From Comamonadaceae bacterium (GTDB lineage: Bacteria; Pseudomonadota; Gammaproteobacteria; Burkholderiales; Burkholderiaceae_C), in NCBI GenBank assembly GCA_947479935.1, contig CANKBG010000008.1, positions 1 through 64,000 of the forward strand: 64,000 nt of DNA, given 5' to 3'. Positions 1-64,000 of the stretch are shown here, one piece after another. Under the pieces are notes generated by a model. The model searched no databases. It was not told where the DNA came from and was given only the letters and a program-made list of their open reading frames with translations. A program made the position numbers and the translations under genes. The number at the start of each line of letters is the position of its first letter. Position 1 is the stretch's first letter.

Positions 1-50
1 GTGAGGTTGGAGACTAACTTCTCGGAAAGTCTTTGGTAAATCTTTGCAGA

Positions 51-1571
51 TTAACCGTGATAAGCAGTTTCGCCGTGCGAGGAGATGTCCAAGCCTTCGC
101 GCTCTTCTTCTTCAGTCACACGCAGACCCACTGTCAAGTCAACCAGTTTGAATGCCACCAAAGACACCACACCAGACCAAACAATGGTCACAAGCACGGC
201 TTTGGCTTGCGTCCAAACTTGTGCAGCAATAGAGTAATCTGCCGCTGTGACCATGGTAGCTGTGGTCCAGTCGGCCACAAAGCCAGGGCCACCCAAGGCG
301 GGTGAATTGAACACGCCTGTGAGCAACGCGCCCACAATACCGCCCACACCGTGCACGCCGAAGACGTCCAATGTGTCGTCAGCGCCCAGCATTTTCTTGA
401 GGCCGTTAACGCCCCACAAACATGCAAAGCCCGCAACGATACCAATGACCAAGCCGCCGCCGATACCCACGTTACCGGCTGCTGGCGTAATGGCCACCAA
501 ACCAGCAACTGCACCAGAGGCTGCACCCAACATCGAGGCTTTACCGCGCATCAGCGCTTCGCCGACGCACCAGGCCAACACAGCAGCAGCAGTGGCCAAC
601 AAGGTGTTAACGAAGGCGAGCGCTGCAAAGCCGTTGGCTTCCAGAGCAGAGCCTGCGTTGAAACCGAACCAGCCCACCCACAGCAACGAAGCACCGACCA
701 TGGTCAATGTCAAAGAGTGAGGTGTCATGGCTTCGCGGCCATAACCAATGCGTTTGCCAATCATGAAGGCGCCGACCAAGCCAGCCACAGCAGCGTTGAT
801 GTGAACAACGGTACCGCCAGCGAAGTCAAGTGCACCCCACTGCCAAATCATGCCGGCTTTGCCGTTCATTTCGTCCACAACTTCTTTGGTGGCATAGGCG
901 TCAGGGCCCATCCAGAACCAAACCATGTGTGCAATAGGCAGGTAGCTGAAAGTGAACCACAAAGTCATGAAGATCAAGACAGCAGAAAACTTGATGCGCT
1001 CTGCAAATGCACCGACGATCAAGGCGCAAGTGATGCCCGCAAAAGTGGCTTGGAAACCAGCGAAAGTAATTTCCGGAATCGCCACGCCTTTGCTGAAGGT
1101 CGCTGCATTGGCAAAGGTGCCTGCCGCGTTGTCCCAAATGCCGTTCATGAACAGGCGGTCAAGACCCCCAATGTAGGCATTGCCTTCAGTGAAAGCCAAG
1201 CTGTAGCCATAGATGAACCACAAGACTGTGATCAAGGAGAACGTGACCATGACTTGCATGAGCACTGACAGCATGTTCTTGCTGCGAACCAAGCCGCCGT
1301 AGAACAAAGCCAAACCAGGCACCACCATCATGATGACCAAAATGGTGGAGACCATCATCCAAGCGGTGTCGCCTTTGTTAGGAACAATGGCAGGGGCTGC
1401 TTCGGCAGCAGCAGGTGCTGCAGCAGGCGCAGTTGCAGGTGCTGCTGCATCGGCTTTGGTTTCAGCCTTGGCTTCCACTTTGGCTTCTGCAGCAGGCGCA
1501 GTTTGTGCAAATGAAGCGCCGCCAAAACACAGCGACAATCCCAACGCGAGGGAGGCAAATAGTTTTTTCAT
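51..1571 (-). CDS. amtB: Ammonium transporter AmtB
   Basis: This encodes an Amt/Mep/Rh inner-membrane channel for ammonium. The start at 1571 is preferred over an ATG 16 codons upstream because it opens directly on a signal peptide (MKKLFASLALGLSLCFGG, cleavage near residue 22) and follows a purine-rich stretch. Residues 24-63 form an Ala/Glu/Lys/Pro low-complexity linker, after which the Amt core starts (GLALFYGGLVRSKN). The twin pore histidines are recognisable in FAGGTVVHINAAV and in FGVHGVGGIVGAL. The protein has 506 residues. The gene lies 22 bp after glnK, as usual for the AmtB-GlnK pair, where deuridylylated GlnK plugs the channel. The sigma-54 promoter near 2757 should drive it. The family call is certain; the length of the exported N-terminal linker is the only unusual part. 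Confidence 0.95.
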   Translation of the reverse strand: MKKLFASLALGLSLCFGGASFAQTAPAAEAKVEAKAETKADAAAPATAPAAAPAAAEAAPAIVPNKGDTAWMMVSTILVIMMVVPGLALFYGGLVRSKNMLSVLMQVMVTFSLITVLWFIYGYSLAFTEGNAYIGGLDRLFMNGIWDNAAGTFANAATFSKGVAIPEITFAGFQATFAGITCALIVGAFAERIKFSAVLIFMTLWFTFSYLPIAHMVWFWMGPDAYATKEVVDEMNGKAGMIWQWGALDFAGGTVVHINAAVAGLVGAFMIGKRIGYGREAMTPHSLTLTMVGASLLWVGWFGFNAGSALEANGFAALAFVNTLLATAAAVLAWCVGEALMRGKASMLGAASGAVAGLVAITPAAGNVGIGGGLVIGIVAGFACLWGVNGLKKMLGADDTLDVFGVHGVGGIVGALLTGVFNSPALGGPGFVADWTTATMVTAADYSIAAQVWTQAKAVLVTIVWSGVVSLVAFKLVDLTVGLRVTEEEEREGLDISSHGETAYHG

Positions 1572-1593
1572 TCTGATCTCTCTTTCTGGGACA

Positions 1594-1944
<351 letters not shown>

Positions 1945-1959
1945 TTAATGCGGAAGAAT

Positions 1960-2709
1960 TTAGAACGTGTATTTCAGGCCAACGACCACGCCAGCTTTGC
2001 CGAGTTGTTTGGTGCCGTAGACATAAGAACCCTTCTCTGCATCGGTGCCAATCAAAGCAGCAGAAGCAGACAGGCCATTGCCCAAATCTTTACTCAATGT
2101 GAGCGCATAGTCTGTGTAAGAGAACATGCCGTTATCTTTGCCCTTAACAACTTGGCGGCCCAAATGTGGCGCGAAGGAGTAGCCATCACCCATGTCAAAT
2201 GTTGCTGTCAAATCTAAGTAGGTACTGCCCTTGCTATTAGAAAAACCAAATAAGTTGCCTGTGCTTTGTGAGTACTTCAATGTTGCTGGGCCCACTGTGA
2301 CAGCGCCGTACAACTCATTGGTATTTGCACTTGGTTTCAAGGCATTGCCTGAATAGTCATAGCGCAAGAATCCTAGGTCGTAACCAACATCGCCAACGCT
2401 GAACTTGTAGCCGCCGTAAATATCAACTTCTTTATTGGACTTGCCACCAGCGTCTTTAATCCACTTGATGCTTGAACCCCAAATACCAATATAAACACCG
2501 CTCTTGTCAGCGTAATCTGCACCGCCACTCAAAGCCGGGTCTAAACGGCTTTGTGAAATGCCGCGGTAGCGGTATTCATTCACAACACCTGCATTGAATG
2601 ACAAGCTTGACGCGGGTTCTGCTGGTGCAGCGGGCGCTGTTTGCGCCATCGCAGAACCAAAAGTGGCCAATGACATGGCCAGCATGAGGGGGGAAACGAT
2701 TTTTTTCAT
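1960..2709 (-). CDS. TorF family putative porin
   Basis: This encodes an outer-membrane beta-barrel protein of the TorF/TIGR02001 family (249 residues). The start at 2709 is chosen over an upstream in-frame codon because AGGAGCT sits 4 bp before it and the ORF then opens with a clean signal peptide (MKKIVSPLMLAMSLATFGSA, cleavage after AMA). The mature part begins with the family hallmark LSFNAGVVNEYRYRGISQ. It has alternating beta strands throughout and ends in an aromatic residue (GLKYTF), as needed for outer-membrane assembly. It is the first gene of the porin-glnK-amtB unit, only 27 bp from glnK. A role in letting small nitrogen compounds cross the outer membrane is inferred from this position only; the substrate is unknown. 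Confidence 0.88.
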   Translation of the reverse strand: MKKIVSPLMLAMSLATFGSAMAQTAPAAPAEPASSLSFNAGVVNEYRYRGISQSRLDPALSGGADYADKSGVYIGIWGSSIKWIKDAGGKSNKEVDIYGGYKFSVGDVGYDLGFLRYDYSGNALKPSANTNELYGAVTVGPATLKYSQSTGNLFGFSNSKGSTYLDLTATFDMGDGYSFAPHLGRQVVKGKDNGMFSYTDYALTLSKDLGNGLSASAALIGTDAEKGSYVYGTKQLGKAGVVVGLKYTF

Positions 2710-2748
2710 AGTTAGCTCCTGATAAATGAGAATAAGACGGGTTGATCT

Positions 2749-2766
2749 AAGCATTTAGCATGCCAA
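2749..2766 (-). promoter_or_regulatory. Sigma-54 promoter of the porin-glnK-amtB operon
   Basis: Read on the minus strand this is TTGGCATGCTAAATGCTT. It has the -24 GG and the -12 GC separated by exactly 10 bases and matches YTGGCAYG-N4-TTGCW at all but one position. Transcription would begin near 2739, about 30 bases before the porin start codon. Sigma-54 control of glnK-amtB is well established in proteobacteria. Confidence 0.8.
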
Positions 2767-2769
2767 TGC

Positions 2770-2786
2770 TGCACCGCAGCAGTGCA
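2770..2786. promoter_or_regulatory. NtrC-type site 1 (promoter-proximal)
   Basis: TGCACCGCAGCAGTGCA matches the NtrC dyad TGCACC-N5-GGTGCA with a single mismatch. It lies immediately upstream of the -24 element, centred roughly 40 bp from the predicted transcription start. That is closer than a normal enhancer and could modulate or limit activation. Confidence 0.65.
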
Positions 2787-2885
2787 AGTCATTGTCATCA
2801 CTCTGAAATAGTTGTTTTGAGCCCTTGGTGTTCCAATGGCAATTGCACCCCCCTAGGTCTGAGTTATAAAAAGCCTTACCGATAT

Positions 2886-2902
2886 TGCACCCCTTTGGTG
2901 CG
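2886..2902. promoter_or_regulatory. NtrC-type site 2 (enhancer position)
   Basis: TGCACCCCTTTGGTGCG matches TGCACC-N5-GGTGCA except for its last base. It is centred about 155 bp upstream of the predicted sigma-54 start, a normal enhancer distance. It also ends only 10 bp before the comM start codon, just ahead of that gene's GGAG ribosome-binding site. A weaker half-site (TGCACC at 2844-2849) lies between the two dyads. Confidence 0.7.
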
Positions 2903-2912
2903 TGGAGCAATT

Positions 2913-4484
2913 ATGCGTTTATCTTTGGTGCAAAGTCGGGCTTTGCTAGGACTTCAAGCCCCCTCCGTCACGGTCGAGGTACACCTGGCCAATGGTTTGC
3001 CCAGTTTTACTTTGGTGGGCCTGGCTGACGTAGAGGTCAAGGAAGCTAGAGAGCGCGTTCGTTCAGCGCTTCAAAACTCAGGTTTTGAGTTTCCAAGCAA
3101 TCAGCGCATTACCGTGAATTTGGCGCCAGCCGACCTGCCCAAAGACTCTGGCCGGTTCGATTTGCCCATTGCTTTGGGCATCTTGGCGGCCAGCGGTCAA
3201 ATTGATGGTGCACGCTTAAACGGCTATGAATTTGCGGGAGAGTTATCTTTATCGGGAGCCTTGCGTCCAGTTCGGGGCGCTTTGGTAATGGGTTTGGCTT
3301 TGTATCAACAGGTGAAAGCACCCTTTTTGGTATTGCCGCCCGGAAGCGCAGAAGAAGCCGCTTTGGTCCCCCATGCAACCGTCTACAGAGCGCGCCATTT
3401 ACGGGATGTGGCAGATCAATTTTGTTTAGCGAGCCAACCGCCAACGGTGCCGTCACCTAGCAACTCTGATGGGTGGGCTCGCATGAGCCACACCCCAAGT
3501 CAGCAATGGGAAGACGAAACTTCCTATCCAGACTTGGCCGATGTCAAAGGCCAAACCGGCGCCAAGCGAGCGCTTGAAATTGCGGCGGCGGGCGGTCACA
3601 GTCTTTTGATGGTAGGACCACCCGGTTCAGGTAAATCAATGTTGGCGCTCAGATTTGCAGGTCTGTTGCCGCCCCTCAGCGTGCAAGAGGCTTTGGAGGC
3701 AGCGTCTGTGGCCAGCCTGGCTGGGCGCTTCCAGCTCTCGCAATGGCAAGTCAGGGCAACACGTCAGCCTCACCACTCCGCCAGTGCGGTGGCTTTGGTG
3801 GGTGGCGGATCGCCGCCACGGCCTGGTGAAATTTCCTTGGCGCATCATGGGGTGTTATTTTTAGACGAGCTGCCAGAGTTTCCCAGAGCCGCCCTGGAAG
3901 CATTGCGCGAGCCCATGGAGTCTGGCTGCGTCACCATCTCTCGTTCCGCTCAGAGTGCCGAGTTTCCAGCGCGGTTTCAATTGATTGCCGCCATGAACCC
4001 TTGCCCCTGTGGCTATGCTGGCCACGCCAAAAGTCCCGGCCAAAACAGCCCTGTGTGTCGTTGTACGCCAGACCAAGTACACCGTTACAGCAGCAAAGTG
4101 AGTGGCCCGCTTTTGGACCGCATTGATTTGCACGTCGAGGTTCCTAGCCAGAGCGCCGCATTGATCCTTAATGCACCCGCGGGTGAAAGCACGGCATCAC
4201 TTAAAAAACGTTGCCATCACGCCCGCGCCATGGCCACCGAGCGACAAGGCTGCAGCAACCAAGCCTTGAGTGGCGCCGCATTGGACAAGCACGGGGCCTT
4301 GAGGCCCGATGCCTTGTCTTACATCACACAAGTTGCCAACCATTTTTCGTGGAGTGGCCGCAGTTCACACCGGGTTTTGAAGATTGCCAGAACCATTGCC
4401 GATTTGGCCCAGAGTCCTTTGATAGAAAAGGCTCACATCGCAGAGGCCGTGCAATATAGAAGACCCGTTGCAGGGCACCGATAA
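2913..4484 (+). CDS. comM: YifB family Mg chelatase-like AAA ATPase (ComM)
   Basis: ComM is a hexameric branch-migration helicase that extends D-loops during natural transformation and recombination. The ATG at 2913 follows GGAG by 5 bases and gives the family's normal N-terminus (MRLSLVQSRALLG); the in-frame extension upstream is non-coding. Visible parts of the 523-residue protein are the N-terminal ChlI-like domain, Walker A GPPGSGKS near residue 235, Walker B LFLDELPEF, the CPCGY cysteine loop and the C-terminal Mg-chelatase helical domain ending VQYRR. It is transcribed away from the porin operon, so the intergenic NtrC sites face both units. The function is well supported by family. Confidence 0.92.
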   Translation: MRLSLVQSRALLGLQAPSVTVEVHLANGLPSFTLVGLADVEVKEARERVRSALQNSGFEFPSNQRITVNLAPADLPKDSGRFDLPIALGILAASGQIDGARLNGYEFAGELSLSGALRPVRGALVMGLALYQQVKAPFLVLPPGSAEEAALVPHATVYRARHLRDVADQFCLASQPPTVPSPSNSDGWARMSHTPSQQWEDETSYPDLADVKGQTGAKRALEIAAAGGHSLLMVGPPGSGKSMLALRFAGLLPPLSVQEALEAASVASLAGRFQLSQWQVRATRQPHHSASAVALVGGGSPPRPGEISLAHHGVLFLDELPEFPRAALEALREPMESGCVTISRSAQSAEFPARFQLIAAMNPCPCGYAGHAKSPGQNSPVCRCTPDQVHRYSSKVSGPLLDRIDLHVEVPSQSAALILNAPAGESTASLKKRCHHARAMATERQGCSNQALSGAALDKHGALRPDALSYITQVANHFSWSGRSSHRVLKIARTIADLAQSPLIEKAHIAEAVQYRRPVAGHR

Positions 4485-4491
4485 TAAGGTC

Positions 4492-5781
4492 ATGCAAAGA
4501 TATCGTCTCTATTGGGACCTCTTCCGAATGAGCCCCCAGGCCCCTGCACTCGGCCCCTTTGCGGTCTGGCTTTCTTGGGCGCAGCTCATCACATGGGGAA
4601 GTGTGTTTTACACCTTTTCTTTGCTGATGGGCCCCGTCGAGCGGGAGTTGGGTTTCAGCCGCGCCGAGGCTTCCTTGGGCTTTAGCTTGGCATTGCTGGC
4701 CGATGGCCTGATGGCTTACCCAATAGGTCGGCTGATTGATCGTGGTCATGAACGTCGCGTGATGACTTGGGGTTCGGCTTGGGTGGGTGCTTGTTTGTTG
4801 GCCCACAGTTTTGTCGACTCGTTGGCTGGGTTTTATGGCGTTTGGCTGGCCTTGGGTCTAGGCATGTCGGCCACACTTTATGCCCCTGTTTTTGCCATCG
4901 TCACCCGCCGATTCCCAAATGACTTTAGGCGGGCCATTATCATCATGACATTTTTAGGCGGGCTGGCCAGTACGGTGTTTATTCCGCTCTCCTCTTGGTT
5001 GATACAAGCGTTGGGCTGGCGTCATGCCTTGTGGGTTTTGGCACTCTTTCAATGGCTTGTTTGTTGGCCATTGCATGCTTGGCTGTTGCGCGGCGCTGAG
5101 AAAAAAAATATCGCGACTCATCAAGATGAAAATGAAATTGAGAAGGCGAGCACCTCAGGTTTACAAAACCAACAACCGCCCTCTGACTCCATCAAAGTTC
5201 ACTTAAAGCGCGCGCCTTTTTGGTTGCTTGCGGGCTTCATGCTCATGACGGCTGTCGTGAGTTCTGCATTGCCGGCACACATGGTGAGCTTGCTTGAAGA
5301 GGCCCACTTATCACCCGCCTGGGTCATTGCCATTCCTGCATCGATCGGCGCCATACAAGTTTTAGGTCGGCTCTTGTTATTTTTGTTTGAAAAACATTTA
5401 GACGTTCATTCGGCCAACAAATGGATTCCGTGCCTGGTGCCGGTGGGCCTGGTGTTTCTAGTGGCCGGCGGATTGACGCCATGGGCCGCCATGTTGTTTG
5501 TCACCTTCTATGGTTTGGGCAATGGCCTGAACACCATCGTGAAAGGGACTGCCATGGCGCAATACGTGAGCCGCGATCATGTGGGCCAACTCAATGGCGT
5601 GCTCGGTGTGCCGCTCGCTTTGGGCCGGGCAGTAGCGCCCTGGGCTTTAGGTTTGATGTGGACGCCCGAGGGGGGCTATACACATGGCTTACGCTGGCTT
5701 TTGGTGGCGGGCGTTTTGGGTGTGATGTGTTTGTGGTGGGCGCAAATCAGTGCTTACAAATTGGGCGCCAACAAACGCTGA
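4492..5781 (+). CDS. MFS transporter
   Basis: This encodes a 12-helix major facilitator (about 429 residues). The sequence shows the MFS loop 2-3 signature in [18 protein letters not shown], hydrophobic helices throughout, and a charged central cytoplasmic loop ([18 protein letters not shown]) between helices 6 and 7. The substrate cannot be read from sequence. The ATG at 4492 is chosen because it is preceded by AAGG; it lies just after the comM stop, so the genes may be co-transcribed. A second ATG at 4528 would remove the polar N-terminus and is possible. The 3' end overlaps the convergent metH distal half by 28 bp. Confidence 0.8.
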
Positions 5782-8510
5782 ATGTCCGTCACCTTTAAAT
5801 TCTGGCGCTTGGCCAAATCTTGCACTTGGTCTTCGCCCACTTTGCCGACGTTGAAATATTGACTCTCGGGGTGACTGAGGTAAAAACCTGAAACGCTGGC
5901 CGCAGGTGTCATGGCCAAACTGCTCGTGAGAGCCATGCCTATTTCTTCGCACTGCAAAAGTTCAAACATTTGTTTTTTCACCGAATGGTCGGGGCAAGCA
6001 GGATAGCCTGGTGCCGGCCTGATGCCTTGGTATTTCTCTGCAATCAAATCATTCAGTGATGCGGTCTCTTGCGCGGCGTAGCCCCACAAATCTTTGCGAA
6101 CCCGCTCGTGCATGCATTCGGCAAAAGCCTCTGCAAATCGGTCGGCCAAGGCCTTGAGCATGATGGCGCTGTAGTCGTCGTGCGCGGCTTCAAACGCTTG
6201 TTCGCGTTTTTCTACCCCAATGCCGGCTGTGACGGCAAACACACCTACATAGTCTTTGAGCTGCGTTGGTTTTGCTTGTGCATCTAAACGCGGCGCCACA
6301 AAATCGGCCAAGCATCGGCTGGGTTTTCCAACTTGCTTTTCAGTTTGTTGACGCAGGCCATGCCACGTGAGTACGGGTGCTTCACGCGCCTCAGTGGCAT
6401 ACAAGGCAATGTCATCGAGGTTGACGCTGTTGGCAGGGTACAAGCCCATCACGCCATGCGCTGTGAGCCATCGGCCTTCAATGATTTTCTGCAACATCTT
6501 TTGCGCATCGTTGAAAACTTTTTGCGCCTCAACACCCACCACTTCGTCTTTCAAAATAGCGGGGTAAGGCCCGGCCAAATCCCAAGTTTGAAAGAAGGGG
6601 CCCCAATCGATGTAGCGGGCTAATTCGGCCAGATCAAAATTCTTGAACACTCGGCGGCCAATGAATTTGGGCGTGGGTGATTTGAAGGCCGTCCAGTCAA
6701 CCAACGTTTTGTTGCCGCGCGCTTTGGCCAATGGCCACATGGGCGTTTGCTTTTTGTTGGCATGCATTTCACGCACTTTGACGTAATCGGCATTGAGTTC
6801 ATCAATGTAGGTGGCCGCATGGTCTGACAACAGCCCTTGCGCCACGCTCACGCTGCGGGATGCGTCGGGCACATAGACCACCGGGCCTTCGTAGTGCGGT
6901 GCAATTTTCACAGCAGTGTGCACGCGGCTGGTGGTTGCGCCACCAATCAGCAAAGGCATTTTTCGCAAACGGAAATGCGCATCTTTTTGCATTTCGCTGG
7001 CCACGTACTGCATCTCTTCTAGGCTGGGCGTGATGAGGCCAGACAAGCCAATGATGTCTGCGTTTTCTTCTTTGGCCTTGGCCAAGATTTCGTGGCACGG
7101 CACCATCACGCCCATATTGACCACATCAAAGTTGTTGCACTGAAGCACCACAGTCACAATGTTTTTGCCAATGTCATGCACGTCGCCCTTGACGGTGGCA
7201 ATCACAATCTTGCCTTTCGATTTCACATCTTGGCCAGCGGCTTCTTGCAGGCGCTTTTCTTCTTCGATGTAAGGCACCAAATGCGCCACCGCTTGCTTCA
7301 TGACGCGCGCAGATTTGACCACTTGCGGCAAAAACATTTTGCCTTGACCAAACAAATCGCCCACCACGTTCATGCCGTCCATGAGCGGGCCTTCGATCAC
7401 ATGCAAGGGTCTGCCGCTCTTGGCCAATATTTCTTGATACGCTTCTTCGGTATCTTCGGTGATGAAGTCGGTGATGCCGTGCACCAAGGCGTGAGACAAG
7501 CGCGCAGACACTGTCACTGGCGCCTCAGGCGTGCCGCGCCAAGCCAGCTTTTGTGAATCGTCTTTGGCTGCGCCTTTGGCGTTTTCAGCTACTTCTACCA
7601 AACGCTCGCCAGCATCAGGGCGGCGATTCAACACCACGTCTTCAACGCGTTCGCGCAAGTCGGGCTCAAGTTCGTCGTACACGCCCACCATGCCGGCATT
7701 GACAATGCCCATGTCCATGCCCGCTTGAATGGCGTGGTACAAAAACACCGTGTGAATGGCTTCGCGCACAGGGTCGTTGCCGCGAAAACTAAACGACACA
7801 TTGGACACGCCGCCCGACACTTTGGCGCCTGGCAAATTTTGTTTGATCCAACGCGTGGCTTCAATGAAATCGACGGCGTAGTTGTTGTGCTCTTCAATGC
7901 CGGTGGCGATGGCAAAAATGTTGGGGTCAAAAATAATGTCTTCAGGCGGAAAATCCACTTCGTCCACCAACACGCGGTAGGCGCGTTCGCAAATTTCAAT
8001 CTTGCGTTGGTAGGTATCGGCTTGGCCTTTTTCATCAAACGCCATGATCACCGCAGCAGCCCCGTAGCGTTTGATCAAAAGCGCTTGTTGCTTGAAACCT
8101 TCAACACCCTCTTTCATGCTGATGGAGTTGACGATGCCCTTGCCTTGAATGCAGCGCAAACCGGCTTCAATGACGCTCCACTTGGAGGAGTCGATCATGA
8201 TGGGTACACGGGAAATGTCGGGCTCAGAAGCAATGAGGTTCAAGAACCGAACCATGGCCGCTTGGCTGTCCAACATGGCTTCGTCCATGTTGATGTCGAT
8301 GATCTGCGCGCCATTTTCAACCTGCTGACGGGCAACGGCCAAAGCTTGCTCGTACTCGCCATTCAAAATCATGCGGGCAAAGGCTTTGGAGCCTGTGACA
8401 TTGGTGCGCTCACCAATGTTCACAAACAAAGCGTCGGCGCCAATCGAGACGGGCTCTAGGCCAGACAGTTTTAAAGGAGGGACCGAATTAGAAACAGCAG
8501 CAGACAACAA
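5754..8510 (-). CDS. metH: Methionine synthase, distal half (folate, cobalamin and activation domains)
   Basis: This 918-residue protein carries the last three modules of cobalamin-dependent methionine synthase. They are the pterin-binding methyltetrahydrofolate domain ([13 protein letters not shown] near residue 30, [15 protein letters not shown]), the cobalamin-binding domain with the histidine-on motif [11 protein letters not shown] near residue 443, and the AdoMet-dependent reactivation domain ending in [12 protein letters not shown] and the C-terminal region. It lacks the homocysteine/zinc domain, which is encoded separately at 12475-13521. The two together total 1266 residues, close to the 1227 of the E. 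coli single chain. No ATG is available at the N-terminus. TTG at 8510, or TTG at 8507, follows AAGGGGTGA, which is a good ribosome site. An SAH riboswitch lies just upstream. Confidence 0.94.
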
Positions 8511-8533
8511 AACTCACCCCTTGGATCGCAGGT

Positions 8534-8629
8534 GAGCGTGGTTTGCAAAATAGGAAGGGGTCTAGCCCTTTATGAGCCCCAAGCCTGACCCGCGGCCAAT
8601 GTGGCTGGCGGGCTGCAACGCTCCTTGGG
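8534..8629 (-). promoter_or_regulatory. S-adenosylhomocysteine (SAH) riboswitch
   Basis: Read on the minus strand, CCCAAGGAGCGTTGCAG (about 8613-8629) and GGGTCAGGCTTGGGG (8577-8591) reproduce the conserved SAH-aptamer core. P1 pairs CCCAAG with CTTGGG, and P2 pairs CCCGC with GCGGG. The downstream ACGCTC (8534-8539) can form the pseudoknot with GAGCGT of the core. The element sits 24 bp before the TTG start of the distal metH half. Known SAH riboswitches turn on SAH-recycling genes such as ahcY and metH when SAH accumulates. The match is to remembered consensus; a covariance-model search would confirm it. Confidence 0.87.
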
Positions 8630-8668
8630 AATGTGCGTATTTTAACCACGCCAAAGGCGTTAGGGATA

Positions 8669-9112
8669 TCAATACTGCTTGTAAGGCAAGAATTTGCCTG
8701 ACAAAACCACATTCACGCGGTCGCCTTTGGGGTCGGGTTCGCGAACGATGTCCATGCTGAAATCGATCGCGCTCATGATGCCGTCACCAAACTCCTCATG
8801 GATGAGTTCTTTGATGGTAGTGCCATAAACGCTCACAATTTCATACCAACGGTAAATCAGTGGGTCCGTGGGCACGGCTGAGGGCAATGAGCCTTTATAG
8901 GGCACCACTTGCAACCACTTTTGCTCTTCGCTTGTAAGGCCAAAAATTTTGCCAATCGCCTTGGCTTGTTTGGCATCAAGTGTCATTTGTCCCAAGCAAG
9001 CCGCGGTCACCCATTCTTTAGACAAGCCCACCTTGTCTGCCACATCACTCCACTTGATGCCTTTGGACACTTTGGTGCTGATGATTTTTTCTGTCACGTC
9101 TAAGCGATTCAT
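8669..9112 (-). CDS. cynS: Cyanate hydratase (cyanase)
   Basis: Cyanase converts cyanate and bicarbonate to ammonium (via carbamate) and CO2. The 147-residue protein has the N-terminal helical DNA-binding-like domain and the C-terminal catalytic domain. The catalytic triad is visible as Arg88 and Glu91 (IYRWYE) and Ser114 (GIMSAIDF), matching the E. coli Arg96, Glu99 and Ser122 with a constant offset. AAGGAAG precedes the ATG. It is the last gene of a unit running from 12268 through the binding protein, permease and ATPase, so it converts imported cyanate to ammonium. Very secure. Confidence 0.97.
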   Translation of the reverse strand: MNRLDVTEKIISTKVSKGIKWSDVADKVGLSKEWVTAACLGQMTLDAKQAKAIGKIFGLTSEEQKWLQVVPYKGSLPSAVPTDPLIYRWYEIVSVYGTTIKELIHEEFGDGIMSAIDFSMDIVREPDPKGDRVNVVLSGKFLPYKQY

Positions 9113-9165
9113 GATCTTCCTTGTGAAAAAAGTGAGTTAAAAATATTCATTGCCAAGAGCCCGAC

Positions 9166-9999
9166 TTAATGCGCTTTGGCGCGGGACACCAAAAAATCAA
9201 CAATGTGGTTGCGCATTTCGTAATAGCCAGGCAAGTGATGCAGTTGAGCGCGCGTTCGATCTTTGGGCAAGGGGTTCACCACCACTTCAGCCAAACCGCC
9301 AGGCACGTAATGTCCCTTGTGTTCGTTGCCATTGCTCATGAGCAATATTCGGTCCGACAATAAAATGGCTTCGTCCACATCGTGCGTGATCATGAAAACA
9401 GTTTGCTGTGTTTGGCGAACAATGCCCATCAGCTCATCTTGAATGGTGCCGCGGGTTAGAGCATCCAATGCGCCAAAGGGCTCGTCAAGCAAAAGCATTT
9501 TGGGTTGAATGGCAAAGGCTCTGGCAATGCCCACGCGTTGCTTCATACCGCCCGACAACTGGCTGGGCTTTTTGTCAATGGCTGGCAACAAGCCCACCAT
9601 CTCCACATGCTTTTCAACATGCGTGTTGATTTCCGGTGCTTTCCAATCGGGCCACTTCGACTTCACGGCAAACGCAATGTTTTGACGCACCGTGAGCCAG
9701 GGCATGAGGGCATGACTTTGAAACACAACCCCTCGCTCCAAACTAGGCCCTGCAATTTCACGGCCATCCATGAAAGCATGGCCCACACTGGCGGTGTCCA
9801 AGCCAGCCAACACATTCAAGATGGTTGTTTTGCCACAACCTGAGTGCCCAATGATACAAACAAACTCACCGCGCGCCACAGTGAATGAAACATCTGCAAA
9901 CACCGGTTTGTCAGCCTGGTAAGCCTTGCCTAACTTCTCAATTTTCAAGAAGCCTGCTTGGCCCAGCGCTTTCGGGGTCGCTTGTTGTTCATTCAACAT
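9166..9999 (-). CDS. Cyanate/nitrate-type ABC transporter, ATP-binding protein
   Basis: This is a 277-residue ATPase of the NrtD/CynD/TauB group. Walker A is IGHSGCGKTTI, the signature is QLSGGMKQRVGIARA, Walker B is MLLLDEPFGAL and the H-loop is FMITHDVDEA. It overlaps the permease gene by 11 bp, so translation is probably coupled. It powers uptake by the adjacent binding protein and permease. The cynS gene downstream argues for cyanate as a substrate, as in the cynABDS cluster of cyanobacteria. Nitrate or nitrite cannot be excluded because the family proteins are very similar. Confidence 0.92.
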   Translation of the reverse strand: MLNEQQATPKALGQAGFLKIEKLGKAYQADKPVFADVSFTVARGEFVCIIGHSGCGKTTILNVLAGLDTASVGHAFMDGREIAGPSLERGVVFQSHALMPWLTVRQNIAFAVKSKWPDWKAPEINTHVEKHVEMVGLLPAIDKKPSQLSGGMKQRVGIARAFAIQPKMLLLDEPFGALDALTRGTIQDELMGIVRQTQQTVFMITHDVDEAILLSDRILLMSNGNEHKGHYVPGGLAEVVVNPLPKDRTRAQLHHLPGYYEMRNHIVDFLVSRAKAH

Positions 10000-10855
10000 A
10001 GGTCACTTCCTTTTGCAGCTTGGCAAACGCCATGTCTAACAACATACCCACCACGCCAATCATCAGCACTGCAAAAATAACGTTGACCAAAGACAAGTTG
10101 TTCCACTCGTTCCAAACAAAGTAACCAATGCCCGTGCCGCCCACCAACATTTCAGCCGCCACAATCACCAGCCACGCAATGCCCATGCTGATGCGCATGC
10201 CTGTGACGATGGTGGGCGCTGCAGCCGGCAAGATCACCAGGAATGCTTTTCGCAGCGGCTTCACCTCCAAGGTGTTGGCCACGTTCAACCATTCGCGTTT
10301 GACCGATGCCACACCAAACGCGGTGTTGATGAGCATGGGCCACACCGAGCAAATGAAGATTACAAAAATGCCGCTGACGCTAGAGTCCTTCAAGGTGTAC
10401 AAAGCCAAGGGCATCCATGCCAGCGGACTGATGGGTTTGAGCACTTGAATAAAAGGGTCGATGGCTTTGTGCATGAGCGGCGACATGCCAATCAAAAAAC
10501 CCAAAGGCAATGCCACCATCACAGCCAACAAAAAGCCCAGTCCCACGCGCCCCAAGGAATGCGCCAGTTGAATGCCAATGCCTTTGTCGTTCGGTCCGTT
10601 GTCGTAAAACGGATTTGACAGCTGCTTCAAGATGGCCTTGCCAACTTCGACGGGCGGCGGAAAACCTGTGCTCTTGCTGGCACCCGGATCCTTGCCCATC
10701 ATCTTCTGGTATTCAATTTCTTCTGCTGTGGCGCCCGCTTTGGTCGCAGCGCCAATGGCGGGCCCTTGCGTTGAAAGCTGCCACGCACCTAAGAAAAAAA
10801 TCAAGATGAGGCAGGAGACCAAGGCCGCCCGCAAATTCACAGAAAGTGTATTCAC
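9989..10855 (-). CDS. Cyanate/nitrate-type ABC transporter, permease
   Basis: This is a 288-residue inner-membrane permease of the NrtB/SsuC type. It has a first helix at residues 10-28, a periplasmic loop with KMMGKDPGASKS, then five or so further helices. The EAA-like cytoplasmic loop is ANTLEVKPLRKAFLVILPAAAPTIVTG, where the ATPase docks. It starts with GTG 6 bp after the binding-protein stop codon and overlaps the ATPase gene. The Lys-rich insert after helix 1 is typical of nitrate/cyanate permeases. Specificity is inferred from cynS and the NrtA-like binding protein. Confidence 0.9.
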   Translation of the reverse strand: MNTLSVNLRAALVSCLILIFFLGAWQLSTQGPAIGAATKAGATAEEIEYQKMMGKDPGASKSTGFPPPVEVGKAILKQLSNPFYDNGPNDKGIGIQLAHSLGRVGLGFLLAVMVALPLGFLIGMSPLMHKAIDPFIQVLKPISPLAWMPLALYTLKDSSVSGIFVIFICSVWPMLINTAFGVASVKREWLNVANTLEVKPLRKAFLVILPAAAPTIVTGMRISMGIAWLVIVAAEMLVGGTGIGYFVWNEWNNLSLVNVIFAVLMIGVVGMLLDMAFAKLQKEVTYVE

Positions 10856-10861
10856 AGTCCA

Positions 10862-12268
10862 TCAACTCATTTTGTGAATGGGAAACGTTTTCAAATACTC
10901 TTCAGGTTTTGAAGCATCAAACTCTTTGCCCATGATCTTGTGCTTGATATAAGCCGGGCCGGGGGGCACCGTCTGTCCCAAATCTTTCATGTATTTGCGT
11001 GCATCCGTGATGAGGAATACTTTTTCGGCAATTTGTTTGTAATCCACATTGCCTTTGATGTAGCCCCAACGCTTCATTTGCGTCAACATCCACACAGCCA
11101 AACTCTGCCAAGGCATCGGATCAAAATCGGCACGGTCGGGTACGTTTTGAATTTTGCCAAGGCCATCTGCAAACTTACCCGTTAGCACTTGACTGATCAC
11201 CGCTTCCGGTTGATTCAAGTACTGCGTGGGTGAAATGACTTTGGCAATCAATTCCCGATTGCCGGGCAAGCGCGCCATGGCCGCCGCTGTGAGAACGGCT
11301 CTGTAAAGCGCTGCAAACGTATTGGGGTTCTTTTGAATGAACTCCGTGCTGGTACCAAAGGCGCAGCAAGGATGGCCATTCCACAAATCTTTCGTCAGCA
11401 TGTGAATAAAGCCCACTTCATCAAACACGGCACGCTGGTTGAAAGGATCGGGGCCTAAGAAGCCATCGATGTTGCCAGCGCGCAAATTGGCCACCATCTC
11501 TGCTGGCGGAATCACACGAATTTGCACATCGGTGTCGGGGTTCAATCCATTTTCTGCCAAGTAATAGCGCAGCAAAAAGTTGTGCATCGAATAATCAAAC
11601 GGGACACCAAACTTGAAGCCTTTCCAGTTTTTGGGATCACGATTGTCTTTGTGCTTAAGGCTCAAGGTGATGGCTTGACCGTTCACGTTTTGAATGGTGG
11701 CCACATTCATGGGCGTGGCATTGGCACCCAGCCCCATGCTGATGGCCAAAGGCATGGGCGACAAAAAGTGAGAGGCGTCATATTCCTTGTTGATCATCTT
11801 GTCGCGGATCAATGCCCAGCCAGCGGTTTTGGTCACTTCCACGTTCAAGCCTTGCTTGCTGTAGAAGCCCAAGGGGTGCGCCATGATGAGCGGGGTTGCG
11901 CAAGTGATGGGGATGAAACCAATTTTCAAATTGGGTTTCTCAAGCGGCCCCTTGTCTTGGGCCATGGCTTGCAAACTGGCAACTGGCAACACACTGGCGA
12001 TCGCCGCCATGGCAGTTTTCTTGCCGACAGCGCGCAAAAAATTACGCCGCTCTTGGTCGTGCGGAAACAAGGCTTTCACCAAAGTGGCCTCAATGAAGGC
12101 TTGGCTGTAGGCTTCAAATTCTGCTGTTTCGGAGCGTGCCCGCAGGGTCGCCGCAGCCGTATCAGCGGCGACTTCAGCATGGTGGTTGGCAGGAGAATGA
12201 TCGCGCCCGCAGCTGCATTTCAGCATCAAAGGACGATCGGCGTTGTACGGATCAAAGAACTCAGACAT
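10862..12268 (-). CDS. CmpA/NrtA family ABC transporter substrate-binding protein
   Basis: This periplasmic binding protein for nitrate, cyanate or bicarbonate-like anions has 469 residues from the upstream GTG, or 468 from the ATG at 12268. The ATG is preferred because AGAGG precedes it at good spacing. A twin-arginine export signal (RRNFLRAVG) starts only about 78 residues in. It is preceded by a long polar leader with a CSCGRDHS cysteine motif at about residues 17-25, which is unusual for an exported protein. The binding core begins LKIGFIPITCATPLIMA and continues through the family motifs FLSPMPLAISMG and GNIDGFLGPDPFNQRAV. It heads the cyanate unit and lies 24 bp downstream of a predicted sigma-54 start. 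Confidence 0.9.
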   Translation of the reverse strand: MSEFFDPYNADRPLMLKCSCGRDHSPANHHAEVAADTAAATLRARSETAEFEAYSQAFIEATLVKALFPHDQERRNFLRAVGKKTAMAAIASVLPVASLQAMAQDKGPLEKPNLKIGFIPITCATPLIMAHPLGFYSKQGLNVEVTKTAGWALIRDKMINKEYDASHFLSPMPLAISMGLGANATPMNVATIQNVNGQAITLSLKHKDNRDPKNWKGFKFGVPFDYSMHNFLLRYYLAENGLNPDTDVQIRVIPPAEMVANLRAGNIDGFLGPDPFNQRAVFDEVGFIHMLTKDLWNGHPCCAFGTSTEFIQKNPNTFAALYRAVLTAAAMARLPGNRELIAKVISPTQYLNQPEAVISQVLTGKFADGLGKIQNVPDRADFDPMPWQSLAVWMLTQMKRWGYIKGNVDYKQIAEKVFLITDARKYMKDLGQTVPPGPAYIKHKIMGKEFDASKPEEYLKTFPIHKMS

Positions 12269-12301
12269 CACAACCTCTTTTCATTGAAGACAAGAGGTCC
12301 T

Positions 12302-12319
12302 ATGCAAACAACGCGCCAA
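12302..12319 (-). promoter_or_regulatory. Sigma-54 promoter of the cyanate operon
   Basis: On the minus strand, TTGGCGCGTTGTTTGCAT has GG and GC separated by exactly 10 bases and matches TTGGCACG-N4-TTGCW except one base. The start of transcription would fall near 12292, about 24 bases before the binding-protein ATG. Confidence 0.78.
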
Positions 12320-12402
12320 CTTTCCGTTGGCCTTGTTTATTTTGCAACTGCGCGGATTAGCCCTAGATAAATAACAGGATGGTTTAAATTCCAGACAGGT
12401 CG

Positions 12403-12419
12403 CGCACCAATGCGGCGCG
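12403..12419. promoter_or_regulatory. Putative NtrC-type site for the cyanate operon
   Basis: CGCACCAATGCGGCGCG fits TGCACC-N5-GGTGCA with three mismatches and keeps the 5-base spacer. It is centred about 120 bp upstream of the predicted sigma-54 transcription start, a typical enhancer distance. The region is rich in GCGC, so a chance match is possible. Confidence 0.45.
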
Positions 12420-12474
12420 CCAAGTCATTGCGCGGCGCTCAATTTGGTGCGCAAACTTTGGCGGTGGCACCAAC

Positions 12475-13521
12475 TCAAGCGGCCTCTTTGTAAAACGCCC
12501 CAACATGCAATCCCCTTGGCGCAAGGGGCCCGACAGCATGCTGAATAGCCCCAATGTGATCCGGCGTGGTACCGCAACACCCGCCCACAATGTTGACCAA
12601 GCCTTCCGCTGCAAACTCATGCAACAAACGGCTGGTGACATCGGGCGTTTCATCAAAGCCCGTGTCGCTCATGGGGTTGGGCAAGCCAGCGTTGGGATAA
12701 CAGCTGATGAAGGTGTCGCCCGCCACTTTGGCCAACTCTTGAATATAGGGCCGCATCAAGGTGGCCCCCAAAGCGCAGTTTAAGCCGATGGCCAAAGGAC
12801 GTGCATGTCGCACGCTGTGCCAAAACGCTGTCACGGTTTGACCACTCAAGATGCGCCCAGAAGCATCGGTCACGGTGCCACTGATGATCAGGGGCAAGCG
12901 CTCACCGCTGTTCTCGAAATACTCTTCAATGGCAAACAAGGCGGCTTTGGCATTGAGCGTGTCAAAGATGGTTTCCACCAACATCACGTCCGCGCCGCCT
13001 TCCACCAAGGCTTGTGTCTGCTCGTAATAGGCCTTGCGCAAAGTTTCAAAGTCCACGTTGCGCGCGCCAGGGTCGTTCACATCGGGGCTGATGCTGGCCG
13101 TCTTGGGGGTGGGGCCAAGTGCGCCCACAACAAATCGCGGTTTGTCGGTTGTGGAAAACTTATCACATGCTGCCCGCGCCAACGCGGCCGAAGCACGGTT
13201 CATTTCAATGGCCAAGTCGGCCATGTCATAGTCAGCTTGCGCAATGGTCGTGGCACCAAAGGTATTGGTTTCAATCATGTCTGCGCCAGCCGCCAAATAG
13301 CCTTCGTGAATATCGCGAATCACATCGGGTCGGGTCAGGCTGAGCAATTCGTTGTTGCCCTTGATGTCTTTGGGGAAATCTTTGAATCGCTCACCGCGGT
13401 AATCGGCCTCGCTCAATTTAAAGCGCTGAATCATGGTGCCCATGGCGCCATCGAGAATGGCAATGCGTTTTTCCAAAATGGCTGGCAGGGCTTTCGCGCG
13501 GGTGTAATTCAGATCTTTCAT
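12475..13521 (-). CDS. metH: Methionine synthase, proximal half (homocysteine/zinc domain)
   Basis: This 348-residue protein is the homocysteine S-methyltransferase barrel of MetH as a free-standing polypeptide. It begins with [13 protein letters not shown] and holds the zinc ligands in GLNCALGA (near residue 247) and [11 protein letters not shown] (near residue 313). It stops where the folate domain should begin. The remaining domains are at 5754-8510, with the cyanate operon between the two halves on the same strand. Split MetH is known in Burkholderiales, and the two polypeptides presumably associate. I see no riboswitch-like structure in the 90 bp upstream of this half. Confidence 0.93.
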
Positions 13522-13594
13522 AACGCTATTGTAGAAAATCCAGCAGACTCATGGGGTTTCGTCACAGTTAGGTCATCACCCAAATGAAGGTTGA

Positions 13595-13855
13595 ATGCAA
13601 TTTCACTGTATTCAGGGCATAAAGAAACGTTACTTTTTAGCCCTTAACTGCGCCACGGTGCTCTTGAGTTTAGGGCCTCAAACCGAATTAGCCCAAGCCA
13701 AATTACCCAAACGCCCCATTCGCGTCATGGCGCCCTTTGCCCCCGATGGCGATGGCGTTTTTGCGCGCAACGCAGCAAAAAGTTCACGCCGATCCGGCAT
13801 TTCTCAGCGGCCACGAGAAAGCGGTCGCCGATCCATTCACATTGGCAAACCCTGA
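13595..13855 (+). pseudogene. Remnant of a Bug (TctC-like) tripartite tricarboxylate receptor
   Basis: The first 65 codons resemble a signal peptide followed by the start of a Bug-family periplasmic receptor (KLPKRPIRVMAPFAPDGDGV, compare the family pattern PxKPIRxVVPFxPGG). After ARNAAK the original frame is lost. In another frame a tail reading VHADPAFLSGHEK and LANPEKF recalls the C-terminal region of these receptors. About 250 internal residues would be missing, so this looks like a deleted, frameshifted relic. The 407 bases between metH and recQ hold nothing else that I recognise. Intact Bug receptors have about 320 residues. Confidence 0.45.
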
Positions 13856-13928
13856 AAAATTTATTCCATGGCCTTAACTTGCAATGCCTGATAAATAAAT
13901 CACGACACGGTTGAGCCTACGGACATGG

Positions 13929-15815
13929 GTGACAATACCTACCGTGTCGACATCTGCCATTCTGAATCATCCCAACATCCTTAATATTCTCAGCGAGGTG
14001 TTTGGCTATGAGTCTTTCAGAGGCCCTCAACAAGACATCATTGAACACGTCACCAGCGGCAAAGACGCTTTGGTCCTCATGCCCACAGGCGGCGGTAAGA
14101 GTTTGTGTTATCAAATTCCCGCCATTGCCAGGCAAAGTGCTGGCATGGGCATCAGCATTGTGGTGTCGCCCTTAATTGCACTCATGCACGATCAGGTGGG
14201 TGCGCTTCATGAGGCCGGCGTTAGCGCTGCTTTTTTAAATTCAACGCTCTCACCCGAAGAAACACAGGCCATAGAACAAGGTTTGCGCAGGGGTGAAATA
14301 ACTTTACTTTACGCTGCACCTGAGCGCATCAACACGCCAAGATTTTTAGCGCAACTTGACGCACTTTACGCGCAAGGTCTTTTAAGTTTATTCGCCATTG
14401 ATGAGGCCCATTGCGTGAGTCAGTGGGGCCATGACTTTCGCCCAGAGTATCGCAGCCTCACCATCTTGCATGAGCGTTATCCGGGCGTACCCCGTGTAGC
14501 GCTCACGGCCACAGCCGATGCGCTCACACGCGCAGACATCATCGAGCGACTTCAACTAGAAGACGCTCGTCTTTTCATCAGCAGCTTTGATCGCCCCAAC
14601 ATTCGCTACACCATTGTTGAAAAAAAAGAGGCTTCCACGCAGCTGCTTCGATTCATTGAACGAGAGCATGAAGGCGAAGCGGGCGTGGTCTATTGCCAAT
14701 CTCGAAAACGCGTTGAAGAAATCGCCGAAATGCTGGCCGAAACAGGCATCGATGCTTTGCCCTATCACGCGGGTTTAGATGCAAGCATCCGCCAAAAACA
14801 TCAAAATCGTTTTTTACGCGATGAAGGCGTTGTCATGGTGGCCACCATTGCTTTTGGCATGGGCATCGACAAGCCAGATGTTCGATTTGTTGCGCATTTG
14901 GACATGCCCAAAAACATTGAAGGGTATTACCAAGAAACTGGGCGCGCCGGTCGAGATGGGCTTCGCGCCGATGCGTGGATGGCTTATGGTTTGCAAGACG
15001 TCGTCAACCAACGCCGCATGATTGATGAGAGCCCTGCAGAAGAAGGCTTTAAGCAAGCGATGCGCGGCAAGCTCGATGCGTTGTTGGCCTTGGCCGAGGC
15101 CACCGATTGCAGACGGGTTCGGTTGCTTTCTTATTTTGACGAAGCCAGCGAACCCTGTGGCAACTGCGACAACTGCTTGAGTCCGCCTGCGGTTTGGGAC
15201 GGAACCGATGCCGCGCGTAAATTATTGTCGACTGTTTTCCGAGCTGAACAGCACAGCGGATTCTCCTTTGGTTCTGGCCACATCATGGATATTTTGCGCG
15301 GCAAAGCCACGGAAAAAGTTACGCAATTCGGCCACACCCAATTGAGTACTTTTGGAATTGGGTCAGGCTTTAGCGAAAGCCAGCTGCGCGGCGTCTTAAG
15401 GCAACTCATTGCCATGGGCGCACTCAATGTGCAAGGCCAAGTTTTTAACACCCTTCAACTCACCGAAGGCTCGCGCGCTGTGTTGCGCGGTGAAGTGAGC
15501 GTTTCTTTGCGAGAGTCAGTCAGTCAAAAGCCAGAAAAGCGCGCGCGCAAAGCACAAGCGCCGGGGCCCGCAGCAGCCAATTTAAACCAAGATGCTTTGG
15601 TTCGGTACATCAATTTAAAAGCCTGGCGGGCTGAGGTTGCCAAGGAACATAACTTACCCGCTTATGTCATTTTTCACGACGCCACCTTAGCGCATATTGC
15701 TGCGGACGCCCCCCAAACGCTGGAGGATCTGATTGGCATTAGCGGCATTGGCGCCAAAAAGCTGGAGGCCTACGGTCAAGAGGTTTTGCAGGTCTGTCGA
15801 GTTCAGCTAAAATAA
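13929..15815 (+). CDS. recQ: ATP-dependent DNA helicase RecQ
   Basis: RecQ is a 3'-5' helicase in recombination and replication-fork repair. Visible in order are the Walker [14 protein letters not shown] (near residue 51), the DEAH box [18 protein letters not shown], the helicase C half ending in [12 protein letters not shown], the zinc cluster (C-x15-C-x2-C-x2-C around CGNCDNC), a winged helix, and a C-terminal HRDC domain (residues about 555-628). Total length is about 628, usual for the family. No ATG is available. GTG at 13929 is my choice, with GTG at 13944 and TTG at 13911 as alternatives, so the first residues are uncertain. Confidence 0.93.
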
Positions 15816-15842
15816 GCGGCTGAACTAAACGAGGTTTCCCCA

Positions 15843-15977
15843 ATGTCTGCTCATAACGATTCAAACGCTAGCCAAGATCCTGTTGAGGCTATCGCAAAAC
15901 ACATTCCTATAGTCATTCCTGTGGCCGGCGCTGTTTTGATCTTTTTGCTAGCCTTTATTGCCGTGTTCATGGCCTAA
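15843..15977 (+). CDS. Small single-pass membrane protein, 44 residues
   Basis: This short ORF lies 27 bp after recQ. GAGG precedes its ATG by about 9 bases. The product has a polar, acidic N-terminus ([19 protein letters not shown]) followed by one hydrophobic segment at residues 22-44 ([18 protein letters not shown]), and ends inside it. I do not recognise a family. The good ribosome site, the clean amphiphilic design and the strong terminator directly after it argue that it is translated. No function can be proposed beyond a membrane-anchored small protein. Confidence 0.6.
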
Positions 15978-16026
15978 ATCTGACCGAGGCTTCAAGTTTT
16001 GAGTGCCTTCAAGGGCGCCCGCCAAC

Positions 16027-16050
16027 AACCCGCCTCCTGGCGGGTTTTTT
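16027..16050 (+). terminator. Rho-independent terminator after recQ and the small membrane protein
   Basis: AACCCGCC and GGCGGGTT form an 8-bp stem around TCCT, followed by TTTT. It ends the recQ-small protein transcript. Confidence 0.88.
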
Positions 16051-16177
16051 GTTTCTTCAAAATGGAAGCCTCCAAACTGGAAGCTATGTTATGCAAGTTT
16101 TGCATATATTTTGTGGGGTTTTACGGCTTAGATCGATCCTTTTCCCGCCAGTCTCCCTAAAATTCAGGTCTGGTAAC

Positions 16178-16202
16178 AAAGCGGGGGCATCCTGCTTTTT
16201 TT
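16178..16202 (+). terminator. Terminator-like hairpin 1 in the pckG leader
   Basis: AAAGCGGG pairs with CCTGCTTT (one G-U pair) around GGCAT and is followed by a run of T to 16202. It lies 131 bp before pckG and well after the recQ terminator, so it would act on a transcript started inside this leader. A palindromic ATGCAA-GTT-TTGCAT at 16091-16105 lies upstream and may be an operator. The leader 16051-16333 encodes no gene that I recognise. Confidence 0.5.
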
Positions 16203-16213
16203 GTCATAAGAAT

Positions 16214-16238
16214 CGCCGCTTCCTTAAGTGGCGTTTTT
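16214..16238 (+). terminator. Terminator-like hairpin 2 in the pckG leader
   Basis: CGCCGCTT pairs with AAGTGGCG (one G-U pair) around CCTT and is followed by TTTTT. It sits 11 bp after hairpin 1. Two tandem intrinsic-terminator shapes inside one leader suggest either attenuation of pckG or the 3' end of a small RNA. Confidence 0.5.
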
Positions 16239-16333
16239 GTCGCTTTTTGAAAAGTACATCCGGCCCACCCGAGAGGGCGCGTGTTCACGATGTGCTTTCC
16301 AAAAAACGATTTTTAAACTTTGGAGCAGATCTT

Positions 16334-18205
16334 ATGAACTCACCCGTGATGCAGGGCTTAAACCTGAACACCCCCGCCTATGTGAAAAACCCAAAGCTGG
16401 TCGCTTGGGTTGCCGAAATGGTGGCCCTGTGCAAACCCGCCCACGTTTATTGGTGCGATGGTTCCGAAGAGGAGTACAACCGTTTGTGCCAGTTACTGGT
16501 CGACAACGGCACATTCAAAAAGCTCAACCCCGTCAAGCGCCCCGGCTGTTTCTTGGCTTGCTCGGACCCTTCTGATGTGGCGCGCGTAGAAGACCGCACC
16601 TACATTTGTTCAGAGAAAAAAGAAAACGCTGGCCCCACCAACAACTGGATGGCGCCCGCTGAAATGCGCAAAACCCTGAACCCTTTGTTTGACGGTTGCA
16701 TGCAGGGCCGCACCCTGTATGTGGTGCCCTTCTCCATGGGCCCCTTGGGCTCGCACATTGCACACATCGGCATTGAACTGACCGACAGCGCCTACGTGGC
16801 CGTCAACCAAAAACTCATGACACGCATGGGCAAAGACGTGTTTGATGTGATTGGTCACGATGGCGAGTTCGTACCCTGCTTGCACACTGTGGGCGCACCT
16901 TTGGTCAATGGCGCCAAAGACACCACGTCTTGGCCTTGCAACCCCACTGTGAAGTACATCGTTCACTACCCTGAAACGCGCGAAATTTGGTCTTACGGTT
17001 CTGGCTACGGCGGCAATGCCTTGCTTGGCAAAAAATGTTTGGCCTTGCGAATTGCCTCTAGCATGGGCCGTGAGCAAGGATGGCTGGCAGAGCACATGCT
17101 CATCTTGGGCGTGACCAACCCTGAAGGCAAAAAATACCACGTGGCTGCGGCTTTTCCCAGCGCTTGCGGCAAAACCAACTTCTCCATGCTGGTGCCGCCC
17201 GAAGGCTTCAATGGCTGGAAAGTCACCACCATTGGCGACGACATCGCTTGGATCAAGCCCCAAGCCAACGGCAAGATGATGGCCATCAACCCAGAAGCGG
17301 GTTATTTTGGCGTAGCCCCGGGGACCAACCACCACACCAATCCCAACTGCATGGCCAGCTTGGACAAAAACGTGATTTTCACCAACGTGGCTTTGACCGA
17401 CGATGGTGATGTCTGGTGGGAAGGCATGGAGAAAGACACGGGCAAATTGCCCGATCATTTGATTGACTGGCAAGGCAAAGACTGGACCCCTCAAATTGCC
17501 AAAGACACGGGCGCGAAAGCGGCGCACGCCAATGCGCGGTTCACGGTCTCTGCCATCAACAACCCTGCGCTCGACCCCGCATGGGACGATGCCGCGGGTG
17601 TGTCCATCGACGCCTTTATCTTTGGCGGTCGCCGCTCTACCACCGTGCCATTGGTCACCGAAGCACGGAGTTGGACTGAAGGCGTTTACATGGCTGCCAC
17701 CATGGGTTCTGAAACCACGGCGGCGGCATTTGGCGCACAGGGCGTGGTTCGACGCGATCCTTTTGCCATGCTGCCTTTCTGTGGTTACAACATGAGCGAT
17801 TACTTCCAACACTGGTTGGATGTGGGCGCCAAAATCCAAGCTGGCGGTCACAAGTTGCCCAGCATTTACTGTGTCAATTGGTTCCGCAAAGACGAAGCTG
17901 GCAAGTTTGTGTGGCCCGGTTATGGCGACAACATGCGCGTCTTGAAATGGATGATCGATCGCTTAGAGGGTCAGGCCAAAGGTCAAGAAACCATGTTCGG
18001 CATCACGCCTTCTTACGGTGAGTTGAATTGGACCGGTTTGAATTTCACAGCAGACCAATTCAAAACGGTCACCAGCATTGACAAAGCGGCATGGCAACAA
18101 GAACTGCAATTGCACAACACCCACTTTGAACAGTTGGCCTACAACATGCCCAAAGCTTTGCTCGACACCAAAGCGGCTTTGGAACAACGCTTAGCGGCCG
18201 TCTGA
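16334..18205 (+). CDS. pckG: Phosphoenolpyruvate carboxykinase (GTP)
   Basis: This enzyme interconverts oxaloacetate + GTP and phosphoenolpyruvate + CO2 + GDP, the entry step of gluconeogenesis. The 623-residue length and the P-loop [13 protein letters not shown], with its active-site cysteine, identify the GTP type rather than the ATP type of E. coli. Other visible motifs are the substrate-binding [13 protein letters not shown] and [12 protein letters not shown]. The ATG at 16334 has GGAG 9 bases upstream; the ORF stays open for 95 codons before it but that stretch looks non-coding. Expression may be controlled through the hairpins in its leader. The DMT transporter gene follows after 23 bp. 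Confidence 0.96.
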
Positions 18206-18228
18206 CTAGCGATACTTCGCGCCAGAAA

Positions 18229-19128
18229 TTGGCGCAGGCTTTGATTTGGATCACACCGGCCTTGTGGTCGGTGAACTACATCGTGGCCAGAACCGCTCCC
18301 GGCATCATCACCCCACATGTTTTGGCATTGGGGAGATGGTTTTTGGCGGGCCTTATTTTGGCCTTGATTGCGCGCAATGAACTCTGGCAAGAACGTCACG
18401 ACACATTGAAGGCTTGGCGGCAATACTTGGTCTTGGGCAGTTTAGGCATGCTCATTTGCGGCGCCTGGGTGTACTGGGCCGCTGAAACAACAACCGCCAT
18501 CAACATCGCGCTCATCTACGCGGCATCCCCCGTGTTGATTACCCTGGGTGCTGTTGTCGGACTCAAAGAGTCATTTTCTTGGAAGCAATCCGTGGGCGTT
18601 GGCATTGCTTTGTTGGGCGTTTTGCATGTGGTTGTCCAAGGCCAATGGGCGGCATTGTCGCAAGTTGCATGGGTCTTGGGAGATGGCCTGGTGGTCATCG
18701 CCATGATCGCTTGGGCTGCATATGCATTGCTGCTCAAAAAGTGGGCCAGCCCCTTAAGTTCAACCGCCAGATTGGCCGCCACTTGTTTGGGCGGCAGTGT
18801 GGTCTTGTTGCCCTTTGCTTTCACTGAGTGGTATGCCACTCCGCATGCCGACTGGAGCTTCAATGCAAGTTTGCTTGTTGTTGCTGCGGCTGTTTTTCCA
18901 GGCGTGGGCGCTTACTGGTCTTATGGTTTTTGTCAAAAAACATTGGGCGCAAGCCGTGTTGCAGTAAGCCTTTACCTCGGTCCCTTGTACGGTGGTTTTG
19001 TCGCTTGGGTGTTCTTGGGAGAAACCTTGGGTTGGCATCACGCCGTGGGCGCGGCATTCATTCTGCCCGGCATTTATTTAGCCTCTCATCAGCCAAACAT
19101 CAGTTGGCAAAAACAGACTCATGAATGA
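18229..19128 (+). CDS. DMT (EamA) family transporter
   Basis: This is a drug/metabolite exporter with ten predicted helices in two EamA repeats (299 residues). The first helix is ALIWITPALWSVNYIVARTA, which is the typical beginning of the family. Repeat 2 starts around VAWVLGDGLVVIAMIAWAAY. TTG at 18229 is the likely start because no ATG lies near the first helix; it is 23 bp after pckG, so translation may depend on the upstream gene. The substrate is unknown. The ORF ends at the bidirectional terminator. Confidence 0.82.
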   Translation: MAQALIWITPALWSVNYIVARTAPGIITPHVLALGRWFLAGLILALIARNELWQERHDTLKAWRQYLVLGSLGMLICGAWVYWAAETTTAINIALIYAASPVLITLGAVVGLKESFSWKQSVGVGIALLGVLHVVVQGQWAALSQVAWVLGDGLVVIAMIAWAAYALLLKKWASPLSSTARLAATCLGGSVVLLPFAFTEWYATPHADWSFNASLLVVAAAVFPGVGAYWSYGFCQKTLGASRVAVSLYLGPLYGGFVAWVFLGETLGWHHAVGAAFILPGIYLASHQPNISWQKQTHE

Positions 19129-19154
19129 AAGAAGCCTCCCAAAGGAGGCTTCTT
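19129..19154. terminator. Bidirectional rho-independent terminator
   Basis: AAGAAGCCTCC and GGAGGCTTCTT form a perfect 11-bp stem around CAAA. It separates the DMT gene from the convergent 164-residue membrane protein and can serve both. Confidence 0.85.
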
Positions 19155-19195
19155 GTTAATCGCCATGCACTTGTGATTCAGCGCATGGCGCTGCA

Positions 19196-19690
19196 TTAAA
19201 TGTAGTATTGACGGCTGCGCAACAAGCGGCTGACGCGTCGTTGCGTGGTGCTCTCGCCCAACAAAACTTCTTCATCACCGCGTGCCATGGCACTTTGAAG
19301 TTCAGACATCAATCGCGCGTCAGTTTGAGCAATGGCCCACATGCGCTCGTCTGAACGGCTTTGCGCCATGCGCGCAGCCCATGCGTCCAAACCTTGTTTC
19401 ATCTGCTGGGCCATCGTTTTAGACAAGCCCCCAAACAAACCAACAGCGGCAAATGCCACGGCCCACAAAGCAACCCAAGCGGCCAGCAAATGACCGTCAG
19501 CCCAGGTGTCCATCATTTGATCTGCCACCACCACGAAAGCGGCAACAATGGCTGCCAACAACATGGCCGCCAATGTGTGGGTTGGGCTGAATGAGTGACC
19601 CAAGCGTTTGAAATTGGCGACGGCTTGCTCGGCACGATCGACGCCGGGATGGGTCATTGGGTAGTCAAGGTGGACAAAATTGTGTTTCAT
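19196..19690 (-). CDS. Hypothetical two-helix membrane protein
   Basis: This 164-residue protein has a polar N-terminus, two hydrophobic segments (about residues 40-57 and 67-88), and a long basic/alpha-helical C-terminal half that ends QRRVSRLLRSRQYYI. I do not recognise the family. The gene is divergent from the LysR regulator at 19836 and shares its 145-bp promoter region, which contains an inverted repeat. Co-regulation by that LysR protein is a reasonable guess, not shown. Confidence 0.65.
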   Translation of the reverse strand: MKHNFVHLDYPMTHPGVDRAEQAVANFKRLGHSFSPTHTLAAMLLAAIVAAFVVVADQMMDTWADGHLLAAWVALWAVAFAAVGLFGGLSKTMAQQMKQGLDAWAARMAQSRSDERMWAIAQTDARLMSELQSAMARGDEEVLLGESTTQRRVSRLLRSRQYYI

Positions 19691-19772
19691 GTTGAAATCC
19701 TCATCGGCTGATTGAATGCATTGGGGGTCTTAGCTTTGCGTGAAAATCACTTTTTGCTTGACCATGGGTAGA

Positions 19773-19792
19773 TACTAGGGTTTACTCTAGTA
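19773..19792. promoter_or_regulatory. Inverted repeat in the divergent LysR promoter region
   Basis: TACTAG-N8-CTAGTA is a perfect 6-8-6 dyad 44 bp before the LysR start, between it and the divergent membrane-protein gene. It contains a T-N11-A pattern as LysR-type regulators prefer, so autoregulation is plausible. Confidence 0.45.
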
Positions 19793-19835
19793 ATGTTCAA
19801 CTTTATATTTATGATGCCTTTCATTCACAACCGTA

Positions 19836-20810
19836 ATGATTGAAGCCGTTCAAACCAATTTCCGCACCTTAGACCTGAACTTGCTCAGGGTCTTTGACGA
19901 GGTCATGGCTGAAAAAAGCCTGACCAAGGCTGCGCGCAATTTGTCCATCACGCAGCCGGCCGTGAGCAATGCTTTGCGCAGGCTTAGAGAAACCTTGGGC
20001 GACGATTTGGTCAGGCGCGAAGGGCACGGCATCACGCCCACCCCGTTTGCACTCCTGCTCTGGCCAAACGTCCGCGAGGCGCTCGACCAATTGCAAGCCG
20101 CCCTGGTGCCGCAACACTTTGCGCCCAGTGAAGCGCGCAACTCTTTCGTTTTGGCCATGGCCGATGCCACGGCGGCTGAGTTGATGGGCAGGCTGGCGCA
20201 GACGCTTCAGCAGCACGCGCCCAATGTCTCCATTCGCGTCTTGCCGCTCACCACGCGCGATCCTCGAAAGATGCTTGAAGAAGCCCTGGTGGACTTGGCC
20301 TTGGGGTACTTCCCCGCCGTTCTGGCAGACCTGACGGCTAAAGCACAGTCAGGCGAGGCGGTTGCGTTCGAGCATCATCGCTTGTATGACGGTGAATATG
20401 TGTGCATCATGCGTCGCGAGCATCCCTTGGCGCAAAAAAACATCAGCCTTGAACAATTTTGCGATGCCCGACATTTGTTGGTGAGTTTCTCCGGTCGGCC
20501 TTACGGCTTCATTGACGAAGCCTTGGCATCCATTGGCAAACAACGCCGCGTGGTCATGACCGTGAATCAATTTTTCACAGCAGGTCGTGTGGTTGTAAAT
20601 TCAGACCTACTGACTGTTTTGCCCAAACACTTTGTGCACACAACCGGCATTGCCAAGGCGCTTTTCATGTGTGAGTTGCCATTTAAAGTGCCCACCTTGC
20701 ATGTGGATGCTGTGTGGCACCGACGCAAACAGGCGCAAAGTGATCATGTGTGGTTGAGAGAGATGCTGATCGACACTGCGCAGGATGTTTTCAAAAGGGC
20801 ACGGCGCTGA
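19836..20810 (+). CDS. LysR family transcriptional regulator
   Basis: This is a 324-residue LTTR. The N-terminal winged helix-turn-helix reads LLRVFDEVMAEKSLTKAARN-LSITQPAVSNALRRLRETLGD at residues 15-55. The rest is the substrate-binding domain of the NodD/PbpR type (DPRKMLEEALVDLALGYFP). The co-inducer is not predictable. Its stop overlaps the start of the phosphoesterase gene by one base (TGATG), so the two are translationally coupled. The palindrome at 19773-19792 is a candidate operator. Confidence 0.92.
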   Translation: MIEAVQTNFRTLDLNLLRVFDEVMAEKSLTKAARNLSITQPAVSNALRRLRETLGDDLVRREGHGITPTPFALLLWPNVREALDQLQAALVPQHFAPSEARNSFVLAMADATAAELMGRLAQTLQQHAPNVSIRVLPLTTRDPRKMLEEALVDLALGYFPAVLADLTAKAQSGEAVAFEHHRLYDGEYVCIMRREHPLAQKNISLEQFCDARHLLVSFSGRPYGFIDEALASIGKQRRVVMTVNQFFTAGRVVVNSDLLTVLPKHFVHTTGIAKALFMCELPFKVPTLHVDAVWHRRKQAQSDHVWLREMLIDTAQDVFKRARR

Positions 20811-21637
20811 TGAACATTCAACTTCTTTCAGACCTGCATCTTGAGACGCATCCGCACTTTGTGCCTGAGGTTGCCAAAGCAGCAGACCTTCTGATCTTGG
20901 CCGGCGATATCGGCTCTTATCAGCCGGGCTCTATGTTGTTTGACCAAGAGGATTCTGATTTTGGATTGTCTCGATTCTCTCCGCGCAAAGATTTAGCGGC
21001 ATGGCCTGTGCCGGTTTTTTTTGTGCCTGGCAACCATGAGTACGACGGCATGCCCTTTGAAGAGGCGCACGCAAGACTTCAAGAAACCTGCGCACGATTG
21101 GGCATCACTTGGCTCCATCAACGCGTCCAAATATTCATGGGCGTCCGCTTTTTAGGCTGTACTTTGTGGAGTGATTTTGAAGCCTTGGTGCCCCTCAACG
21201 GGTCCCTCTCACAGCAACTCCAGGCGCGTGAAAAGGCTGAGCGTGCCGCTGATTTTTATTTGCGCAAAACAGGCACAAGCTTTCATGGCGCCCCTTTTTT
21301 ATCAGCCGAGGTTCGGCGGCAAGCACTGGCGGATCAGGCCTGGTTAGCGCAAGCTTTGTCTGCGCCTTATAACGGGCCAACGGTTGTGGTGACTCACTTT
21401 GCACCGAGCTTGAAAAGCGCTGACCCTCGGTACGGTTTCACGCCCGGCACCGCAGGGTTTTGCAATGCCTTAGACCATCTCTTGCCACACGCAACACTTT
21501 GGCTGCATGGCCATCTACATTGCGCACACGACTATGTGCACATGGGTTGTCGTGTGGTTGCCAACCCCTTGGGATATGTGCGTAAAAATGAACAGCAGGC
21601 ATTTCAGCCACAAAAAACATTGAAAGTCTCTTCTTAA
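20810..21637 (+). CDS. Metallophosphoesterase
   Basis: This is a 275-residue calcineurin-like phosphoesterase. The five metal-binding motifs are visible: SDLHLE (residues 6-11), AGDIGSY, GNHEYDG, VTHFAPS and GHLHCAHD. The start at 20810 overlaps the LysR stop codon; the longer ORF upstream lies inside the regulator gene and is rejected. The biological substrate is unknown. It converges with the TetR gene, overlapping it by 4 bp. Confidence 0.88.
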   Translation: MNIQLLSDLHLETHPHFVPEVAKAADLLILAGDIGSYQPGSMLFDQEDSDFGLSRFSPRKDLAAWPVPVFFVPGNHEYDGMPFEEAHARLQETCARLGITWLHQRVQIFMGVRFLGCTLWSDFEALVPLNGSLSQQLQAREKAERAADFYLRKTGTSFHGAPFLSAEVRRQALADQAWLAQALSAPYNGPTVVVTHFAPSLKSADPRYGFTPGTAGFCNALDHLLPHATLWLHGHLHCAHDYVHMGCRVVANPLGYVRKNEQQAFQPQKTLKVSS

Positions 21638-22320
21638 GTTGAAGTTTCTGCTGGTCGCGCGCTCAATCCTGCAAAGCAGGTGGTCATGACCATCTCAATA
21701 ATCTCTTCGTCTGTGTGTAACTCACTCATTTTCAAAAACTCAACCACCGGATCGCAGGCTCGCGCGAAGAGGGTATACAGCACAGCAATGGGCGGCAGCG
21801 AAGCGTTAATGCGCCCTTCCTTTTGGGCTTGCATAATCCATGCACCCAAAATATCACTCACCTTCATCAGACCATCCATGTAAGGACGGCTTGCCATGAG
21901 TGTGGCGCGCAAGCTGGAGTTCTGACTGGGCAAGGTGGGCATTTGTCCCGCCAGCTTAAGCTGCAAAGTCCAGCGCGTTGAGGCCATGAGTTTTCCCATC
22001 GGGCTGCTGACAGCAATGCCTGTGCTAGCGAGGCTGCCTTGTTCATTGCGCTCGGTGGGTTGATTCAACCCATCTAAAAATGCTTCTGCTTTTTGCATGG
22101 CCTGAACCATGGCGGCACAAGCCAGTGCTTCTTTGCTGCTGAAGTGCTTGTACAAACTTGCTTTGGCAATGCCAACTTCAGCGGCCACTTCATCAACCGT
22201 CATTGCATCAAAGCCTTTTTCCGAAAGCAATCGATTCACAGATGACGTGATCGCCTGCTCACGGGCCTCCAACATCTGAGTTTTGAAGGTTTTTTTCACA
22301 GGCGGGGCTGCAGTGTTCAT
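21634..22320 (-). CDS. TetR family transcriptional regulator
   Basis: This 228-residue protein has an N-terminal TetR helix-turn-helix (MTVDEVAAEVGIAKASLYKHFSSKEAL, about residues 39-65) and a helical ligand domain. The C-terminal segment LGAWIMQAQKEGRINASLPP resembles regulators of the AefR type. It is divergent from the PhoD-like gene with about 150 bp between starts, so it may control that gene or itself. The ligand is unknown. Confidence 0.88.
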   Translation of the reverse strand: MNTAAPPVKKTFKTQMLEAREQAITSSVNRLLSEKGFDAMTVDEVAAEVGIAKASLYKHFSSKEALACAAMVQAMQKAEAFLDGLNQPTERNEQGSLASTGIAVSSPMGKLMASTRWTLQLKLAGQMPTLPSQNSSLRATLMASRPYMDGLMKVSDILGAWIMQAQKEGRINASLPPIAVLYTLFARACDPVVEFLKMSELHTDEEIIEMVMTTCFAGLSARPAETST

Positions 22321-22470
22321 GGCGCTATTTTAGCGTTGGATGGCGTGATGTAAACTGTTTGGTCATAAAGTATCCGCTCAGTATATGCACAGGCTTTGCG
22401 TCTTGCTGGTGTCATACTGAATGAATCTATTTCAAAAAGTTTCACCGCTTTTAAAAGCTCAGGAGTGCAC

Positions 22471-23559
22471 GTGAACCGTCGAAATTTACTCAAAACAGGG
22501 CTTTACGGAACCTTTTGGGCGAGTCTGAGCGGCTGCGCGGAAATGGCGGGCGTAAGGGCTGACCTAGCCCCTTCAACTTCCATGCCGCCATGGCCCCAAG
22601 AAGTTCAAAAAATCATTTTTGGTTCTTGCATTGACCAAAACAAACCGCAACCCATTTGGTCGCCCATCTTGGCAGAGAAGCCCGATCTTTTTATTTTCGG
22701 GGGGGACAATGTCTATGCCAGCAACCAGCCTTGGCAACTGAGCAATTTAGAAAATGCCTATGCGACGCAAGCCGCCCAAACTGGCTTTGCCCAATTACGC
22801 AAAAACGTGCCCCACATGGCCATTTGGGATGACCATGACATGGGCATGAACGACGGTGGTGTTGAGTTCCCACACAAACAAGCAGCTAAATATGCTTTCA
22901 TGGATTTTTGGGGTCTGCCAAAGGACGATCCCAGAAGAAGTCGAGACGCTCTATACCACGCACACATCTTGGGGCCTGCTGGCAAGCGAGTACAAGTTAT
23001 TCTTCTAGACACTCGCTGGTTTAGATCACGTCTAAAAGTGACAGATCAGCGAGGCGCGCCTGGAAAAGAGCGCTACGTGCCCGACTTCGATTCTCAAAAA
23101 ACCATGCTGGGCGAGACTCAATGGCACTGGCTTGAAGCTCAATTGCGGCAGCCTGCAGAAATCCGTTTGATTGTCTCAGGCGTTCAAGTCATCGTTGAAG
23201 GACATGGCTGGGAAGGATGGGGCAACTTTCCGCAAGAGCAAGACAAATTGCGCCAACTCATTCAGCGGACAGGGGCAAACGGTGTCGTACTTTTATCTGG
23301 CGATCGTCATATCGGCGCCATCTACAAAAGCACGCGAGGCAATGGCTATCCTTTGTATGAAATCACTTCCAGCGGCATGACGCACGCATGGTCTGATGCC
23401 AAGGAACAAGGTCCCAATAGGCTAGGCGAGTTGGTGACCCAAAACCACTTTGCCCTGATTGAAATGAACTGGTCTCAACAGCGTCTTCATTTGGGGTTTA
23501 AAAACACCCAAGGCGCATGGCTGAAACAGCAGACAATTTCGCTGGCTGAATTGCAGTAA
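22471..23559 (+). CDS. PhoD-like alkaline phosphatase family lipoprotein
   Basis: This encodes a PhoD-like metallophosphatase of 362 residues. GTG at 22471 is chosen because AGGAG lies 5 bases before it and the protein then opens with NRRNLLKTG, a twin-arginine-like export signal, and a lipobox ending LSGC with the cysteine at residue 22. Family motifs are FGSCIDQ, FGGDNVYA, WDDHDMGMNDGG, LDTRWFR and LLSGDRHIG. It is therefore probably exported folded and membrane-anchored. A phosphodiester or phosphoester substrate is likely. The in-frame ATG at 22396 is a poorer start, without a signal. Confidence 0.86.
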   Translation: MNRRNLLKTGLYGTFWASLSGCAEMAGVRADLAPSTSMPPWPQEVQKIIFGSCIDQNKPQPIWSPILAEKPDLFIFGGDNVYASNQPWQLSNLENAYATQAAQTGFAQLRKNVPHMAIWDDHDMGMNDGGVEFPHKQAAKYAFMDFWGLPKDDPRRSRDALYHAHILGPAGKRVQVILLDTRWFRSRLKVTDQRGAPGKERYVPDFDSQKTMLGETQWHWLEAQLRQPAEIRLIVSGVQVIVEGHGWEGWGNFPQEQDKLRQLIQRTGANGVVLLSGDRHIGAIYKSTRGNGYPLYEITSSGMTHAWSDAKEQGPNRLGELVTQNHFALIEMNWSQQRLHLGFKNTQGAWLKQQTISLAELQ

Positions 23560-23616
23560 AGACAAAGTGACTCACAAAGCCCGATAATCTATTTTTTGAT
23601 TTTTGACTACTTCACC

Positions 23617-24600
23617 ATGCAAATCCCACCCATGATTCAAAGCGGCGCTGTTGCCTACGGTTTGGCCACCTTGGCCGCAGACGGTTCAGTGTTAGACACT
23701 TGGTACCCCGCACCCAAATTGACTGAAGGCCTCCAAGAAAACGGCACGCACGTTTTAAGCGAAGCCGATGTTCGAATTCATTTGGGTGAGTCTTTCCTCA
23801 AGGCAGTGGGGCCTTGCGAATTGCGTGGCGTCAAAGTTGTGGCGGTTAAAACCAGCATTGCCACTTTGGCAGAGCCCGCCAAAGACACTCACGATGTGTT
23901 TCTGCGATTGCATTTGCTCAGCCACCGTTTGGTGAAGCCCCATCAAGCCAATTTGACCGGCATCTTTGGCATGTTGGCCAATTTGGCCTGGACATCCATG
24001 GGTCCGTGTCCTTTAGATCAATTGCAAGACGCTCGTTTGCGCGCACGCGCCGCGCGCGTGGTATTCGATGTCAAAGCCATCGACAAGTTTCCTTACATGA
24101 CCGACTATGTGGTGCCCTCCGGCGTACGCATTGCCAACGTTGACCGCGTGCGTTTAGGGGCTCACTTGGCATCTGGCACCACCGTGATGCACGAAGGCTT
24201 TTGCAACTTCAACGCGGGCACCTTGGGCGCCTCCATGGTGGAAGGCCGCATCAGCGCTGGCGTGTTGGTGGACGATCAAAGTGATGTAGGCGGTGGCGCA
24301 TCCATCATGGGCACCTTATCGGGTGGCGGCAAAGAAGTGATTTCTATCGGCAAACGATGTTTGCTCGGTGCCAACTCAGGCATTGGCATTTCATTGGGCG
24401 ATGACTGTGTGGTGGAAGCCGGTTGCTACGTCACAGGCGGCACGCGCGTCAAAATGCCCGATGGCAGTGTGGTGAAGGCGCGTGATTTGTCTGGCCGAAA
24501 TGGTATTTTGTTCCGCCGCGATTCACAATCAGGCGCCGTCCAAGCCATTCCCCGCACCGAAAGCTGGGGCAGTTTGAATGCCGATTTGCACAAAAACTAA
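23617..24600 (+). CDS. dapD: 2,3,4,5-tetrahydropyridine-2,6-dicarboxylate N-succinyltransferase, actinobacterial type
   Basis: DapD succinylates tetrahydrodipicolinate in the diaminopimelate/lysine pathway. The 327-residue protein has an N-terminal domain (GLATLAADGSVLDTWYPAP), a linker (LLSHRLVKPHQANL), and a left-handed beta-helix (VRLGAHLASGTTVMHEGF, EGRISAGVLVDDQSDVGGGA, GKRCLLGANSGIGISLGDD). This architecture and wording match the mycobacterial DapD as I remember it, not the 274-residue DapD usual in Burkholderiales and E. coli. ATG at 23617 is chosen; ATG at 23632 is possible. Neither has a strong ribosome site. Whether a classical dapD also exists lies outside this window. Confidence 0.85.
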   Translation: MQIPPMIQSGAVAYGLATLAADGSVLDTWYPAPKLTEGLQENGTHVLSEADVRIHLGESFLKAVGPCELRGVKVVAVKTSIATLAEPAKDTHDVFLRLHLLSHRLVKPHQANLTGIFGMLANLAWTSMGPCPLDQLQDARLRARAARVVFDVKAIDKFPYMTDYVVPSGVRIANVDRVRLGAHLASGTTVMHEGFCNFNAGTLGASMVEGRISAGVLVDDQSDVGGGASIMGTLSGGGKEVISIGKRCLLGANSGIGISLGDDCVVEAGCYVTGGTRVKMPDGSVVKARDLSGRNGILFRRDSQSGAVQAIPRTESWGSLNADLHKN

Positions 24601-24652
24601 TTTGCCGGCCCGCGTTTGAAAACCCGCTGCGGTTTTCTATGGGTGCCTCGCT

Positions 24653-24682
24653 AAAAGCCAGTGTTGAAATGCACTGGCTTTT
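24653..24682. terminator. Bidirectional terminator between dapD and acetoacetyl-CoA synthetase
   Basis: AAAAGCCAGTG and CACTGGCTTTT form an 11-bp stem around TTGAAATG, followed by more T. It serves both convergent genes and nearly touches the stop codon of the minus-strand gene. Confidence 0.88.
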
Positions 24683-24683
24683 T

Positions 24684-26891
24684 TTACGAAGATTTGGCCA
24701 AATGCTTTTTCGCTAACTCAACGTACCAATCTAAACACGCTGGATTGGCCATGGCGTCTTTGTTCACCACTTTTTCCAAGGCTTGTCCCAGCATTAATTT
24801 CTTAATGGGCAGCTCTTGTTTTTTACCAGACAAGGTGCGCGGAATTTCGGCAACTTGAAAAATTTCATTGGGCACAAAGCGTGGGCTCAATGCTGTTTTA
24901 ATGGCATTGTTCAAATTGTTTTTGACATCGTTGTTCAATGTCAACCCTGGCCTTAAAACCACAAACAAGGGCATATAACTTTCACGGCCCAAATATTCCA
25001 AATCAACCACCATGCTGTCCATCACTTCAGGCAAGGCTTCCACAGCACTGTAAAGCTCACTGGTCCCCATTCGGAGGCCATGTCGGTTGATGGTGGCATC
25101 GCTACGGCCAAAAATAACGCAGCCTTCGCCGCCGTTTATGCCTTGATCGGCAGCGCCAATCCGGAGCCAATCCCCATGACGCCATACGCCGCCATATGAA
25201 GCATCGGTATCACCGCCGCCTGGCTTGCGGCCGTGCCCTGCGGGATACATTTCAAAATAGCTGGCCAAATACCTCGCGTTGTTTTGATCGTTCCAAAAGT
25301 AAAGTGGCATGGAGGGAATGGGTTGTACGCACACCAACTCACCGACCTCACCGAGGACGGGTTCACCCGCCTCATTCCAAGCCTCTACGGCGCACCCCAA
25401 CAAACGACATTGCATCACGCCAGCCTCTTGAGGCAACTCACGATTGCCGCCAATGAAGGCGCCGCAAAAATCGGTACCGCCCGAAATATTGCACCACCAA
25501 ATATCGCCATCGATTTCTCGATGGAGGTGTTCTGCGTTTGCGTACTTGGCTTTGAGTTGCCTAAATTGTTCATTGCCCCAATTCTGTGTGTCTGGAGAAA
25601 GCGGAGAACCTGTTGTACCCAATGAGCGCACGCGCGACAAATCACCACACGCGGTCAGATCCAAGCCCGCTTTTTGGCAGTTTGCAAAAAATGCTGCACC
25701 TGCGCCAAAAAAAGTAACCTTGTTGTCAGCGGCAAAGCGCCACAACGTGCTCCAGTCAGGGTTGTCTTTGCTGCCGCCTGGGTTGCCGTCATAAATTACA
25801 CACGTGGTGCCGTTCATCAAGCCGCCAACTTGTGCATTCCACATCACCCAACCCGTTGAGCTATACCAATGAAAACGTTCACCCCAACTGTTGGGGTGAT
25901 AACTGCAACCCACATCGTTGTGCAAAATTTTAAGGGCCAAGGCCACAATCACTGTACCGCCGTGTCCATGGACAATGGGTTTTGGCAAGCCCGTGGTGCC
26001 GCTTGAATAAACAATCCATAACGGATGATCAAACGCCAAGGCCATGGGCACAAAAGCATCAACTTCTGGGCCGTGTCTTGCCGTGGTTTGAGACAAGCGA
26101 ACAGACGCAGCGACATCGTTGCTGGCCAAATCTGCAACGCCCAAGTTGTCATGCATGATCACATGTTGCACGGTTGGCAGTGCATCCTTGAGTTCTTGCA
26201 CCACCATCATTCGGTCGTAATCTTTGGCACCATAGGTCACGCCATCACAGGCAATCAAAACCTTCGGTTCAATTTGTTTGAACCGATCCAGCACAGCCAT
26301 GGTCCCCATGTCGGGCGCGCAAATACTCCAGACCCCACCCACACTGATGGTGGCCAAGAACGCCACAATGGCTTCTGGAATATTCGGCAAGTACGCGGCC
26401 ACTCTATCGCCCGGTTGAAGGCCTTGCTCTTTCAAATGCATCGCCATGGAGGCCACTTGGCGCCGCAATTCTGGCCATGATATTTCTTGATGCTGCCCCT
26501 TTTCGTTTTGGGCGATGAGCGCTGCAAATCCGGCGGCATGCGCTGCATCAACATGCCTCAAGACTTGACTTGCATAATTGACTTGCGCACCTGGAAACCA
26601 AACACCGCCCGGCATGACATTTTTGGCCAAAACGGCCGTGTGGGGCGTAGGAGACTGAATATCAAAGTAGTCCCAAATACTTTGCCAAAACGTATCAAAG
26701 TCCGTGATGGACCATTGCCACAAGTCTTGGTACCGATCAAACGCAATACCACGGTTTTGTTTCAGCCAGCTTTGATAAAGACGAATCTGCGGCACATACG
26801 CAAAAGGGGCTTGCGGCGCCACCTTCGGCAAATCGGCGACCGACAAAAGATAAGGCGATAAAAGATTTGAAATTGGGGCGCTTGCGTTCAT
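24684..26891 (-). CDS. Acetoacetate--CoA ligase (acetoacetyl-CoA synthetase)
   Basis: This AMP-forming enzyme activates acetoacetate to acetoacetyl-CoA, for example during polyhydroxybutyrate or ketone-body use. The 735-residue sequence has the ATP-binding motif YSSGTTGLPKPIVHGHGG and the AACS-specific context VIYDGNPGG and ISGGTDFCGAFIGGN. The catalytic lysine lies in the C-terminal SGKKQELPIKK. The N-terminal domain (WQWSITDFDTFWQSIWDYF) is typical of the acetyl-/acetoacetyl-CoA synthetase branch. It is longer than the common 650 residues because of extended termini. Convergent with dapD. Confidence 0.9.
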   Translation of the reverse strand: MNASAPISNLLSPYLLSVADLPKVAPQAPFAYVPQIRLYQSWLKQNRGIAFDRYQDLWQWSITDFDTFWQSIWDYFDIQSPTPHTAVLAKNVMPGGVWFPGAQVNYASQVLRHVDAAHAAGFAALIAQNEKGQHQEISWPELRRQVASMAMHLKEQGLQPGDRVAAYLPNIPEAIVAFLATISVGGVWSICAPDMGTMAVLDRFKQIEPKVLIACDGVTYGAKDYDRMMVVQELKDALPTVQHVIMHDNLGVADLASNDVAASVRLSQTTARHGPEVDAFVPMALAFDHPLWIVYSSGTTGLPKPIVHGHGGTVIVALALKILHNDVGCSYHPNSWGERFHWYSSTGWVMWNAQVGGLMNGTTCVIYDGNPGGSKDNPDWSTLWRFAADNKVTFFGAGAAFFANCQKAGLDLTACGDLSRVRSLGTTGSPLSPDTQNWGNEQFRQLKAKYANAEHLHREIDGDIWWCNISGGTDFCGAFIGGNRELPQEAGVMQCRLLGCAVEAWNEAGEPVLGEVGELVCVQPIPSMPLYFWNDQNNARYLASYFEMYPAGHGRKPGGGDTDASYGGVWRHGDWLRIGAADQGINGGEGCVIFGRSDATINRHGLRMGTSELYSAVEALPEVMDSMVVDLEYLGRESYMPLFVVLRPGLTLNNDVKNNLNNAIKTALSPRFVPNEIFQVAEIPRTLSGKKQELPIKKLMLGQALEKVVNKDAMANPACLDWYVELAKKHLAKSS

Positions 26892-26994
26892 GCCTCTAGC
26901 CTAGCTTGCGCGCCGCCGGCTGTCACCCTGAAAACCCCCAATGCTTGCGCGTAGGTGACACCCCCGCGTCTTAGCAGGGCTGCCGCTCTAGCCC

Positions 26995-27549
26995 TTATTT
27001 TTTCATCCGCTCACTCTTCCAGTAAACATCCGTTCCGCCGTCCATGCGGTTCAAGACCCGTGAAAGTACAAACATCAAGTCTGAAATACGGTTCAAGTAT
27101 TGTCGTGGCGCAGCGTTCAGCGCCTCTTCATTGCCCAACGCCACAGTCGCACGCTCTGCACGTCTGGCGACGGTTCTGCAAATGTGCGCCTGTGAGGCCG
27201 CGCGATTGCCAGCTGGCAAAATAAACTCCTCCAGTTTGGGCAGTTCATCGTTGTATTTTTCTAAGGCATGGTCCAGCACTTCGACGGCCTCCGCTTTGAG
27301 AAGCTCAAACCCTGGAATCGACAATTCGCCGCCCAAATTAAAAAGTTGGTGCTGCACCTCGACCAACAACGCGCGCACATCCTCAGGCATGGCCTCACAC
27401 AAGAGCAGGCCTATGTGTGAATTCAACTCGTCTACATCGCCCATGGCATGCACGCGCAAACTGTTTTTAGACACGCGCTGGTTGTTTCCTAAACCCGTGG
27501 TGCCCTCGTCACCCGTTCTGGTTGCAATTTTTGTCAGTCGGTTACCCAT
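26995..27549 (-). CDS. Cob(I)yrinic acid a,c-diamide / cob(I)alamin adenosyltransferase (PduO type)
   Basis: This enzyme transfers the adenosyl group of ATP to reduced cobalamin, making coenzyme B12. The 184-residue protein starts at 27549 (MGNRLTKIATRTGDEGTTGL), where AGGGGAAAC precedes the ATG; the long N-terminal extension of the open frame is rejected. The signatures TKIATRTGDEGTTGL and FILPAGNRAASQAHICRTVARRAER, which hold the ATP and cobalamin contacts, are intact. It is divergent from the FAD oxidase gene. Together with the split MetH it shows the organism uses both methyl- and adenosylcobalamin. Confidence 0.93.
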   Translation of the reverse strand: MGNRLTKIATRTGDEGTTGLGNNQRVSKNSLRVHAMGDVDELNSHIGLLLCEAMPEDVRALLVEVQHQLFNLGGELSIPGFELLKAEAVEVLDHALEKYNDELPKLEEFILPAGNRAASQAHICRTVARRAERATVALGNEEALNAAPRQYLNRISDLMFVLSRVLNRMDGGTDVYWKSERMKK

Positions 27550-27720
27550 GGTGTTTCCCCTGTGCTTTGTCGACAGCAAAAATGGTCGTCTCAGCGTAAA
27601 CTCTGATTTTGACCCAGTTTGGGACCGTTTGGCCGACCATTTGCCAACGGCGCTCCGTACACTGGCTAGATTGCTTGTGTCATTTTGATATTGATCACCA
27701 CTTGAATTTGGAGTCTCGCC

Positions 27721-29145
27721 ATGAACGCACCCGCCCACGCAGCCCACTTAGCGCCCGTTGTACAAGCTCGCCCCGTTCCACAAGTCTTCATTGACTCCCT
27801 AAAAGCACGCTTTGGCGAAAACTGCTCTACCGCGCTGGTCATCCGCGAACAGCACGGCCGGGATGAGTCTGCTTTTGCCCCAGTCCCTCCTCCTTCCGCC
27901 GTGATCTTTGCCGAATCGACCCAAGATGTTTCAGATGCCGTGAAATTGGCCAGCGAGTTCAAAGTACCCGTCATTCCGTTTGGCGTGGGCTCGTCTTTAG
28001 AGGGCCATTTGCTCGCGGTGCAGGGCGGCATCAGTGTTGACCTGACGCGCATGAACAAGGTTTTGTCCATCAATGCCGAAGATCTTACGGTCACGGTGCA
28101 ACCTGGCGTCACACGCAAACAGTTGAACGAAGAGATCAAATCGACTGGTTTGTTTTTCCCCATCGATCCAGGCGCGGACGCCACGCTAGGCGGCATGAGC
28201 GCTACGCGGGCCAGTGGAACCAACGCCGTTCGCTACGGCACCATGCGCGAAAACGTCTTGGCCCTTGAAGTGGTCACCGCATCGGGTGAAATTATTCGAA
28301 CCGGCACACGCGCCAAAAAATCAAGCGCCGGCTATGACCTGACACGTTTGTTTGTGGGCAGTGAGGGAACCTTGGGTGTAATCACAGAGGTGACGGTTCG
28401 TCTCTACCCTTTGCCCGAAGCCATTTCTGCCGCCATTTGTTCTTTCCCTAGCATTGCGGCTGCGGTTGAAACTGTTATTCAGGTCATTCAATTGGGCGTG
28501 CCCATTGCGCGTGTCGAGTTAATTGACCACAACAGCGTGCGCATGGTGAACGCTTATGCCAAGTTAGGCTTGCGTGAAGAACCGATGCTCCTGATGGAGT
28601 TTCACGGCTCTCCTGCGGGCGTGAAGGAGCAAGCAGAAACGGTACAAGAAATTGCCAGCGATCATGGCGGCAATGCTTTTGAGTGGGCCACCACCCCCGA
28701 AGAGCGCACGCGACTTTGGACGGCTCGCCACAACGCTTACTTTGCAGCACTGCAAAGCAGGCCTGGGTGCCGGGCCATCAGCACAGACACCTGTGTACCC
28801 ATCAGTAAATTAGCCGACTGCTTGTTGGACTCTGTGGCTGAAACAGAAGCCAGTGGCTTGCCCTACTTCTTGGTGGGGCATGTTGGCGATGGCAATTTTC
28901 ACTTTGGCTATTTGATTGACCCCGAAATACCTCATGAGCGTGACGTGGCTGAAGAGCTGAATCACAAACTGGTCAGCCGCGCCCTTCGTTTGGGCGGCAC
29001 CTGTACCGGCGAGCATGGCATTGGCTTGCACAAGATGGACTTCTTGGTGACCGAAGCTGGCGAAGGCGCCGTCAACATGATGCGCACTTTGAAACGTGCG
29101 CTTGACCCTCACAACATCATGAATCCAGGAAAAATTTTTCGCTGA
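27721..29145 (+). CDS. FAD-binding oxidase (glycolate oxidase GlcD / D-lactate dehydrogenase family)
   Basis: This 474-residue flavoprotein of the PCMH/GlcD family oxidises a 2-hydroxy acid, probably D-lactate or glycolate. Visible motifs are the FAD-binding VPFGVGSSLEGHLLAVQGG, PGADATLGGMSATRASGTNAVRYG, and the C-terminal GGTCTGEHGIGLHKMDFL and DPHNIMNPGKIF. GGAG lies 8 bases before the ATG. It stands alone, without glcE or glcF, which favours a single-subunit dehydrogenase. The exact substrate cannot be assigned. It converges with parB, 5 bp apart. Confidence 0.87.
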   Translation: MNAPAHAAHLAPVVQARPVPQVFIDSLKARFGENCSTALVIREQHGRDESAFAPVPPPSAVIFAESTQDVSDAVKLASEFKVPVIPFGVGSSLEGHLLAVQGGISVDLTRMNKVLSINAEDLTVTVQPGVTRKQLNEEIKSTGLFFPIDPGADATLGGMSATRASGTNAVRYGTMRENVLALEVVTASGEIIRTGTRAKKSSAGYDLTRLFVGSEGTLGVITEVTVRLYPLPEAISAAICSFPSIAAAVETVIQVIQLGVPIARVELIDHNSVRMVNAYAKLGLREEPMLLMEFHGSPAGVKEQAETVQEIASDHGGNAFEWATTPEERTRLWTARHNAYFAALQSRPGCRAISTDTCVPISKLADCLLDSVAETEASGLPYFLVGHVGDGNFHFGYLIDPEIPHERDVAEELNHKLVSRALRLGGTCTGEHGIGLHKMDFLVTEAGEGAVNMMRTLKRALDPHNIMNPGKIFR

Positions 29146-29150
29146 TCTCT

Positions 29151-30077
29151 TCAAGCGCGCAGACGCTCAATCAACCCATTGAGTTCGTCAAGCGAGCCAA
29201 ACTGAATTGACAATTCGCCCATTTCTTCAAAGCGGCCTTGCCGCTTCACGCGCTTCTTGATGCGCACCTCTACTTCAGCCATGAGCAAATCAGAGAGTTC
29301 TTCTTCAACTCGCTTGATGTCACGTGATTTTTCTTTTTTGGGTTTTTGCTGAACCAATGAAAATTCTGCACTGAGTTTTTTAACCAACCTCTCTGCTTCG
29401 CGTACCGACATTTTTTTAGCACTGATCTGATTGGCCGCTGTGATTTGAGCTGCTTTGTCCAAACCCAAAAGCGCGCGCGCATGGCCCATGTCGATGTCAC
29501 CTGCCATCAGCATGGTTTGCACAGGCTCCACCAAATTTAACAAGCGCAACAAGTTGCTGGCCGCACTTCTCGATCGCCCTACAGCTTGCGCTGCCGTTTC
29601 ATGTGTGAGTCCAAATTCTTTAATGAGGCGTTGTAATCCATGCGCCTCTTCCAACGGGTTTAAATCTTCACGTTGAATATTTTCAATCAACGCCATGGCG
29701 GCGGCGGCTTCATTGGGAACATCGCGAACCAACACAGGTACTTCGTTTAAACCCGCCAGCCTCGATGCACGAAAACGTCTTTCACCTGCAATAATTTCAT
29801 ACTTACCCGCATGAGGGCCGTCGCTCAACTTGCGGACCAAAATAGGTTGCATGATGCCTTGCGCCTTAATGGACTCGGCCAATTCGTAAAGGGCGCCTTC
29901 GTCCATTCGCGTGCGAGGCTGGTACATGCCAGGCACCAATTCACTCAACGCCAAAGTAGACGGTGTGCGATTGGCTGCGGCTTCTACGGCCTCAGGCGAG
30001 CTGGGTTCGTCCTGTACTTTTGGCCCCAACAGCGCTTCTAGTCCGCGCCCAAGGCCTTTCGGTTTTTTAGTGACCAT
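29151..30077 (-). CDS. parB: Chromosome partitioning protein ParB
   Basis: ParB is the CTP-binding clamp that loads at parS and spreads along DNA to direct origin segregation. The 308-residue protein begins KGLGRGLEALLG and has the CTP-pocket motifs GKYEIIAGERRFRASRLAGL and ALIENIQREDLNPLEEA. The parS-binding HTH is LTHETAAQAVGRSRSAASNLLRL, and a C-terminal dimer domain follows. It overlaps the hydrolase gene upstream by 11 bp and is last in the mnmG-rsmG-lysE-parA-hydrolase-parB unit. Three parS palindromes lie 2-4 kb upstream in the same unit. Confidence 0.96.
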   Translation of the reverse strand: MVTKKPKGLGRGLEALLGPKVQDEPSSPEAVEAAANRTPSTLALSELVPGMYQPRTRMDEGALYELAESIKAQGIMQPILVRKLSDGPHAGKYEIIAGERRFRASRLAGLNEVPVLVRDVPNEAAAAMALIENIQREDLNPLEEAHGLQRLIKEFGLTHETAAQAVGRSRSAASNLLRLLNLVEPVQTMLMAGDIDMGHARALLGLDKAAQITAANQISAKKMSVREAERLVKKLSAEFSLVQQKPKKEKSRDIKRVEEELSDLLMAEVEVRIKKRVKRQGRFEEMGELSIQFGSLDELNGLIERLRA

Positions 30078-30621
30078 GTTCTTTTTCTTTCATCAATTCA
30101 TTTAGCAGAGCGTGGCCTTCTGGCCAATCACCCAAATTTGATTCTGCATTCACGTGGCCGCAAGGGCCTAAATCGATCCATTCAGCGCCCCATGCATTGG
30201 CCAGTTGCTGCGCTTTTTCAGCCGTGCAAAAAGGGTCATTTTGACTGCTCGCCAAAATAGATTTGAAGGGCAAGCATTTCATTTCAATGGGCCGCCAGCT
30301 TGAAAACAAATCCACGAGCTGAGGCGCGTCAACATCTCCAGGCGCCACCAACAAGGCGCCCTTCACCTTGTCACAGTGTGCAGAGGCCTTGGCCCAGGCG
30401 GCCACTTGGATGCAACCCAAACTGTGTGCAACCAAATAAACGGGCGCACTTAAATCGGAAATGACGTGGTCCAATCTGGCCAACCAGTCGCCTCGTAGCG
30501 GACGCATCCAATCATGTTGCTCAACCACCTGATACGCATGGGTTGCGGCCCAGCGCATTTGCCAGTGTGAAGGGCCACTTCCTTGCCATCCCGGCAAGAT
30601 CAAAACTTGGGTTTTTTTCAT
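30067..30621 (-). CDS. RBBP9/YdeN family alpha/beta hydrolase
   Basis: This is a small serine hydrolase of 184 residues. It opens with ILPGWQGSGPSHWQ, the RBBP9/YdeN hallmark. The nucleophile is in VAHSLGCIQ, the acid in ASSQNDPFC, and the catalytic histidine in LGPCGHVNAES. ATG at 30621 gives the usual N-terminus; a TTG at 30642 overlapping the parA stop is an alternative. It sits between parA and parB and overlaps parB by 11 bp, so it is co-transcribed with the partition genes. A partition role is not known for the family. Confidence 0.87.
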   Translation of the reverse strand: MKKTQVLILPGWQGSGPSHWQMRWAATHAYQVVEQHDWMRPLRGDWLARLDHVISDLSAPVYLVAHSLGCIQVAAWAKASAHCDKVKGALLVAPGDVDAPQLVDLFSSWRPIEMKCLPFKSILASSQNDPFCTAEKAQQLANAWGAEWIDLGPCGHVNAESNLGDWPEGHALLNELMKEKEHGH

Positions 30622-30638
30622 ACAAGGTTTTGTTTGCC

Positions 30639-31409
30639 TCAAAGACTTGGAATGCGTTGCACCAATTCTTTGGCAAACTCAATAAATGCTTGGCTGCCTT
30701 TGGCGGAAGGGTCGAACACCACGCCCGGCAAACCATAGCTTGGCGCTTCGGCCAATCGAACATTGCGCGGGATCACCGTGTTAAAAACTTTATCGCCAAA
30801 ATGCGACTTGAGTTGTTCACTCACCTGCTGCTGCAAAGTAATTCGAGGATCAAACATCACGCGCAGCAAACCAATGATTTTCAAATCAGGGTTTAAGTTG
30901 GCATGCACTTGCTTGATGGTATTGACCAAATCCGTTAAGCCTTCCAACGCAAAGTATTCGCATTGCATTGGCACAATCACGCCGTGTGCTGCGCAGAGTC
31001 CATTCAAGGTGAGCATGGACAATGAAGGTGGGCAGTCAATTAAAACAAAATCGAAATCTGCGTCTGCCGCGTCCAATGCCTTTTTCAGGCGTCGGTCTCT
31101 TCTTTCAAGATCTACCAACTCCACCTCTGCACCCGCCAACTCACGGTTCGCACCCAACACGTGGTAGCCACATTTTTCAGAAAAAATGGCCGCCTCTTGA
31201 ATGCTGGCAGACTCTAACAAAACATCGTAAACACTCAGTTCTAACTGCCGCTTGTCGACACCCGAACCCATGGTGGCATTGCCTTGTGGATCTAAATCAA
31301 CCAACAAAACTCGTTGCCCCACGTTGGCCAAGCCCGCTGCCAAGTTCACTGCAGACGTGGTTTTGCCCACACCGCCCTTTTGATTTGCAACACAGAAAAT
31401 TCTTGCCAT
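30639..31409 (-). CDS. parA: Chromosome partitioning ATPase ParA (Soj)
   Basis: This is a 256-residue deviant Walker ATPase that binds DNA non-specifically and moves ParB-parS complexes apart. The Walker A is NQKGGVGKTTSAVNLA (residues 9-24), the A' motif VLLVDLDPQGNATMGSG, and the B motif VLIDCPPSLSMLTLN. The short N-terminus, without an extra HTH, marks a chromosomal rather than a large plasmid ParA. It is flanked by mnmG/rsmG and parB, the classic origin-proximal arrangement. Confidence 0.96.
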   Translation of the reverse strand: MARIFCVANQKGGVGKTTSAVNLAAGLANVGQRVLLVDLDPQGNATMGSGVDKRQLELSVYDVLLESASIQEAAIFSEKCGYHVLGANRELAGAEVELVDLERRDRRLKKALDAADADFDFVLIDCPPSLSMLTLNGLCAAHGVIVPMQCEYFALEGLTDLVNTIKQVHANLNPDLKIIGLLRVMFDPRITLQQQVSEQLKSHFGDKVFNTVIPRNVRLAEAPSYGLPGVVFDPSAKGSQAFIEFAKELVQRIPSL

Positions 31410-31440
31410 TTTTTGCTCTTCTAGTTTTCAGATGATGCGT

Positions 31441-32055
31441 TTATTTGCCAAGGGCCAACTTAAGCCCAAAACCAATCAAGAACAAACCCGCCACTTTTTG
31501 CAAGATGCCTGAAGCGGTTGGGTTGGCTCTAATTCGCGCGGCCATGGTGTGTGTGATGGCCACAACGCCAAAACAATAAGCAAACCCCAATACGGCAATG
31601 GTTGTCGCCATGAATACAAAAGTAATCAATCCTTGGTGCAGGTCGGGGTCTATAAACTGAGGAAAAAAAGCAAAGTAAAACATGATGGCCTTGGGATTGA
31701 GCAAGGTAATGAACATGGTTTCTTTGAAGTATTTGCCCGGCGTGATCTTGATAGAGGGGCCTTCGCCAGGCCTTGCAAAAACCATTCTTACGCCCAACCA
31801 TGACAAATAAGCCGCACCCACCCATTGCATGGCCATGAACAAATGCGGATAAGTTTGCAACAACGCGGCCACGCCCGCTACCGTCAGCCACAACAAGATT
31901 TGATCGCCCAAAATCAAGCCCATGACAGAAGCAATGCCGCCCTTCATACCGCCCTGACTGGTGGATGTGATCAAAGCCAAATTACCCGGGCCAGGCAAAA
32001 ACAACAACAAGACAAAGGCGGCCACAAAGGCGCCGTAATCAGAAATTCCGAACAT
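31441..32055 (-). CDS. LysE family translocator
   Basis: This 204-residue inner-membrane protein of the LysE/RhtB exporter family has six helices. The first is YGAFVAAFVLLLFLPGPGNLALI with the family's PGP motif. The middle segment LGVRMVFARPG and the C-terminal IRANPTASGILQKVAGLFLIGFGLKLAL are also typical. Members export amino acids such as lysine, threonine or homoserine lactone; the substrate is not predictable. It lies inside the mnmG-rsmG-par unit, 31 bp before parA, an insertion often seen in Comamonadaceae. Confidence 0.88.
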   Translation of the reverse strand: MFGISDYGAFVAAFVLLLFLPGPGNLALITSTSQGGMKGGIASVMGLILGDQILLWLTVAGVAALLQTYPHLFMAMQWVGAAYLSWLGVRMVFARPGEGPSIKITPGKYFKETMFITLLNPKAIMFYFAFFPQFIDPDLHQGLITFVFMATTIAVLGFAYCFGVVAITHTMAARIRANPTASGILQKVAGLFLIGFGLKLALGK

Positions 32056-32110
32056 TCAAGGCTTTCTTATTTAGCCCAAGTGTACTGGGCTACGCCCGAA
32101 TCAAACTTGC

Positions 32111-32806
32111 CTAAGCAGACAAAGTTGCTGATTTTTTCAGCCAAATCATGCACCGGTCAGCGTCTAATCCCGGAACTTTGAGTTGTTCCACGTGAAACAC
32201 CTGCGCAAACGAAGGCAACGCCGTCATTTCATCCGCTGGCCTTTTGCCCTTCATGGCCATCCATACGCCGGCCTCTGACAAGGCATTTTGCGACCACGTC
32301 ACAAAGTCAGGCAAGGAGGCAAAAGCACGAGAACAAATCACATCGAACGGGCCCTTCAATGACTCCACCCTGGTGTGCACACCCATTAAATTGGGTAGCT
32401 TTAAGCTTGCGGCAACTTGTTGAACGAATGCCGCTTTTTTGGACACTGCGTCCACACAAGTGACCTTGACGTTGGGGCAGCAGATGGCCACCACCACGCC
32501 AGGCAAGCCGCCGCCAGATCCCACGTCCAGCAAAGTATGGCAGCCCTCCCCCGCCGACGGCAACTGGGCAAGATGTCTTTGCAATGGTCCTACCGCAGAC
32601 AAGCTGTCCAACACATGGTGGGTCAAGATTTCCTGCGGCGCTCGCAACGCGGTCAGGTTGTAGACCTTGTTCCACTTTTGAATCAACGCCATGTAGCTCA
32701 AGAGTTGCTGTTGTTGCGCCCCGTCCACCGCCAACCCTAATGACTCAACACCAAGCGCCAAGGACTGGGTCAAGTCAGCAGACGCAGCCTGCCCCGCCAA
32801 CATCAT
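32111..32806 (-). CDS. rsmG: 16S rRNA (guanine(527)-N7)-methyltransferase RsmG
   Basis: RsmG (GidB) methylates G527 of 16S rRNA using AdoMet. The 231-residue protein shows [21 protein letters not shown] and the AdoMet motif [16 protein letters not shown]. It also has the second conserved block [16 protein letters not shown] and the closing [23 protein letters not shown]. Its start overlaps the mnmG stop by 4 bp (ATGA), so the pair is coupled. The segment encoding VFHVEQ contains a parS site. Confidence 0.95.
32184..32199. promoter_or_regulatory. parS site 1, inside rsmG
   Basis: TGTTCCACGTGAAACA matches the ParB-binding consensus TGTTNCACGTGAAACA exactly. It lies in the 3' part of rsmG, about 0.8 kb from parA. 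Confidence 0.88.
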
Positions 32807-34836
32807 GAAGCCAGACTTTCCGAGCCTTCTGCCGTTTCTGCCTCTGCGGGTTTGACCGCGACGAACTCTTTAAAGCCACCTCTTTTCAAGTAAATCAATA
32901 ACAAGGAAATGGTGGCGGGCGTAATGCCCGAAATTCTTGACGCTATGCCCAATGTTTCTGGGCGATGTTTGGCCAACGTTTGCCTAGCCTCTATGGACAA
33001 AGAGGAAACTAGCAAATAGTCGAGCTTGGCGGGTAGCCTCAGGCTTTCAAAGTGTGAGGCTCGCTCAACTTCTGTTTTCTGTCGGTCAATGTACCCAGCA
33101 TACTTTGCGGCAATTTCTACCTGCTCTATGACGGCCGATGACAAATTGCCCAATGTTTCACGTGAAACAGCAGCAGCCACAAACCGATCTCCCCCCAAAG
33201 TCATTAGATTTTCATAAGTCACATTGGGGCGGCGCAACAAATCAAACAGGTTGTGTTCATGCTCAATCGCTTTGCCCAGAACTCTTTCAGACTCTGTGGC
33301 AAGCAGGTTTCGAGGGTTCACCCAAGTTGATTTCAGGCGCTCTGTTTCACGTGAAACAGCCTCGCGTTTTGTAGAAAAAGAGGCCCAGCGTGCATCGTCC
33401 ACCAAACCCAGTTGACGCCCAACCTCTGTCAGGCGCAGGTCTGCGTTGTCTTCTCTCAGTTGCAAACGGAACTCTGCCCTGCTGGTAAACATGCGATAAG
33501 GCTCCGTTACCCCCTTGGTAATGAGATCGTCCACCAAAACCCCCATATAAGCCTGGTCACGCGAGGGAAGCCAGGCGCCGCCCATGTCGTTGGGCGCCCC
33601 AGAAAGCGCACGGCATTGAAGCGCTGCATTGATTCCTGCGAACAAGCCTTGCGCTGCAGCCTCCTCATAGCCCGTGGTGCCATTGATTTGTCCGGCAAAA
33701 AACAGTCCGCCAATCTGACGGGTTTCGAAGTTGCTCTTTAGCGACCGGGGGTCAAAAAAGTCGTACTCAATGGCATAGCCGGGCCGAAGAATGTGTGCGT
33801 TCTCCAGGCCCTTCATCGAGCGAACCAGCGCGTACTGAATATCAAATGGCAGGCTGGTTGAAATGCCATTGGGGTAGAACTCGTGCGTGGTTAAACCCTC
33901 AGGCTCCAAGAAAATTTGGTGGCTTTCTTTGTCGGCAAAACGATTGATCTTGTCTTCCACGCTGGGGCAATACCGAGGCCCCACGCCTTCAATTTTTCCA
34001 GTAAACATGGGGCTTCGATCAAAGCCAGAACGGATGATGTCGTGCGTGCGCTCATTGGTATGTGTGATCCAACATGGCATTTGAGCGGGATGCATCTGGG
34101 CTTGACCCATGAAGCTGAAAACAGGAACGCCCGCTTCAGCATTCAAGCCACCCGGCATGCCATCTCCCGGCTGCTCTTGGCAACGGCTAAAGTCAATGGT
34201 GCGGCCATCTAACCTGGGAGGCGTCCCCGTTTTCAATCGGCCTTGTGGCAGCTGAAGCTCTTTCAAGCGCGCGGACAAACTGATGGCCGGCGGGTCGCCT
34301 GCTCGACCTGCTGCATAATTTTGCAAACCCACGTGAATCTTGCCATCCAAAAAAGTGCCGGCCGTTAAAACAACTGTTTTAGAGCGAAAGCGAACGCCCA
34401 CTTGCGTGACAGCCCCCACCACTCGGTCTTCCGTGCCATTTGACTCCACCATCAAATCGTCAACGGCCTGCTGGAACAACCACAAGTTTTCTTGGTTTTC
34501 GAGTCGAGTTCGAATGGCGGCTTTGTACAAAATGCGGTCTGCTTGCGCACGTGTCGCCCTGACAGCGGGCCCTTTGGAGCTGTTCAAAATGCGAAACTGG
34601 ATGCCGCCCTCATCGGTGGCCAAAGCCATGGCGCCCCCCAAAGCGTCCACCTCTTTCACCAAATGGCCCTTGCCTATGCCGCCGATGGACGGATTGCAGC
34701 TCATCTGCCCCAAGGTCTCTATGTTGTGCGACAACAAAAGGGTCTTGCATCCCATTCGCGCAGACGCCAGCGCCGCCTCGGTTCCGGCATGGCCGCCGCC
34801 GACAACGATCACGTCAAATTCTTGTGGATAAAGCAT
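32803..34836 (-). CDS. mnmG: tRNA uridine-5-carboxymethylaminomethyl(34) synthesis enzyme MnmG
   Basis: MnmG (GidA) works with MnmE to modify the wobble uridine of several tRNAs. The 677-residue protein begins [20 protein letters not shown] with the FAD dinucleotide motif. It continues through [22 protein letters not shown], the second family block [16 protein letters not shown], and a C-terminal helical domain. ATG at 34836 is preferred to TTG one codon earlier. It heads the mnmG-rsmG-lysE-par unit. Two perfect parS palindromes lie within its 3' third and a consensus DnaA box overlaps its first codons. Confidence 0.96.
33154..33169. promoter_or_regulatory. parS site 2, inside mnmG
   Basis: TGTTTCACGTGAAACA is the perfect 16-bp palindromic parS. 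It encodes part of a mnmG segment containing VSRET. Confidence 0.93.
33343..33358. promoter_or_regulatory. parS site 3, inside mnmG
   Basis: This is a second perfect TGTTTCACGTGAAACA, 189 bp from site 2. Like site 2 it is read by mnmG as VSRET, so both copies use the same codon phase. Confidence 0.93.
34823..34831 (-). promoter_or_regulatory. Consensus DnaA box at the mnmG start
   Basis: Minus-strand TTATCCACA overlaps codons 2-4 of mnmG. It may be a chance effect of the conserved LYPQ coding, so I give it low weight on its own. Confidence 0.3.
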
Positions 34837-35040
34837 CAAATCACCAGTCCATCACCTTAAGGCCGGCGCTACCCGCGCCGAGGGAGGCCTGTGGCCAAGG
34901 GCGTTGATTTTATCTGCAACGGGTGTTCTTTGTGCGACTGTCTCACGATACCCGCTCAAGCTAAGCTATTCAACATGAAATGGCCTTCCCAAGCGCCCCT
35001 GGCAAAACACGGCGGTGACAAAACCCCTCAAGGAAAACTC

Positions 35041-35824
35041 ATGACCACCCAACACAAGCAGAACGAACGCTTCCACCCAGACGAATGGCAGTTGCGCATG
35101 GACTTGGCCGCTTGTTATCGTTTGGTGGCCTTGTATGGCTGGAGTGATTTAGTTTTCACACACATCAGCGCAAAACTGCCGCACGCCGTTGCTGGCGATG
35201 AGCATCAATTTCTCATCAATCCCTACGGGCTCATGTTTGATGAGATCACCGCCTCGAGTTTGGTCAAAATTGACATGCAGTGCAACAAACTAGACGCCGA
35301 AAATCCTCATCCTGTGAACCCTGCAGGCTTCGTGATTCACAGCGCTGTTCACGAAGCGCGCCCTGATGCAGGTTGCGTATTACACACACACGCGGGCAGG
35401 CATTGCTGTCAGCGCACAAAAACACGGCGTGTTGCCAATCAGCCAACAAAGCACATTTGTGCTGGCCTCTTTGGCATATCACGACTATGAAGGCGTGGCC
35501 ATTCGTGATGATGAAAAAGCGCGTTTGCAAAAAGACCTGGGCACAGCAAATTTTTTAATGCTGCGCAATCACGGCTTGCTCACGGTAGGTAACACCGTTG
35601 CAGATGCTTTCTTATCGATGTACACATTTGAAAACACTTGCCGAATTCAAGTGGATGCGCTCGCAGGTCAAACACAAGCCGCCGATCTGACCGGCGTGAA
35701 CCCAGATATTTTGACGGGCATTGCACATGTGATGAAGGTTCAAACGGGCGGACTGGGTGGCAGTTTTGTCTGGCCCTCATTGCTTCGAAAACTAGCGCGC
35801 GACAACCCAGGCTTCGACGTTTAA
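35041..35824 (+). pseudogene. Class II aldolase/adducin family protein, frameshifted
   Basis: An ATG at 35041 (AGGA 7 bases upstream) opens a class II aldolase (WQLRMDLAACYRLVALYGWSDLVFTHIS). The coding frame breaks at the zinc-binding motif. The first frame reads GCVLHTHAGRHCC and soon ends; the second frame continues correctly with RAGIAVSAQKHGV and LRNHGLLTVGNTVADAF to the stop at 35824. The break falls in an (AC)5 run, and two more bases (AC) would restore HTHTRAGIAVSA. About 260 residues would result, as in intact homologues. It is a disrupted or phase-variable gene, or a sequencing error. It overlaps the convergent MFS gene by 4 bp. Confidence 0.85.
35382..35391. repeat. (AC)5 dinucleotide tract at the aldolase frameshift
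   Basis: Five AC units encode the HTH metal-ligand motif of the aldolase. Six units would keep the downstream reading frame. Slippage at such a tract can switch a gene on and off, although five units is short for high mutability. Confidence 0.8.
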
Positions 35825-37107
35825 ATGGGGCTCGCAGGCAACACCTTCGGCGCCAGCGGCTTTTGCCGCCAGGCCACGAGAGCACCCAATAACAAGGCGG
35901 CTGAAGAAAAAACCAAACCGCGCGACAAGCCACCCGGCCCATCCGCAATCCACCCCACCACCGTCGGCCCCACAATTTGTCCCACAGCAAACACCACCGT
36001 GAAAACGCTGATACCCGACGCCCACAAAGTGGGTGGCAAATTGTGTTTCACCATGGCGGTGGTCGAGGCCACCACCGACAAAAACACGCCGCCAAACATG
36101 ACGCCCGACAAGAGCATCATGGGCCGCGCGCTCGTTAGCACCGGTATCAATGTGGCCACACTGAGCAACACATTCAAAATGGCCAATGCTTGGCCGCCAC
36201 GATAGTGATTCAGAAGACCCGCCCAAACTCTAGAAGATGCCACAACCGCCAAACCCAGCAACAAATAGAACAAGGTGATTTCCGTTGGGCTTGCACCTTG
36301 TTCGTGCAACACGGCCACCACAAAGGTCATATAACCAATGTAGCCCACACCGAACAAACCGTAGCCTAGCAAACCGGGCGCCCAAGGCCACCAATATCGG
36401 AACGTGGCACCCAATGAGCCGAGCCCGTTTGCAACGGTGACGAGTGGCGCTTGTGTCGCGCCGGTGATCGGCGTGATTGGCTTCGCGTCTTCGGACAACC
36501 AACGATGCATGTGCGCTCGGATGAGTAGCAAAAGGGCCGTCATCAGCAGGCACATGACAGCCAGGGACCACCAGGCCCACATCCAACTGTGCGCTGTGGC
36601 CACACGATCAGCCTGCGCCACAGAGGCAGGAACCACCCAAGCAGAAAGCGCAATGCCCCAACCCGTTCCACCGTAATAAATACCCAACAACAGGCCCGAC
36701 TGACTTGGCAGGTGCGCGCCCAGTCTTGCGGCCAATAAGCCGCCCGAGACAAACACGGCGGCACTGGCCGCACCGGCGAAGAGTCTTTGCAACAACAAGA
36801 ACAATGTATCGGTTAAAAAACCTGTGGCCGCCATGAGAATGGAAGCCATTAACGCACCCCAGATCAACACACGCACGGCACCCCAACGCCTAAGCACCCA
36901 AGGTGTTAACAACGCGCCGGCCAAATAGCCCACAGCATTAAGCGTGTTCATGGCCCCGGCAAGGGTATAGCTCCAAGCCAAGTCTTCACGCATGGGCGGC
37001 AATAATAGCGCATAAGCAAACCGCGTCACGCCCAAGGAAACCGCGGCCGCCATGGAAATACAAACAGCCAGCCAAAGCGCCGTAAAAAACCTTATGCTTC
37101 GAGACAT
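35821..37107 (-). CDS. YbfB/YjiJ family MFS transporter
   Basis: This is a 428-residue 12-helix major facilitator of the YbfB/YjiJ group. The start at 37107 (MSRSIRFFTALWLAVCISM) places the first helix at the usual distance; the open frame upstream lies inside the divergent oxidoreductase gene. Family features are VSLGVTRFAYALLLPPMRE in helix 1 and YLAGALLTPWVLRRWGAVR after helix 2. The substrate is unknown. The start codon overlaps that of the divergent gene (CATG), so no non-coding space exists between the two. No ribosome-binding site is visible for it. Confidence 0.83.
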   Translation of the reverse strand: MSRSIRFFTALWLAVCISMAAAVSLGVTRFAYALLLPPMREDLAWSYTLAGAMNTLNAVGYLAGALLTPWVLRRWGAVRVLIWGALMASILMAATGFLTDTLFLLLQRLFAGAASAAVFVSGGLLAARLGAHLPSQSGLLLGIYYGGTGWGIALSAWVVPASVAQADRVATAHSWMWAWWSLAVMCLLMTALLLLIRAHMHRWLSEDAKPITPITGATQAPLVTVANGLGSLGATFRYWWPWAPGLLGYGLFGVGYIGYMTFVVAVLHEQGASPTEITLFYLLLGLAVVASSRVWAGLLNHYRGGQALAILNVLLSVATLIPVLTSARPMMLLSGVMFGGVFLSVVASTTAMVKHNLPPTLWASGISVFTVVFAVGQIVGPTVVGWIADGPGGLSRGLVFSSAALLLGALVAWRQKPLAPKVLPASPI

Positions 37108-38221
37108 GAAAAACTTATTTGAACCCTGCCAAGCTGGCCATTTGGAACTTGCCTCACGCATTGTGATGGCACCTCTCACGCGCAACCGGGCACCCTGTGC
37201 CCTGCCCAATGAGCTCATGCTTGAATACTATGCGCAACGCGCCAACCCCGCAACCGGCGCTGGGCTGATCATTACCGAAGCCACCGCCATCAGCCACCAA
37301 GGTCAGGGGTATTCAGATGTCCCTGGCATATGGTTGCCAGAGCAGGTTGTGGCTTGGAAAAAGATCACTGACGCGGTGCATGCAAAGGGCGGCAAAATAG
37401 TGGTTCAACTGTGGCATGTGGGCCGTATTTCACACACCAGCTTGCAGCCCAATGGGCAAGCGCCTGTGGCGCCATCGGCCATTACCGCTCAGTCCAAAAC
37501 AGTGCTCATTGCAGACGGCGTCCCCAGGTTTGTACCCACCTCCGAGCCGCGCGCGCTTCAAATCGAAGAAATTTCAGGCCTCGTGTCAGATTACAAACGC
37601 GCTACTCGCAATGCCATCGATGCGGGCTTTGATGGCGTAGAGGTTCATGGTGCCAACGGTTATTTGATTGATCAGTTTTTACGCGCTGACTCTAACCACC
37701 GCACGGACATTTATGGCGGCAGCATTGAAAATCGCACGCGGTTTTTAAAAGAGGTCATGCGGGCTGTTTGTGACGAGGCGGGTGAGGGTCGATGCGGCAT
37801 CCGCATCTCGCCCGTGACCCCCGCAAACGATGCAAGCGACGCAGCACCGCAAGCCTTGTTTGAACATGTTGCCGCCTTTTTAGGCACACTTCAACTCTCT
37901 TATGTGCACACCATTGAAGGCGCTACCGGGGCTGCCAGAGATTTCCAACAAGGGCCCCTTCCTTTTGATTACGGCGCCCTGAAGGCCGCCTATCAGTCAG
38001 CCGGTGGTAAAGGCGCATGGATGCTCAACAACGGCTATGGCCGTGAGTTGGCAGATCACGCCCTCGCCGCCGAAGCCGATCTCATCGCCTTTGGCAAACC
38101 CTTTATTGCCAACCCCGATTTGGCCGTTAGGCTTCAACAAAATGGGCCATTCAACACGCCTGAACGCAACACTTTTTATGGCGGCAAAGCAAAGGGCTAC
38201 ACCGACTATCCCTGTTTGTGA
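37106..38221 (+). CDS. Old yellow enzyme family NADH:flavin oxidoreductase (NemA-like)
   Basis: This FMN-dependent ene-reductase has 371 residues and reduces activated double bonds such as N-ethylmaleimide. It starts KNLFEPCQAGHLELASRIVMAPLTRNRAP and has the substrate-binding region VVQLWHVGRISH. Catalytic and FMN motifs are VEVHGANGYLIDQFLR and YGGSIENRTRF. ATG at 37106 matches the family N-terminus; ATG at 37094 is possible. The start overlaps the divergent MFS start, and no strong ribosome site is seen, so leaderless or weakly initiated translation is possible. Confidence 0.9.
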   Translation: MKNLFEPCQAGHLELASRIVMAPLTRNRAPCALPNELMLEYYAQRANPATGAGLIITEATAISHQGQGYSDVPGIWLPEQVVAWKKITDAVHAKGGKIVVQLWHVGRISHTSLQPNGQAPVAPSAITAQSKTVLIADGVPRFVPTSEPRALQIEEISGLVSDYKRATRNAIDAGFDGVEVHGANGYLIDQFLRADSNHRTDIYGGSIENRTRFLKEVMRAVCDEAGEGRCGIRISPVTPANDASDAAPQALFEHVAAFLGTLQLSYVHTIEGATGAARDFQQGPLPFDYGALKAAYQSAGGKGAWMLNNGYGRELADHALAAEADLIAFGKPFIANPDLAVRLQQNGPFNTPERNTFYGGKAKGYTDYPCL

Positions 38222-38252
38222 AAGCTTGGTCGCAACCTGAAACTCCCGCGCC

Positions 38253-38837
38253 TTATCCCAATCCAATGGGGGCCGGTGCCATTGAAACAATTCGGCTGAA
38301 TAGTTTTTCAAAAGCGGGCGCTGGGGGGTGTTTGCCAGTCAGTGGGTCTGCGTTGAGATCAAACGCGGCATCTAAGGATTCCCAGTCTTCATCGGAAAAA
38401 TAGTGCTCCGCGGCAGGCAGCACGATCATTTCCTCCAATCGCATGTGTTCTAGGTAAGACTCTACATACGGCTCAAACGCCTCTACAAAGGCGTTCCTGC
38501 GAGTTAGGCCAACCAACTCCCACGCCAACAATAGATGAAGCAAATCACGAACCGCTTTTTCGCTTTTCTGGTGATCTCTTTCTAAGCGATCAATGGCCCC
38601 GCGAACCTCCGGTGCTTTTTTAGCAACTTGTGGGAAGAGTAAATTAGACTCTTTGGGGTGATGCAATTGCTCCGGAAACTCATCGATGTAAAAAAGCATT
38701 GCGCGCATGACTTCAAAAAACAAACGCGCATCTTCGGCCGGCCCGCGTGCAACCAGTTGCACCATCGACTGAAGCATGGCCGCCAAAGACGCGTGCTCAT
38801 CGCGAATCATGTGAAGACATCTTTTTTTCATAAGCAT
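38253..38837 (-). CDS. Hemerythrin domain-containing protein
   Basis: This 194-residue protein has one HHE cation-binding domain. Candidate di-iron ligands are visible as RDEHASL near residue 13, LHHPKESNLLFP near residue 59, LERDHQKSE and HMRLEEMIVLP. It should bind a di-iron centre and may sense or store oxygen, nitric oxide or iron. The C-terminal tail (LNADPLTGKHPPAPAFEKLF) is a short extension typical of the betaproteobacterial type. It is divergent from the pirin gene, 66 bp apart, so both may respond to oxidative conditions; this is inference. Confidence 0.88.
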   Translation of the reverse strand: MLMKKRCLHMIRDEHASLAAMLQSMVQLVARGPAEDARLFFEVMRAMLFYIDEFPEQLHHPKESNLLFPQVAKKAPEVRGAIDRLERDHQKSEKAVRDLLHLLLAWELVGLTRRNAFVEAFEPYVESYLEHMRLEEMIVLPAAEHYFSDEDWESLDAAFDLNADPLTGKHPPAPAFEKLFSRIVSMAPAPIGLG

Positions 38838-38903
38838 CAGTTTGAAGTCATTTAGACAAGTAGAAAATGATGCAAATCAAGAAACCCATACAAAATAACC
38901 ATC

Positions 38904-39782
38904 ATGACCACTCCTCTGACGCCTTTTATCGGCCGCCGCGTTGAACAGCAAGTCGCCGGCCAAGCCACTCGCGATGGCGATGGCGTGAAGCTTACCCGCG
39001 TCTTAACGCAAGCCCACCAGCGCCGGCTAGATCCCTTCCTCATGCTTGACAACTTTGGAAGCGACGATCCCAAAGATTACGGTGGCGGTTTTCCTGACCA
39101 TCCGCACCGTGGATTTGAAACCGTCACTTACATGATCTCAGGGCGCATGCGCCACAAAGACAGTGCCGGCCATGAAGGCTTACTGCAAAACGGTGGTGTG
39201 CAATGGATGACAGCCGGCAGGGGTGTCATTCACAGCGAAATGCCGGAGCAAGAGGACGGCGTGATGGAGGGGTTTCAACTGTGGCTGAATTTACCGTCTC
39301 ATCAAAAAATGTGTGCCCCTGGATACAGAGACATTCAGACAGCGCAAGTACCTGAACTCACAACACCTGAAGGCGTCACAGTTCGTGTCATTTCAGGGGA
39401 ATCTCAGGGTGTACTAGGCGCTGTTCACAGGCCAGCTGAATTGTTTCCAACCTGCCCGCTTTATTTGGACATTCATTTTCAGCAAGACGGCATTTTCAAA
39501 CAAGCCCTCAAGGCGGCACACAATGCCTTTCTTTTTGTTTACAGAGGCACCGCAACCGTTGTGAGTGACGGACAAGAAACTTTGGTCGCTTTGCACCGAA
39601 TGGCCATCTTGCAAAACGAAGGAAACGGAATAGAAATCAAAGCGGCCAGCGGCAGTAAAGTGCTCTTAATTGCAGGACAGCCACTTCATGAACCCATTGC
39701 GCAACATGGGCCTTTTGTCATGAACACTCGGGAAGAGTTGATCCAAGCGGTCGATGATTTCAGAGCCGGTCTTTTGGCATGA
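38904..39782 (+). CDS. Pirin family protein
   Basis: This 292-residue bicupin of the pirin family belongs to a group that includes quercetin dioxygenases. The metal ligands are in place: His66 and His68 (FPDHPHRGF), His110 and Glu112 (GRGVIHSEMPE). The second cupin domain follows from about residue 165, ending with the pirin-type GQPLHEPIAQHGPFVMNT. The physiological reaction of bacterial pirins is mostly unknown. It is followed by the AT-rich intergenic region at 39783-40066. Confidence 0.92.
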   Translation: MTTPLTPFIGRRVEQQVAGQATRDGDGVKLTRVLTQAHQRRLDPFLMLDNFGSDDPKDYGGGFPDHPHRGFETVTYMISGRMRHKDSAGHEGLLQNGGVQWMTAGRGVIHSEMPEQEDGVMEGFQLWLNLPSHQKMCAPGYRDIQTAQVPELTTPEGVTVRVISGESQGVLGAVHRPAELFPTCPLYLDIHFQQDGIFKQALKAAHNAFLFVYRGTATVVSDGQETLVALHRMAILQNEGNGIEIKAASGSKVLLIAGQPLHEPIAQHGPFVMNTREELIQAVDDFRAGLLA

Positions 39783-40066
39783 TGCGTTATAAAAAAGTAA
39801 GTTTTATTTTGGCTTTGTCAATGAATAACAGTGTGGAAAGTTTTGGGATAACTTCACAGTTATCCACAGAAATTTTGATTTTCAATACTTATTCATCTAA
39901 AGTGAACAGCTCAGTAGCAGGGCCGTACACACCCTTCAAAATATCTCAATCAATTGATCTCAAAGGAAAAAAGAGACTTGTCCACAGAACAAGCCTCTCC
40001 TTATCTACTACTACTATGTATTAATCTATATAAAAGAAGAATACAAAGACAAAAAACAAATTCAAA
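39783..40066. other. AT-rich intergenic region with DnaA-box-like sites
   Basis: This 284-bp gap between convergent genes is clearly richer in A and T than its surroundings. TTATCCACA at 39860-39868 is a perfect DnaA box. TTGTCCACA (39978-39986) differs by one base, and two minus-strand sites (39832-39840 and 39843-39851) differ by two. AT-rich runs are at 39870-39900 and 40001-40075. A minus-strand terminator uses part of it. The open frame running through 39779-40024 looks non-coding. It could be an origin-like or DnaA-titrating locus, but a perfect box is expected by chance about once every 130 kb of double-stranded sequence. Confidence 0.35.
39965..39998 (-). terminator. Terminator of the indolepyruvate oxidoreductase gene
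   Basis: On the minus strand, AGAGGCTTGT pairs with ACAAGTCTCT (one G-U pair) around TCTGTGG, followed by TTTTTTCC. It is placed 68 bp after the stop codon at 40067. Its loop region contains the TTGTCCACA DnaA-like site. Confidence 0.75.
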
Positions 40067-43000
40067 TTAAATTGCTTTTCTGAATTGATCCATGGCACTC
40101 TGCCACTGGATCATGGCTGCAGCCAAATGTTTTTCTTTCACATGACCAAATCCCTTGATTTGTTCTGGCACATTGGCCATCTTGATAGCTAAATGATGAT
40201 TTTCAGCGGTCAGAGACACTAACAACTCATTCACAGCATCTTTGTATTCTTGAATCAAAGCACGTTCTGTTTGCCGCTCTTCAGTTCGGCCGAAGATATC
40301 AAAGAAACTACCACGTAAAAACTTCAATTTAGCCAAACCTTTAAAAACAAGTAAGGTTGAAGGGCTCATTTTTTGTTTGACCAATTGGCCCTTCTCATTG
40401 CGTTTTGCGATGATGGGAGGGGCTAGATAGTAGAAAACCTTGTAATCGCCTTCAAACTGGGTTTTAACGCGTTCTAAGAACTGTTTATCCGTGTGCAAGC
40501 GAGCCACTTCGTATTCATCCTTGTAAGCCATCAATTTAAATAACTGACGAGCAACAGTTTCAGTAAAGCTTGTTTTTTCCAAAATCTTCTCTTTTGCCGT
40601 AACCGAGGCAATGAAGTTTTCGTATTGCTTTGCATAGTCAGCGTTTTGGTATTCGGTTAAAAATGCGACCCGCTGAGAAATCAAATCTTCCAAACGATCG
40701 CGTTTTTTAAAATTAATCACTTGTGAGGGGTTGAACAGTGCCAAGACAGCAGGCAGTTGGTGAGCCGCGTGACGCCCCCATTCGAAGGCAGCCAGATTGT
40801 TTGCCACAGCAACTTCGTTCAATTCAATGGCACGTTGTAACGCTTCTAAACTCAAGGGGACCCAGCCCTTTTGCCAGGCATAACCCAAAATCATGGGATT
40901 GATGTAAATGGTATCGCCCATCAATTGGCTTGAAAGCTTTTCTGCATCAAATGCAGCCAAGCCGTCTAAGCCCACAGCGGTTGCTATTTCGGCGGCACAA
41001 CTTTCTGCTGGATTTTGCCAAAGCGTATTTTTGACAAAGTCGGCGGTGGGGGTACTGTGAGAATTCAAGGCAACATGCGTTCGCCCTTGAATCATGCGCG
41101 ACAATGTTTCTTTGCCAGCACTCACAATCGGGTCGCATCCCAAAATTAAATCGGCAGCGGCCATACTGACTCGCGTGGTTTGAATTTGGTCCTGATGCTT
41201 GGCCAATAAAACATGGCTCCAAGTTGCGCCGCCTTTTTGAGCCAGCCCTGCTGAATCTTGCGTCACAATGCCAAGACCATCAATGTGTGCAGCCATGCCC
41301 AACAATTGGCCAATGGTAATTACACCCGTACCGCCAACGCCTGCCACCACAATGCCGTAAGCCTCTTGAGCGGCTGTTAAATGAGGGATAACAGGGCGAG
41401 GAAGAGGCGGTAGTTCAGAGGGCTTGAAACTTTGCTGCTGGGTTTTTTTCTTCAGCGCACCCCCTTCAATGGTAATGAAGCTTGGGCAAAAACCTTTGAG
41501 GCAACTGGTGTCTTTGTTACATGAGTTTTGATTGATGGTTCGCTTGCGGCCAAACTCTGTTTCGAGGGGTTCAACAGACAAACAGTTGGACTGCACGCCG
41601 CAGTCACCACAACCCTCACAGACCAACTCATTGATCATGACGCGCACAGCGGGATCAACCATGGTTCCGCGTTTACGGCGACGACGTTTTTCGGTGGCAC
41701 ATGTTTGGTCATAAATAATGACCGTACATCCTGTGATTTCACGAAGTTGCCTTTGTATGGCATCTAGCTCATCACGGTGATGAACCAAAACGCCCTCAGC
41801 GAGTGCAATGCCGTCATATTTTTCGGGATCATCTGTCACAACCTTAATGACCTTGGCGCCTTCGGCGCGCATGCTTTGCGCAATTTGAACAACGCTATGG
41901 CCTTCGGCCCGTTCGCCAATGCGCTGCCCGCCAGTCATGGCCACGGCATCGTTATAAAGAATTTTGTAGGTGATATTGACACCCGCGGCGATACTTTGCC
42001 GAATGGCCAAGATACCGCTGTGAAAATAAGTGCCATCGCCAATATTGGCAAAAACATGTTTCTCATGACTGAAATGTTGCTGGCCAATCCAAGGGGTTCC
42101 TTCGCCGCCCATTTGTGTAAAGCCCACCGTACTGCGGTCCATCCACACACTCATGAAATGACAACCGATGCCAGCCATGGCGCGCGAACCCTCTGGAACT
42201 TTGGTGCTGGTGTTGTGAGGGCAGCCCGAACAGAACCAAGGCATGCGATCTGCAGCAGGATTTAAAACCAAACTGTTTTGAGAGCGCTCTTTGGCATCGA
42301 TGATCTGAATTTGGGCCTCGATCCTTGCGACAACATCTGATGGCAAATCTAATTTTTTGAGGCGTTTGGCCAGCGCCTTGGCAATCAACGTGGGCGTCAG
42401 GTCTGCATTAGCGCGCAATAAACGGTGCTCTAAAGGATTTGGAACAGACCACTCGCCACCTGAGTTATCGCCATCCAACTCATCAAATTTTCCAACAATG
42501 CGAGGGCGCATCGAGTCGGGCCAGTTGTAAAGCTCTTCTTTGAGTTGGTATTCAATGATTTGGCGTTTTTCTTCTACGACCAAAATCTCTTTCAAGCCTT
42601 GCGCAAACTCTCGCGTAGTTTGGGCCTCTAAAGGCCACACCACAGAAACCTTGTGAACACGAATGCCCAGTCGTTGACAGGTTTCGTTGTCTAAACCTAA
42701 ATCCACCAAGGCTTGGCGTGTGTCGTTGTAAGCTTTACCGCTGGCCATGATGCCGTAACGATCGTTAGGACCTTCAATCACGTTGTGGTTCAAGCGATTG
42801 GCACGGATATATGCCAGCGCGGCATACCATTTAAAGTCAAACAAGCGCGCCTCTTGGTCAAGCGCCGCATCGGGCCAGCGAATGTGCAAGCCGCTTGGTG
42901 GCATGTCAAATTCGGGCAGAACTATTTTCACGCGATCGGCACCAATGTCAGCGGTGGCACTCGACTCCACAATTTCTTGAATGGTTTTCATGCCAGACCA

Positions 43001-43621
43001 AACGCCCGCAAAACGACTGAGCGCAATGGCGTGAACACCCAGATCTAAAATGTCTTGAACAGAAGCTGGGAAAAAGACCGGCAAACCACAGGCCTTGAAA
43101 ATGTGATCGCTTTGATGGGCTGCGGTAGAGCTTTTGGCAACATGGTCATCACCCGCAACAGCCAAGACGCCGCCCCAAGGTGTGGTGCCCGCCATGTTGG
43201 CGTGTTTGAACACATCTGAGCAGCGATCGACGCCAGGACCTTTGCCATACCAAATACCAAACACACCATCAAACTTGTTGCTGCCAGCAGGGGCAAAACC
43301 CATTTGTTGCGTGCCCCACAAAGCGGTTGCCGCCAACTCTTCGTTGACGCCAGGTTGAAAAACAATGTTGTGTTTTTCAAGGTAGGGCTTGGCTTTCCAC
43401 AACGCTTGGTCATAGCCCCCTAGAGGTGAACCGCGGTAACCGCTGATGAGGGCCGCCGTTTTTTTACCAGCCAAGGCGTCACGTTCTTGTTGCAACATGG
43501 GCAAACGCACAAGAGCTTGCACCCCACTCATGAAAGCGCGGCCCGTTTGAAGGCTGTACTTGTCGTCTAAGGTGACATTTGCCAAAGCTTGGCGCAAGTG
43601 TTCAGGCAAGGGAGCGTTCAT
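40067..43621 (-). CDS. Indolepyruvate:ferredoxin oxidoreductase, fused subunits
   Basis: This 1184-residue protein fuses the alpha and beta parts of a 2-oxoacid:ferredoxin oxidoreductase (IorAB-like). Such enzymes decarboxylate aryl- or branched-chain pyruvates to acyl-CoA. The thiamine-diphosphate N-terminal part (residues 1-450) contains GYRGSPLGGYD. The middle part has CSGCPHNTSTKVPEGS and the TPP-binding GIGCHFMSVW and IGDGTYFHSG. An iron-sulphur module with clustered cysteines lies at about residues 685-735. The gamma-like domain starts GVGGTGVITIGQLLGMAA. It stands alone with its own terminator. Fused forms are common in aerobic proteobacteria; the substrate is inferred from family. Confidence 0.92.
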   Translation of the reverse strand: MNAPLPEHLRQALANVTLDDKYSLQTGRAFMSGVQALVRLPMLQQERDALAGKKTAALISGYRGSPLGGYDQALWKAKPYLEKHNIVFQPGVNEELAATALWGTQQMGFAPAGSNKFDGVFGIWYGKGPGVDRCSDVFKHANMAGTTPWGGVLAVAGDDHVAKSSTAAHQSDHIFKACGLPVFFPASVQDILDLGVHAIALSRFAGVWSGMKTIQEIVESSATADIGADRVKIVLPEFDMPPSGLHIRWPDAALDQEARLFDFKWYAALAYIRANRLNHNVIEGPNDRYGIMASGKAYNDTRQALVDLGLDNETCQRLGIRVHKVSVVWPLEAQTTREFAQGLKEILVVEEKRQIIEYQLKEELYNWPDSMRPRIVGKFDELDGDNSGGEWSVPNPLEHRLLRANADLTPTLIAKALAKRLKKLDLPSDVVARIEAQIQIIDAKERSQNSLVLNPAADRMPWFCSGCPHNTSTKVPEGSRAMAGIGCHFMSVWMDRSTVGFTQMGGEGTPWIGQQHFSHEKHVFANIGDGTYFHSGILAIRQSIAAGVNITYKILYNDAVAMTGGQRIGERAEGHSVVQIAQSMRAEGAKVIKVVTDDPEKYDGIALAEGVLVHHRDELDAIQRQLREITGCTVIIYDQTCATEKRRRRKRGTMVDPAVRVMINELVCEGCGDCGVQSNCLSVEPLETEFGRKRTINQNSCNKDTSCLKGFCPSFITIEGGALKKKTQQQSFKPSELPPLPRPVIPHLTAAQEAYGIVVAGVGGTGVITIGQLLGMAAHIDGLGIVTQDSAGLAQKGGATWSHVLLAKHQDQIQTTRVSMAAADLILGCDPIVSAGKETLSRMIQGRTHVALNSHSTPTADFVKNTLWQNPAESCAAEIATAVGLDGLAAFDAEKLSSQLMGDTIYINPMILGYAWQKGWVPLSLEALQRAIELNEVAVANNLAAFEWGRHAAHQLPAVLALFNPSQVINFKKRDRLEDLISQRVAFLTEYQNADYAKQYENFIASVTAKEKILEKTSFTETVARQLFKLMAYKDEYEVARLHTDKQFLERVKTQFEGDYKVFYYLAPPIIAKRNEKGQLVKQKMSPSTLLVFKGLAKLKFLRGSFFDIFGRTEERQTERALIQEYKDAVNELLVSLTAENHHLAIKMANVPEQIKGFGHVKEKHLAAAMIQWQSAMDQFRKAI

Positions 43622-43669
43622 GGTGTTCCTCTTTCAAAGGCATTAATTCGCAGTGTAGAACGTCAAAGC

Positions 43670-44827
43670 TTATCGTGGAAGCAAAACCCATGCTTTCATG
43701 TCTTGTTTGAGACGTCCCGCCAAATCACCGGCGGCATCGCCCGTGCCTACAAAAAAATCAGCCCGAACGGCGCCCTGAATGGCGCTACCAGTATCTTGCG
43801 CCAACACCAAACGATTTAATTGCGTTTGAGGGCCATTGCTAGAAAGCCAAACTGGGGTGCCGTAGGGAATGCTGCCGGGATCGACCGCAATCGATCGCCC
43901 AGGGGTTAAGGGAACACCTTGGGCGCCTTTTGGGCCCAACAGGGCCTCTTTGCCGGTCAAGGACTCTTCCTTGAAAAACACCACCCGAGGGTTGCGCCAA
44001 AGCAGTTCTTGGGTTCGGCGAGGATTTTGCGCAAGCCATGCTTTGATGCCAGACCAAGTGGCGTCTTTGGTGAGGTTTTGATCTAGTAACCACCGACCAA
44101 TACTTTGGTAGGGATGGTCATTGGTGCCCGCAAAAGCCAAGCGAATTTGCTTTCTGCTACCGTCTGCTTGAGTTAACCATAGACGGCCCGAGCCTTGAAT
44201 GTGCAACACCATGGCATCAACAGGGTCTGACAAAAACGCAATTTCTTTGCCTTTCAGAGCGGCCTGTGCAGCAGGCAGCCTAGAGATTTCTTCCCGCGTG
44301 TACCAGGGGGAACGAGATGCAAGGTTTTGAGGTGGACCGTACAACGGAACGTCGAAACCGGGCTTGGCATGGCGCGATGCTTCTAAAACGGGCTCGTAAT
44401 AGGCCGTTAGCAAACCCACGGCGGGGCTTGCCGCAGCGCTTAAGCTTTCGACGCGGTAAGGCTGGAAATTTTGGATCAGCCACTCTCGTTGAACGTCAGT
44501 GGTTTGCCCCTCAAGGCGCTTGACGTTTTCACATAACGCTTTGTTTGAGGCATTGGCGCGCAAACAACTTTGGAGCCAAGCCGCCCAAGCTTCCTGAAAG
44601 CCGTCTGCTTTTAAACCAGGTAGGTCTCCCCACGAGGCCAAAACCCATCGACTTTTGTTTTTGATGAGGCTTGTTGGCAAGTTGCTTGGGGGTGGCGTTG
44701 GCGGCGCACCACTTTCAGTGGCCGCGGGTGGGCCGACAGGTTTGACTGGCGTGCCGCATGACACCAAGCCCAAAACCACACACAGGCTGAAGCTCCCTAC
44801 AATCCATGAACCAAGGAGTTTGTTCAT
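43670..44827 (-). CDS. mltA: Membrane-bound lytic murein transglycosylase A
   Basis: MltA cleaves peptidoglycan between MurNAc and GlcNAc, forming 1,6-anhydro ends. The start at 44827 gives MNKLLGSWIVGSFSLCVVLGLVSC, a classic lipoprotein signal with cysteine 24 followed by a Pro-rich linker. The open frame extends 22 codons upstream to 44893 without a signal-like sequence. The barrel contains LTAYYEPVLEASRHA and MVLHIQGSGRLWLTQ. The C-terminal 3D domain holds the conserved aspartates (VLAQDTGSAIQGAVRADFF). 385 residues. Its start codon overlaps that of the divergent small gene (CATG). No Shine-Dalgarno sequence is seen. Confidence 0.93.
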   Translation of the reverse strand: MNKLLGSWIVGSFSLCVVLGLVSCGTPVKPVGPPAATESGAPPTPPPSNLPTSLIKNKSRWVLASWGDLPGLKADGFQEAWAAWLQSCLRANASNKALCENVKRLEGQTTDVQREWLIQNFQPYRVESLSAAASPAVGLLTAYYEPVLEASRHAKPGFDVPLYGPPQNLASRSPWYTREEISRLPAAQAALKGKEIAFLSDPVDAMVLHIQGSGRLWLTQADGSRKQIRLAFAGTNDHPYQSIGRWLLDQNLTKDATWSGIKAWLAQNPRRTQELLWRNPRVVFFKEESLTGKEALLGPKGAQGVPLTPGRSIAVDPGSIPYGTPVWLSSNGPQTQLNRLVLAQDTGSAIQGAVRADFFVGTGDAAGDLAGRLKQDMKAWVLLPR

Positions 44828-45008
44828 GGGTTTGATATTGTTGGAGGCGCTACTGGCGCTATTGCTGCTGCTGTTGATTGTGTGGTGGACCATGTTTTCT
44901 GGGCGTCAAAAGGGGGAACTGACGCAGACACAAAACGACGAGGAGATGCAAAAAACGGAACAGAGCGCTGCTGTGACTGCTGAAAAAGAAGGCGCTAAAG
45001 ATGTTTGA
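44826..45008 (+). CDS. Small single-pass membrane protein, 60 residues
   Basis: AAGGAG stands 8 bases before the ATG at 44826. The product begins with an almost uninterrupted hydrophobic helix (residues 2-23, LILLEALLALLLLLLIVWW). It ends in a charged, acidic soluble tail (DEEMQKTEQSAAVTAEKE). No family is recognised. The strong ribosome site, the codon pattern and the separation from neighbours argue for a real gene. It faces mltA from an overlapping start codon, which suggests shared control or a structural link, but nothing proves it. Confidence 0.6.
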   Translation: MGLILLEALLALLLLLLIVWWTMFSGRQKGELTQTQNDEEMQKTEQSAAVTAEKEGAKDV

Positions 45009-45037
45009 AAAAACCTCAAATTAACCTCGTTGAACAT

Positions 45038-45682
45038 TTAAACCTCTCTTAACAAATGAACCAACTCAACGGCCGATTTAACTTCCATTTTTTCAAATAC
45101 ACGTGAGCGATGAACCTCCACGGTTCGAACACTGATGTCCAATTGGTCTGCAATCAACTTATTGGGCAAGCCTTCGACGACCAGGCGCATGACATCGCGC
45201 TCACGCTCGGTCAAGTCAGCCAGTCGCGTGACCAGGCCCGCACTTTGATGGCGAAGCGCAAGCCGCGCTTGTGATAAAGCCAGCGCTTGTTCGACACGAT
45301 CTACGAGGGCATTGTCTGAAAAGGGTTTTTCACAAAAATCAAAAGCCCCCCGTTTAACGGTGGCAACGGCTGTAGGAACATCGGCGTGACCCGTTAAAAA
45401 AATGATCGGCCACAACTGCGCTAGGCCATTCCCAATTAAGGTTTCGAATAAAGCAAGACCACTTTGACCTGGCATTCGAACGTCTAACAAGATGCAGCCA
45501 GCCTGATTAGGCGCAGGCGCGCTAGGCCCAGGAAATAGATGGTTCAGCATTTGCTCAAACGCATCTGCACTTTGGAACGACTCGCTCATGAGGCGACGCG
45601 AACGAAGCAACCACGCCATGGCATCGCGCACACCCGCATCATCATCAACAATGAAAACACAGGCGTTAAGAGCGGGTTGCAT
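45038..45682 (-). CDS. FixJ/TtrR-type response regulator
   Basis: This 214-residue two-component regulator has a receiver domain at residues 8-125, with acidic patch IVDDDAGVRD and phospho-acceptor Asp67 in LLDVRMPGQSG. The C-terminal LuxR-type HTH reads LTERERDVMRLVVEGLPNKLIADQLD. It lies 19 bp after the PAS histidine kinase gene, so the two form one system. FixJ/TtrR relatives respond to oxygen, tetrathionate or organic acids; the signal here is unknown. The neighbour downstream is the 60-residue membrane protein, convergent. Confidence 0.92.
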   Translation of the reverse strand: MQPALNACVFIVDDDAGVRDAMAWLLRSRRLMSESFQSADAFEQMLNHLFPGPSAPAPNQAGCILLDVRMPGQSGLALFETLIGNGLAQLWPIIFLTGHADVPTAVATVKRGAFDFCEKPFSDNALVDRVEQALALSQARLALRHQSAGLVTRLADLTERERDVMRLVVEGLPNKLIADQLDISVRTVEVHRSRVFEKMEVKSAVELVHLLREV

Positions 45683-45701
45683 GGATCAATTTTAAAGGCA
45701 C

Positions 45702-47768
45702 TCAGACGTCTGGCGCGGTTGGTAGGGTAAAGCGAAACAAAGTGCCGTGAGGCTCATGAGGCAGAAACTCCAAATGGCCGCCATGTTGCTCAACGACCGT
45801 TCTGCACAGGCTGAGGCCTAATCCCATGCCTTCTGGTTTGGTGGTGAAAAAAGGCGTGAACAGTTGCTTGGCAATTTCTTCAGAAATGCCAATCCCCCAA
45901 TCGATTACACAAAACTCAATCCAGCCGTGGGATAAATTGGAGGGGGCACGTTTGACTTGAAGCGTGAGGAGACGTTTCTGACAATGCGGATGGTCCATGG
46001 CTTGCATGCCATTTCGCGACAAGTTCAGCAATACCTGCTCGACCATGGTTCGGTCGCAAAGAATGTGCGATAAACGTTCGTCAAACGTCGTTTCAACCCG
46101 AACCCCTAATTTTTGTGCTTGAAGCTGAACCAAGGGCATGACAGCCTCAATCAGCGCGCGCGGGTGCACAACCTCTTTGTCTTGATCGCGTCGGCGAACA
46201 AAATCATGGACACTGTTGATGACTTTGCCTGCGCGGCCAGCTTGCTCTGAAATTCTTTCGAGCGCCATTTGAAGATCGCTCAAAGCGGGTGACGCATCAG
46301 CCGCAGCTTGGTTGCTGATTAAGTTCAAAGACCCCGTCGCGTAGCTAGAAATGGCAGCCAGGGGTTGATTCAACTCATGGCTCAGAAGGGATGCCATTTC
46401 ACCAACGGTTGCCAAACGCGCCGTGGCTTGAAGTCGTTCTTGGCTAGCGCGCGACATCTCTTCGATACGACGTTGCTCACTGATGTCCAAGAAAGCACTC
46501 ATCCAACCCGTTTGTTTGCCCAGAACATTGATGAGGGGGGCTTCAAAAATAAGGACGGGAAATCGCGAACCATCTTTGCGCACAAATACAGACTCAAAGC
46601 CTTCTCGTGGCGGCGCATTCCCCGCCAAACGAACTGCCTGCCGCTGTTGATATTCACCTACCATTTCAGAGGGCCAGTAAGGCATCGGTGCTGACTTGCC
46701 TAAAAGCTGCTCGGCTTCAAAACCAACCATCTGACAGAAAGCAGGATTCACATAAGTGATTCGACCGTGCAAGTCACGCGCGCGCAGGCCCGTGACCAAA
46801 GAGTCTTCCATGGCTTTGCGAAAGGCAAGGGCATCCGCTAAATCGCGCTCGGCTTTCAAGCGACGACGCGAATCTTTCACGAGCAAGATCAACACAGAAA
46901 CCAAGGCAATCGACATGGCTGTTACCAATGCGGGAAGAACATTGGGAAACAAATTGGGGGCCGCACGTCGCCCATCCATTCGAAGGACCAGCGTAATGCC
47001 AGGAAGATCTAAAAGTTGCGTGGCTGTAAATAAGCGCTTTGCGCGCGGCAACGTGCCGTGAACGGCCAAGCGAGTGCCGTCGGGTTCGATGAATGAAATT
47101 TCATTTCGTCGACCATAAGTCTCGCCGAGGTGGCTGATCAAAACCTCTTGTAAGCCGTAAGTTAAAAGTGTGAAACCAACGGCGGTACCTCGCTCAAGAA
47201 TGGGCAAGCACATTTCCATGACCTCAAGACCAATGCCGTCTGGTTGGGGTACAAAATAACTGCGCGAATAAGCGGGGCCGTTGACCCGGCGAGCGCGCAA
47301 ACAGGTTTGCAAGATCTCTGCTTGCTCATTCAAGCGGGTATGAGTTTCAAAAAGAGGCGGCCTGAAGGGCGTGTTTGCAAACTCCAAAACGATCCCTTGC
47401 AAATCGCGTTTTTCAAGGCGCAGCCAATCGCGATTTTGGCCCAACAGACCGGCCACTTCTGATTGCCAAGCTTTAGGCGGCAAGGCCTTTGACTGCAAAT
47501 TTTGCAAATTTAAAATATGTCGGCCAAAGCCAGTTCGAATGTCGCTGACGGCATCTGATGTATCGCGATCAAGCTCTGCCTGATATTGGCTGGCCTCGTA
47601 TCGACCCGCCAACCATACCAAAGTGACCAGCAGCGCCAACACCAGTCCGACCAGCGCAATCCACAACGAAACCCGTCGGTCGGTAAAAGAGCGCGTGGCC
47701 GATTTAAACAACTGCCACCCAAAACTGACATGCGGTGGCGAAGAGGGGGCAGCTTGCGACATGAACAT
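45702..47768 (-). CDS. PAS domain sensor histidine kinase
   Basis: This membrane sensor kinase has about 688 residues. It has a first helix (LWIALVGLVLALLVTLVWLAG), a periplasmic region of some 220 residues, a second helix (VLPALVTAMSIALVSVLILLV), a PAS domain (MEDSLVTGLRARDLHGRITY to SAFLDISEQRRI), a HisKA domain with LLSHELNQPLAAIS, and an ATPase domain with DWGIGI and GMGLGLSLCR. The HELNQPL form links it to the DctB/FixL/TtrS group. ATG at 47768 or 47762 is likely; a TTG at 47786 overlaps the yhdP stop. It is co-transcribed with the FixJ-type regulator downstream. Confidence 0.88.
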   Translation of the reverse strand: MFMSQAAPSSPPHVSFGWQLFKSATRSFTDRRVSLWIALVGLVLALLVTLVWLAGRYEASQYQAELDRDTSDAVSDIRTGFGRHILNLQNLQSKALPPKAWQSEVAGLLGQNRDWLRLEKRDLQGIVLEFANTPFRPPLFETHTRLNEQAEILQTCLRARRVNGPAYSRSYFVPQPDGIGLEVMEMCLPILERGTAVGFTLLTYGLQEVLISHLGETYGRRNEISFIEPDGTRLAVHGTLPRAKRLFTATQLLDLPGITLVLRMDGRRAAPNLFPNVLPALVTAMSIALVSVLILLVKDSRRRLKAERDLADALAFRKAMEDSLVTGLRARDLHGRITYVNPAFCQMVGFEAEQLLGKSAPMPYWPSEMVGEYQQRQAVRLAGNAPPREGFESVFVRKDGSRFPVLIFEAPLINVLGKQTGWMSAFLDISEQRRIEEMSRASQERLQATARLATVGEMASLLSHELNQPLAAISSYATGSLNLISNQAAADASPALSDLQMALERISEQAGRAGKVINSVHDFVRRRDQDKEVVHPRALIEAVMPLVQLQAQKLGVRVETTFDERLSHILCDRTMVEQVLLNLSRNGMQAMDHPHCQKRLLTLQVKRAPSNLSHGWIEFCVIDWGIGISEEIAKQLFTPFFTTKPEGMGLGLSLCRTVVEQHGGHLEFLPHEPHGTLFRFTLPTAPDV

Positions 47769-47782
47769 CAGGGCCGGAAAAC

Positions 47783-50700
47783 TCAAGGCGCGGCCGTGCT
47801 GGCCGTCACTTTGGTCACCTTCGGATCATTCCAAGTGCCGTCAATCGTGAACTCTTGTGAGCTCACGCGGCTCAGTGGACGCCTTAAGATCAATTGGGCC
47901 AAAAACGTACTCAGTCCAATGGCGGGATTGAGTGCAATACCGGCCAACAAAGATGCGGTGCCGGCATCCACTTCCGGCAAGATGAGTACGCGTAAATTTT
48001 GTGTTTCACGCGCAATATCGGAGCTTCCCTCCATTTGCACAACAGCGTTCACGCCCTTCATTTGTAAATTACGCGTGTTGGCAATGCCTTGCTGAATGAA
48101 AACATCGCCGCGCACCGTGTCAAATGCAAATCCCGCACTAAAGACATCGCGAAAATCTAGCAACAAGCGCCGCGGCAATGCTTGCAAACTCAAAACGCCC
48201 AACAGTTTGGCAACGCCGGGCTCGGCCTGTAAAAACTGACCGCGTCCCATATTGACATTAAAACTTCCGCCAAGACTGGGGTAATGCAAGGTCATGGGAG
48301 AGCCTTGCCAACTCACTTGGCCTTCTAACTTGCCAGCCCCCCCGCGCAACGCGTCTTTGGTGCCAAGACGGTTTAACAAATCGCCGGCGTCGGACATGTC
48401 CAAACGAAAGGTCATTTCAGTGTTGGGCTGTTGCGTGCCGTCTCTGGAAGTGACCCACTTGCCGCTGGCTTTGAAAGTGGCCTCAGGCACGATGACGTTG
48501 AGTTTATTCAAACGCCACTCGCGGCTCGATGGGGTTCTGGGCAATGCAGCCTCTGTATTGACGGCTTCAATTTCAACTCGGCCCATTTTTTTCCCGCGCA
48601 ACTCTAAGTCTTCCACCACAATGTCAAGGGCAGGAATGCTTAAGGGAGAGTCTTCCAACAAAGACTCGACAGCAACATCAGCAGAAGGCGGCAAACTCAA
48701 ACGGGCCAAGCGAGCATAGATGCGGCCAGCATTTTGGTTGTTCGGTTGTCGGTACTCTAAATAACCGCTAAATTCTTTTGCATCTAACTGAGTTCGCCAC
48801 AAATAACCTTCGCGCGAACCACTCACGACCACATTGTTCAAGTTGCGACCTTGAATTGACAGTTCGTTGGCCCTTAATTGAAGGCGTGTTGGCAAATAGT
48901 TTTGCGATGCCGCCGTGAGATTTGAGTTTTGCGCGATGACATAGGCAGGACTCGATTTAGGGGGTGAGAAAATTTGCACCCAGTCATCTACGGAAAAAAC
49001 GGGCAAGTTAAAGTTAGCTACCACGCCGGCGTCAGAAGCGGTGATGGGAGAAGATGCTGCGGCATCTCCCACAACCCACCGCCCATTCAAAACACGTGGC
49101 TCAGAGCCCGAGACATCACGCAAATAAACCGCCGACAAAGTGCGCCCCCACGCAATTTGTACGAGGTCTTTTTGCGCTTTGTTGACTGGAACGGCAGCCA
49201 TGCTCTGAACCGTGTTCTCAAATTTGATGGCCACCATTTCGTCTGCACGTTTGTTCAGAGGTGCTGGCAAGTTCAAGGCCAAACCTTGAAGCTGTGATTG
49301 AATGTTGAGCTCGCTTTGACCACCTTTAAATCCGAGGGTGGCGGTGTAAGTGGTTGTGCCGGTGGCTTGTTGTGCCAACAAGTTCAAGAGGGGAATTTCT
49401 TTGGCCTGCTTCATGCCGTTGGCGGAAACCTGGCCCTGAATTCGGAAGAAAGGATTGGCCTCGGTACTGCGAGCGGGCAATTTTCGTGTACCGCCGTCCA
49501 GTTTGATGGGGCCGCCCAAAAACTGAGCATTCAAACCCACCAATGTAAAGCCCGACTCGTTGAAGTTAATCGTACCTTGTGCTTTTTCAAACAAAGGCAA
49601 AGAGGGTTGCATGCGAACATCATTTGCAGACAGCACTACACTGCCTAAAACACTGGTTTTATTCAACTCTGACAACGGCAGACTGAGCTTTAACCTTGCG
49701 CTCAAAATGCCGGTGCTGCTGGCTTGTGAAAGCGCGCCACTTAACAGGTCGTTAACCGGTGATTGACGCAACTCATTCAGAATCAAATTGGCATTTGCCT
49801 TGGACTCCCCCTGCACATTGACCACGACGCTAGATGAAAGGTTGGGAATTTCTGCCTTGATTTGTGTGAAGGGCAAACTGCCCCACAGCCCCGATGCGCC
49901 ATTGACCTTGAAGCTGAGTCGATCAAACAAAATCTCACCATTGACATTGTTCATGGCCGGCCAAAGCGGCGCGCTGGCGTTGCTCGCATTTGCCGCGGGC
50001 ACATAAGCGTACTGAACGTCTTTGACCTTGCCAGCAAAACGAAACTCACCGTCTTTGGGGTTTGCAAACGGCAATTGCTTCAGGTCACCTTTTATTTTGA
50101 CGTTGACCGCTTGAGCCTGCCCTTTTAAAACCGTATCGCGAACATAGTAGCGAACGTTTTGTGAGATGGTCAACGGTAAATAGCGATGAACGCGAGCAGC
50201 ATCAACTTGGCCAATGGTGCCTTGCAAATCTAAGATGCCCAAGCTTTCGGGCAATTGACTGGGTTTCCAACTACCATGCCATTCGCCAGACAGATCGTTG
50301 TTGTTGATCTTCAGTTGCCACTCAGGAACTGAAATTTGATCATTTTGGTTAAGCCACTTTAAAGACGCTTGCATTTTGTTGAGGGCAATGCGTGGGTCTT
50401 CAAAAATCCGATTGACATGCAGGGCGCCATTTTCGATGTCGGCCTTGACTTGTCCGCCACCGGACGTCATTTCAAAAGAAATATGGGCGTTTTCTACACC
50501 CGGCCAACGCTCGGCGGCTGAGCCGATTTTTCCACCTTCAAAGTTGAAGTTGTCGAAGCGCCCGTTGGCCGCTTGAATTTGAAATGAATGGCCGTCTGAC
50601 GCCTTTTTTTCTGTCCACTCCACATGCAAAGGATTCACCAAGCCACTCACCTTGTGCTCAACCAGCGTTTGTCGCGCGGAAACGGGCAAAGGCAATTGAA

Positions 50701-51826
50701 GTGCGATGTTTCGCAGCGCAAACAGATCGAGCTTGTCGCCATGAAACCGCCCTTTTGCACCGTCACCATTGTCGGTTTCGGCGTATGACAAGCTCACGTT
50801 GCCACCCGGCCAATGCAAACCGTCTTCTGTGTCAAAACTCAAGCCTTCTGTCGAAAAGTCAAAGCCATTTTTAAGGGATCTCACTGAAACGCGACCCGCA
50901 ATGTTTTTAAAGGACAGGGCCTTGAGTTCGGGGCTCAGTTGAGCTTTGGCGTTTTCCAAAACCAGGTCAGCGGTTGCCTCCTTCACGACGCCCTGGCTGA
51001 GATCCACCCACATGCGCAAGGCACCTTGCCCATGGGTCGCGTTAACTTTCCATGGCAAATGAGGGCCAAGTTGCGATAGGTCAACATCTGGAAATTGAAC
51101 ATGAACCTGGCCGCTCCAGTCTTTGACACGACCGGCGTGTGTTGACAGCAGGCTGCGCCGCAAGTCGCCCAAGATGGCAAAGCGATCCCCCCAACCAGCA
51201 GGCGGTGTTGCATCTAAGCGCCATTGGTGGTGGCGTGCAGTGTTGCGCAAGACCCACGAAACGTCATTCAAGTTCAATGACGTTTTCTCTCTGTTCAGAG
51301 GATTGAAGTCATCGGTCCAAACCACGGTGCCATGTTGAATGACAACTTCTTTTTGAGAAAAAATCCAATCGGCGGCCGCAGAGTCAGACGCATCATCTTT
51401 TTTGAGTGCAAGCCCGGCAATGCGCCAATCACCCTTTTCAGTTCTGCGAATGTCCAGTGTGGGTGAATCAATTACCAACTGCTCGACGCCAAAGTTCAAC
51501 ACAGAGCGGACACTGATGGCAAAAATGACCTTCGGCAAAAGCAGTGCTTGACGGCCTTCTGGATCTAGCAAAGCAAAGTCGTGAATTTCAAAAGTAGGCA
51601 ACCAGCCGGACGAAACACCGACCAACTTGCCCATTTGAACGGGAACACCTAAAGATTGGCTGGCCAAGTGTTCTAGTTTGGGCCTGAAGTCCTCAATTCG
51701 CGGCACAATCCAAAAATGCAGTGCCGCCCACCCTACGCCCAAGACAATGCCGGCGACCAACAACACCCAGGCGATCAAACGCCAGGCGCTGTGAACCAAC
51801 GTGGGCAAAGAAGAAAAATTCAGCAT
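47783..51826 (-). CDS. yhdP: YhdP family AsmA-like protein
   Basis: This is a very large (1347-residue) envelope protein of the YhdP/DUF3971 family with one N-terminal anchor (AWVLLVAGIVLGVGWAALHFW, about residues 18-38) and an otherwise beta-rich periplasmic chain. The C-terminal AsmA-like domain includes LKGQVSWQGSPM-type segments and FDTVRGDVFIQQGIANTRNLQMKGV. In E. coli, YhdP, TamB and YdbH together carry phospholipids to the outer membrane. It is divergent from glnE with 40 bp between starts, as in many Comamonadaceae. Its stop is beside the histidine kinase start, so the three genes downstream may share its transcript. Confidence 0.9.
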   Translation of the reverse strand: MLNFSSLPTLVHSAWRLIAWVLLVAGIVLGVGWAALHFWIVPRIEDFRPKLEHLASQSLGVPVQMGKLVGVSSGWLPTFEIHDFALLDPEGRQALLLPKVIFAISVRSVLNFGVEQLVIDSPTLDIRRTEKGDWRIAGLALKKDDASDSAAADWIFSQKEVVIQHGTVVWTDDFNPLNREKTSLNLNDVSWVLRNTARHHQWRLDATPPAGWGDRFAILGDLRRSLLSTHAGRVKDWSGQVHVQFPDVDLSQLGPHLPWKVNATHGQGALRMWVDLSQGVVKEATADLVLENAKAQLSPELKALSFKNIAGRVSVRSLKNGFDFSTEGLSFDTEDGLHWPGGNVSLSYAETDNGDGAKGRFHGDKLDLFALRNIALQLPLPVSARQTLVEHKVSGLVNPLHVEWTEKKASDGHSFQIQAANGRFDNFNFEGGKIGSAAERWPGVENAHISFEMTSGGGQVKADIENGALHVNRIFEDPRIALNKMQASLKWLNQNDQISVPEWQLKINNNDLSGEWHGSWKPSQLPESLGILDLQGTIGQVDAARVHRYLPLTISQNVRYYVRDTVLKGQAQAVNVKIKGDLKQLPFANPKDGEFRFAGKVKDVQYAYVPAANASNASAPLWPAMNNVNGEILFDRLSFKVNGASGLWGSLPFTQIKAEIPNLSSSVVVNVQGESKANANLILNELRQSPVNDLLSGALSQASSTGILSARLKLSLPLSELNKTSVLGSVVLSANDVRMQPSLPLFEKAQGTINFNESGFTLVGLNAQFLGGPIKLDGGTRKLPARSTEANPFFRIQGQVSANGMKQAKEIPLLNLLAQQATGTTTYTATLGFKGGQSELNIQSQLQGLALNLPAPLNKRADEMVAIKFENTVQSMAAVPVNKAQKDLVQIAWGRTLSAVYLRDVSGSEPRVLNGRWVVGDAAASSPITASDAGVVANFNLPVFSVDDWVQIFSPPKSSPAYVIAQNSNLTAASQNYLPTRLQLRANELSIQGRNLNNVVVSGSREGYLWRTQLDAKEFSGYLEYRQPNNQNAGRIYARLARLSLPPSADVAVESLLEDSPLSIPALDIVVEDLELRGKKMGRVEIEAVNTEAALPRTPSSREWRLNKLNVIVPEATFKASGKWVTSRDGTQQPNTEMTFRLDMSDAGDLLNRLGTKDALRGGAGKLEGQVSWQGSPMTLHYPSLGGSFNVNMGRGQFLQAEPGVAKLLGVLSLQALPRRLLLDFRDVFSAGFAFDTVRGDVFIQQGIANTRNLQMKGVNAVVQMEGSSDIARETQNLRVLILPEVDAGTASLLAGIALNPAIGLSTFLAQLILRRPLSRVSSQEFTIDGTWNDPKVTKVTASTAAP

Positions 51827-51866
51827 TCGAATGACAATACAGACTTAATGACGTGGGCAGGGAATT

Positions 51867-54611
51867 ATGACCGCCGCAGAGCCGTTTGAGACGGGCAAAT
51901 TCATGGATTCAAAGCGTCAGCCACCACTCTCAGAAGGTTCTCGTTTTTTCCAACGTCTTCAAAGGCGATATTCCGATGTCTTTGCGACGTTGCCGACCGG
52001 TATCCCCCAGCGCGAATTATTGAATCAGGCGTATACAACGTTGCGGCAACAGGGGCACGATGTGGGCCCGGCACTGCGCATCTTGCGCCAATGGGCCATG
52101 GCCCAGTTTCTCAGCTTAGATTGTGAGAAAAATGCTGCGCTTGAATCCATCACTCTGGGTGTCACGCACTTGGCAGAGCTGGCCTTGGATGAAGCGTGCA
52201 AGCAGGCCTTCGCAGACCTCGATGTGCGTCATGGCGCCCCGTTGACCGCATTGGGGGAAAGAGCTCAGTTTTGGGTGGTTGGGATGGGCAAACTAGGTGC
52301 TCGCGAGTTGAATGTTTCCAGCGACATCGATCTTATTTACGTTTATGACGAAGATGGCGAAACGGCGGGCAACGCACAAGGGTTGGGCAAAGTTTCAGTC
52401 CAAGAATATTTCAGTCGTGCGGTCAAGGCGATCTATACCCTTGTGGGAGAGACGACTGAGCATGGGTTTGTTTTTCGCGTAGATTTGGCATTGCGACCCA
52501 ATGGCAACTCTGGTCCCAGTGTGTTGTCTCTGGGCGCTTTAGAAGAATATTTGCTGGTTCAAGGCCGAGAGTGGGAGCGCTTTGCTTGGATGAAAAGCCG
52601 AGTCATTGCCCCCCGAAGCGCCATTCAAAACGGGACGGCCGCCAAGCTTCGCAGCGTGGTCCTGCCGTTTGTGTTCCGGCGTTATTTGGACTACAACGTT
52701 TTTGAATCGCTGCGGACCTTGCACCAACAAATTCGAGATCATGCGGCGAAGCGAAGTGCCGGGCACCCAGAGCGTGCCAATGATGTCAAGTTGTCCCGTG
52801 GCGGTATTCGTGAAATTGAATTTACGGTGCAACTGTTGCAAGTGGTGCGCGGCGGGCAGTTTCCCGAGCTGCGGACCCGGCCGACCTTGGATGCGTTAAA
52901 GCGTGTGGCCAAGGCAGGGGTGATGCCACCAGAAACGGCAGAGGCTTTGTCTAATGCCTATGTTTTTTTGCGCAAGGTAGAACACCGCATTCAGTATTTG
53001 GACGATCAGCAAACCCATGTGCTCCCCACCCAAGACGGAGATATGCAGTGGATTGCACTCACCATGGGCTATGCCGAGAGCTCAGAATTCTTAACTGATC
53101 TGGACAAACATCGCGAAGTGGTGGCTCACGAATTTGACATTCTTTTGGGCGGCGACCGAGAATGCAAGGGCTGTCAAACAAAGGGTGCGCGAGAAAGGCC
53201 AGAGTTAGAGGCGGTGTTGGATTTGTTTGAGGGCGAGGCCAGGGCGCGTTTGGCGCATTGGCAAGACAGCCCCAAGGTGAAAAGTCTTCGCGATGATGCG
53301 CGGGCACGGTTGATGCGTCTGTTGCAACGCACCGCACAGTGGCTACAAGAGGGACGCGTGGAAGAGGTTGCGGTTGTGAGAATGGCCGATTGGATGGAGC
53401 CACTGATGCGCCGAGAAAGCTATCTGGCCATGATGCTAGAGCGACCCGCGGTGCATGAGCGCTTGCTCCGCTTGCTGGGTGCTGCCAGATGGCCAGCCCG
53501 CTATCTGGTTCAGCATCCTGGCGTGATTGATGAGTTGGCAAATGGAGACGTGCTGAAGCAGCGGTTTGTAGCCAAAGACTTTGAAGCAGAACTTCAAGCC
53601 CGTAGGGCGGCGTTAGTGAGAACTGGCGAAGACGACGAGGAAACTTTGTTGAACTTGCTGCGACGCGCGCACCACGCCGAAGTTTTTCGCACCCTCGCAC
53701 GCGATGTCGAGGGGCGCTTGAGCGTGGAGCAGGTGGCCGATGACTTGAGTGCCATGGCCGATGCGGTGCTCCGTGTGACGGCGCAGTGGTGTTGGTCGTA
53801 TTTAAAGAATCGGCACCGTGAAGCGCCTCAACTGGCCATCATTGCCTACGGCAAACTGGGCGGCAAGGAGTTGGGGTATGGCAGTGATTTGGACATTGTT
53901 TTTGTCTACGAAGACGCCGATGAACGCGCCCAAGAGGCCTATGCTTCCTTTGTCAGAAAGCTGATCAATTGGTTCACCCTCAAAACGGCAGAAGGCGACT
54001 TATTTGAAATTGACACCGCCCTTCGGCCTAACGGCAGCTCAGGTTTGTTGGTAACCACTTTCGACGCCTATGCCGACTATCAACAACAGCGAGGAAGTAA
54101 CACGGCTTGGACATGGGAGCATCAGGCCATGACCCGGGCTCGATTGGTCATGGGCGATGAGCCCATGAAGCGCCGATTTGACCAAGTCAGGCACGCGGTG
54201 ATTGGTGCCGTTCGGGGTGGGGCTGCGTTGAAGTTAGAAATTGTGAACATGCGAAATCGGGTTCGCAGCGCCCACTTGGTTAAACCCGAGTTCTTTGACG
54301 TCAAACACAGCCCTGGTGCCATGGTGGATGCCGAGTTTGCAGTCCAATATTTGGTCCTAATGCACACGGCCGCGCACCCAGAAATGGCCGAGAACGTGGG
54401 CAATATTGCCCTTCTTCAAAGAGCCGAAGCAGTGGGCTTACTGCCCCAAGGTGTGGGGCAGTCAGCTGCGACTGCCTACCGGGAGCTTCGCCGAGTTCAG
54501 CACAAGGCCAGGTTGAATGAGGAGCCGACCCAAGTCCATTTGCCTGCCTTACAAGCCGAAAGGGCCGCGGTTCTGGCTTTGTGGCAAGCCGTATTTCCAA
54601 CGACGCCTTGA
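51867..54611 (+). CDS. glnE: Bifunctional glutamine synthetase adenylyltransferase/deadenylase
   Basis: GlnE adenylylates and deadenylylates glutamine synthetase and is governed by PII and glutamine. The 914-residue protein has two nucleotidyltransferase domains. The deadenylase site is VVGMGKLGARELNVSSDIDL (about residues 137-157), and the adenylylase site is IAYGKLGGKELGYGSDLDIVF (near residue 660). Each is followed by a helical domain. The ATG has AGGGA five bases upstream. Length fits the family (946 in E. coli). GlnK and AmtB are encoded at the other end of the window, so the window contains three elements of one nitrogen circuit. Confidence 0.95.
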   Translation: MTAAEPFETGKFMDSKRQPPLSEGSRFFQRLQRRYSDVFATLPTGIPQRELLNQAYTTLRQQGHDVGPALRILRQWAMAQFLSLDCEKNAALESITLGVTHLAELALDEACKQAFADLDVRHGAPLTALGERAQFWVVGMGKLGARELNVSSDIDLIYVYDEDGETAGNAQGLGKVSVQEYFSRAVKAIYTLVGETTEHGFVFRVDLALRPNGNSGPSVLSLGALEEYLLVQGREWERFAWMKSRVIAPRSAIQNGTAAKLRSVVLPFVFRRYLDYNVFESLRTLHQQIRDHAAKRSAGHPERANDVKLSRGGIREIEFTVQLLQVVRGGQFPELRTRPTLDALKRVAKAGVMPPETAEALSNAYVFLRKVEHRIQYLDDQQTHVLPTQDGDMQWIALTMGYAESSEFLTDLDKHREVVAHEFDILLGGDRECKGCQTKGARERPELEAVLDLFEGEARARLAHWQDSPKVKSLRDDARARLMRLLQRTAQWLQEGRVEEVAVVRMADWMEPLMRRESYLAMMLERPAVHERLLRLLGAARWPARYLVQHPGVIDELANGDVLKQRFVAKDFEAELQARRAALVRTGEDDEETLLNLLRRAHHAEVFRTLARDVEGRLSVEQVADDLSAMADAVLRVTAQWCWSYLKNRHREAPQLAIIAYGKLGGKELGYGSDLDIVFVYEDADERAQEAYASFVRKLINWFTLKTAEGDLFEIDTALRPNGSSGLLVTTFDAYADYQQQRGSNTAWTWEHQAMTRARLVMGDEPMKRRFDQVRHAVIGAVRGGAALKLEIVNMRNRVRSAHLVKPEFFDVKHSPGAMVDAEFAVQYLVLMHTAAHPEMAENVGNIALLQRAEAVGLLPQGVGQSAATAYRELRRVQHKARLNEEPTQVHLPALQAERAAVLALWQAVFPTTP

Positions 54612-54666
54612 GCGGGCAGGCGACGGCTTCACGGTGTCGTGACAAGCCGATCAATTAGAAGTAAAC

Positions 54667-54676
54667 TGACCGGTCA
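54667..54676. promoter_or_regulatory. Palindrome upstream of the glutathione peroxidase operon
   Basis: TGACCGGTCA is a perfect 10-bp palindrome 21 bp before the first start codon of the nine-gene operon. It is placed where an operator could act. No regulator is assigned. Confidence 0.3.
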
Positions 54677-54697
54677 CAAAACAGAACGGACAGTTCA

Positions 54698-55297
54698 ATG
54701 ATTAATTTCAACGCGATGCGATGTTTAGCAATGTTCGCTGCGATCTTGCTGGGCCCATCTTCAGGGGCGCAAACATTGCCCACGCCTGCAACGTCTGCAC
54801 AGTCTGGCGCATGTCCCGTGTTGCTGAACCATACCTTTCCAAGGTTGCAAGATGAAAAGCCACAGTCACTGTGCCAATTCAGTGGCAAGGTAATTTTGGT
54901 CGTGAACACTGCCAGTTATTGTGGATTTACGCCCCAATACAAAGGACTAGAAGCCATTTATAGCAAATACAAAGATCGTGGCTTGGTGGTCTTGGGTTTT
55001 CCATCCAATGATTTTGCGCAAGAAAAAACCAGCAACCAAGACATCGCCGACTTTTGCGAAAACACATTTGGCGTGAAGTTTCCAATGTTTACCAAAACTG
55101 CGGTGACAGGTGATGCTGCTGTCCCGTTTTTTAAGCAGTTGGCGCAAGACCCAGGCCAAAGACCCAAGTGGAACTTTTACAAGTATCTGATTGGACGAGA
55201 CGGCAAATTAATCGACAGCTACAGCAGCATGACGGGGCCAGATAGCAAAAGCTTGGTTCAGGCGATTGAAAAAAATCTGGCAATGAAAGCCCTTTGA
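54698..55297 (+). CDS. Glutathione peroxidase family protein, exported
   Basis: This 199-residue thiol peroxidase has an N-terminal signal peptide (cleavage near GAQ, residue 25). It contains the GPx active site VVNTASYCGFTPQY with Cys75 and the WNFYKYL motif with the conserved Trp and Asn. The usual catalytic Gln of the CNQF motif is replaced by Asp105 (FPSNDF), a variant I remember from other proteobacterial secreted GPx. It should reduce organic hydroperoxides in the periplasm. It is the first gene of the operon, 35 bp before the flavin oxidoreductase. Confidence 0.88.
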   Translation: MINFNAMRCLAMFAAILLGPSSGAQTLPTPATSAQSGACPVLLNHTFPRLQDEKPQSLCQFSGKVILVVNTASYCGFTPQYKGLEAIYSKYKDRGLVVLGFPSNDFAQEKTSNQDIADFCENTFGVKFPMFTKTAVTGDAAVPFFKQLAQDPGQRPKWNFYKYLIGRDGKLIDSYSSMTGPDSKSLVQAIEKNLAMKAL

Positions 55298-55314
55298 AAT
55301 TCTTTCGAGAATTT
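55297..55314 (+). other. UUCG-loop hairpin between the peroxidase and oxidoreductase genes
   Basis: AAATTCT and AGAATTT form a perfect 7-bp stem capped by TTCG, starting at the last base of the peroxidase stop codon. No T run follows, so it is unlikely to be a terminator. It could protect or divide the mRNA. Confidence 0.35.
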
Positions 55315-55332
55315 AGTTAAGCGAGCATCATC

Positions 55333-56628
55333 TTGATCTACAAAAAGATTGCTGTTGTTGGTTCTGGGATCTCGGGCTTGGCCGTGGCACACAGCCTCAA
55401 AGGGCAGGCAGATGTGACCCTGTTTGAAGCGGGCAGCTATTTTGGCGGCCACGCCAACACGGTTGACATCACATTGGCAACCGGAAGCGGCCCAGTGACC
55501 TATGGGGTGGACACGGGCTTTTTGGTATTCAACGAAAGAACCTACCCCAACCTGATTAACTTGTTTGCAGAACTGGGCGTTGAAACAGCGCTGTCAGATA
55601 TGTCGTTTTCAGTCTTGGCGCCCAAAGCTTGGGGGAATGAGTCTTTGGAGTGGAGTGGCAGCAATTTAGACACGGTATTTGCACAACGCAAAAACTTAAT
55701 ACGTCCTCAATTTCTAAAGATGTTGGCAGATGTCTTGCGCTTTAACGCGCTGTGCACACGCCTTGCAGAAAATCAGGCAGAAAAAGAAATGCGTCAGCCT
55801 CTTTCGGCGTTTTTGAAGCAACATAACTTCAGCGAAGCCTTCAAGAATTGGTACTTTTTGCCCATGATGGGGTGTATTTGGAGTTGTCCAACAGATCAAA
55901 TGCTTGAGTTTCCTGTGGCCACCATGATTCGGTTTTGTCACAACCATGGCCTGATTCAAGTGAGCAACCGACCCAGATGGTTCACGGTTCTAGGTGGATC
56001 GAGAAACTATGTTGAAAAAATGCTCAAGGACTTGCCGAACAAGCGTTTAAATACCCCCGTGCAATTGATCGAAAGAGATGCAGACGGCGTAAGGGTCATG
56101 ACGAAAAACCATGCCGAGAGATTTGATGAGGTGGTGCTTTGTACTCACTCAGATCAAGCGCTTCGCATGCTAGGCGCACCCTCAGAAGTGGAAACTCAAC
56201 TGTTGTCAGCCATACGATATCAAGACAACGTGGCGGTGCTTCACACCGATGATTCGGTATTGCCCTCGAGGCGCAAAGCGTGGGCTGCTTGGAACTACGA
56301 AAGAGCAGAAGATGACAACCAAGAAAGCACCAGAGTCTGCTTGCACTATTTACTGAACAAACTGCAGCCTTTGCCCTATGAACAGGCGGTGGTGGTTTCT
56401 TTAAACCCCCTAAAAGCCATTGACAAGGCAAAAGTCATCCAGACCATTGACTATGCGCATCCGGTGTTTGATTTGGCCGCCATGGATGCACAGCAAAAAA
56501 TGCATCAAATTCAAGGCCGCCAACATACGTGGTATGCAGGCGCATGGCTCGGCTACGGCTTCCACGAGGACGGCTTGAAGTCTGGGTTGTCGGTGGCCAG
56601 GGAGTTGCTGCTCAAGGTGAACGCATGA
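55333..56628 (+). CDS. FAD/NAD(P)-dependent oxidoreductase (flavin amine oxidase type)
   Basis: This 431-residue flavoprotein has a dinucleotide fold at the N-terminus (IAVVGSGISGLAVAHSL and VTLFEAGSYFGGHANT) and a substrate domain (GVDTGFLVFNERTYPNL, GCIWSCPTDQMLEFP). It starts with TTG; no ATG is near. In other bacteria this protein is encoded next to DUF1365 and Cfa-like genes and takes part in making modified, for example furan-containing, fatty acids. Its stop overlaps the DUF1365 start by 4 bp (ATGA). The precise reaction is unknown for this organism. Confidence 0.88.
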   Translation: MIYKKIAVVGSGISGLAVAHSLKGQADVTLFEAGSYFGGHANTVDITLATGSGPVTYGVDTGFLVFNERTYPNLINLFAELGVETALSDMSFSVLAPKAWGNESLEWSGSNLDTVFAQRKNLIRPQFLKMLADVLRFNALCTRLAENQAEKEMRQPLSAFLKQHNFSEAFKNWYFLPMMGCIWSCPTDQMLEFPVATMIRFCHNHGLIQVSNRPRWFTVLGGSRNYVEKMLKDLPNKRLNTPVQLIERDADGVRVMTKNHAERFDEVVLCTHSDQALRMLGAPSEVETQLLSAIRYQDNVAVLHTDDSVLPSRRKAWAAWNYERAEDDNQESTRVCLHYLLNKLQPLPYEQAVVVSLNPLKAIDKAKVIQTIDYAHPVFDLAAMDAQQKMHQIQGRQHTWYAGAWLGYGFHEDGLKSGLSVARELLLKVNA

Positions 56629-57464
56629 CCTACTCGGGCGTGCTCATCGGACATGGCCAAGTTCGCCATGTGCGCTTGCGCCCCACCTGTCATGCGTTTA
56701 ACTACCCCGCCTACTTCATGCTGTTGCCCATGCGGCAATTGAACAAACAGAAGACATCGCTGGGTCATAACGCAAACAAAAATGACATCAGTTTGCCCAT
56801 GAATCGATGGGGCCTCTTGTCTTTTTATGATATTGACCATGGCGATGGTCGAGCCGCGGCAAACGGCGGCGCATTGGCTTGGTTAGAGGAACTGCTGGCG
56901 AGTGAAAGCATTCTAGATGCCGACGGCGAAGTGTGGCTGCAAACATTTCCCCGCGTGTTGGGCTATACCTTTAAGCCCGTGAGCTTTTGGTATTGCCACC
57001 GCGCAGACAACTCGCTGGCCGCCATTGTGGCGGAGGTGCACAACACCTTTGGCGAGCGACACTGCTATTTGCTGCCTCAACCGAAATTTGGCCGCACAGA
57101 ATTTGCAAGCAAGGTGTTCCATGTTTCGCCATTTTGTGAAGTCACGGGCGAGTACAGGTTTAGATTCATGCGGACAGTGCTCAAGGGTGTCGAGCGCATG
57201 GTGGCGAGAGTGGACCACGATGATCAGGAAGGACCCCTCATTCAAACCAGCATCAGTGGTCAACTGGTGCCAGCCACGCGCCTAGAAATTTATCGCACGC
57301 TTTGGCAATACCCGTTTTTTACATTTGCCGTCATGTTCCGCATTCATTGGCACGCTTTGTTGTTGTGGCTTAAAAAAGTGCCTTTTTTTAGCAAGCCTCA
57401 ACCGCCCCTTCAACTTGTCTCACGCGGACAAACGCCTTCCGCAGCCACTTCAAAAATTAGTTGA
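56625..57464 (+). CDS. DUF1365 domain-containing protein
   Basis: This 279-residue member of DUF1365 starts at 56625 with AAGGTGA upstream, overlapping the preceding stop. Signatures are VRHVRLRPTCHAFNYPAYFM at the N-terminus, LQTFPRVLGYTFKPVSFWYCH, and a hydrophobic segment near residues 235-255 (YPFFTFAVMFRIHWHALLLW). The family nearly always sits between a flavin oxidoreductase and a Cfa-like methyltransferase and is thought to act in fatty-acid modification at the membrane, but its biochemistry is not settled. The genes on both sides overlap or touch it. Confidence 0.9.
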   Translation: MTYSGVLIGHGQVRHVRLRPTCHAFNYPAYFMLLPMRQLNKQKTSLGHNANKNDISLPMNRWGLLSFYDIDHGDGRAAANGGALAWLEELLASESILDADGEVWLQTFPRVLGYTFKPVSFWYCHRADNSLAAIVAEVHNTFGERHCYLLPQPKFGRTEFASKVFHVSPFCEVTGEYRFRFMRTVLKGVERMVARVDHDDQEGPLIQTSISGQLVPATRLEIYRTLWQYPFFTFAVMFRIHWHALLLWLKKVPFFSKPQPPLQLVSRGQTPSAATSKIS

Positions 57465-57466
57465 TC

Positions 57467-58690
57467 ATGAATAGCACCACCCCTACGAACGCTTCGTTTG
57501 AAATTCAATCTGCACCCATGGCTGTGCGCCGAGTTTTGCAATTGCTTGAGAAAATTGAGCACGGCACCATCACCATGCAGTTTCCAGACCGTAGCAGCAA
57601 AGTTTTTGGGAACGGCGCTTTGCCTCACGCTGCGATGAGTTTGCGCAATTGGCATGTTTTTTCTGCAAGCATGAAATCAGGCGACATTGGTTTTGCAGAG
57701 TCGTACATTGCCGGCGATTGGAGTACGCCTTCCTTGAGTGACCTGCTGCGCGTCATGATTCAAAATAGACGGGCCGTTGAAGATTTGATTTACGGCTCTT
57801 GGTGGGGACAAATGGTGTACCGCGTGCGGCATCTCATGAACCGAAATCACAAGACCAATAGCCGCAAGAACATTCATGCCCACTACGATCTAGGCAATGC
57901 TTTTTATGAGTTGTGGTTAGACGGCACCATGAACTATTCCTCGGCACTGTTTGAAAATGACCACACACAAAGCATGGGCGATGCACAGCGCGCCAAAGTG
58001 AGACGCGCTTTGCGCATGACCGATGTGGGACTGGGTGCGCGTGTTTTAGAAATTGGCTGCGGTTGGGGCGCATTGGCAGAAATGGCCACCCTGGATTTTG
58101 GCGCAAGCGTCACGGGCGTGACGTTGTCTACCGAGCAATTGGCATTTGCCAAAGCCCGCATGAAATGGAATGGAAAATCAGAGAAAACCGACTTGCGCTT
58201 GCAAGATTATCGAGATATCAATGATGGCCCCTACGATGCCATCTGCTCCATTGAAATGATTGAAGCCGTGGGCAAAGAATATTGGCCCACTTATTTCCAA
58301 ACCGTCAGCAAGCTGTTAAAGCCTGGCGGCAAAGCATGCATCCAGAGCATTGTGATTGACGATGCTTTGTTTGAGCGCTATTTGAAGTCAACTGACTTTA
58401 TTCAGCAATATATTTTCCCAGGGGGCTGCTTGCCCAGCCCCTCCGAATTTAGAAAGCAGGCGGGCTTGGCGGGCTTGGAAGTCATTGATGAACTGAACTT
58501 TGGTCCCGATTACGCCGAAACCTTGCGCCGCTGGCGCCACGACTTCATGGCGCAAGAGACCCAAGTTTTGGCGTTGGGCTTTGATGCTAAATTCATTCGC
58601 GTCTGGGAGTTTTATTTGGCATATTGCGAAGCGGCGTTTGATGAAGCCAATACCGATGTGATTCAGTTCACATTGCAAAAAAGCAACTGA
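57467..58690 (+). CDS. Cyclopropane-fatty-acyl-phospholipid synthase family methyltransferase
   Basis: This 407-residue AdoMet-dependent enzyme (409 from the TTG at 57461) methylates or cyclopropanates unsaturated acyl chains in phospholipids. Visible are the N-terminal domain with SGDIGFAESYIAGDW, the AdoMet motif VLEIGCGWGALAEMA, HYDLGNAFYELWLDGTMNYSSALF, the CSIEMIEAVG block and QQYIFPGG. ATG at 57467 is 3 bp after the DUF1365 stop. In the sigmaE-ChrR type cluster the Cfa-like member makes modified fatty acids rather than ordinary cyclopropanes, so I use only the family name. Confidence 0.9.
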   Translation: MNSTTPTNASFEIQSAPMAVRRVLQLLEKIEHGTITMQFPDRSSKVFGNGALPHAAMSLRNWHVFSASMKSGDIGFAESYIAGDWSTPSLSDLLRVMIQNRRAVEDLIYGSWWGQMVYRVRHLMNRNHKTNSRKNIHAHYDLGNAFYELWLDGTMNYSSALFENDHTQSMGDAQRAKVRRALRMTDVGLGARVLEIGCGWGALAEMATLDFGASVTGVTLSTEQLAFAKARMKWNGKSEKTDLRLQDYRDINDGPYDAICSIEMIEAVGKEYWPTYFQTVSKLLKPGGKACIQSIVIDDALFERYLKSTDFIQQYIFPGGCLPSPSEFRKQAGLAGLEVIDELNFGPDYAETLRRWRHDFMAQETQVLALGFDAKFIRVWEFYLAYCEAAFDEANTDVIQFTLQKSN

Positions 58691-58691
58691 C

Positions 58692-59228
58692 ATGAAAAAC
58701 CATTTGCGCAGACGGCATTTGCTTTTGGGCGGCGCTCTGGTCATTTTATTTGCGACTTTCGCGGCGCAAGGCAGCCAGGCGCTTTTGCCTGGCGCGAAGC
58801 CTTCTAGCGTTCAGCGATTGAATATTTGGGGCTTTGACGTCTATGACGTGCGATTGTGGTCGCAAGCGGGATTTAATATTCAACAATACACCGACCATCC
58901 CTTCGTCTTAGAAATTTCCTATCTAAGAAATTTTGAAGGCCCAACGATTGCCAAGAGATCGATTGAAGAAATGCGAAGGGTCGGCCCTTTCTCGGCAAAT
59001 CAAGAGGGCATCTGGCTGAAGGCGATGTCCGACATTTTCCCAAACGTGGGCAAGGGGGATCGGTTGTGGGGCGTATACAAACCCAATGAAGGCGTTGAGT
59101 TTTGGTCGAACCAACGACGAGTGGGCAGCTTGCAAGACCCACATTTTGGAAAATTGTTTTTTGGTATTTGGTTGCACGAGTCAACATCAGCACCCGCGAT
59201 CAGACAAGCCTGGATGAATGGCTTATGA
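58692..59228 (+). CDS. Chalcone isomerase-like protein
   Basis: This 178-residue protein resembles the chalcone-isomerase-like domain (PF16036): an N-terminal signal or anchor (RRHLLLGGALVILFATFAAQG), then LNIWGFDVYDVRLWSQAGF and LEISYLRNFEGPTIAKRS. Such proteins usually bind fatty acids, and family members in bacteria have no proven enzyme activity. It starts 1 bp after the methyltransferase stop and overlaps the MFS start by 4 bp. Its presence inside the lipid-modification operon fits a role as a fatty-acid carrier or accessory protein; this is inference. Confidence 0.82.
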   Translation: MKNHLRRRHLLLGGALVILFATFAAQGSQALLPGAKPSSVQRLNIWGFDVYDVRLWSQAGFNIQQYTDHPFVLEISYLRNFEGPTIAKRSIEEMRRVGPFSANQEGIWLKAMSDIFPNVGKGDRLWGVYKPNEGVEFWSNQRRVGSLQDPHFGKLFFGIWLHESTSAPAIRQAWMNGL

Positions 59229-60523
59229 ACGATCAGCTGCTTGTCAATCATCGAATGAGTTTTTCTTACGGCCTGCTGGCATTGCCCTTGGCTTTTGTGG
59301 CGTTGCCGATGTATGTGAATTTGCCTCACTACTATGCCACTCAATTTGCCATCCCGCTTGCCAGCTTGGGTGCAGTGCTTTTGGCCAGTCGGTTGATTGA
59401 TGCTTTTGTCGACCCATGGATGGGACGTGTGAGCGATGCCTTGTATGGTCAATCTGTCAAGGCAGTCATGTTGGCGGCCAGTGTTTTATGCTTTTTGTTG
59501 ATGATTTCATTTGCGCTGTTATTTTTTCCGCCCGCATTTTCAAGCACCCTTCCTTATGTGCTTTGGGTTGCCGTTTGCGTCACCTTTTGTCATTTGAGCT
59601 ACAGCGGCCTCAGCATCTTGCATCAAGCGTGGGCCACGCGCTTGGGGGGCGGGCCGGTGCAACAAAGCCGCGTTGTGACTTGGCGTGAAGGTGCCGGGCT
59701 GGTGGGCGTTGTCACAGCTTCAGTCCTACCCGCATTGGCGGGTTGGCCGCTCACCACGCTGGTGCTGAGTGTCATGTTGTTGTTAGGACTGCTGGCATGG
59801 TTTGGTGTGTTGCAAAAATCAAGGGCAAAGACAGAACTTGTGAATGCCGCGCCTCTCAAGGCAGAGACGTGGCTGCCGATGCAGCAAGCACTGTTTGTCA
59901 AACTGCTGCTGGTCTTTTTATTGAATGGTATTGCCAGTGCCGTGCCTGCGAGCTTGGTGATGTTTTTTGTAGAAGACCAGATTCGCGCTACTGCTGAAGT
60001 GGCGCCTTGGTTCTTGGGCGTATATTTTTTATCAGGCGCGCTTTCCTTGCCACTGTGGTTGTGGTTGGTACGAACGCAGGGGCTACCAAGGGCTTGGGGT
60101 TATGGCATGGTCTTGGCCGTGGTGAGTTTTGTCTGGGTGAGTTTTTTGGGCGCTGGCGATGAGGTGCCTTTTCTTTGGGTCTGCATTGCGTCAGGCGTGG
60201 CTTTGGGCGCAGACCTGGTGGTGCCTGCAGCCTTGCTTAACCGAGTGATTGATTCGCTGGGTCATCGGGGCCATGCTGAAGGCCTCTATTTGGGCTGGTG
60301 GAACCTGACCAGCAAATTTAATTTGGCGCTGTCTGCAGGTCTCTGTTTACCCCTGCTTTCATTTTGGGGGTATACACCGGGTGTGCAAAGTGAAGAGGGC
60401 CTGAGAGCTTTGTCGCTGGCCTATGGCGTCCTTCCTTGTGTTTTAAAACTTGCCGCTTTGGCGGCATTGTTTGTATTTTGGATTCAACCATCGGCAAGCT
60501 TGCCGGCATCTAGGAGTCAGTGA
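59225..60523 (+). CDS. MFS transporter, glycoside/pentoside-type (GPH-like)
   Basis: This 432-residue 12-helix permease begins at 59225 (MNDQLLVNHRMSFSYGLLAL), overlapping the preceding stop by 4 bp; the ORF extension upstream is rejected. The loop VDPWMGRVSDALYGQSVKAV is the MFS loop 2-3 signature in the MelB/GPH style. Homologues occur in sigmaE-ChrR type clusters, where they may move lipid precursors. The cargo is not known. Confidence 0.85.
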   Translation: MNDQLLVNHRMSFSYGLLALPLAFVALPMYVNLPHYYATQFAIPLASLGAVLLASRLIDAFVDPWMGRVSDALYGQSVKAVMLAASVLCFLLMISFALLFFPPAFSSTLPYVLWVAVCVTFCHLSYSGLSILHQAWATRLGGGPVQQSRVVTWREGAGLVGVVTASVLPALAGWPLTTLVLSVMLLLGLLAWFGVLQKSRAKTELVNAAPLKAETWLPMQQALFVKLLLVFLLNGIASAVPASLVMFFVEDQIRATAEVAPWFLGVYFLSGALSLPLWLWLVRTQGLPRAWGYGMVLAVVSFVWVSFLGAGDEVPFLWVCIASGVALGADLVVPAALLNRVIDSLGHRGHAEGLYLGWWNLTSKFNLALSAGLCLPLLSFWGYTPGVQSEEGLRALSLAYGVLPCVLKLAALAALFVFWIQPSASLPASRSQ

Positions 60524-61137
60524 TGAACCGACGTTTATGGTTGCAAAATGCAGCCCACAGAATGAGTGCCCCGCTTTGGTTGCGAGCCGGTGCCGTGGCG
60601 GGCGCCACTGGCAGTGTGCTTGCGCTCTCAGGTTGTGCAGGGCCGCAAGTGACGGATCATGCGCAACAGATGCCGCCGTTAGATCTGCGAACTTATTTCA
60701 ACGGCATGGTGGACGCGTGGGGCGTTTTTACCGATCGGAGTGGCCGCGTTGTGAAAAGGTTCACCGTGGTCATGGATTGCAAATGGCAAGGCGATGAGGG
60801 GGTACTCGATGAAGCCTTCACGTACTCGGACGGCACGCTACAACGCCGAATATGGCGACTTAAGGCCTTGGCTCAAGGCCGCTATGAAGGCCGCGCGGAC
60901 GATGTGGTGGGCATGGCCGCGGGTCAAACCAGTGGCAATGCGTTTCGCTGGCAATACACCTTGGCATTGCCAGTGGACGGCTCGGTATGGCACGTGCAGT
61001 TTGACGATTGGATGTATTTGATGGACGACCGTGTGATGCTGAACAAAGCCGTCATGAGCAAACTGGGTGTGACCTTGGGTGAGGTGACTTTGTCATTTAC
61101 GCGTCGAACGCCCCTCTCTGGAGGCGCTTCGTCATGA
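60523..61137 (+). CDS. DUF3833 family lipoprotein
   Basis: This 204-residue protein has an N-terminal signal with Arg pair (NRRLW) and a lipobox ending LALSGC at cysteine 38. The mature domain contains FNGMVDAWGVFTDRSGRVVKRF, VLDEAFTYSDGTLQRRIWRL and WHVQFDDWMYLMDDRVMLNKA. DUF3833 members are regular parts of the singlet-oxygen and lipid clusters. TAGGAG is 7 bases before the ATG at 60523, which shares its first base with the MFS stop. No reaction is known. Confidence 0.85.
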   Translation: MNRRLWLQNAAHRMSAPLWLRAGAVAGATGSVLALSGCAGPQVTDHAQQMPPLDLRTYFNGMVDAWGVFTDRSGRVVKRFTVVMDCKWQGDEGVLDEAFTYSDGTLQRRIWRLKALAQGRYEGRADDVVGMAAGQTSGNAFRWQYTLALPVDGSVWHVQFDDWMYLMDDRVMLNKAVMSKLGVTLGEVTLSFTRRTPLSGGASS

Positions 61138-62009
61138 GCTTGCAGGCCATCAAAGCGGCGCAACCTGAAACGGCCGTCACACCCGCACGGTCGATACTGG
61201 CAATACCCGTCAAACGTCGGTGGGGCGAGCCTCTGAATTTACCGATTCGCAATTGGCAGGGTAAGCGGGTCTGGCTTGTGGGTGCCTCCAGCGGAATTGG
61301 CTTGGCTTGCGCCAAGGCTTTGCAGGCTGACGGTGCGGTGGTGATTGTGTCTGCGCGTGACCTCGGTGCACTTTCAGAATGGTCTGAGAATTGCAAACAT
61401 CAAGGACGCCCCGTTGAGCTTAAGGCGTTGGATGTGACTGACGAGTTGCAAGTTAAAAGCGTTGCAACACAAATTGCGGCGGCAGGCGCATTGGACCTTC
61501 TGCTTTACTGCGCCGGCCACTACCGAGCACAACGCGGCACGGACTTTGATTTGAAAGACATGCTGCGCCATCAAGATGTCAATTACAACGGCTTGTTGCG
61601 TGTGCTCAATGCGGCATTGCCTTTGTTTTTGCAACAAGGTTTTGGACACATCAGCTTGGTCAGCAGTGTGGCGGGTTGGCGCGGGCTGCCCAATGGTTTG
61701 GCCTATGGCCCCACCAAGGCAGCCGTCACGCATTTGGCGGAAACCTTGTACATGGATCTGCAAGACAGGGGCATCGGCGTGAGCGTGATCAATCCTGGTT
61801 TTGTGGCCACCCCACTGACGGCGCAAAATAATTTTCAAATGCCAGCCTTGATCTCTCCCGAAACCGCTGCCAATGCCATGTTGGCGGGCTGGGCCGAGGG
61901 CTTGTTTGACATTCACTTTCCCAAGCGGTTTACGCTGTGGTTGAAGTTGCTTCGCCTTCTCCCCTATCGAATTTATTTCGCATTGGTGCGAAAATTTACT
62001 GGACTTTGA
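61134..62009 (+). CDS. SDR family NAD(P)-dependent oxidoreductase
   Basis: This short-chain dehydrogenase has 291 residues with a 40-residue leader. The cofactor motif is VWLVGASSGIGLACAKAL, the Asn-Ala-Gly-like motif is LLLYCAGHY, and the catalytic Ser and Tyr-x3-Lys are in SLVSSVAGWRG and LAYGPTKAAV. GGAGG precedes its ATG, which overlaps the DUF3833 stop by 4 bp. The substrate is likely a fatty-acid derivative, given the neighbours. Confidence 0.92.
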   Translation: MSLQAIKAAQPETAVTPARSILAIPVKRRWGEPLNLPIRNWQGKRVWLVGASSGIGLACAKALQADGAVVIVSARDLGALSEWSENCKHQGRPVELKALDVTDELQVKSVATQIAAAGALDLLLYCAGHYRAQRGTDFDLKDMLRHQDVNYNGLLRVLNAALPLFLQQGFGHISLVSSVAGWRGLPNGLAYGPTKAAVTHLAETLYMDLQDRGIGVSVINPGFVATPLTAQNNFQMPALISPETAANAMLAGWAEGLFDIHFPKRFTLWLKLLRLLPYRIYFALVRKFTGL

Positions 62010-62011
62010 TC

Positions 62012-62446
62012 ATGAGCCAGCGACAGCAATTTGCACAAATTGCCACCTACTTTGAAACGCTGACGCCTCAAAGCGTGGACCATTTGAAAACCTTTTACAG
62101 CCCGACGGCACGCTTCAAGGACCCCTTTAACGAGGTAGAAGGTATTGCTGACATCGAGCGCATTTTTAAGCACATGTATGTGGCGCTCGACAACCCCCGT
62201 TTTGTCATCACCGAACAAGTGGTTGATGGCCGTCAAGCATTTTTAACTTGGGAATTTAGATTCAGATTCAAACGCTTTGAGACGCGCACAGAGCAAGTGG
62301 TGTTGGGCACCAGTCACTTGGTTTTGAATGAACACAATCTCATTGACCTGCACCGAGATTATTGGGATGCAGCAGAGGAGCTTTATGAAAAGCTGCCTTG
62401 GGTGGGCAGTTTGATGCGTTGGCTGAAAAAGCGGGCGAACGCTTAA
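62012..62446 (+). CDS. NTF2-like (SnoaL-type) protein
   Basis: This 144-residue protein has the cone-shaped NTF2-like fold (YFETLTPQSVDHLKTFYSPTARFKDPFNEVEGIADIERIF, LHRDYWDAAEELYEKLPWVG). It starts 2 bp after the SDR stop at 62012; the longer ORF extending upstream lies in the SDR gene. The family includes enzymes and binding proteins. Its cognates are in the same lipid cluster in other genera. It is the last gene of the operon and converges with the GST gene. Confidence 0.85.
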   Translation: MSQRQQFAQIATYFETLTPQSVDHLKTFYSPTARFKDPFNEVEGIADIERIFKHMYVALDNPRFVITEQVVDGRQAFLTWEFRFRFKRFETRTEQVVLGTSHLVLNEHNLIDLHRDYWDAAEELYEKLPWVGSLMRWLKKRANA

Positions 62447-62490
62447 TAAGGGACAAGCCTCAAGCGACCCGTTCTTTGGCGGAGACCGGT

Positions 62491-63105
62491 TTATTTGGGC
62501 TGACTGTCAATGAAGCTAGGGCGCTGCATGAGCTTCTCGTAGAGTTTTTCGAGGTTGGGATAACTAGCGCGCCAATGGATGTTTTGGAAGCGGAAATCCA
62601 AATAACCGACCGCGCAACCGACGGCAATGTCTGACAGGCTCATTTGACCGCCGGAGCAAAAAGGCTTGTCCGCTAGACCTTGCGACATGGCGCGCAGGGA
62701 TTCAGAAATTTTGTGTAATTGGCGGTCAATCCAAGCTGGGCTGCGTTGCTCTGGGGTGCGGTGCGCCCAATTGGCTTCCATCCGCGCCAAGATGGCGGCA
62801 TCTAACAAGCCATCTGCCAGGGCCTCCCAGGTTTTGACTTCAGCGCGTTCACGGCCATTGGCGGGAATGAGTTTCCCCACGGGGGACAAAGTGTCCAAAT
62901 ACTCCACAATGACGCGCGAGTCAAAAACGGCCTCGCCGCCTTCTAGGACCAAACACGGCACCTTTCCCAGCGGATTGGACGCATAAATGGTTGTGTTGGC
63001 AGACCAAACATCTTCGGCCACCATGCGGTAGTCCAACTTTTTCTCTGCCATCACGATGCAAACTTTGCGGACATAAGGGCTGGTAGGTGAACCGATCAAT
63101 TTCAT
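62491..63105 (-). CDS. Glutathione S-transferase family protein
   Basis: This 204-residue GST has an N-terminal thioredoxin-like domain (LIGSPTSPYVRKVCIVMAE, NPLGKVPCLVLEGGEAVFDS, residues 1-75) with a serine at the usual active-site position. The helical C-terminal domain contains GLADKPFCSGGQMSLSDIAVG. The family conjugates glutathione or acts as a stringent-starvation-like regulator. Here it stands alone and divergent from purB. Substrate unknown. Confidence 0.9.
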   Translation of the reverse strand: MKLIGSPTSPYVRKVCIVMAEKKLDYRMVAEDVWSANTTIYASNPLGKVPCLVLEGGEAVFDSRVIVEYLDTLSPVGKLIPANGRERAEVKTWEALADGLLDAAILARMEANWAHRTPEQRSPAWIDRQLHKISESLRAMSQGLADKPFCSGGQMSLSDIAVGCAVGYLDFRFQNIHWRASYPNLEKLYEKLMQRPSFIDSQPK

Positions 63106-63213
63106 GGGTAGTGTCTTGTCTAAAAAGAGTCAAAAAGCGGGTCTGTGAGAGGTTGATTCTAGAGGAATTGAAAACGCTGTTCTCTGTCAGGGTCAGAACT
63201 TACAATAAGGGTA

Positions 63214-64000
63214 TGACTTCTTCGCCTATTTCTGCCCTTTCGCCGTTGGATGGCCGTTATGCCAACAAACTCAATGCATTGCGTCCCCTGATGAGTGAGC
63301 TGGGGTACATGCACCGCCGCGTGCAAGTAGAGATGGCTTGGTTCATTGCCCTGTCTGACGCAGGTTTTGAAGAGTTCAAGCCCCTGTCTTTGGGTGCACG
63401 GCGTTATTTGACGGGCTTGGTCACGCATTTTTCTGAGCAAGATGCCCTGGCCATCAAGGAAATTGAGAAGACCACCAACCACGATGTCAAGGCGGTGGAG
63501 TATTGGATCAAGTCAAAATTCAAAGACAGACCGGAGCTAGAACAAGCCTCTGAGTTTGTGCATTTTGCTTGTACCAGCGAGGACATTAACAACACCAGTC
63601 ACGCACTTCAGTTAAAAGGCGCACGCCGGCAAGTGATCTTGCCAGCCCTAGACGAAATCATTGAGCAACTCAGAAGCATGGCGCACACCTATGCGGCCGT
63701 GTCCATGTTAAGTCGCACGCACGGCCAAACCGCAAGCCCCACAACAGTGGGCAAAGAGTTTGCCAACGTCGTGGTTCGTTTGCGTGGTACACGCGAAAAA
63801 ATGGCGGCCGTGCCCTTGAAAGCCAAAATGAATGGTGCGGTTGGAAATTACAACGCACATTTGTCGGCTTGGCCCGAGTTTGATTGGGAAGCCTTTTCTC
63901 AATCCGTGGTGGAAACCCCTGAGGCCAACGAAGCGGGCGGGTCAACAGAGCATTGGGGGCTGGGCTTGTCGTTCCAGCCCTACAGCATTCAAATAGAGCC
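63214..64000 (+). CDS. purB: Adenylosuccinate lyase (5' part, truncated by the window end)
   Basis: PurB cleaves SAICAR and adenylosuccinate to yield fumarate in purine synthesis. The first 262 codons are visible, from MTSSPISALSPLDGRYANKL. Diagnostic parts are KEIEKTTNHDVKAVEYWIK, HFACTSEDINNTSHALQLK and LSRTHGQTASPTTVGKEFAN. A stretch near codons 236-252 (VVETPEANEAGGSTEHWGLG) appears longer than the corresponding loop I remember from E. coli. The C-terminal half lies beyond the window. Confidence 0.95.

What the first reader, a model, noticed from the sequence alone, without database searches (positions are those of the whole stretch)
54698..62446. Nine-gene lipid-modification operon led by a peroxidase, without an adjacent sigmaE-ChrR pair
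Flavin oxidoreductase, DUF1365, Cfa-like enzyme, MFS, DUF3833, SDR and NTF2-like genes resemble the clusters that sigmaE-ChrR turns on under singlet-oxygen stress, linked in Rhodobacter to furan-type fatty acids. Here they overlap by 4 bp or abut almost throughout, and start with an exported glutathione peroxidase. No ECF sigma or anti-sigma gene is adjacent. It looks like a complete oxidative membrane-repair or remodelling system in a freshwater betaproteobacterium with unknown control.
Basis: partly seen in the sequence, partly recalled or inferred. Interest (0 to 1): 0.72.

Follow-up and report, generated by a model that had tools for sequence, protein, structure and literature searches.

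The report
Likely TetR-controlled furan lipid operon
A bacterium carries a nine-gene set that probably builds protective furan fats in its membrane, and comparison with related genomes points to an unstudied repressor gene 32 kb away as its switch, in place of the known stress and light switches.

Summary
The nine ORFs are there as described, tightly packed. They are a known kind of cluster: relatives of the furan-fatty-acid enzymes UfaD (FAD), UfaO (DUF1365) and UfaM (CFA-like), with Chalcone_3, MFS_2, DUF3833, SDR and SnoaL_2 genes, headed in this genus by a probably exported glutathione peroxidase. No ChrR was found in the genome (93.8% complete), none over cut-off in 60 genus genomes, and no ECF11-type promoter.

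The 'unknown control' has a strong candidate. In 26 genus relatives the peroxidase promoter keeps a sigma70-type layout overlapped by AAACTGNNCNGTCACAAAA (0-2 mismatches). A TetR gene in the window (21634-22320, minus) has a related site upstream. In 15 near-relative genomes the exact pattern occurs 20 times, the reversed control 0; all 20 lie at the operon (13) or tetR (7). In 78 of 79 other loci a TetR relative sits divergently beside ufaD.

Against: operators of those adjacent TetRs do not predict the window's sites, and the own tetR site is weak. Product, ligand and inducer are untested. New variant of a known kind.

The parts
54639..54667 (+). sigma70-type promoter of the operon: GTGACA (54639-54644), 17 bp, TAAACT (54662-54667)
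   Evidence: same register in the alignment of 26 genus relatives; GTGACA exact in 23 of 26 (L048, L053, L077 differ by one base)
54663..54681 (+). predicted TetR operator AAACTGACCGGTCACAAAA overlapping the -10 box; inner perfect palindrome TGACCGGTCA 54667-54676
   Evidence: 0-2 mismatches to AAACTGNNCNGTCACAAAA in all 26 relatives; top hit in the window with a PWM built without the window
54698..55297 (+). glutathione peroxidase (gpx), probably exported, operon head
   Evidence: PF00255 E 8e-31; signal-peptide-like N-terminus (by eye; no predictor run); first gene of the operon in 26 of 26 genus loci mapped
55333..56628 (+). FAD/NAD-binding amine-oxidase-type protein, UfaD-like
   Evidence: PF01593, PF13450; 40% identical to the FAD gene beside sigma-ChrR on a Qingshengfaniella plasmid
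56625..57464 (+). DUF1365 protein, UfaO-like
   Evidence: PF07103 E 2.8e-75; UfaO carries DUF1365 (PMC7380195 passage)
57467..58690 (+). CFA-like SAM methyltransferase, UfaM-like
   Evidence: PF02353 E 2.7e-82; Ser and Gln at the positions of E. coli CFA Cys139 and His266
58692..59228 (+). chalcone-isomerase-like protein, probably exported
   Evidence: PF16036 E 9e-7; signal-peptide-like N-terminus (by eye)
59225..60523 (+). MFS_2 / GPH-type transporter
   Evidence: PF13347 E 2e-47
60520..61137 (+). DUF3833 protein, lipoprotein-like
   Evidence: PF12915 E 1.1e-67; lipobox-like LSGC (by eye)
61134..62009 (+). short-chain dehydrogenase
   Evidence: PF00106 E 5.9e-40
62012..62446 (+). SnoaL_2 / NTF2-like protein, last gene
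   Evidence: PF12680 E 1.6e-14
21634..22320 (-). TetR-family regulator, proposed repressor of the operon and of itself
   Evidence: PF00440; 42% identical to the TetR divergent from ufaD in L068; match in 54 of 60 genus genomes; AF2 model pLDDT 85.6 with TetR fold
22352..22370 (+). second predicted TetR site AAACTGTTTGGTCATAAAG, upstream of tetR
   Evidence: second-best PWM hit in the window (18.2 bits; third 16.9, inside another gene); the site at -49 to -52 of tetR is the best hit of the whole locus in 13 of 13 near-subclade loci that hold the upstream sequence, own included

Best explanation
The cluster is a furan-fatty-acid-type (ufa) lipid-modification operon with a probably exported Gpx at its head. 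Shown by sequence: one conserved sigma70-type promoter in front of gpx, a palindromic site over its -10 box, a related site upstream of a TetR gene about 32 kb away, and TetR relatives placed divergently beside ufaD in other Betaproteobacteria. Inferred: the TetR dimer binds both sites and blocks RNA polymerase; a lipid-derived or oxidation-derived ligand releases it; UfaM methylates cis-vaccenoyl phospholipid, UfaD desaturates it, UfaO closes the furan with O2, and Gpx reduces peroxides in the envelope.
For: Enzyme families match those sufficient for 9M5-FuFA synthesis (PMC7380195 sections and passages). Gene order conserved in the genus. Promoter and site conserved in the window and 26 relatives. 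PWM from those 26, window left out: best hit in the window is the operon, second the tetR upstream region; in 13 of 13 near-subclade tetR loci with upstream sequence (own included) the best hit of the whole locus lies at -49 to -52 of tetR. 20 exact sites in 15 near-relative genomes, reversed control 0; 13 at gpx and 7 at tetR. Core motif within 90 bp of tetR in 22 of 28 loci against 54 of 8754 control windows. TetR beside ufaD in 78 of 79 loci with upstream sequence; all 80 TetR-ufaD intergenic regions (those 78 plus L063 and L068) hold TAC-N6-GTA, shuffled mean 3.4. Recognition helix and site differ together: GIAKASLYKHF in 28 of 28 genus loci, GISKPSLYKHF in 73 of 75 matched elsewhere.
Against: A PWM of the ufa-adjacent operators ranks the window's operon site only 190th and the tetR region 33rd by a different stretch; of 26 genus operon sites 6 rank first and 13 in the top five. 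In the far subclade the operon PWM puts its best hit upstream of tetR in only 3 of 15 loci, and the core motif is missing upstream of tetR in 6 of 28 loci. In the own genome the tetR site is weak: a site inside a kinase gene on the same contig scores higher (22.3 bits, PWM with the window site), and at up to 3 mismatches sites are no commoner than the reversed control, 22 against 21. The pattern was written from the operon and near-subclade tetR sites, and the own tetR site does not match it exactly. Nothing shows binding, induction or the lipid. I did not compare with the tested R. sphaeroides or R. palustris proteins.
Confidence: 0.75

Rival explanations
1. The operon is run by a sigmaE-ChrR pair encoded elsewhere in the genome (singlet-oxygen regulon).
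For: Same gene families as the sigmaE-ChrR clusters; a Rhodobacterales plasmid has sigma-ChrR divergent from FAD-DUF1365-MFS with TGATC-N17-CGTA in both directions.
Against: No ChrR in the own genome at E up to 10; 0 of 60 genus genomes over the cut-off, and the weak hits in 39 lie from model position 79 on, without the N-terminal part; the one ECF-like sigma gene lies beside DUF3106-type neighbours (by eye); no TGATC-N15-20-CGTA in 54400-54699, both strands. The assembly is 93.8% complete.
Confidence: 0.05
2. A B12/light-type MerR regulator (LitR) controls it.
For: LitR-like genes lie in 10 of 14 operon loci from other families (8 at 40% identity or more, the query L070 counted); in Pseudomonas class II LitR proteins control ufaM (PMC9758184 passages); the own genome has a LitR-like gene on contig C65.
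Against: Not linked here; no T(G/A)TACA half site in 54400-54699; the conserved promoter site is a different palindrome.
Confidence: 0.07
3. The shared site belongs to another, unidentified regulator that controls both tetR and the operon.
For: Binding by this TetR is inferred; the ufa-adjacent operators do not score the site well.
Against: In 15 genomes the exact pattern is found at these two promoters only, as expected of a self-regulating local repressor; TetR relatives are ufaD neighbours.
Confidence: 0.1
4. The enzymes make ordinary cyclopropane or only methyl-branched fatty acids, not furan fatty acids.
For: The methyltransferase is in the CFA superfamily; the lipid product is unknown.
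Against: Its presumed bicarbonate ligands are changed: the His266 position is Gln in 113 of 113 and the Cys139 position Ser or Ala in 111 of 113 operon homologues with that column (the ligand list is recalled); ufaD-ufaO-cfa stand together in all 40 operon loci.
Confidence: 0.2

Closest known systems
Rhodobacter sphaeroides RSP1087-1091 with ufaM (RSP2144), under sigmaE-ChrR
   Same: NAD/FAD-binding UfaD, DUF1365 UfaO, CFA-like UfaM (PMC7380195)
   Different: There ufaM lies apart from the operon; here it is inside, gpx heads the operon, Chalcone_3 and SnoaL_2 genes are added, no sigmaE-ChrR was found, and a TetR-type site lies over the promoter
Pseudomonas pplR1/pmlR1 light-inducible cluster under class II LitR
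   Same: ufaM, an FAD oxidoreductase and an SDR in one light-inducible region (PMC9758184 passages)
   Different: MerR-type box T(G/A)TACA-N12-TGTA(C/T)A there, with a photolyase gene nearby; the box was not found here
Vibrio cholerae blue-light response (ChrR/SigmaE and MerR)
   Same: A CFA-like gene, VC1122, is up-regulated by blue light; ChrR/SigmaE are VC2301-2302 (PMC5241685 passages)
   Different: Promoter TGATC-N18-CGTAT there; sigma70-type promoter with TetR-type site here. The passages did not say whether VC1122 itself needs ChrR
TetR-ufaD divergent clusters of Herbaspirillum, Duganella, Chromobacterium, Cupriavidus and others (found here)
   Same: TetR relative with ufaD-ufaO-cfa and most of chi-mfs-d3833-sdr-ntf2
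   Different: TetR adjacent; TACT-N4-AGTA in 56 of 80 intergenic regions; no gpx found in the stretches held

Membership tests
Furan fatty acid (ufa) biosynthesis operon | CFA-like SAM methylase, NAD/FAD-binding UfaD and DUF1365 UfaO encoded together | tested here: met
   Pfam hits for all three, adjacent
Furan fatty acid (ufa) biosynthesis operon | Orthology to the experimentally tested RSP1090, RSP1091, RSP2144 or RPA2569-2571 | not tested
   Those sequences were not fetched; only a Rhodobacterales plasmid relative was compared (UfaD-like 40%, UfaO-like 36%)
Furan fatty acid (ufa) biosynthesis operon | Makes 11Me-12t-18:1 and a furan fatty acid | not testable with these tools
   needs lipid analysis
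Canonical cyclopropane fatty acid synthase | Cys139 and His266 of E. coli CFA (bicarbonate ligands, recalled) | tested here: not met
   Ser and Gln in the window protein; Gln in 113 of 113 homologues with that column
sigmaE-ChrR (ECF11) regulon | rpoE-chrR in the genome | tested here: not met
   TIGR02451: 0 hits in own genome; PF12973: one 127-aa stand-alone cupin; 93.8% complete assembly
sigmaE-ChrR (ECF11) regulon | TGATC-N15-20-CGTA promoter | tested here: not met
   absent in 54400-54699, present both ways in the control L237
LitR-controlled light regulon | LitR adjacent and T(G/A)TACA-N12-TGTA(C/T)A upstream | tested here: not met
   no match upstream; LitR-like gene only on contig C65
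TetR-family autoregulated repressor | TetR_N domain and TetR fold | tested here: met
   PF00440; model and Foldseek
TetR-family autoregulated repressor | Shared palindromic site at own and target promoters | tested here: met
   near subclade; weaker in the own genome and in the far subclade
TetR-family autoregulated repressor | Operator of the ufa-adjacent TetR relatives matches the window site | tested here: inconclusive
   inner ACT-N4-AGT shared with many genus sites, outer pair differs; the PWM fails
TetR-family autoregulated repressor | Binds the site and is released by a ligand | not testable with these tools
   needs protein and DNA

The most novel reading that the evidence does not exclude
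A cluster-specific TetR has replaced sigmaE-ChrR and LitR as the switch of the furan-fatty-acid operon in a large part of the Betaproteobacteria, and senses an oxidised lipid, or the furan or methylated acyl product itself, directly. In this genus it runs a closed two-promoter regulon (itself and gpx-ufa) from about 32 kb away, pairing an exported lipid-peroxide reductase with the antioxidant lipid.
Probability: 0.35. Interest if true: 0.75.

Novelty: new variant of a known kind. Interest (0 to 1): 0.55.

Why it matters
Furan fatty acids protect cells from singlet oxygen, and the papers I saw put their bacterial genes under sigmaE-ChrR (PMC7380195, PMC6852236) or LitR (PMC9758184). The comparison here points to a third, unrelated regulator for the same operon in Betaproteobacteria, and to a peroxidase joined to it in one genus. 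It turns 'unknown control' into one deletion and one gel shift, and makes the question of what signal calls for furan lipids testable with a small ligand-binding protein. A parallel exists in the alga Chlamydomonas, where the table of SAK1-dependent singlet-oxygen genes includes CFA1, CFA2, a DUF1365 gene and GPX5 (PMC4067076 passages).

Tried and rejected
ECF11 sigma and ChrR were looked for in the own genome and the genus and rejected. The Sigma70_r4_2 hit at 45038-45682 was rejected as a sigma factor by Pfam. LitR was considered because it is near the operon in many other families; no box was found here. A hairpin in the gpx-ufaD gap of the window is not conserved in relatives, so no internal promoter is argued. 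Other genome hits of the operator pattern with 2-3 mismatches were treated as chance because the reversed control gave nearly the same number (22 against 21); 4 of these 20 other places were looked at and all lie inside ORFs (kinase, sugar-kinase-like and PhoH-like by eye; FMN oxidoreductase); 16 were not looked at. The PWM of ufa-adjacent operators was expected to find the window site and did not. Solved-structure searches and Foldseek gave only the general TetR fold for the regulator; FadR-type acyl-CoA regulators are among the better matches, but this does not discriminate. Paper searches for TetR control of such clusters showed none in the rows listed: 25 of 6,609 papers; 15 of 602; 3 of 3; 10 of 687; 10 of 101; 15 of 428. 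Most subscription papers are not held, so this is no proof of absence. Papers: PMC7380195 outline, sections 4 and 8 and passages; PMC6852236 outline and sections 15 and 16; PMC5241685, PMC9758184, PMC12089945 and PMC4067076 passages only; all others seen in search listings only.

Counts and dropped rows: one search covered 80 genomes, 60 with a DUF1365 match: 45 of 48 in the genus (own included), 15 of 32 outside. I fetched stretches for 26 of the 44 other genus genomes with a match and 14 of the 15 outside (G077 left out). Counts upstream of tetR use 28 of the 30 loci fetched (54 genomes had a match); L109 and L111 end too near the gene. Of 80 named TetR loci, L209 has no upstream sequence and L218 has no ufaD in what is held. 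TAC-N6-GTA was the best of all 3- and 4-base half sites with spacers 0-8 that I counted in the same regions. The 15 genomes were picked as the near subclade plus G034; G020 and G034 had no site. The related genomes are not independent of each other. Signal peptides, lipobox and several neighbour genes were named by eye.
Full report
Observation. Pfam names them GSHPx, Amino_oxidase/NAD_binding_8, DUF1365, CMAS, Chalcone_3, MFS_2, DUF3833, adh_short and SnoaL_2. The N-termini of gpx and the Chalcone_3 gene look like signal peptides and DUF3833 has a lipobox-like LSGC (by eye; no predictor was run).

What the operon is. UfaO carries DUF1365, UfaD a predicted NAD-FAD-binding domain, and UfaM is a SAM-dependent fatty acyl methylase; the three R. 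palustris genes suffice for the monomethyl furan fatty acid in an R. sphaeroides triple mutant, and RSP1087-1089 are not needed for it (PMC7380195). All three types are adjacent here. The CFA-like protein keeps the residues at E. coli CFA positions E239, I268 and Y317 but has Ser and Gln at Cys139 and His266. Over 114 operon homologues, Gln is found in 113 of 113 with that column, Ser or Ala in 111 of 113. That these are bicarbonate ligands in CFA is recalled. This favours a UfaM-type over a cyclopropane-forming enzyme. I did not compare with the tested proteins themselves; the nearest test is 40%, 36%, 31% and 40% identity to the FAD, DUF1365, MFS and SDR genes around a sigma-ChrR pair on a Qingshengfaniella plasmid.

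Distribution. DUF1365 matches are in 45 of 48 genus genomes and 15 of 32 from other families of the order. The nine genes keep their order in 25 of the 26 genus loci mapped; glnE and gst-purB flank them in the closest ones. Outside the genus the peroxidase is mostly absent: of 14 loci it directly precedes ufaD in L061, lies upstream in L064 and L067, and lies downstream in L071. None of the 80 TetR loci showed gpx in the stretch held. So gpx as operon head marks this genus, with linkage recurring in a few other families.

No sigmaE-ChrR. TIGR02451 gave nothing in the own genome at E up to 10, and none of 60 genus genomes passed its cut-off; 39 had weak hits, all from model position 79 on. PF12973 in the own genome is one 127-aa stand-alone cupin. 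Of eight Sigma70_r4_2 hits, one looks like an ECF sigma with DUF3106-type neighbours, two like FliA, the rest like response-regulator or LuxR outputs (by eye except the window one). The promoter region has no TGATC-N15-20-CGTA, while the plasmid control has one in each direction.

The promoter. Aligned upstream of gpx, the window and 26 relatives share the register GTGACA (exact in 23 of 26), 17 bp, TAAACT-like, overlapped by AAACTGNNCNGTCACAAAA with 0-2 mismatches. The three non-genus gpx loci lack it (6-7 mismatches).

The regulator. In two other families a TetR gene is divergent from ufaD (L063, L068). The own genome's best match to it, 42% at E 4e-39 with the next at 2e-5, is in the window itself at 21634-22320. 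It is found in 54 of 60 genus genomes and in 3 of 32 other-family genomes, two of them the ufaD neighbours and one, G059, on another contig than the operon. Its upstream region carries a form of the operon motif. A PWM built without the window ranks the operon site first (30.8 bits) and the tetR site second (18.2) in 64 kb; the third (16.9) is inside another gene, and on the next 20 kb of the contig a site inside a kinase gene scores 22.3 with the full PWM, so the own site alone would not convince. The relatives do: in 13 of 13 near-subclade loci with upstream sequence (own included) the best hit of the whole locus is at -49 to -52 of tetR. In the far subclade this holds in 3 of 15. The looser core RACY-N4-RGTM is within 90 bp of tetR in 22 of 28 loci against 54 of 8754 control windows of the same loci. 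Across 15 genomes, chosen as the near subclade plus G034, the exact pattern ACTGNNCNGTCAYAAAA has 20 places, its reversed control none, and all 20 are at gpx (13) or tetR (7). The pattern was written from such sites; the test is that it is found nowhere else. G020 and G034 have none, and the own tetR site is not an exact match.

Relatives elsewhere. A scan with the TetR alignment kept the best 80 named loci (Herbaspirillum, Duganella, Undibacterium, Chromobacterium, Cupriavidus, Chitinibacter and others). 78 of 79 with upstream sequence have TetR divergent from ufaD at 97-303 bp. All 80 intergenic regions (78 plus L063 and L068) hold TAC-N6-GTA, against 3.4 by shuffling, and TACT-N4-AGTA occurs in 56. 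Chromobacterium L228, for one, holds ACTGATCAGT, the same ten letters as many genus operon sites. Still, the PWM of these operators places the window's operon site 190th. The outer base pair differs, and so does the recognition helix, GIAKASLYKHF in 28 of 28 genus loci against GISKPSLYKHF in 73 of 75. Joint change is a plausible reading, not a proof.

Mechanism. Inferred: TetR represses both promoters, at the operon by covering the -10 box. A ligand frees it. The enzymes then convert phospholipid acyl chains to a furan form that protects from singlet oxygen, as in Rhodobacter, and Gpx removes peroxides in the envelope. The ligand is unknown; the fold search shows only a general TetR fold.

Verdict. 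The operon is a known kind. Its TetR switch, encoded about 32 kb from the operon in this genome, and the peroxidase head are a new variant. The searches named in Tried and rejected listed no paper on TetR control of such a cluster.

Noticed in passing
L092:4652-5587 (own genome contig C65): LitR-like MerR protein with B12-binding domains, near a second B12-binding protein (2643-3506) with a weak AppA_SCHIC match; not linked to the operon.
   Followed up: partly
window 8527-8632 (minus): SAH riboswitch (Rfam RF01057, 44 bits) just upstream of a 918-aa minus-strand ORF at 5754-8510.
   Followed up: no
own genome L003 and L006: Two proteins that look like FliA-type sigma factors (by eye) on different contigs of a small genome.
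   Followed up: no
window 22396-23559 (plus): PhoD-like phosphatase divergent from tetR in most near-relative loci; in L103 (G012) it is missing and the TetR site is still there, so the site goes with tetR. The gene could be co-controlled where present.
   Followed up: partly
L234 (G059): TetR relative (43%) on another contig than the operon, in a genome whose operon lies near a LitR-like gene: possible double control.
   Followed up: no
L060-L073 and L237: The neighbourhood of ufaD holds different regulators: LitR-like in 10 of 14 loci, TetR in 2, neither in L061 and L066; sigma-ChrR in the plasmid locus L237.
   Followed up: partly
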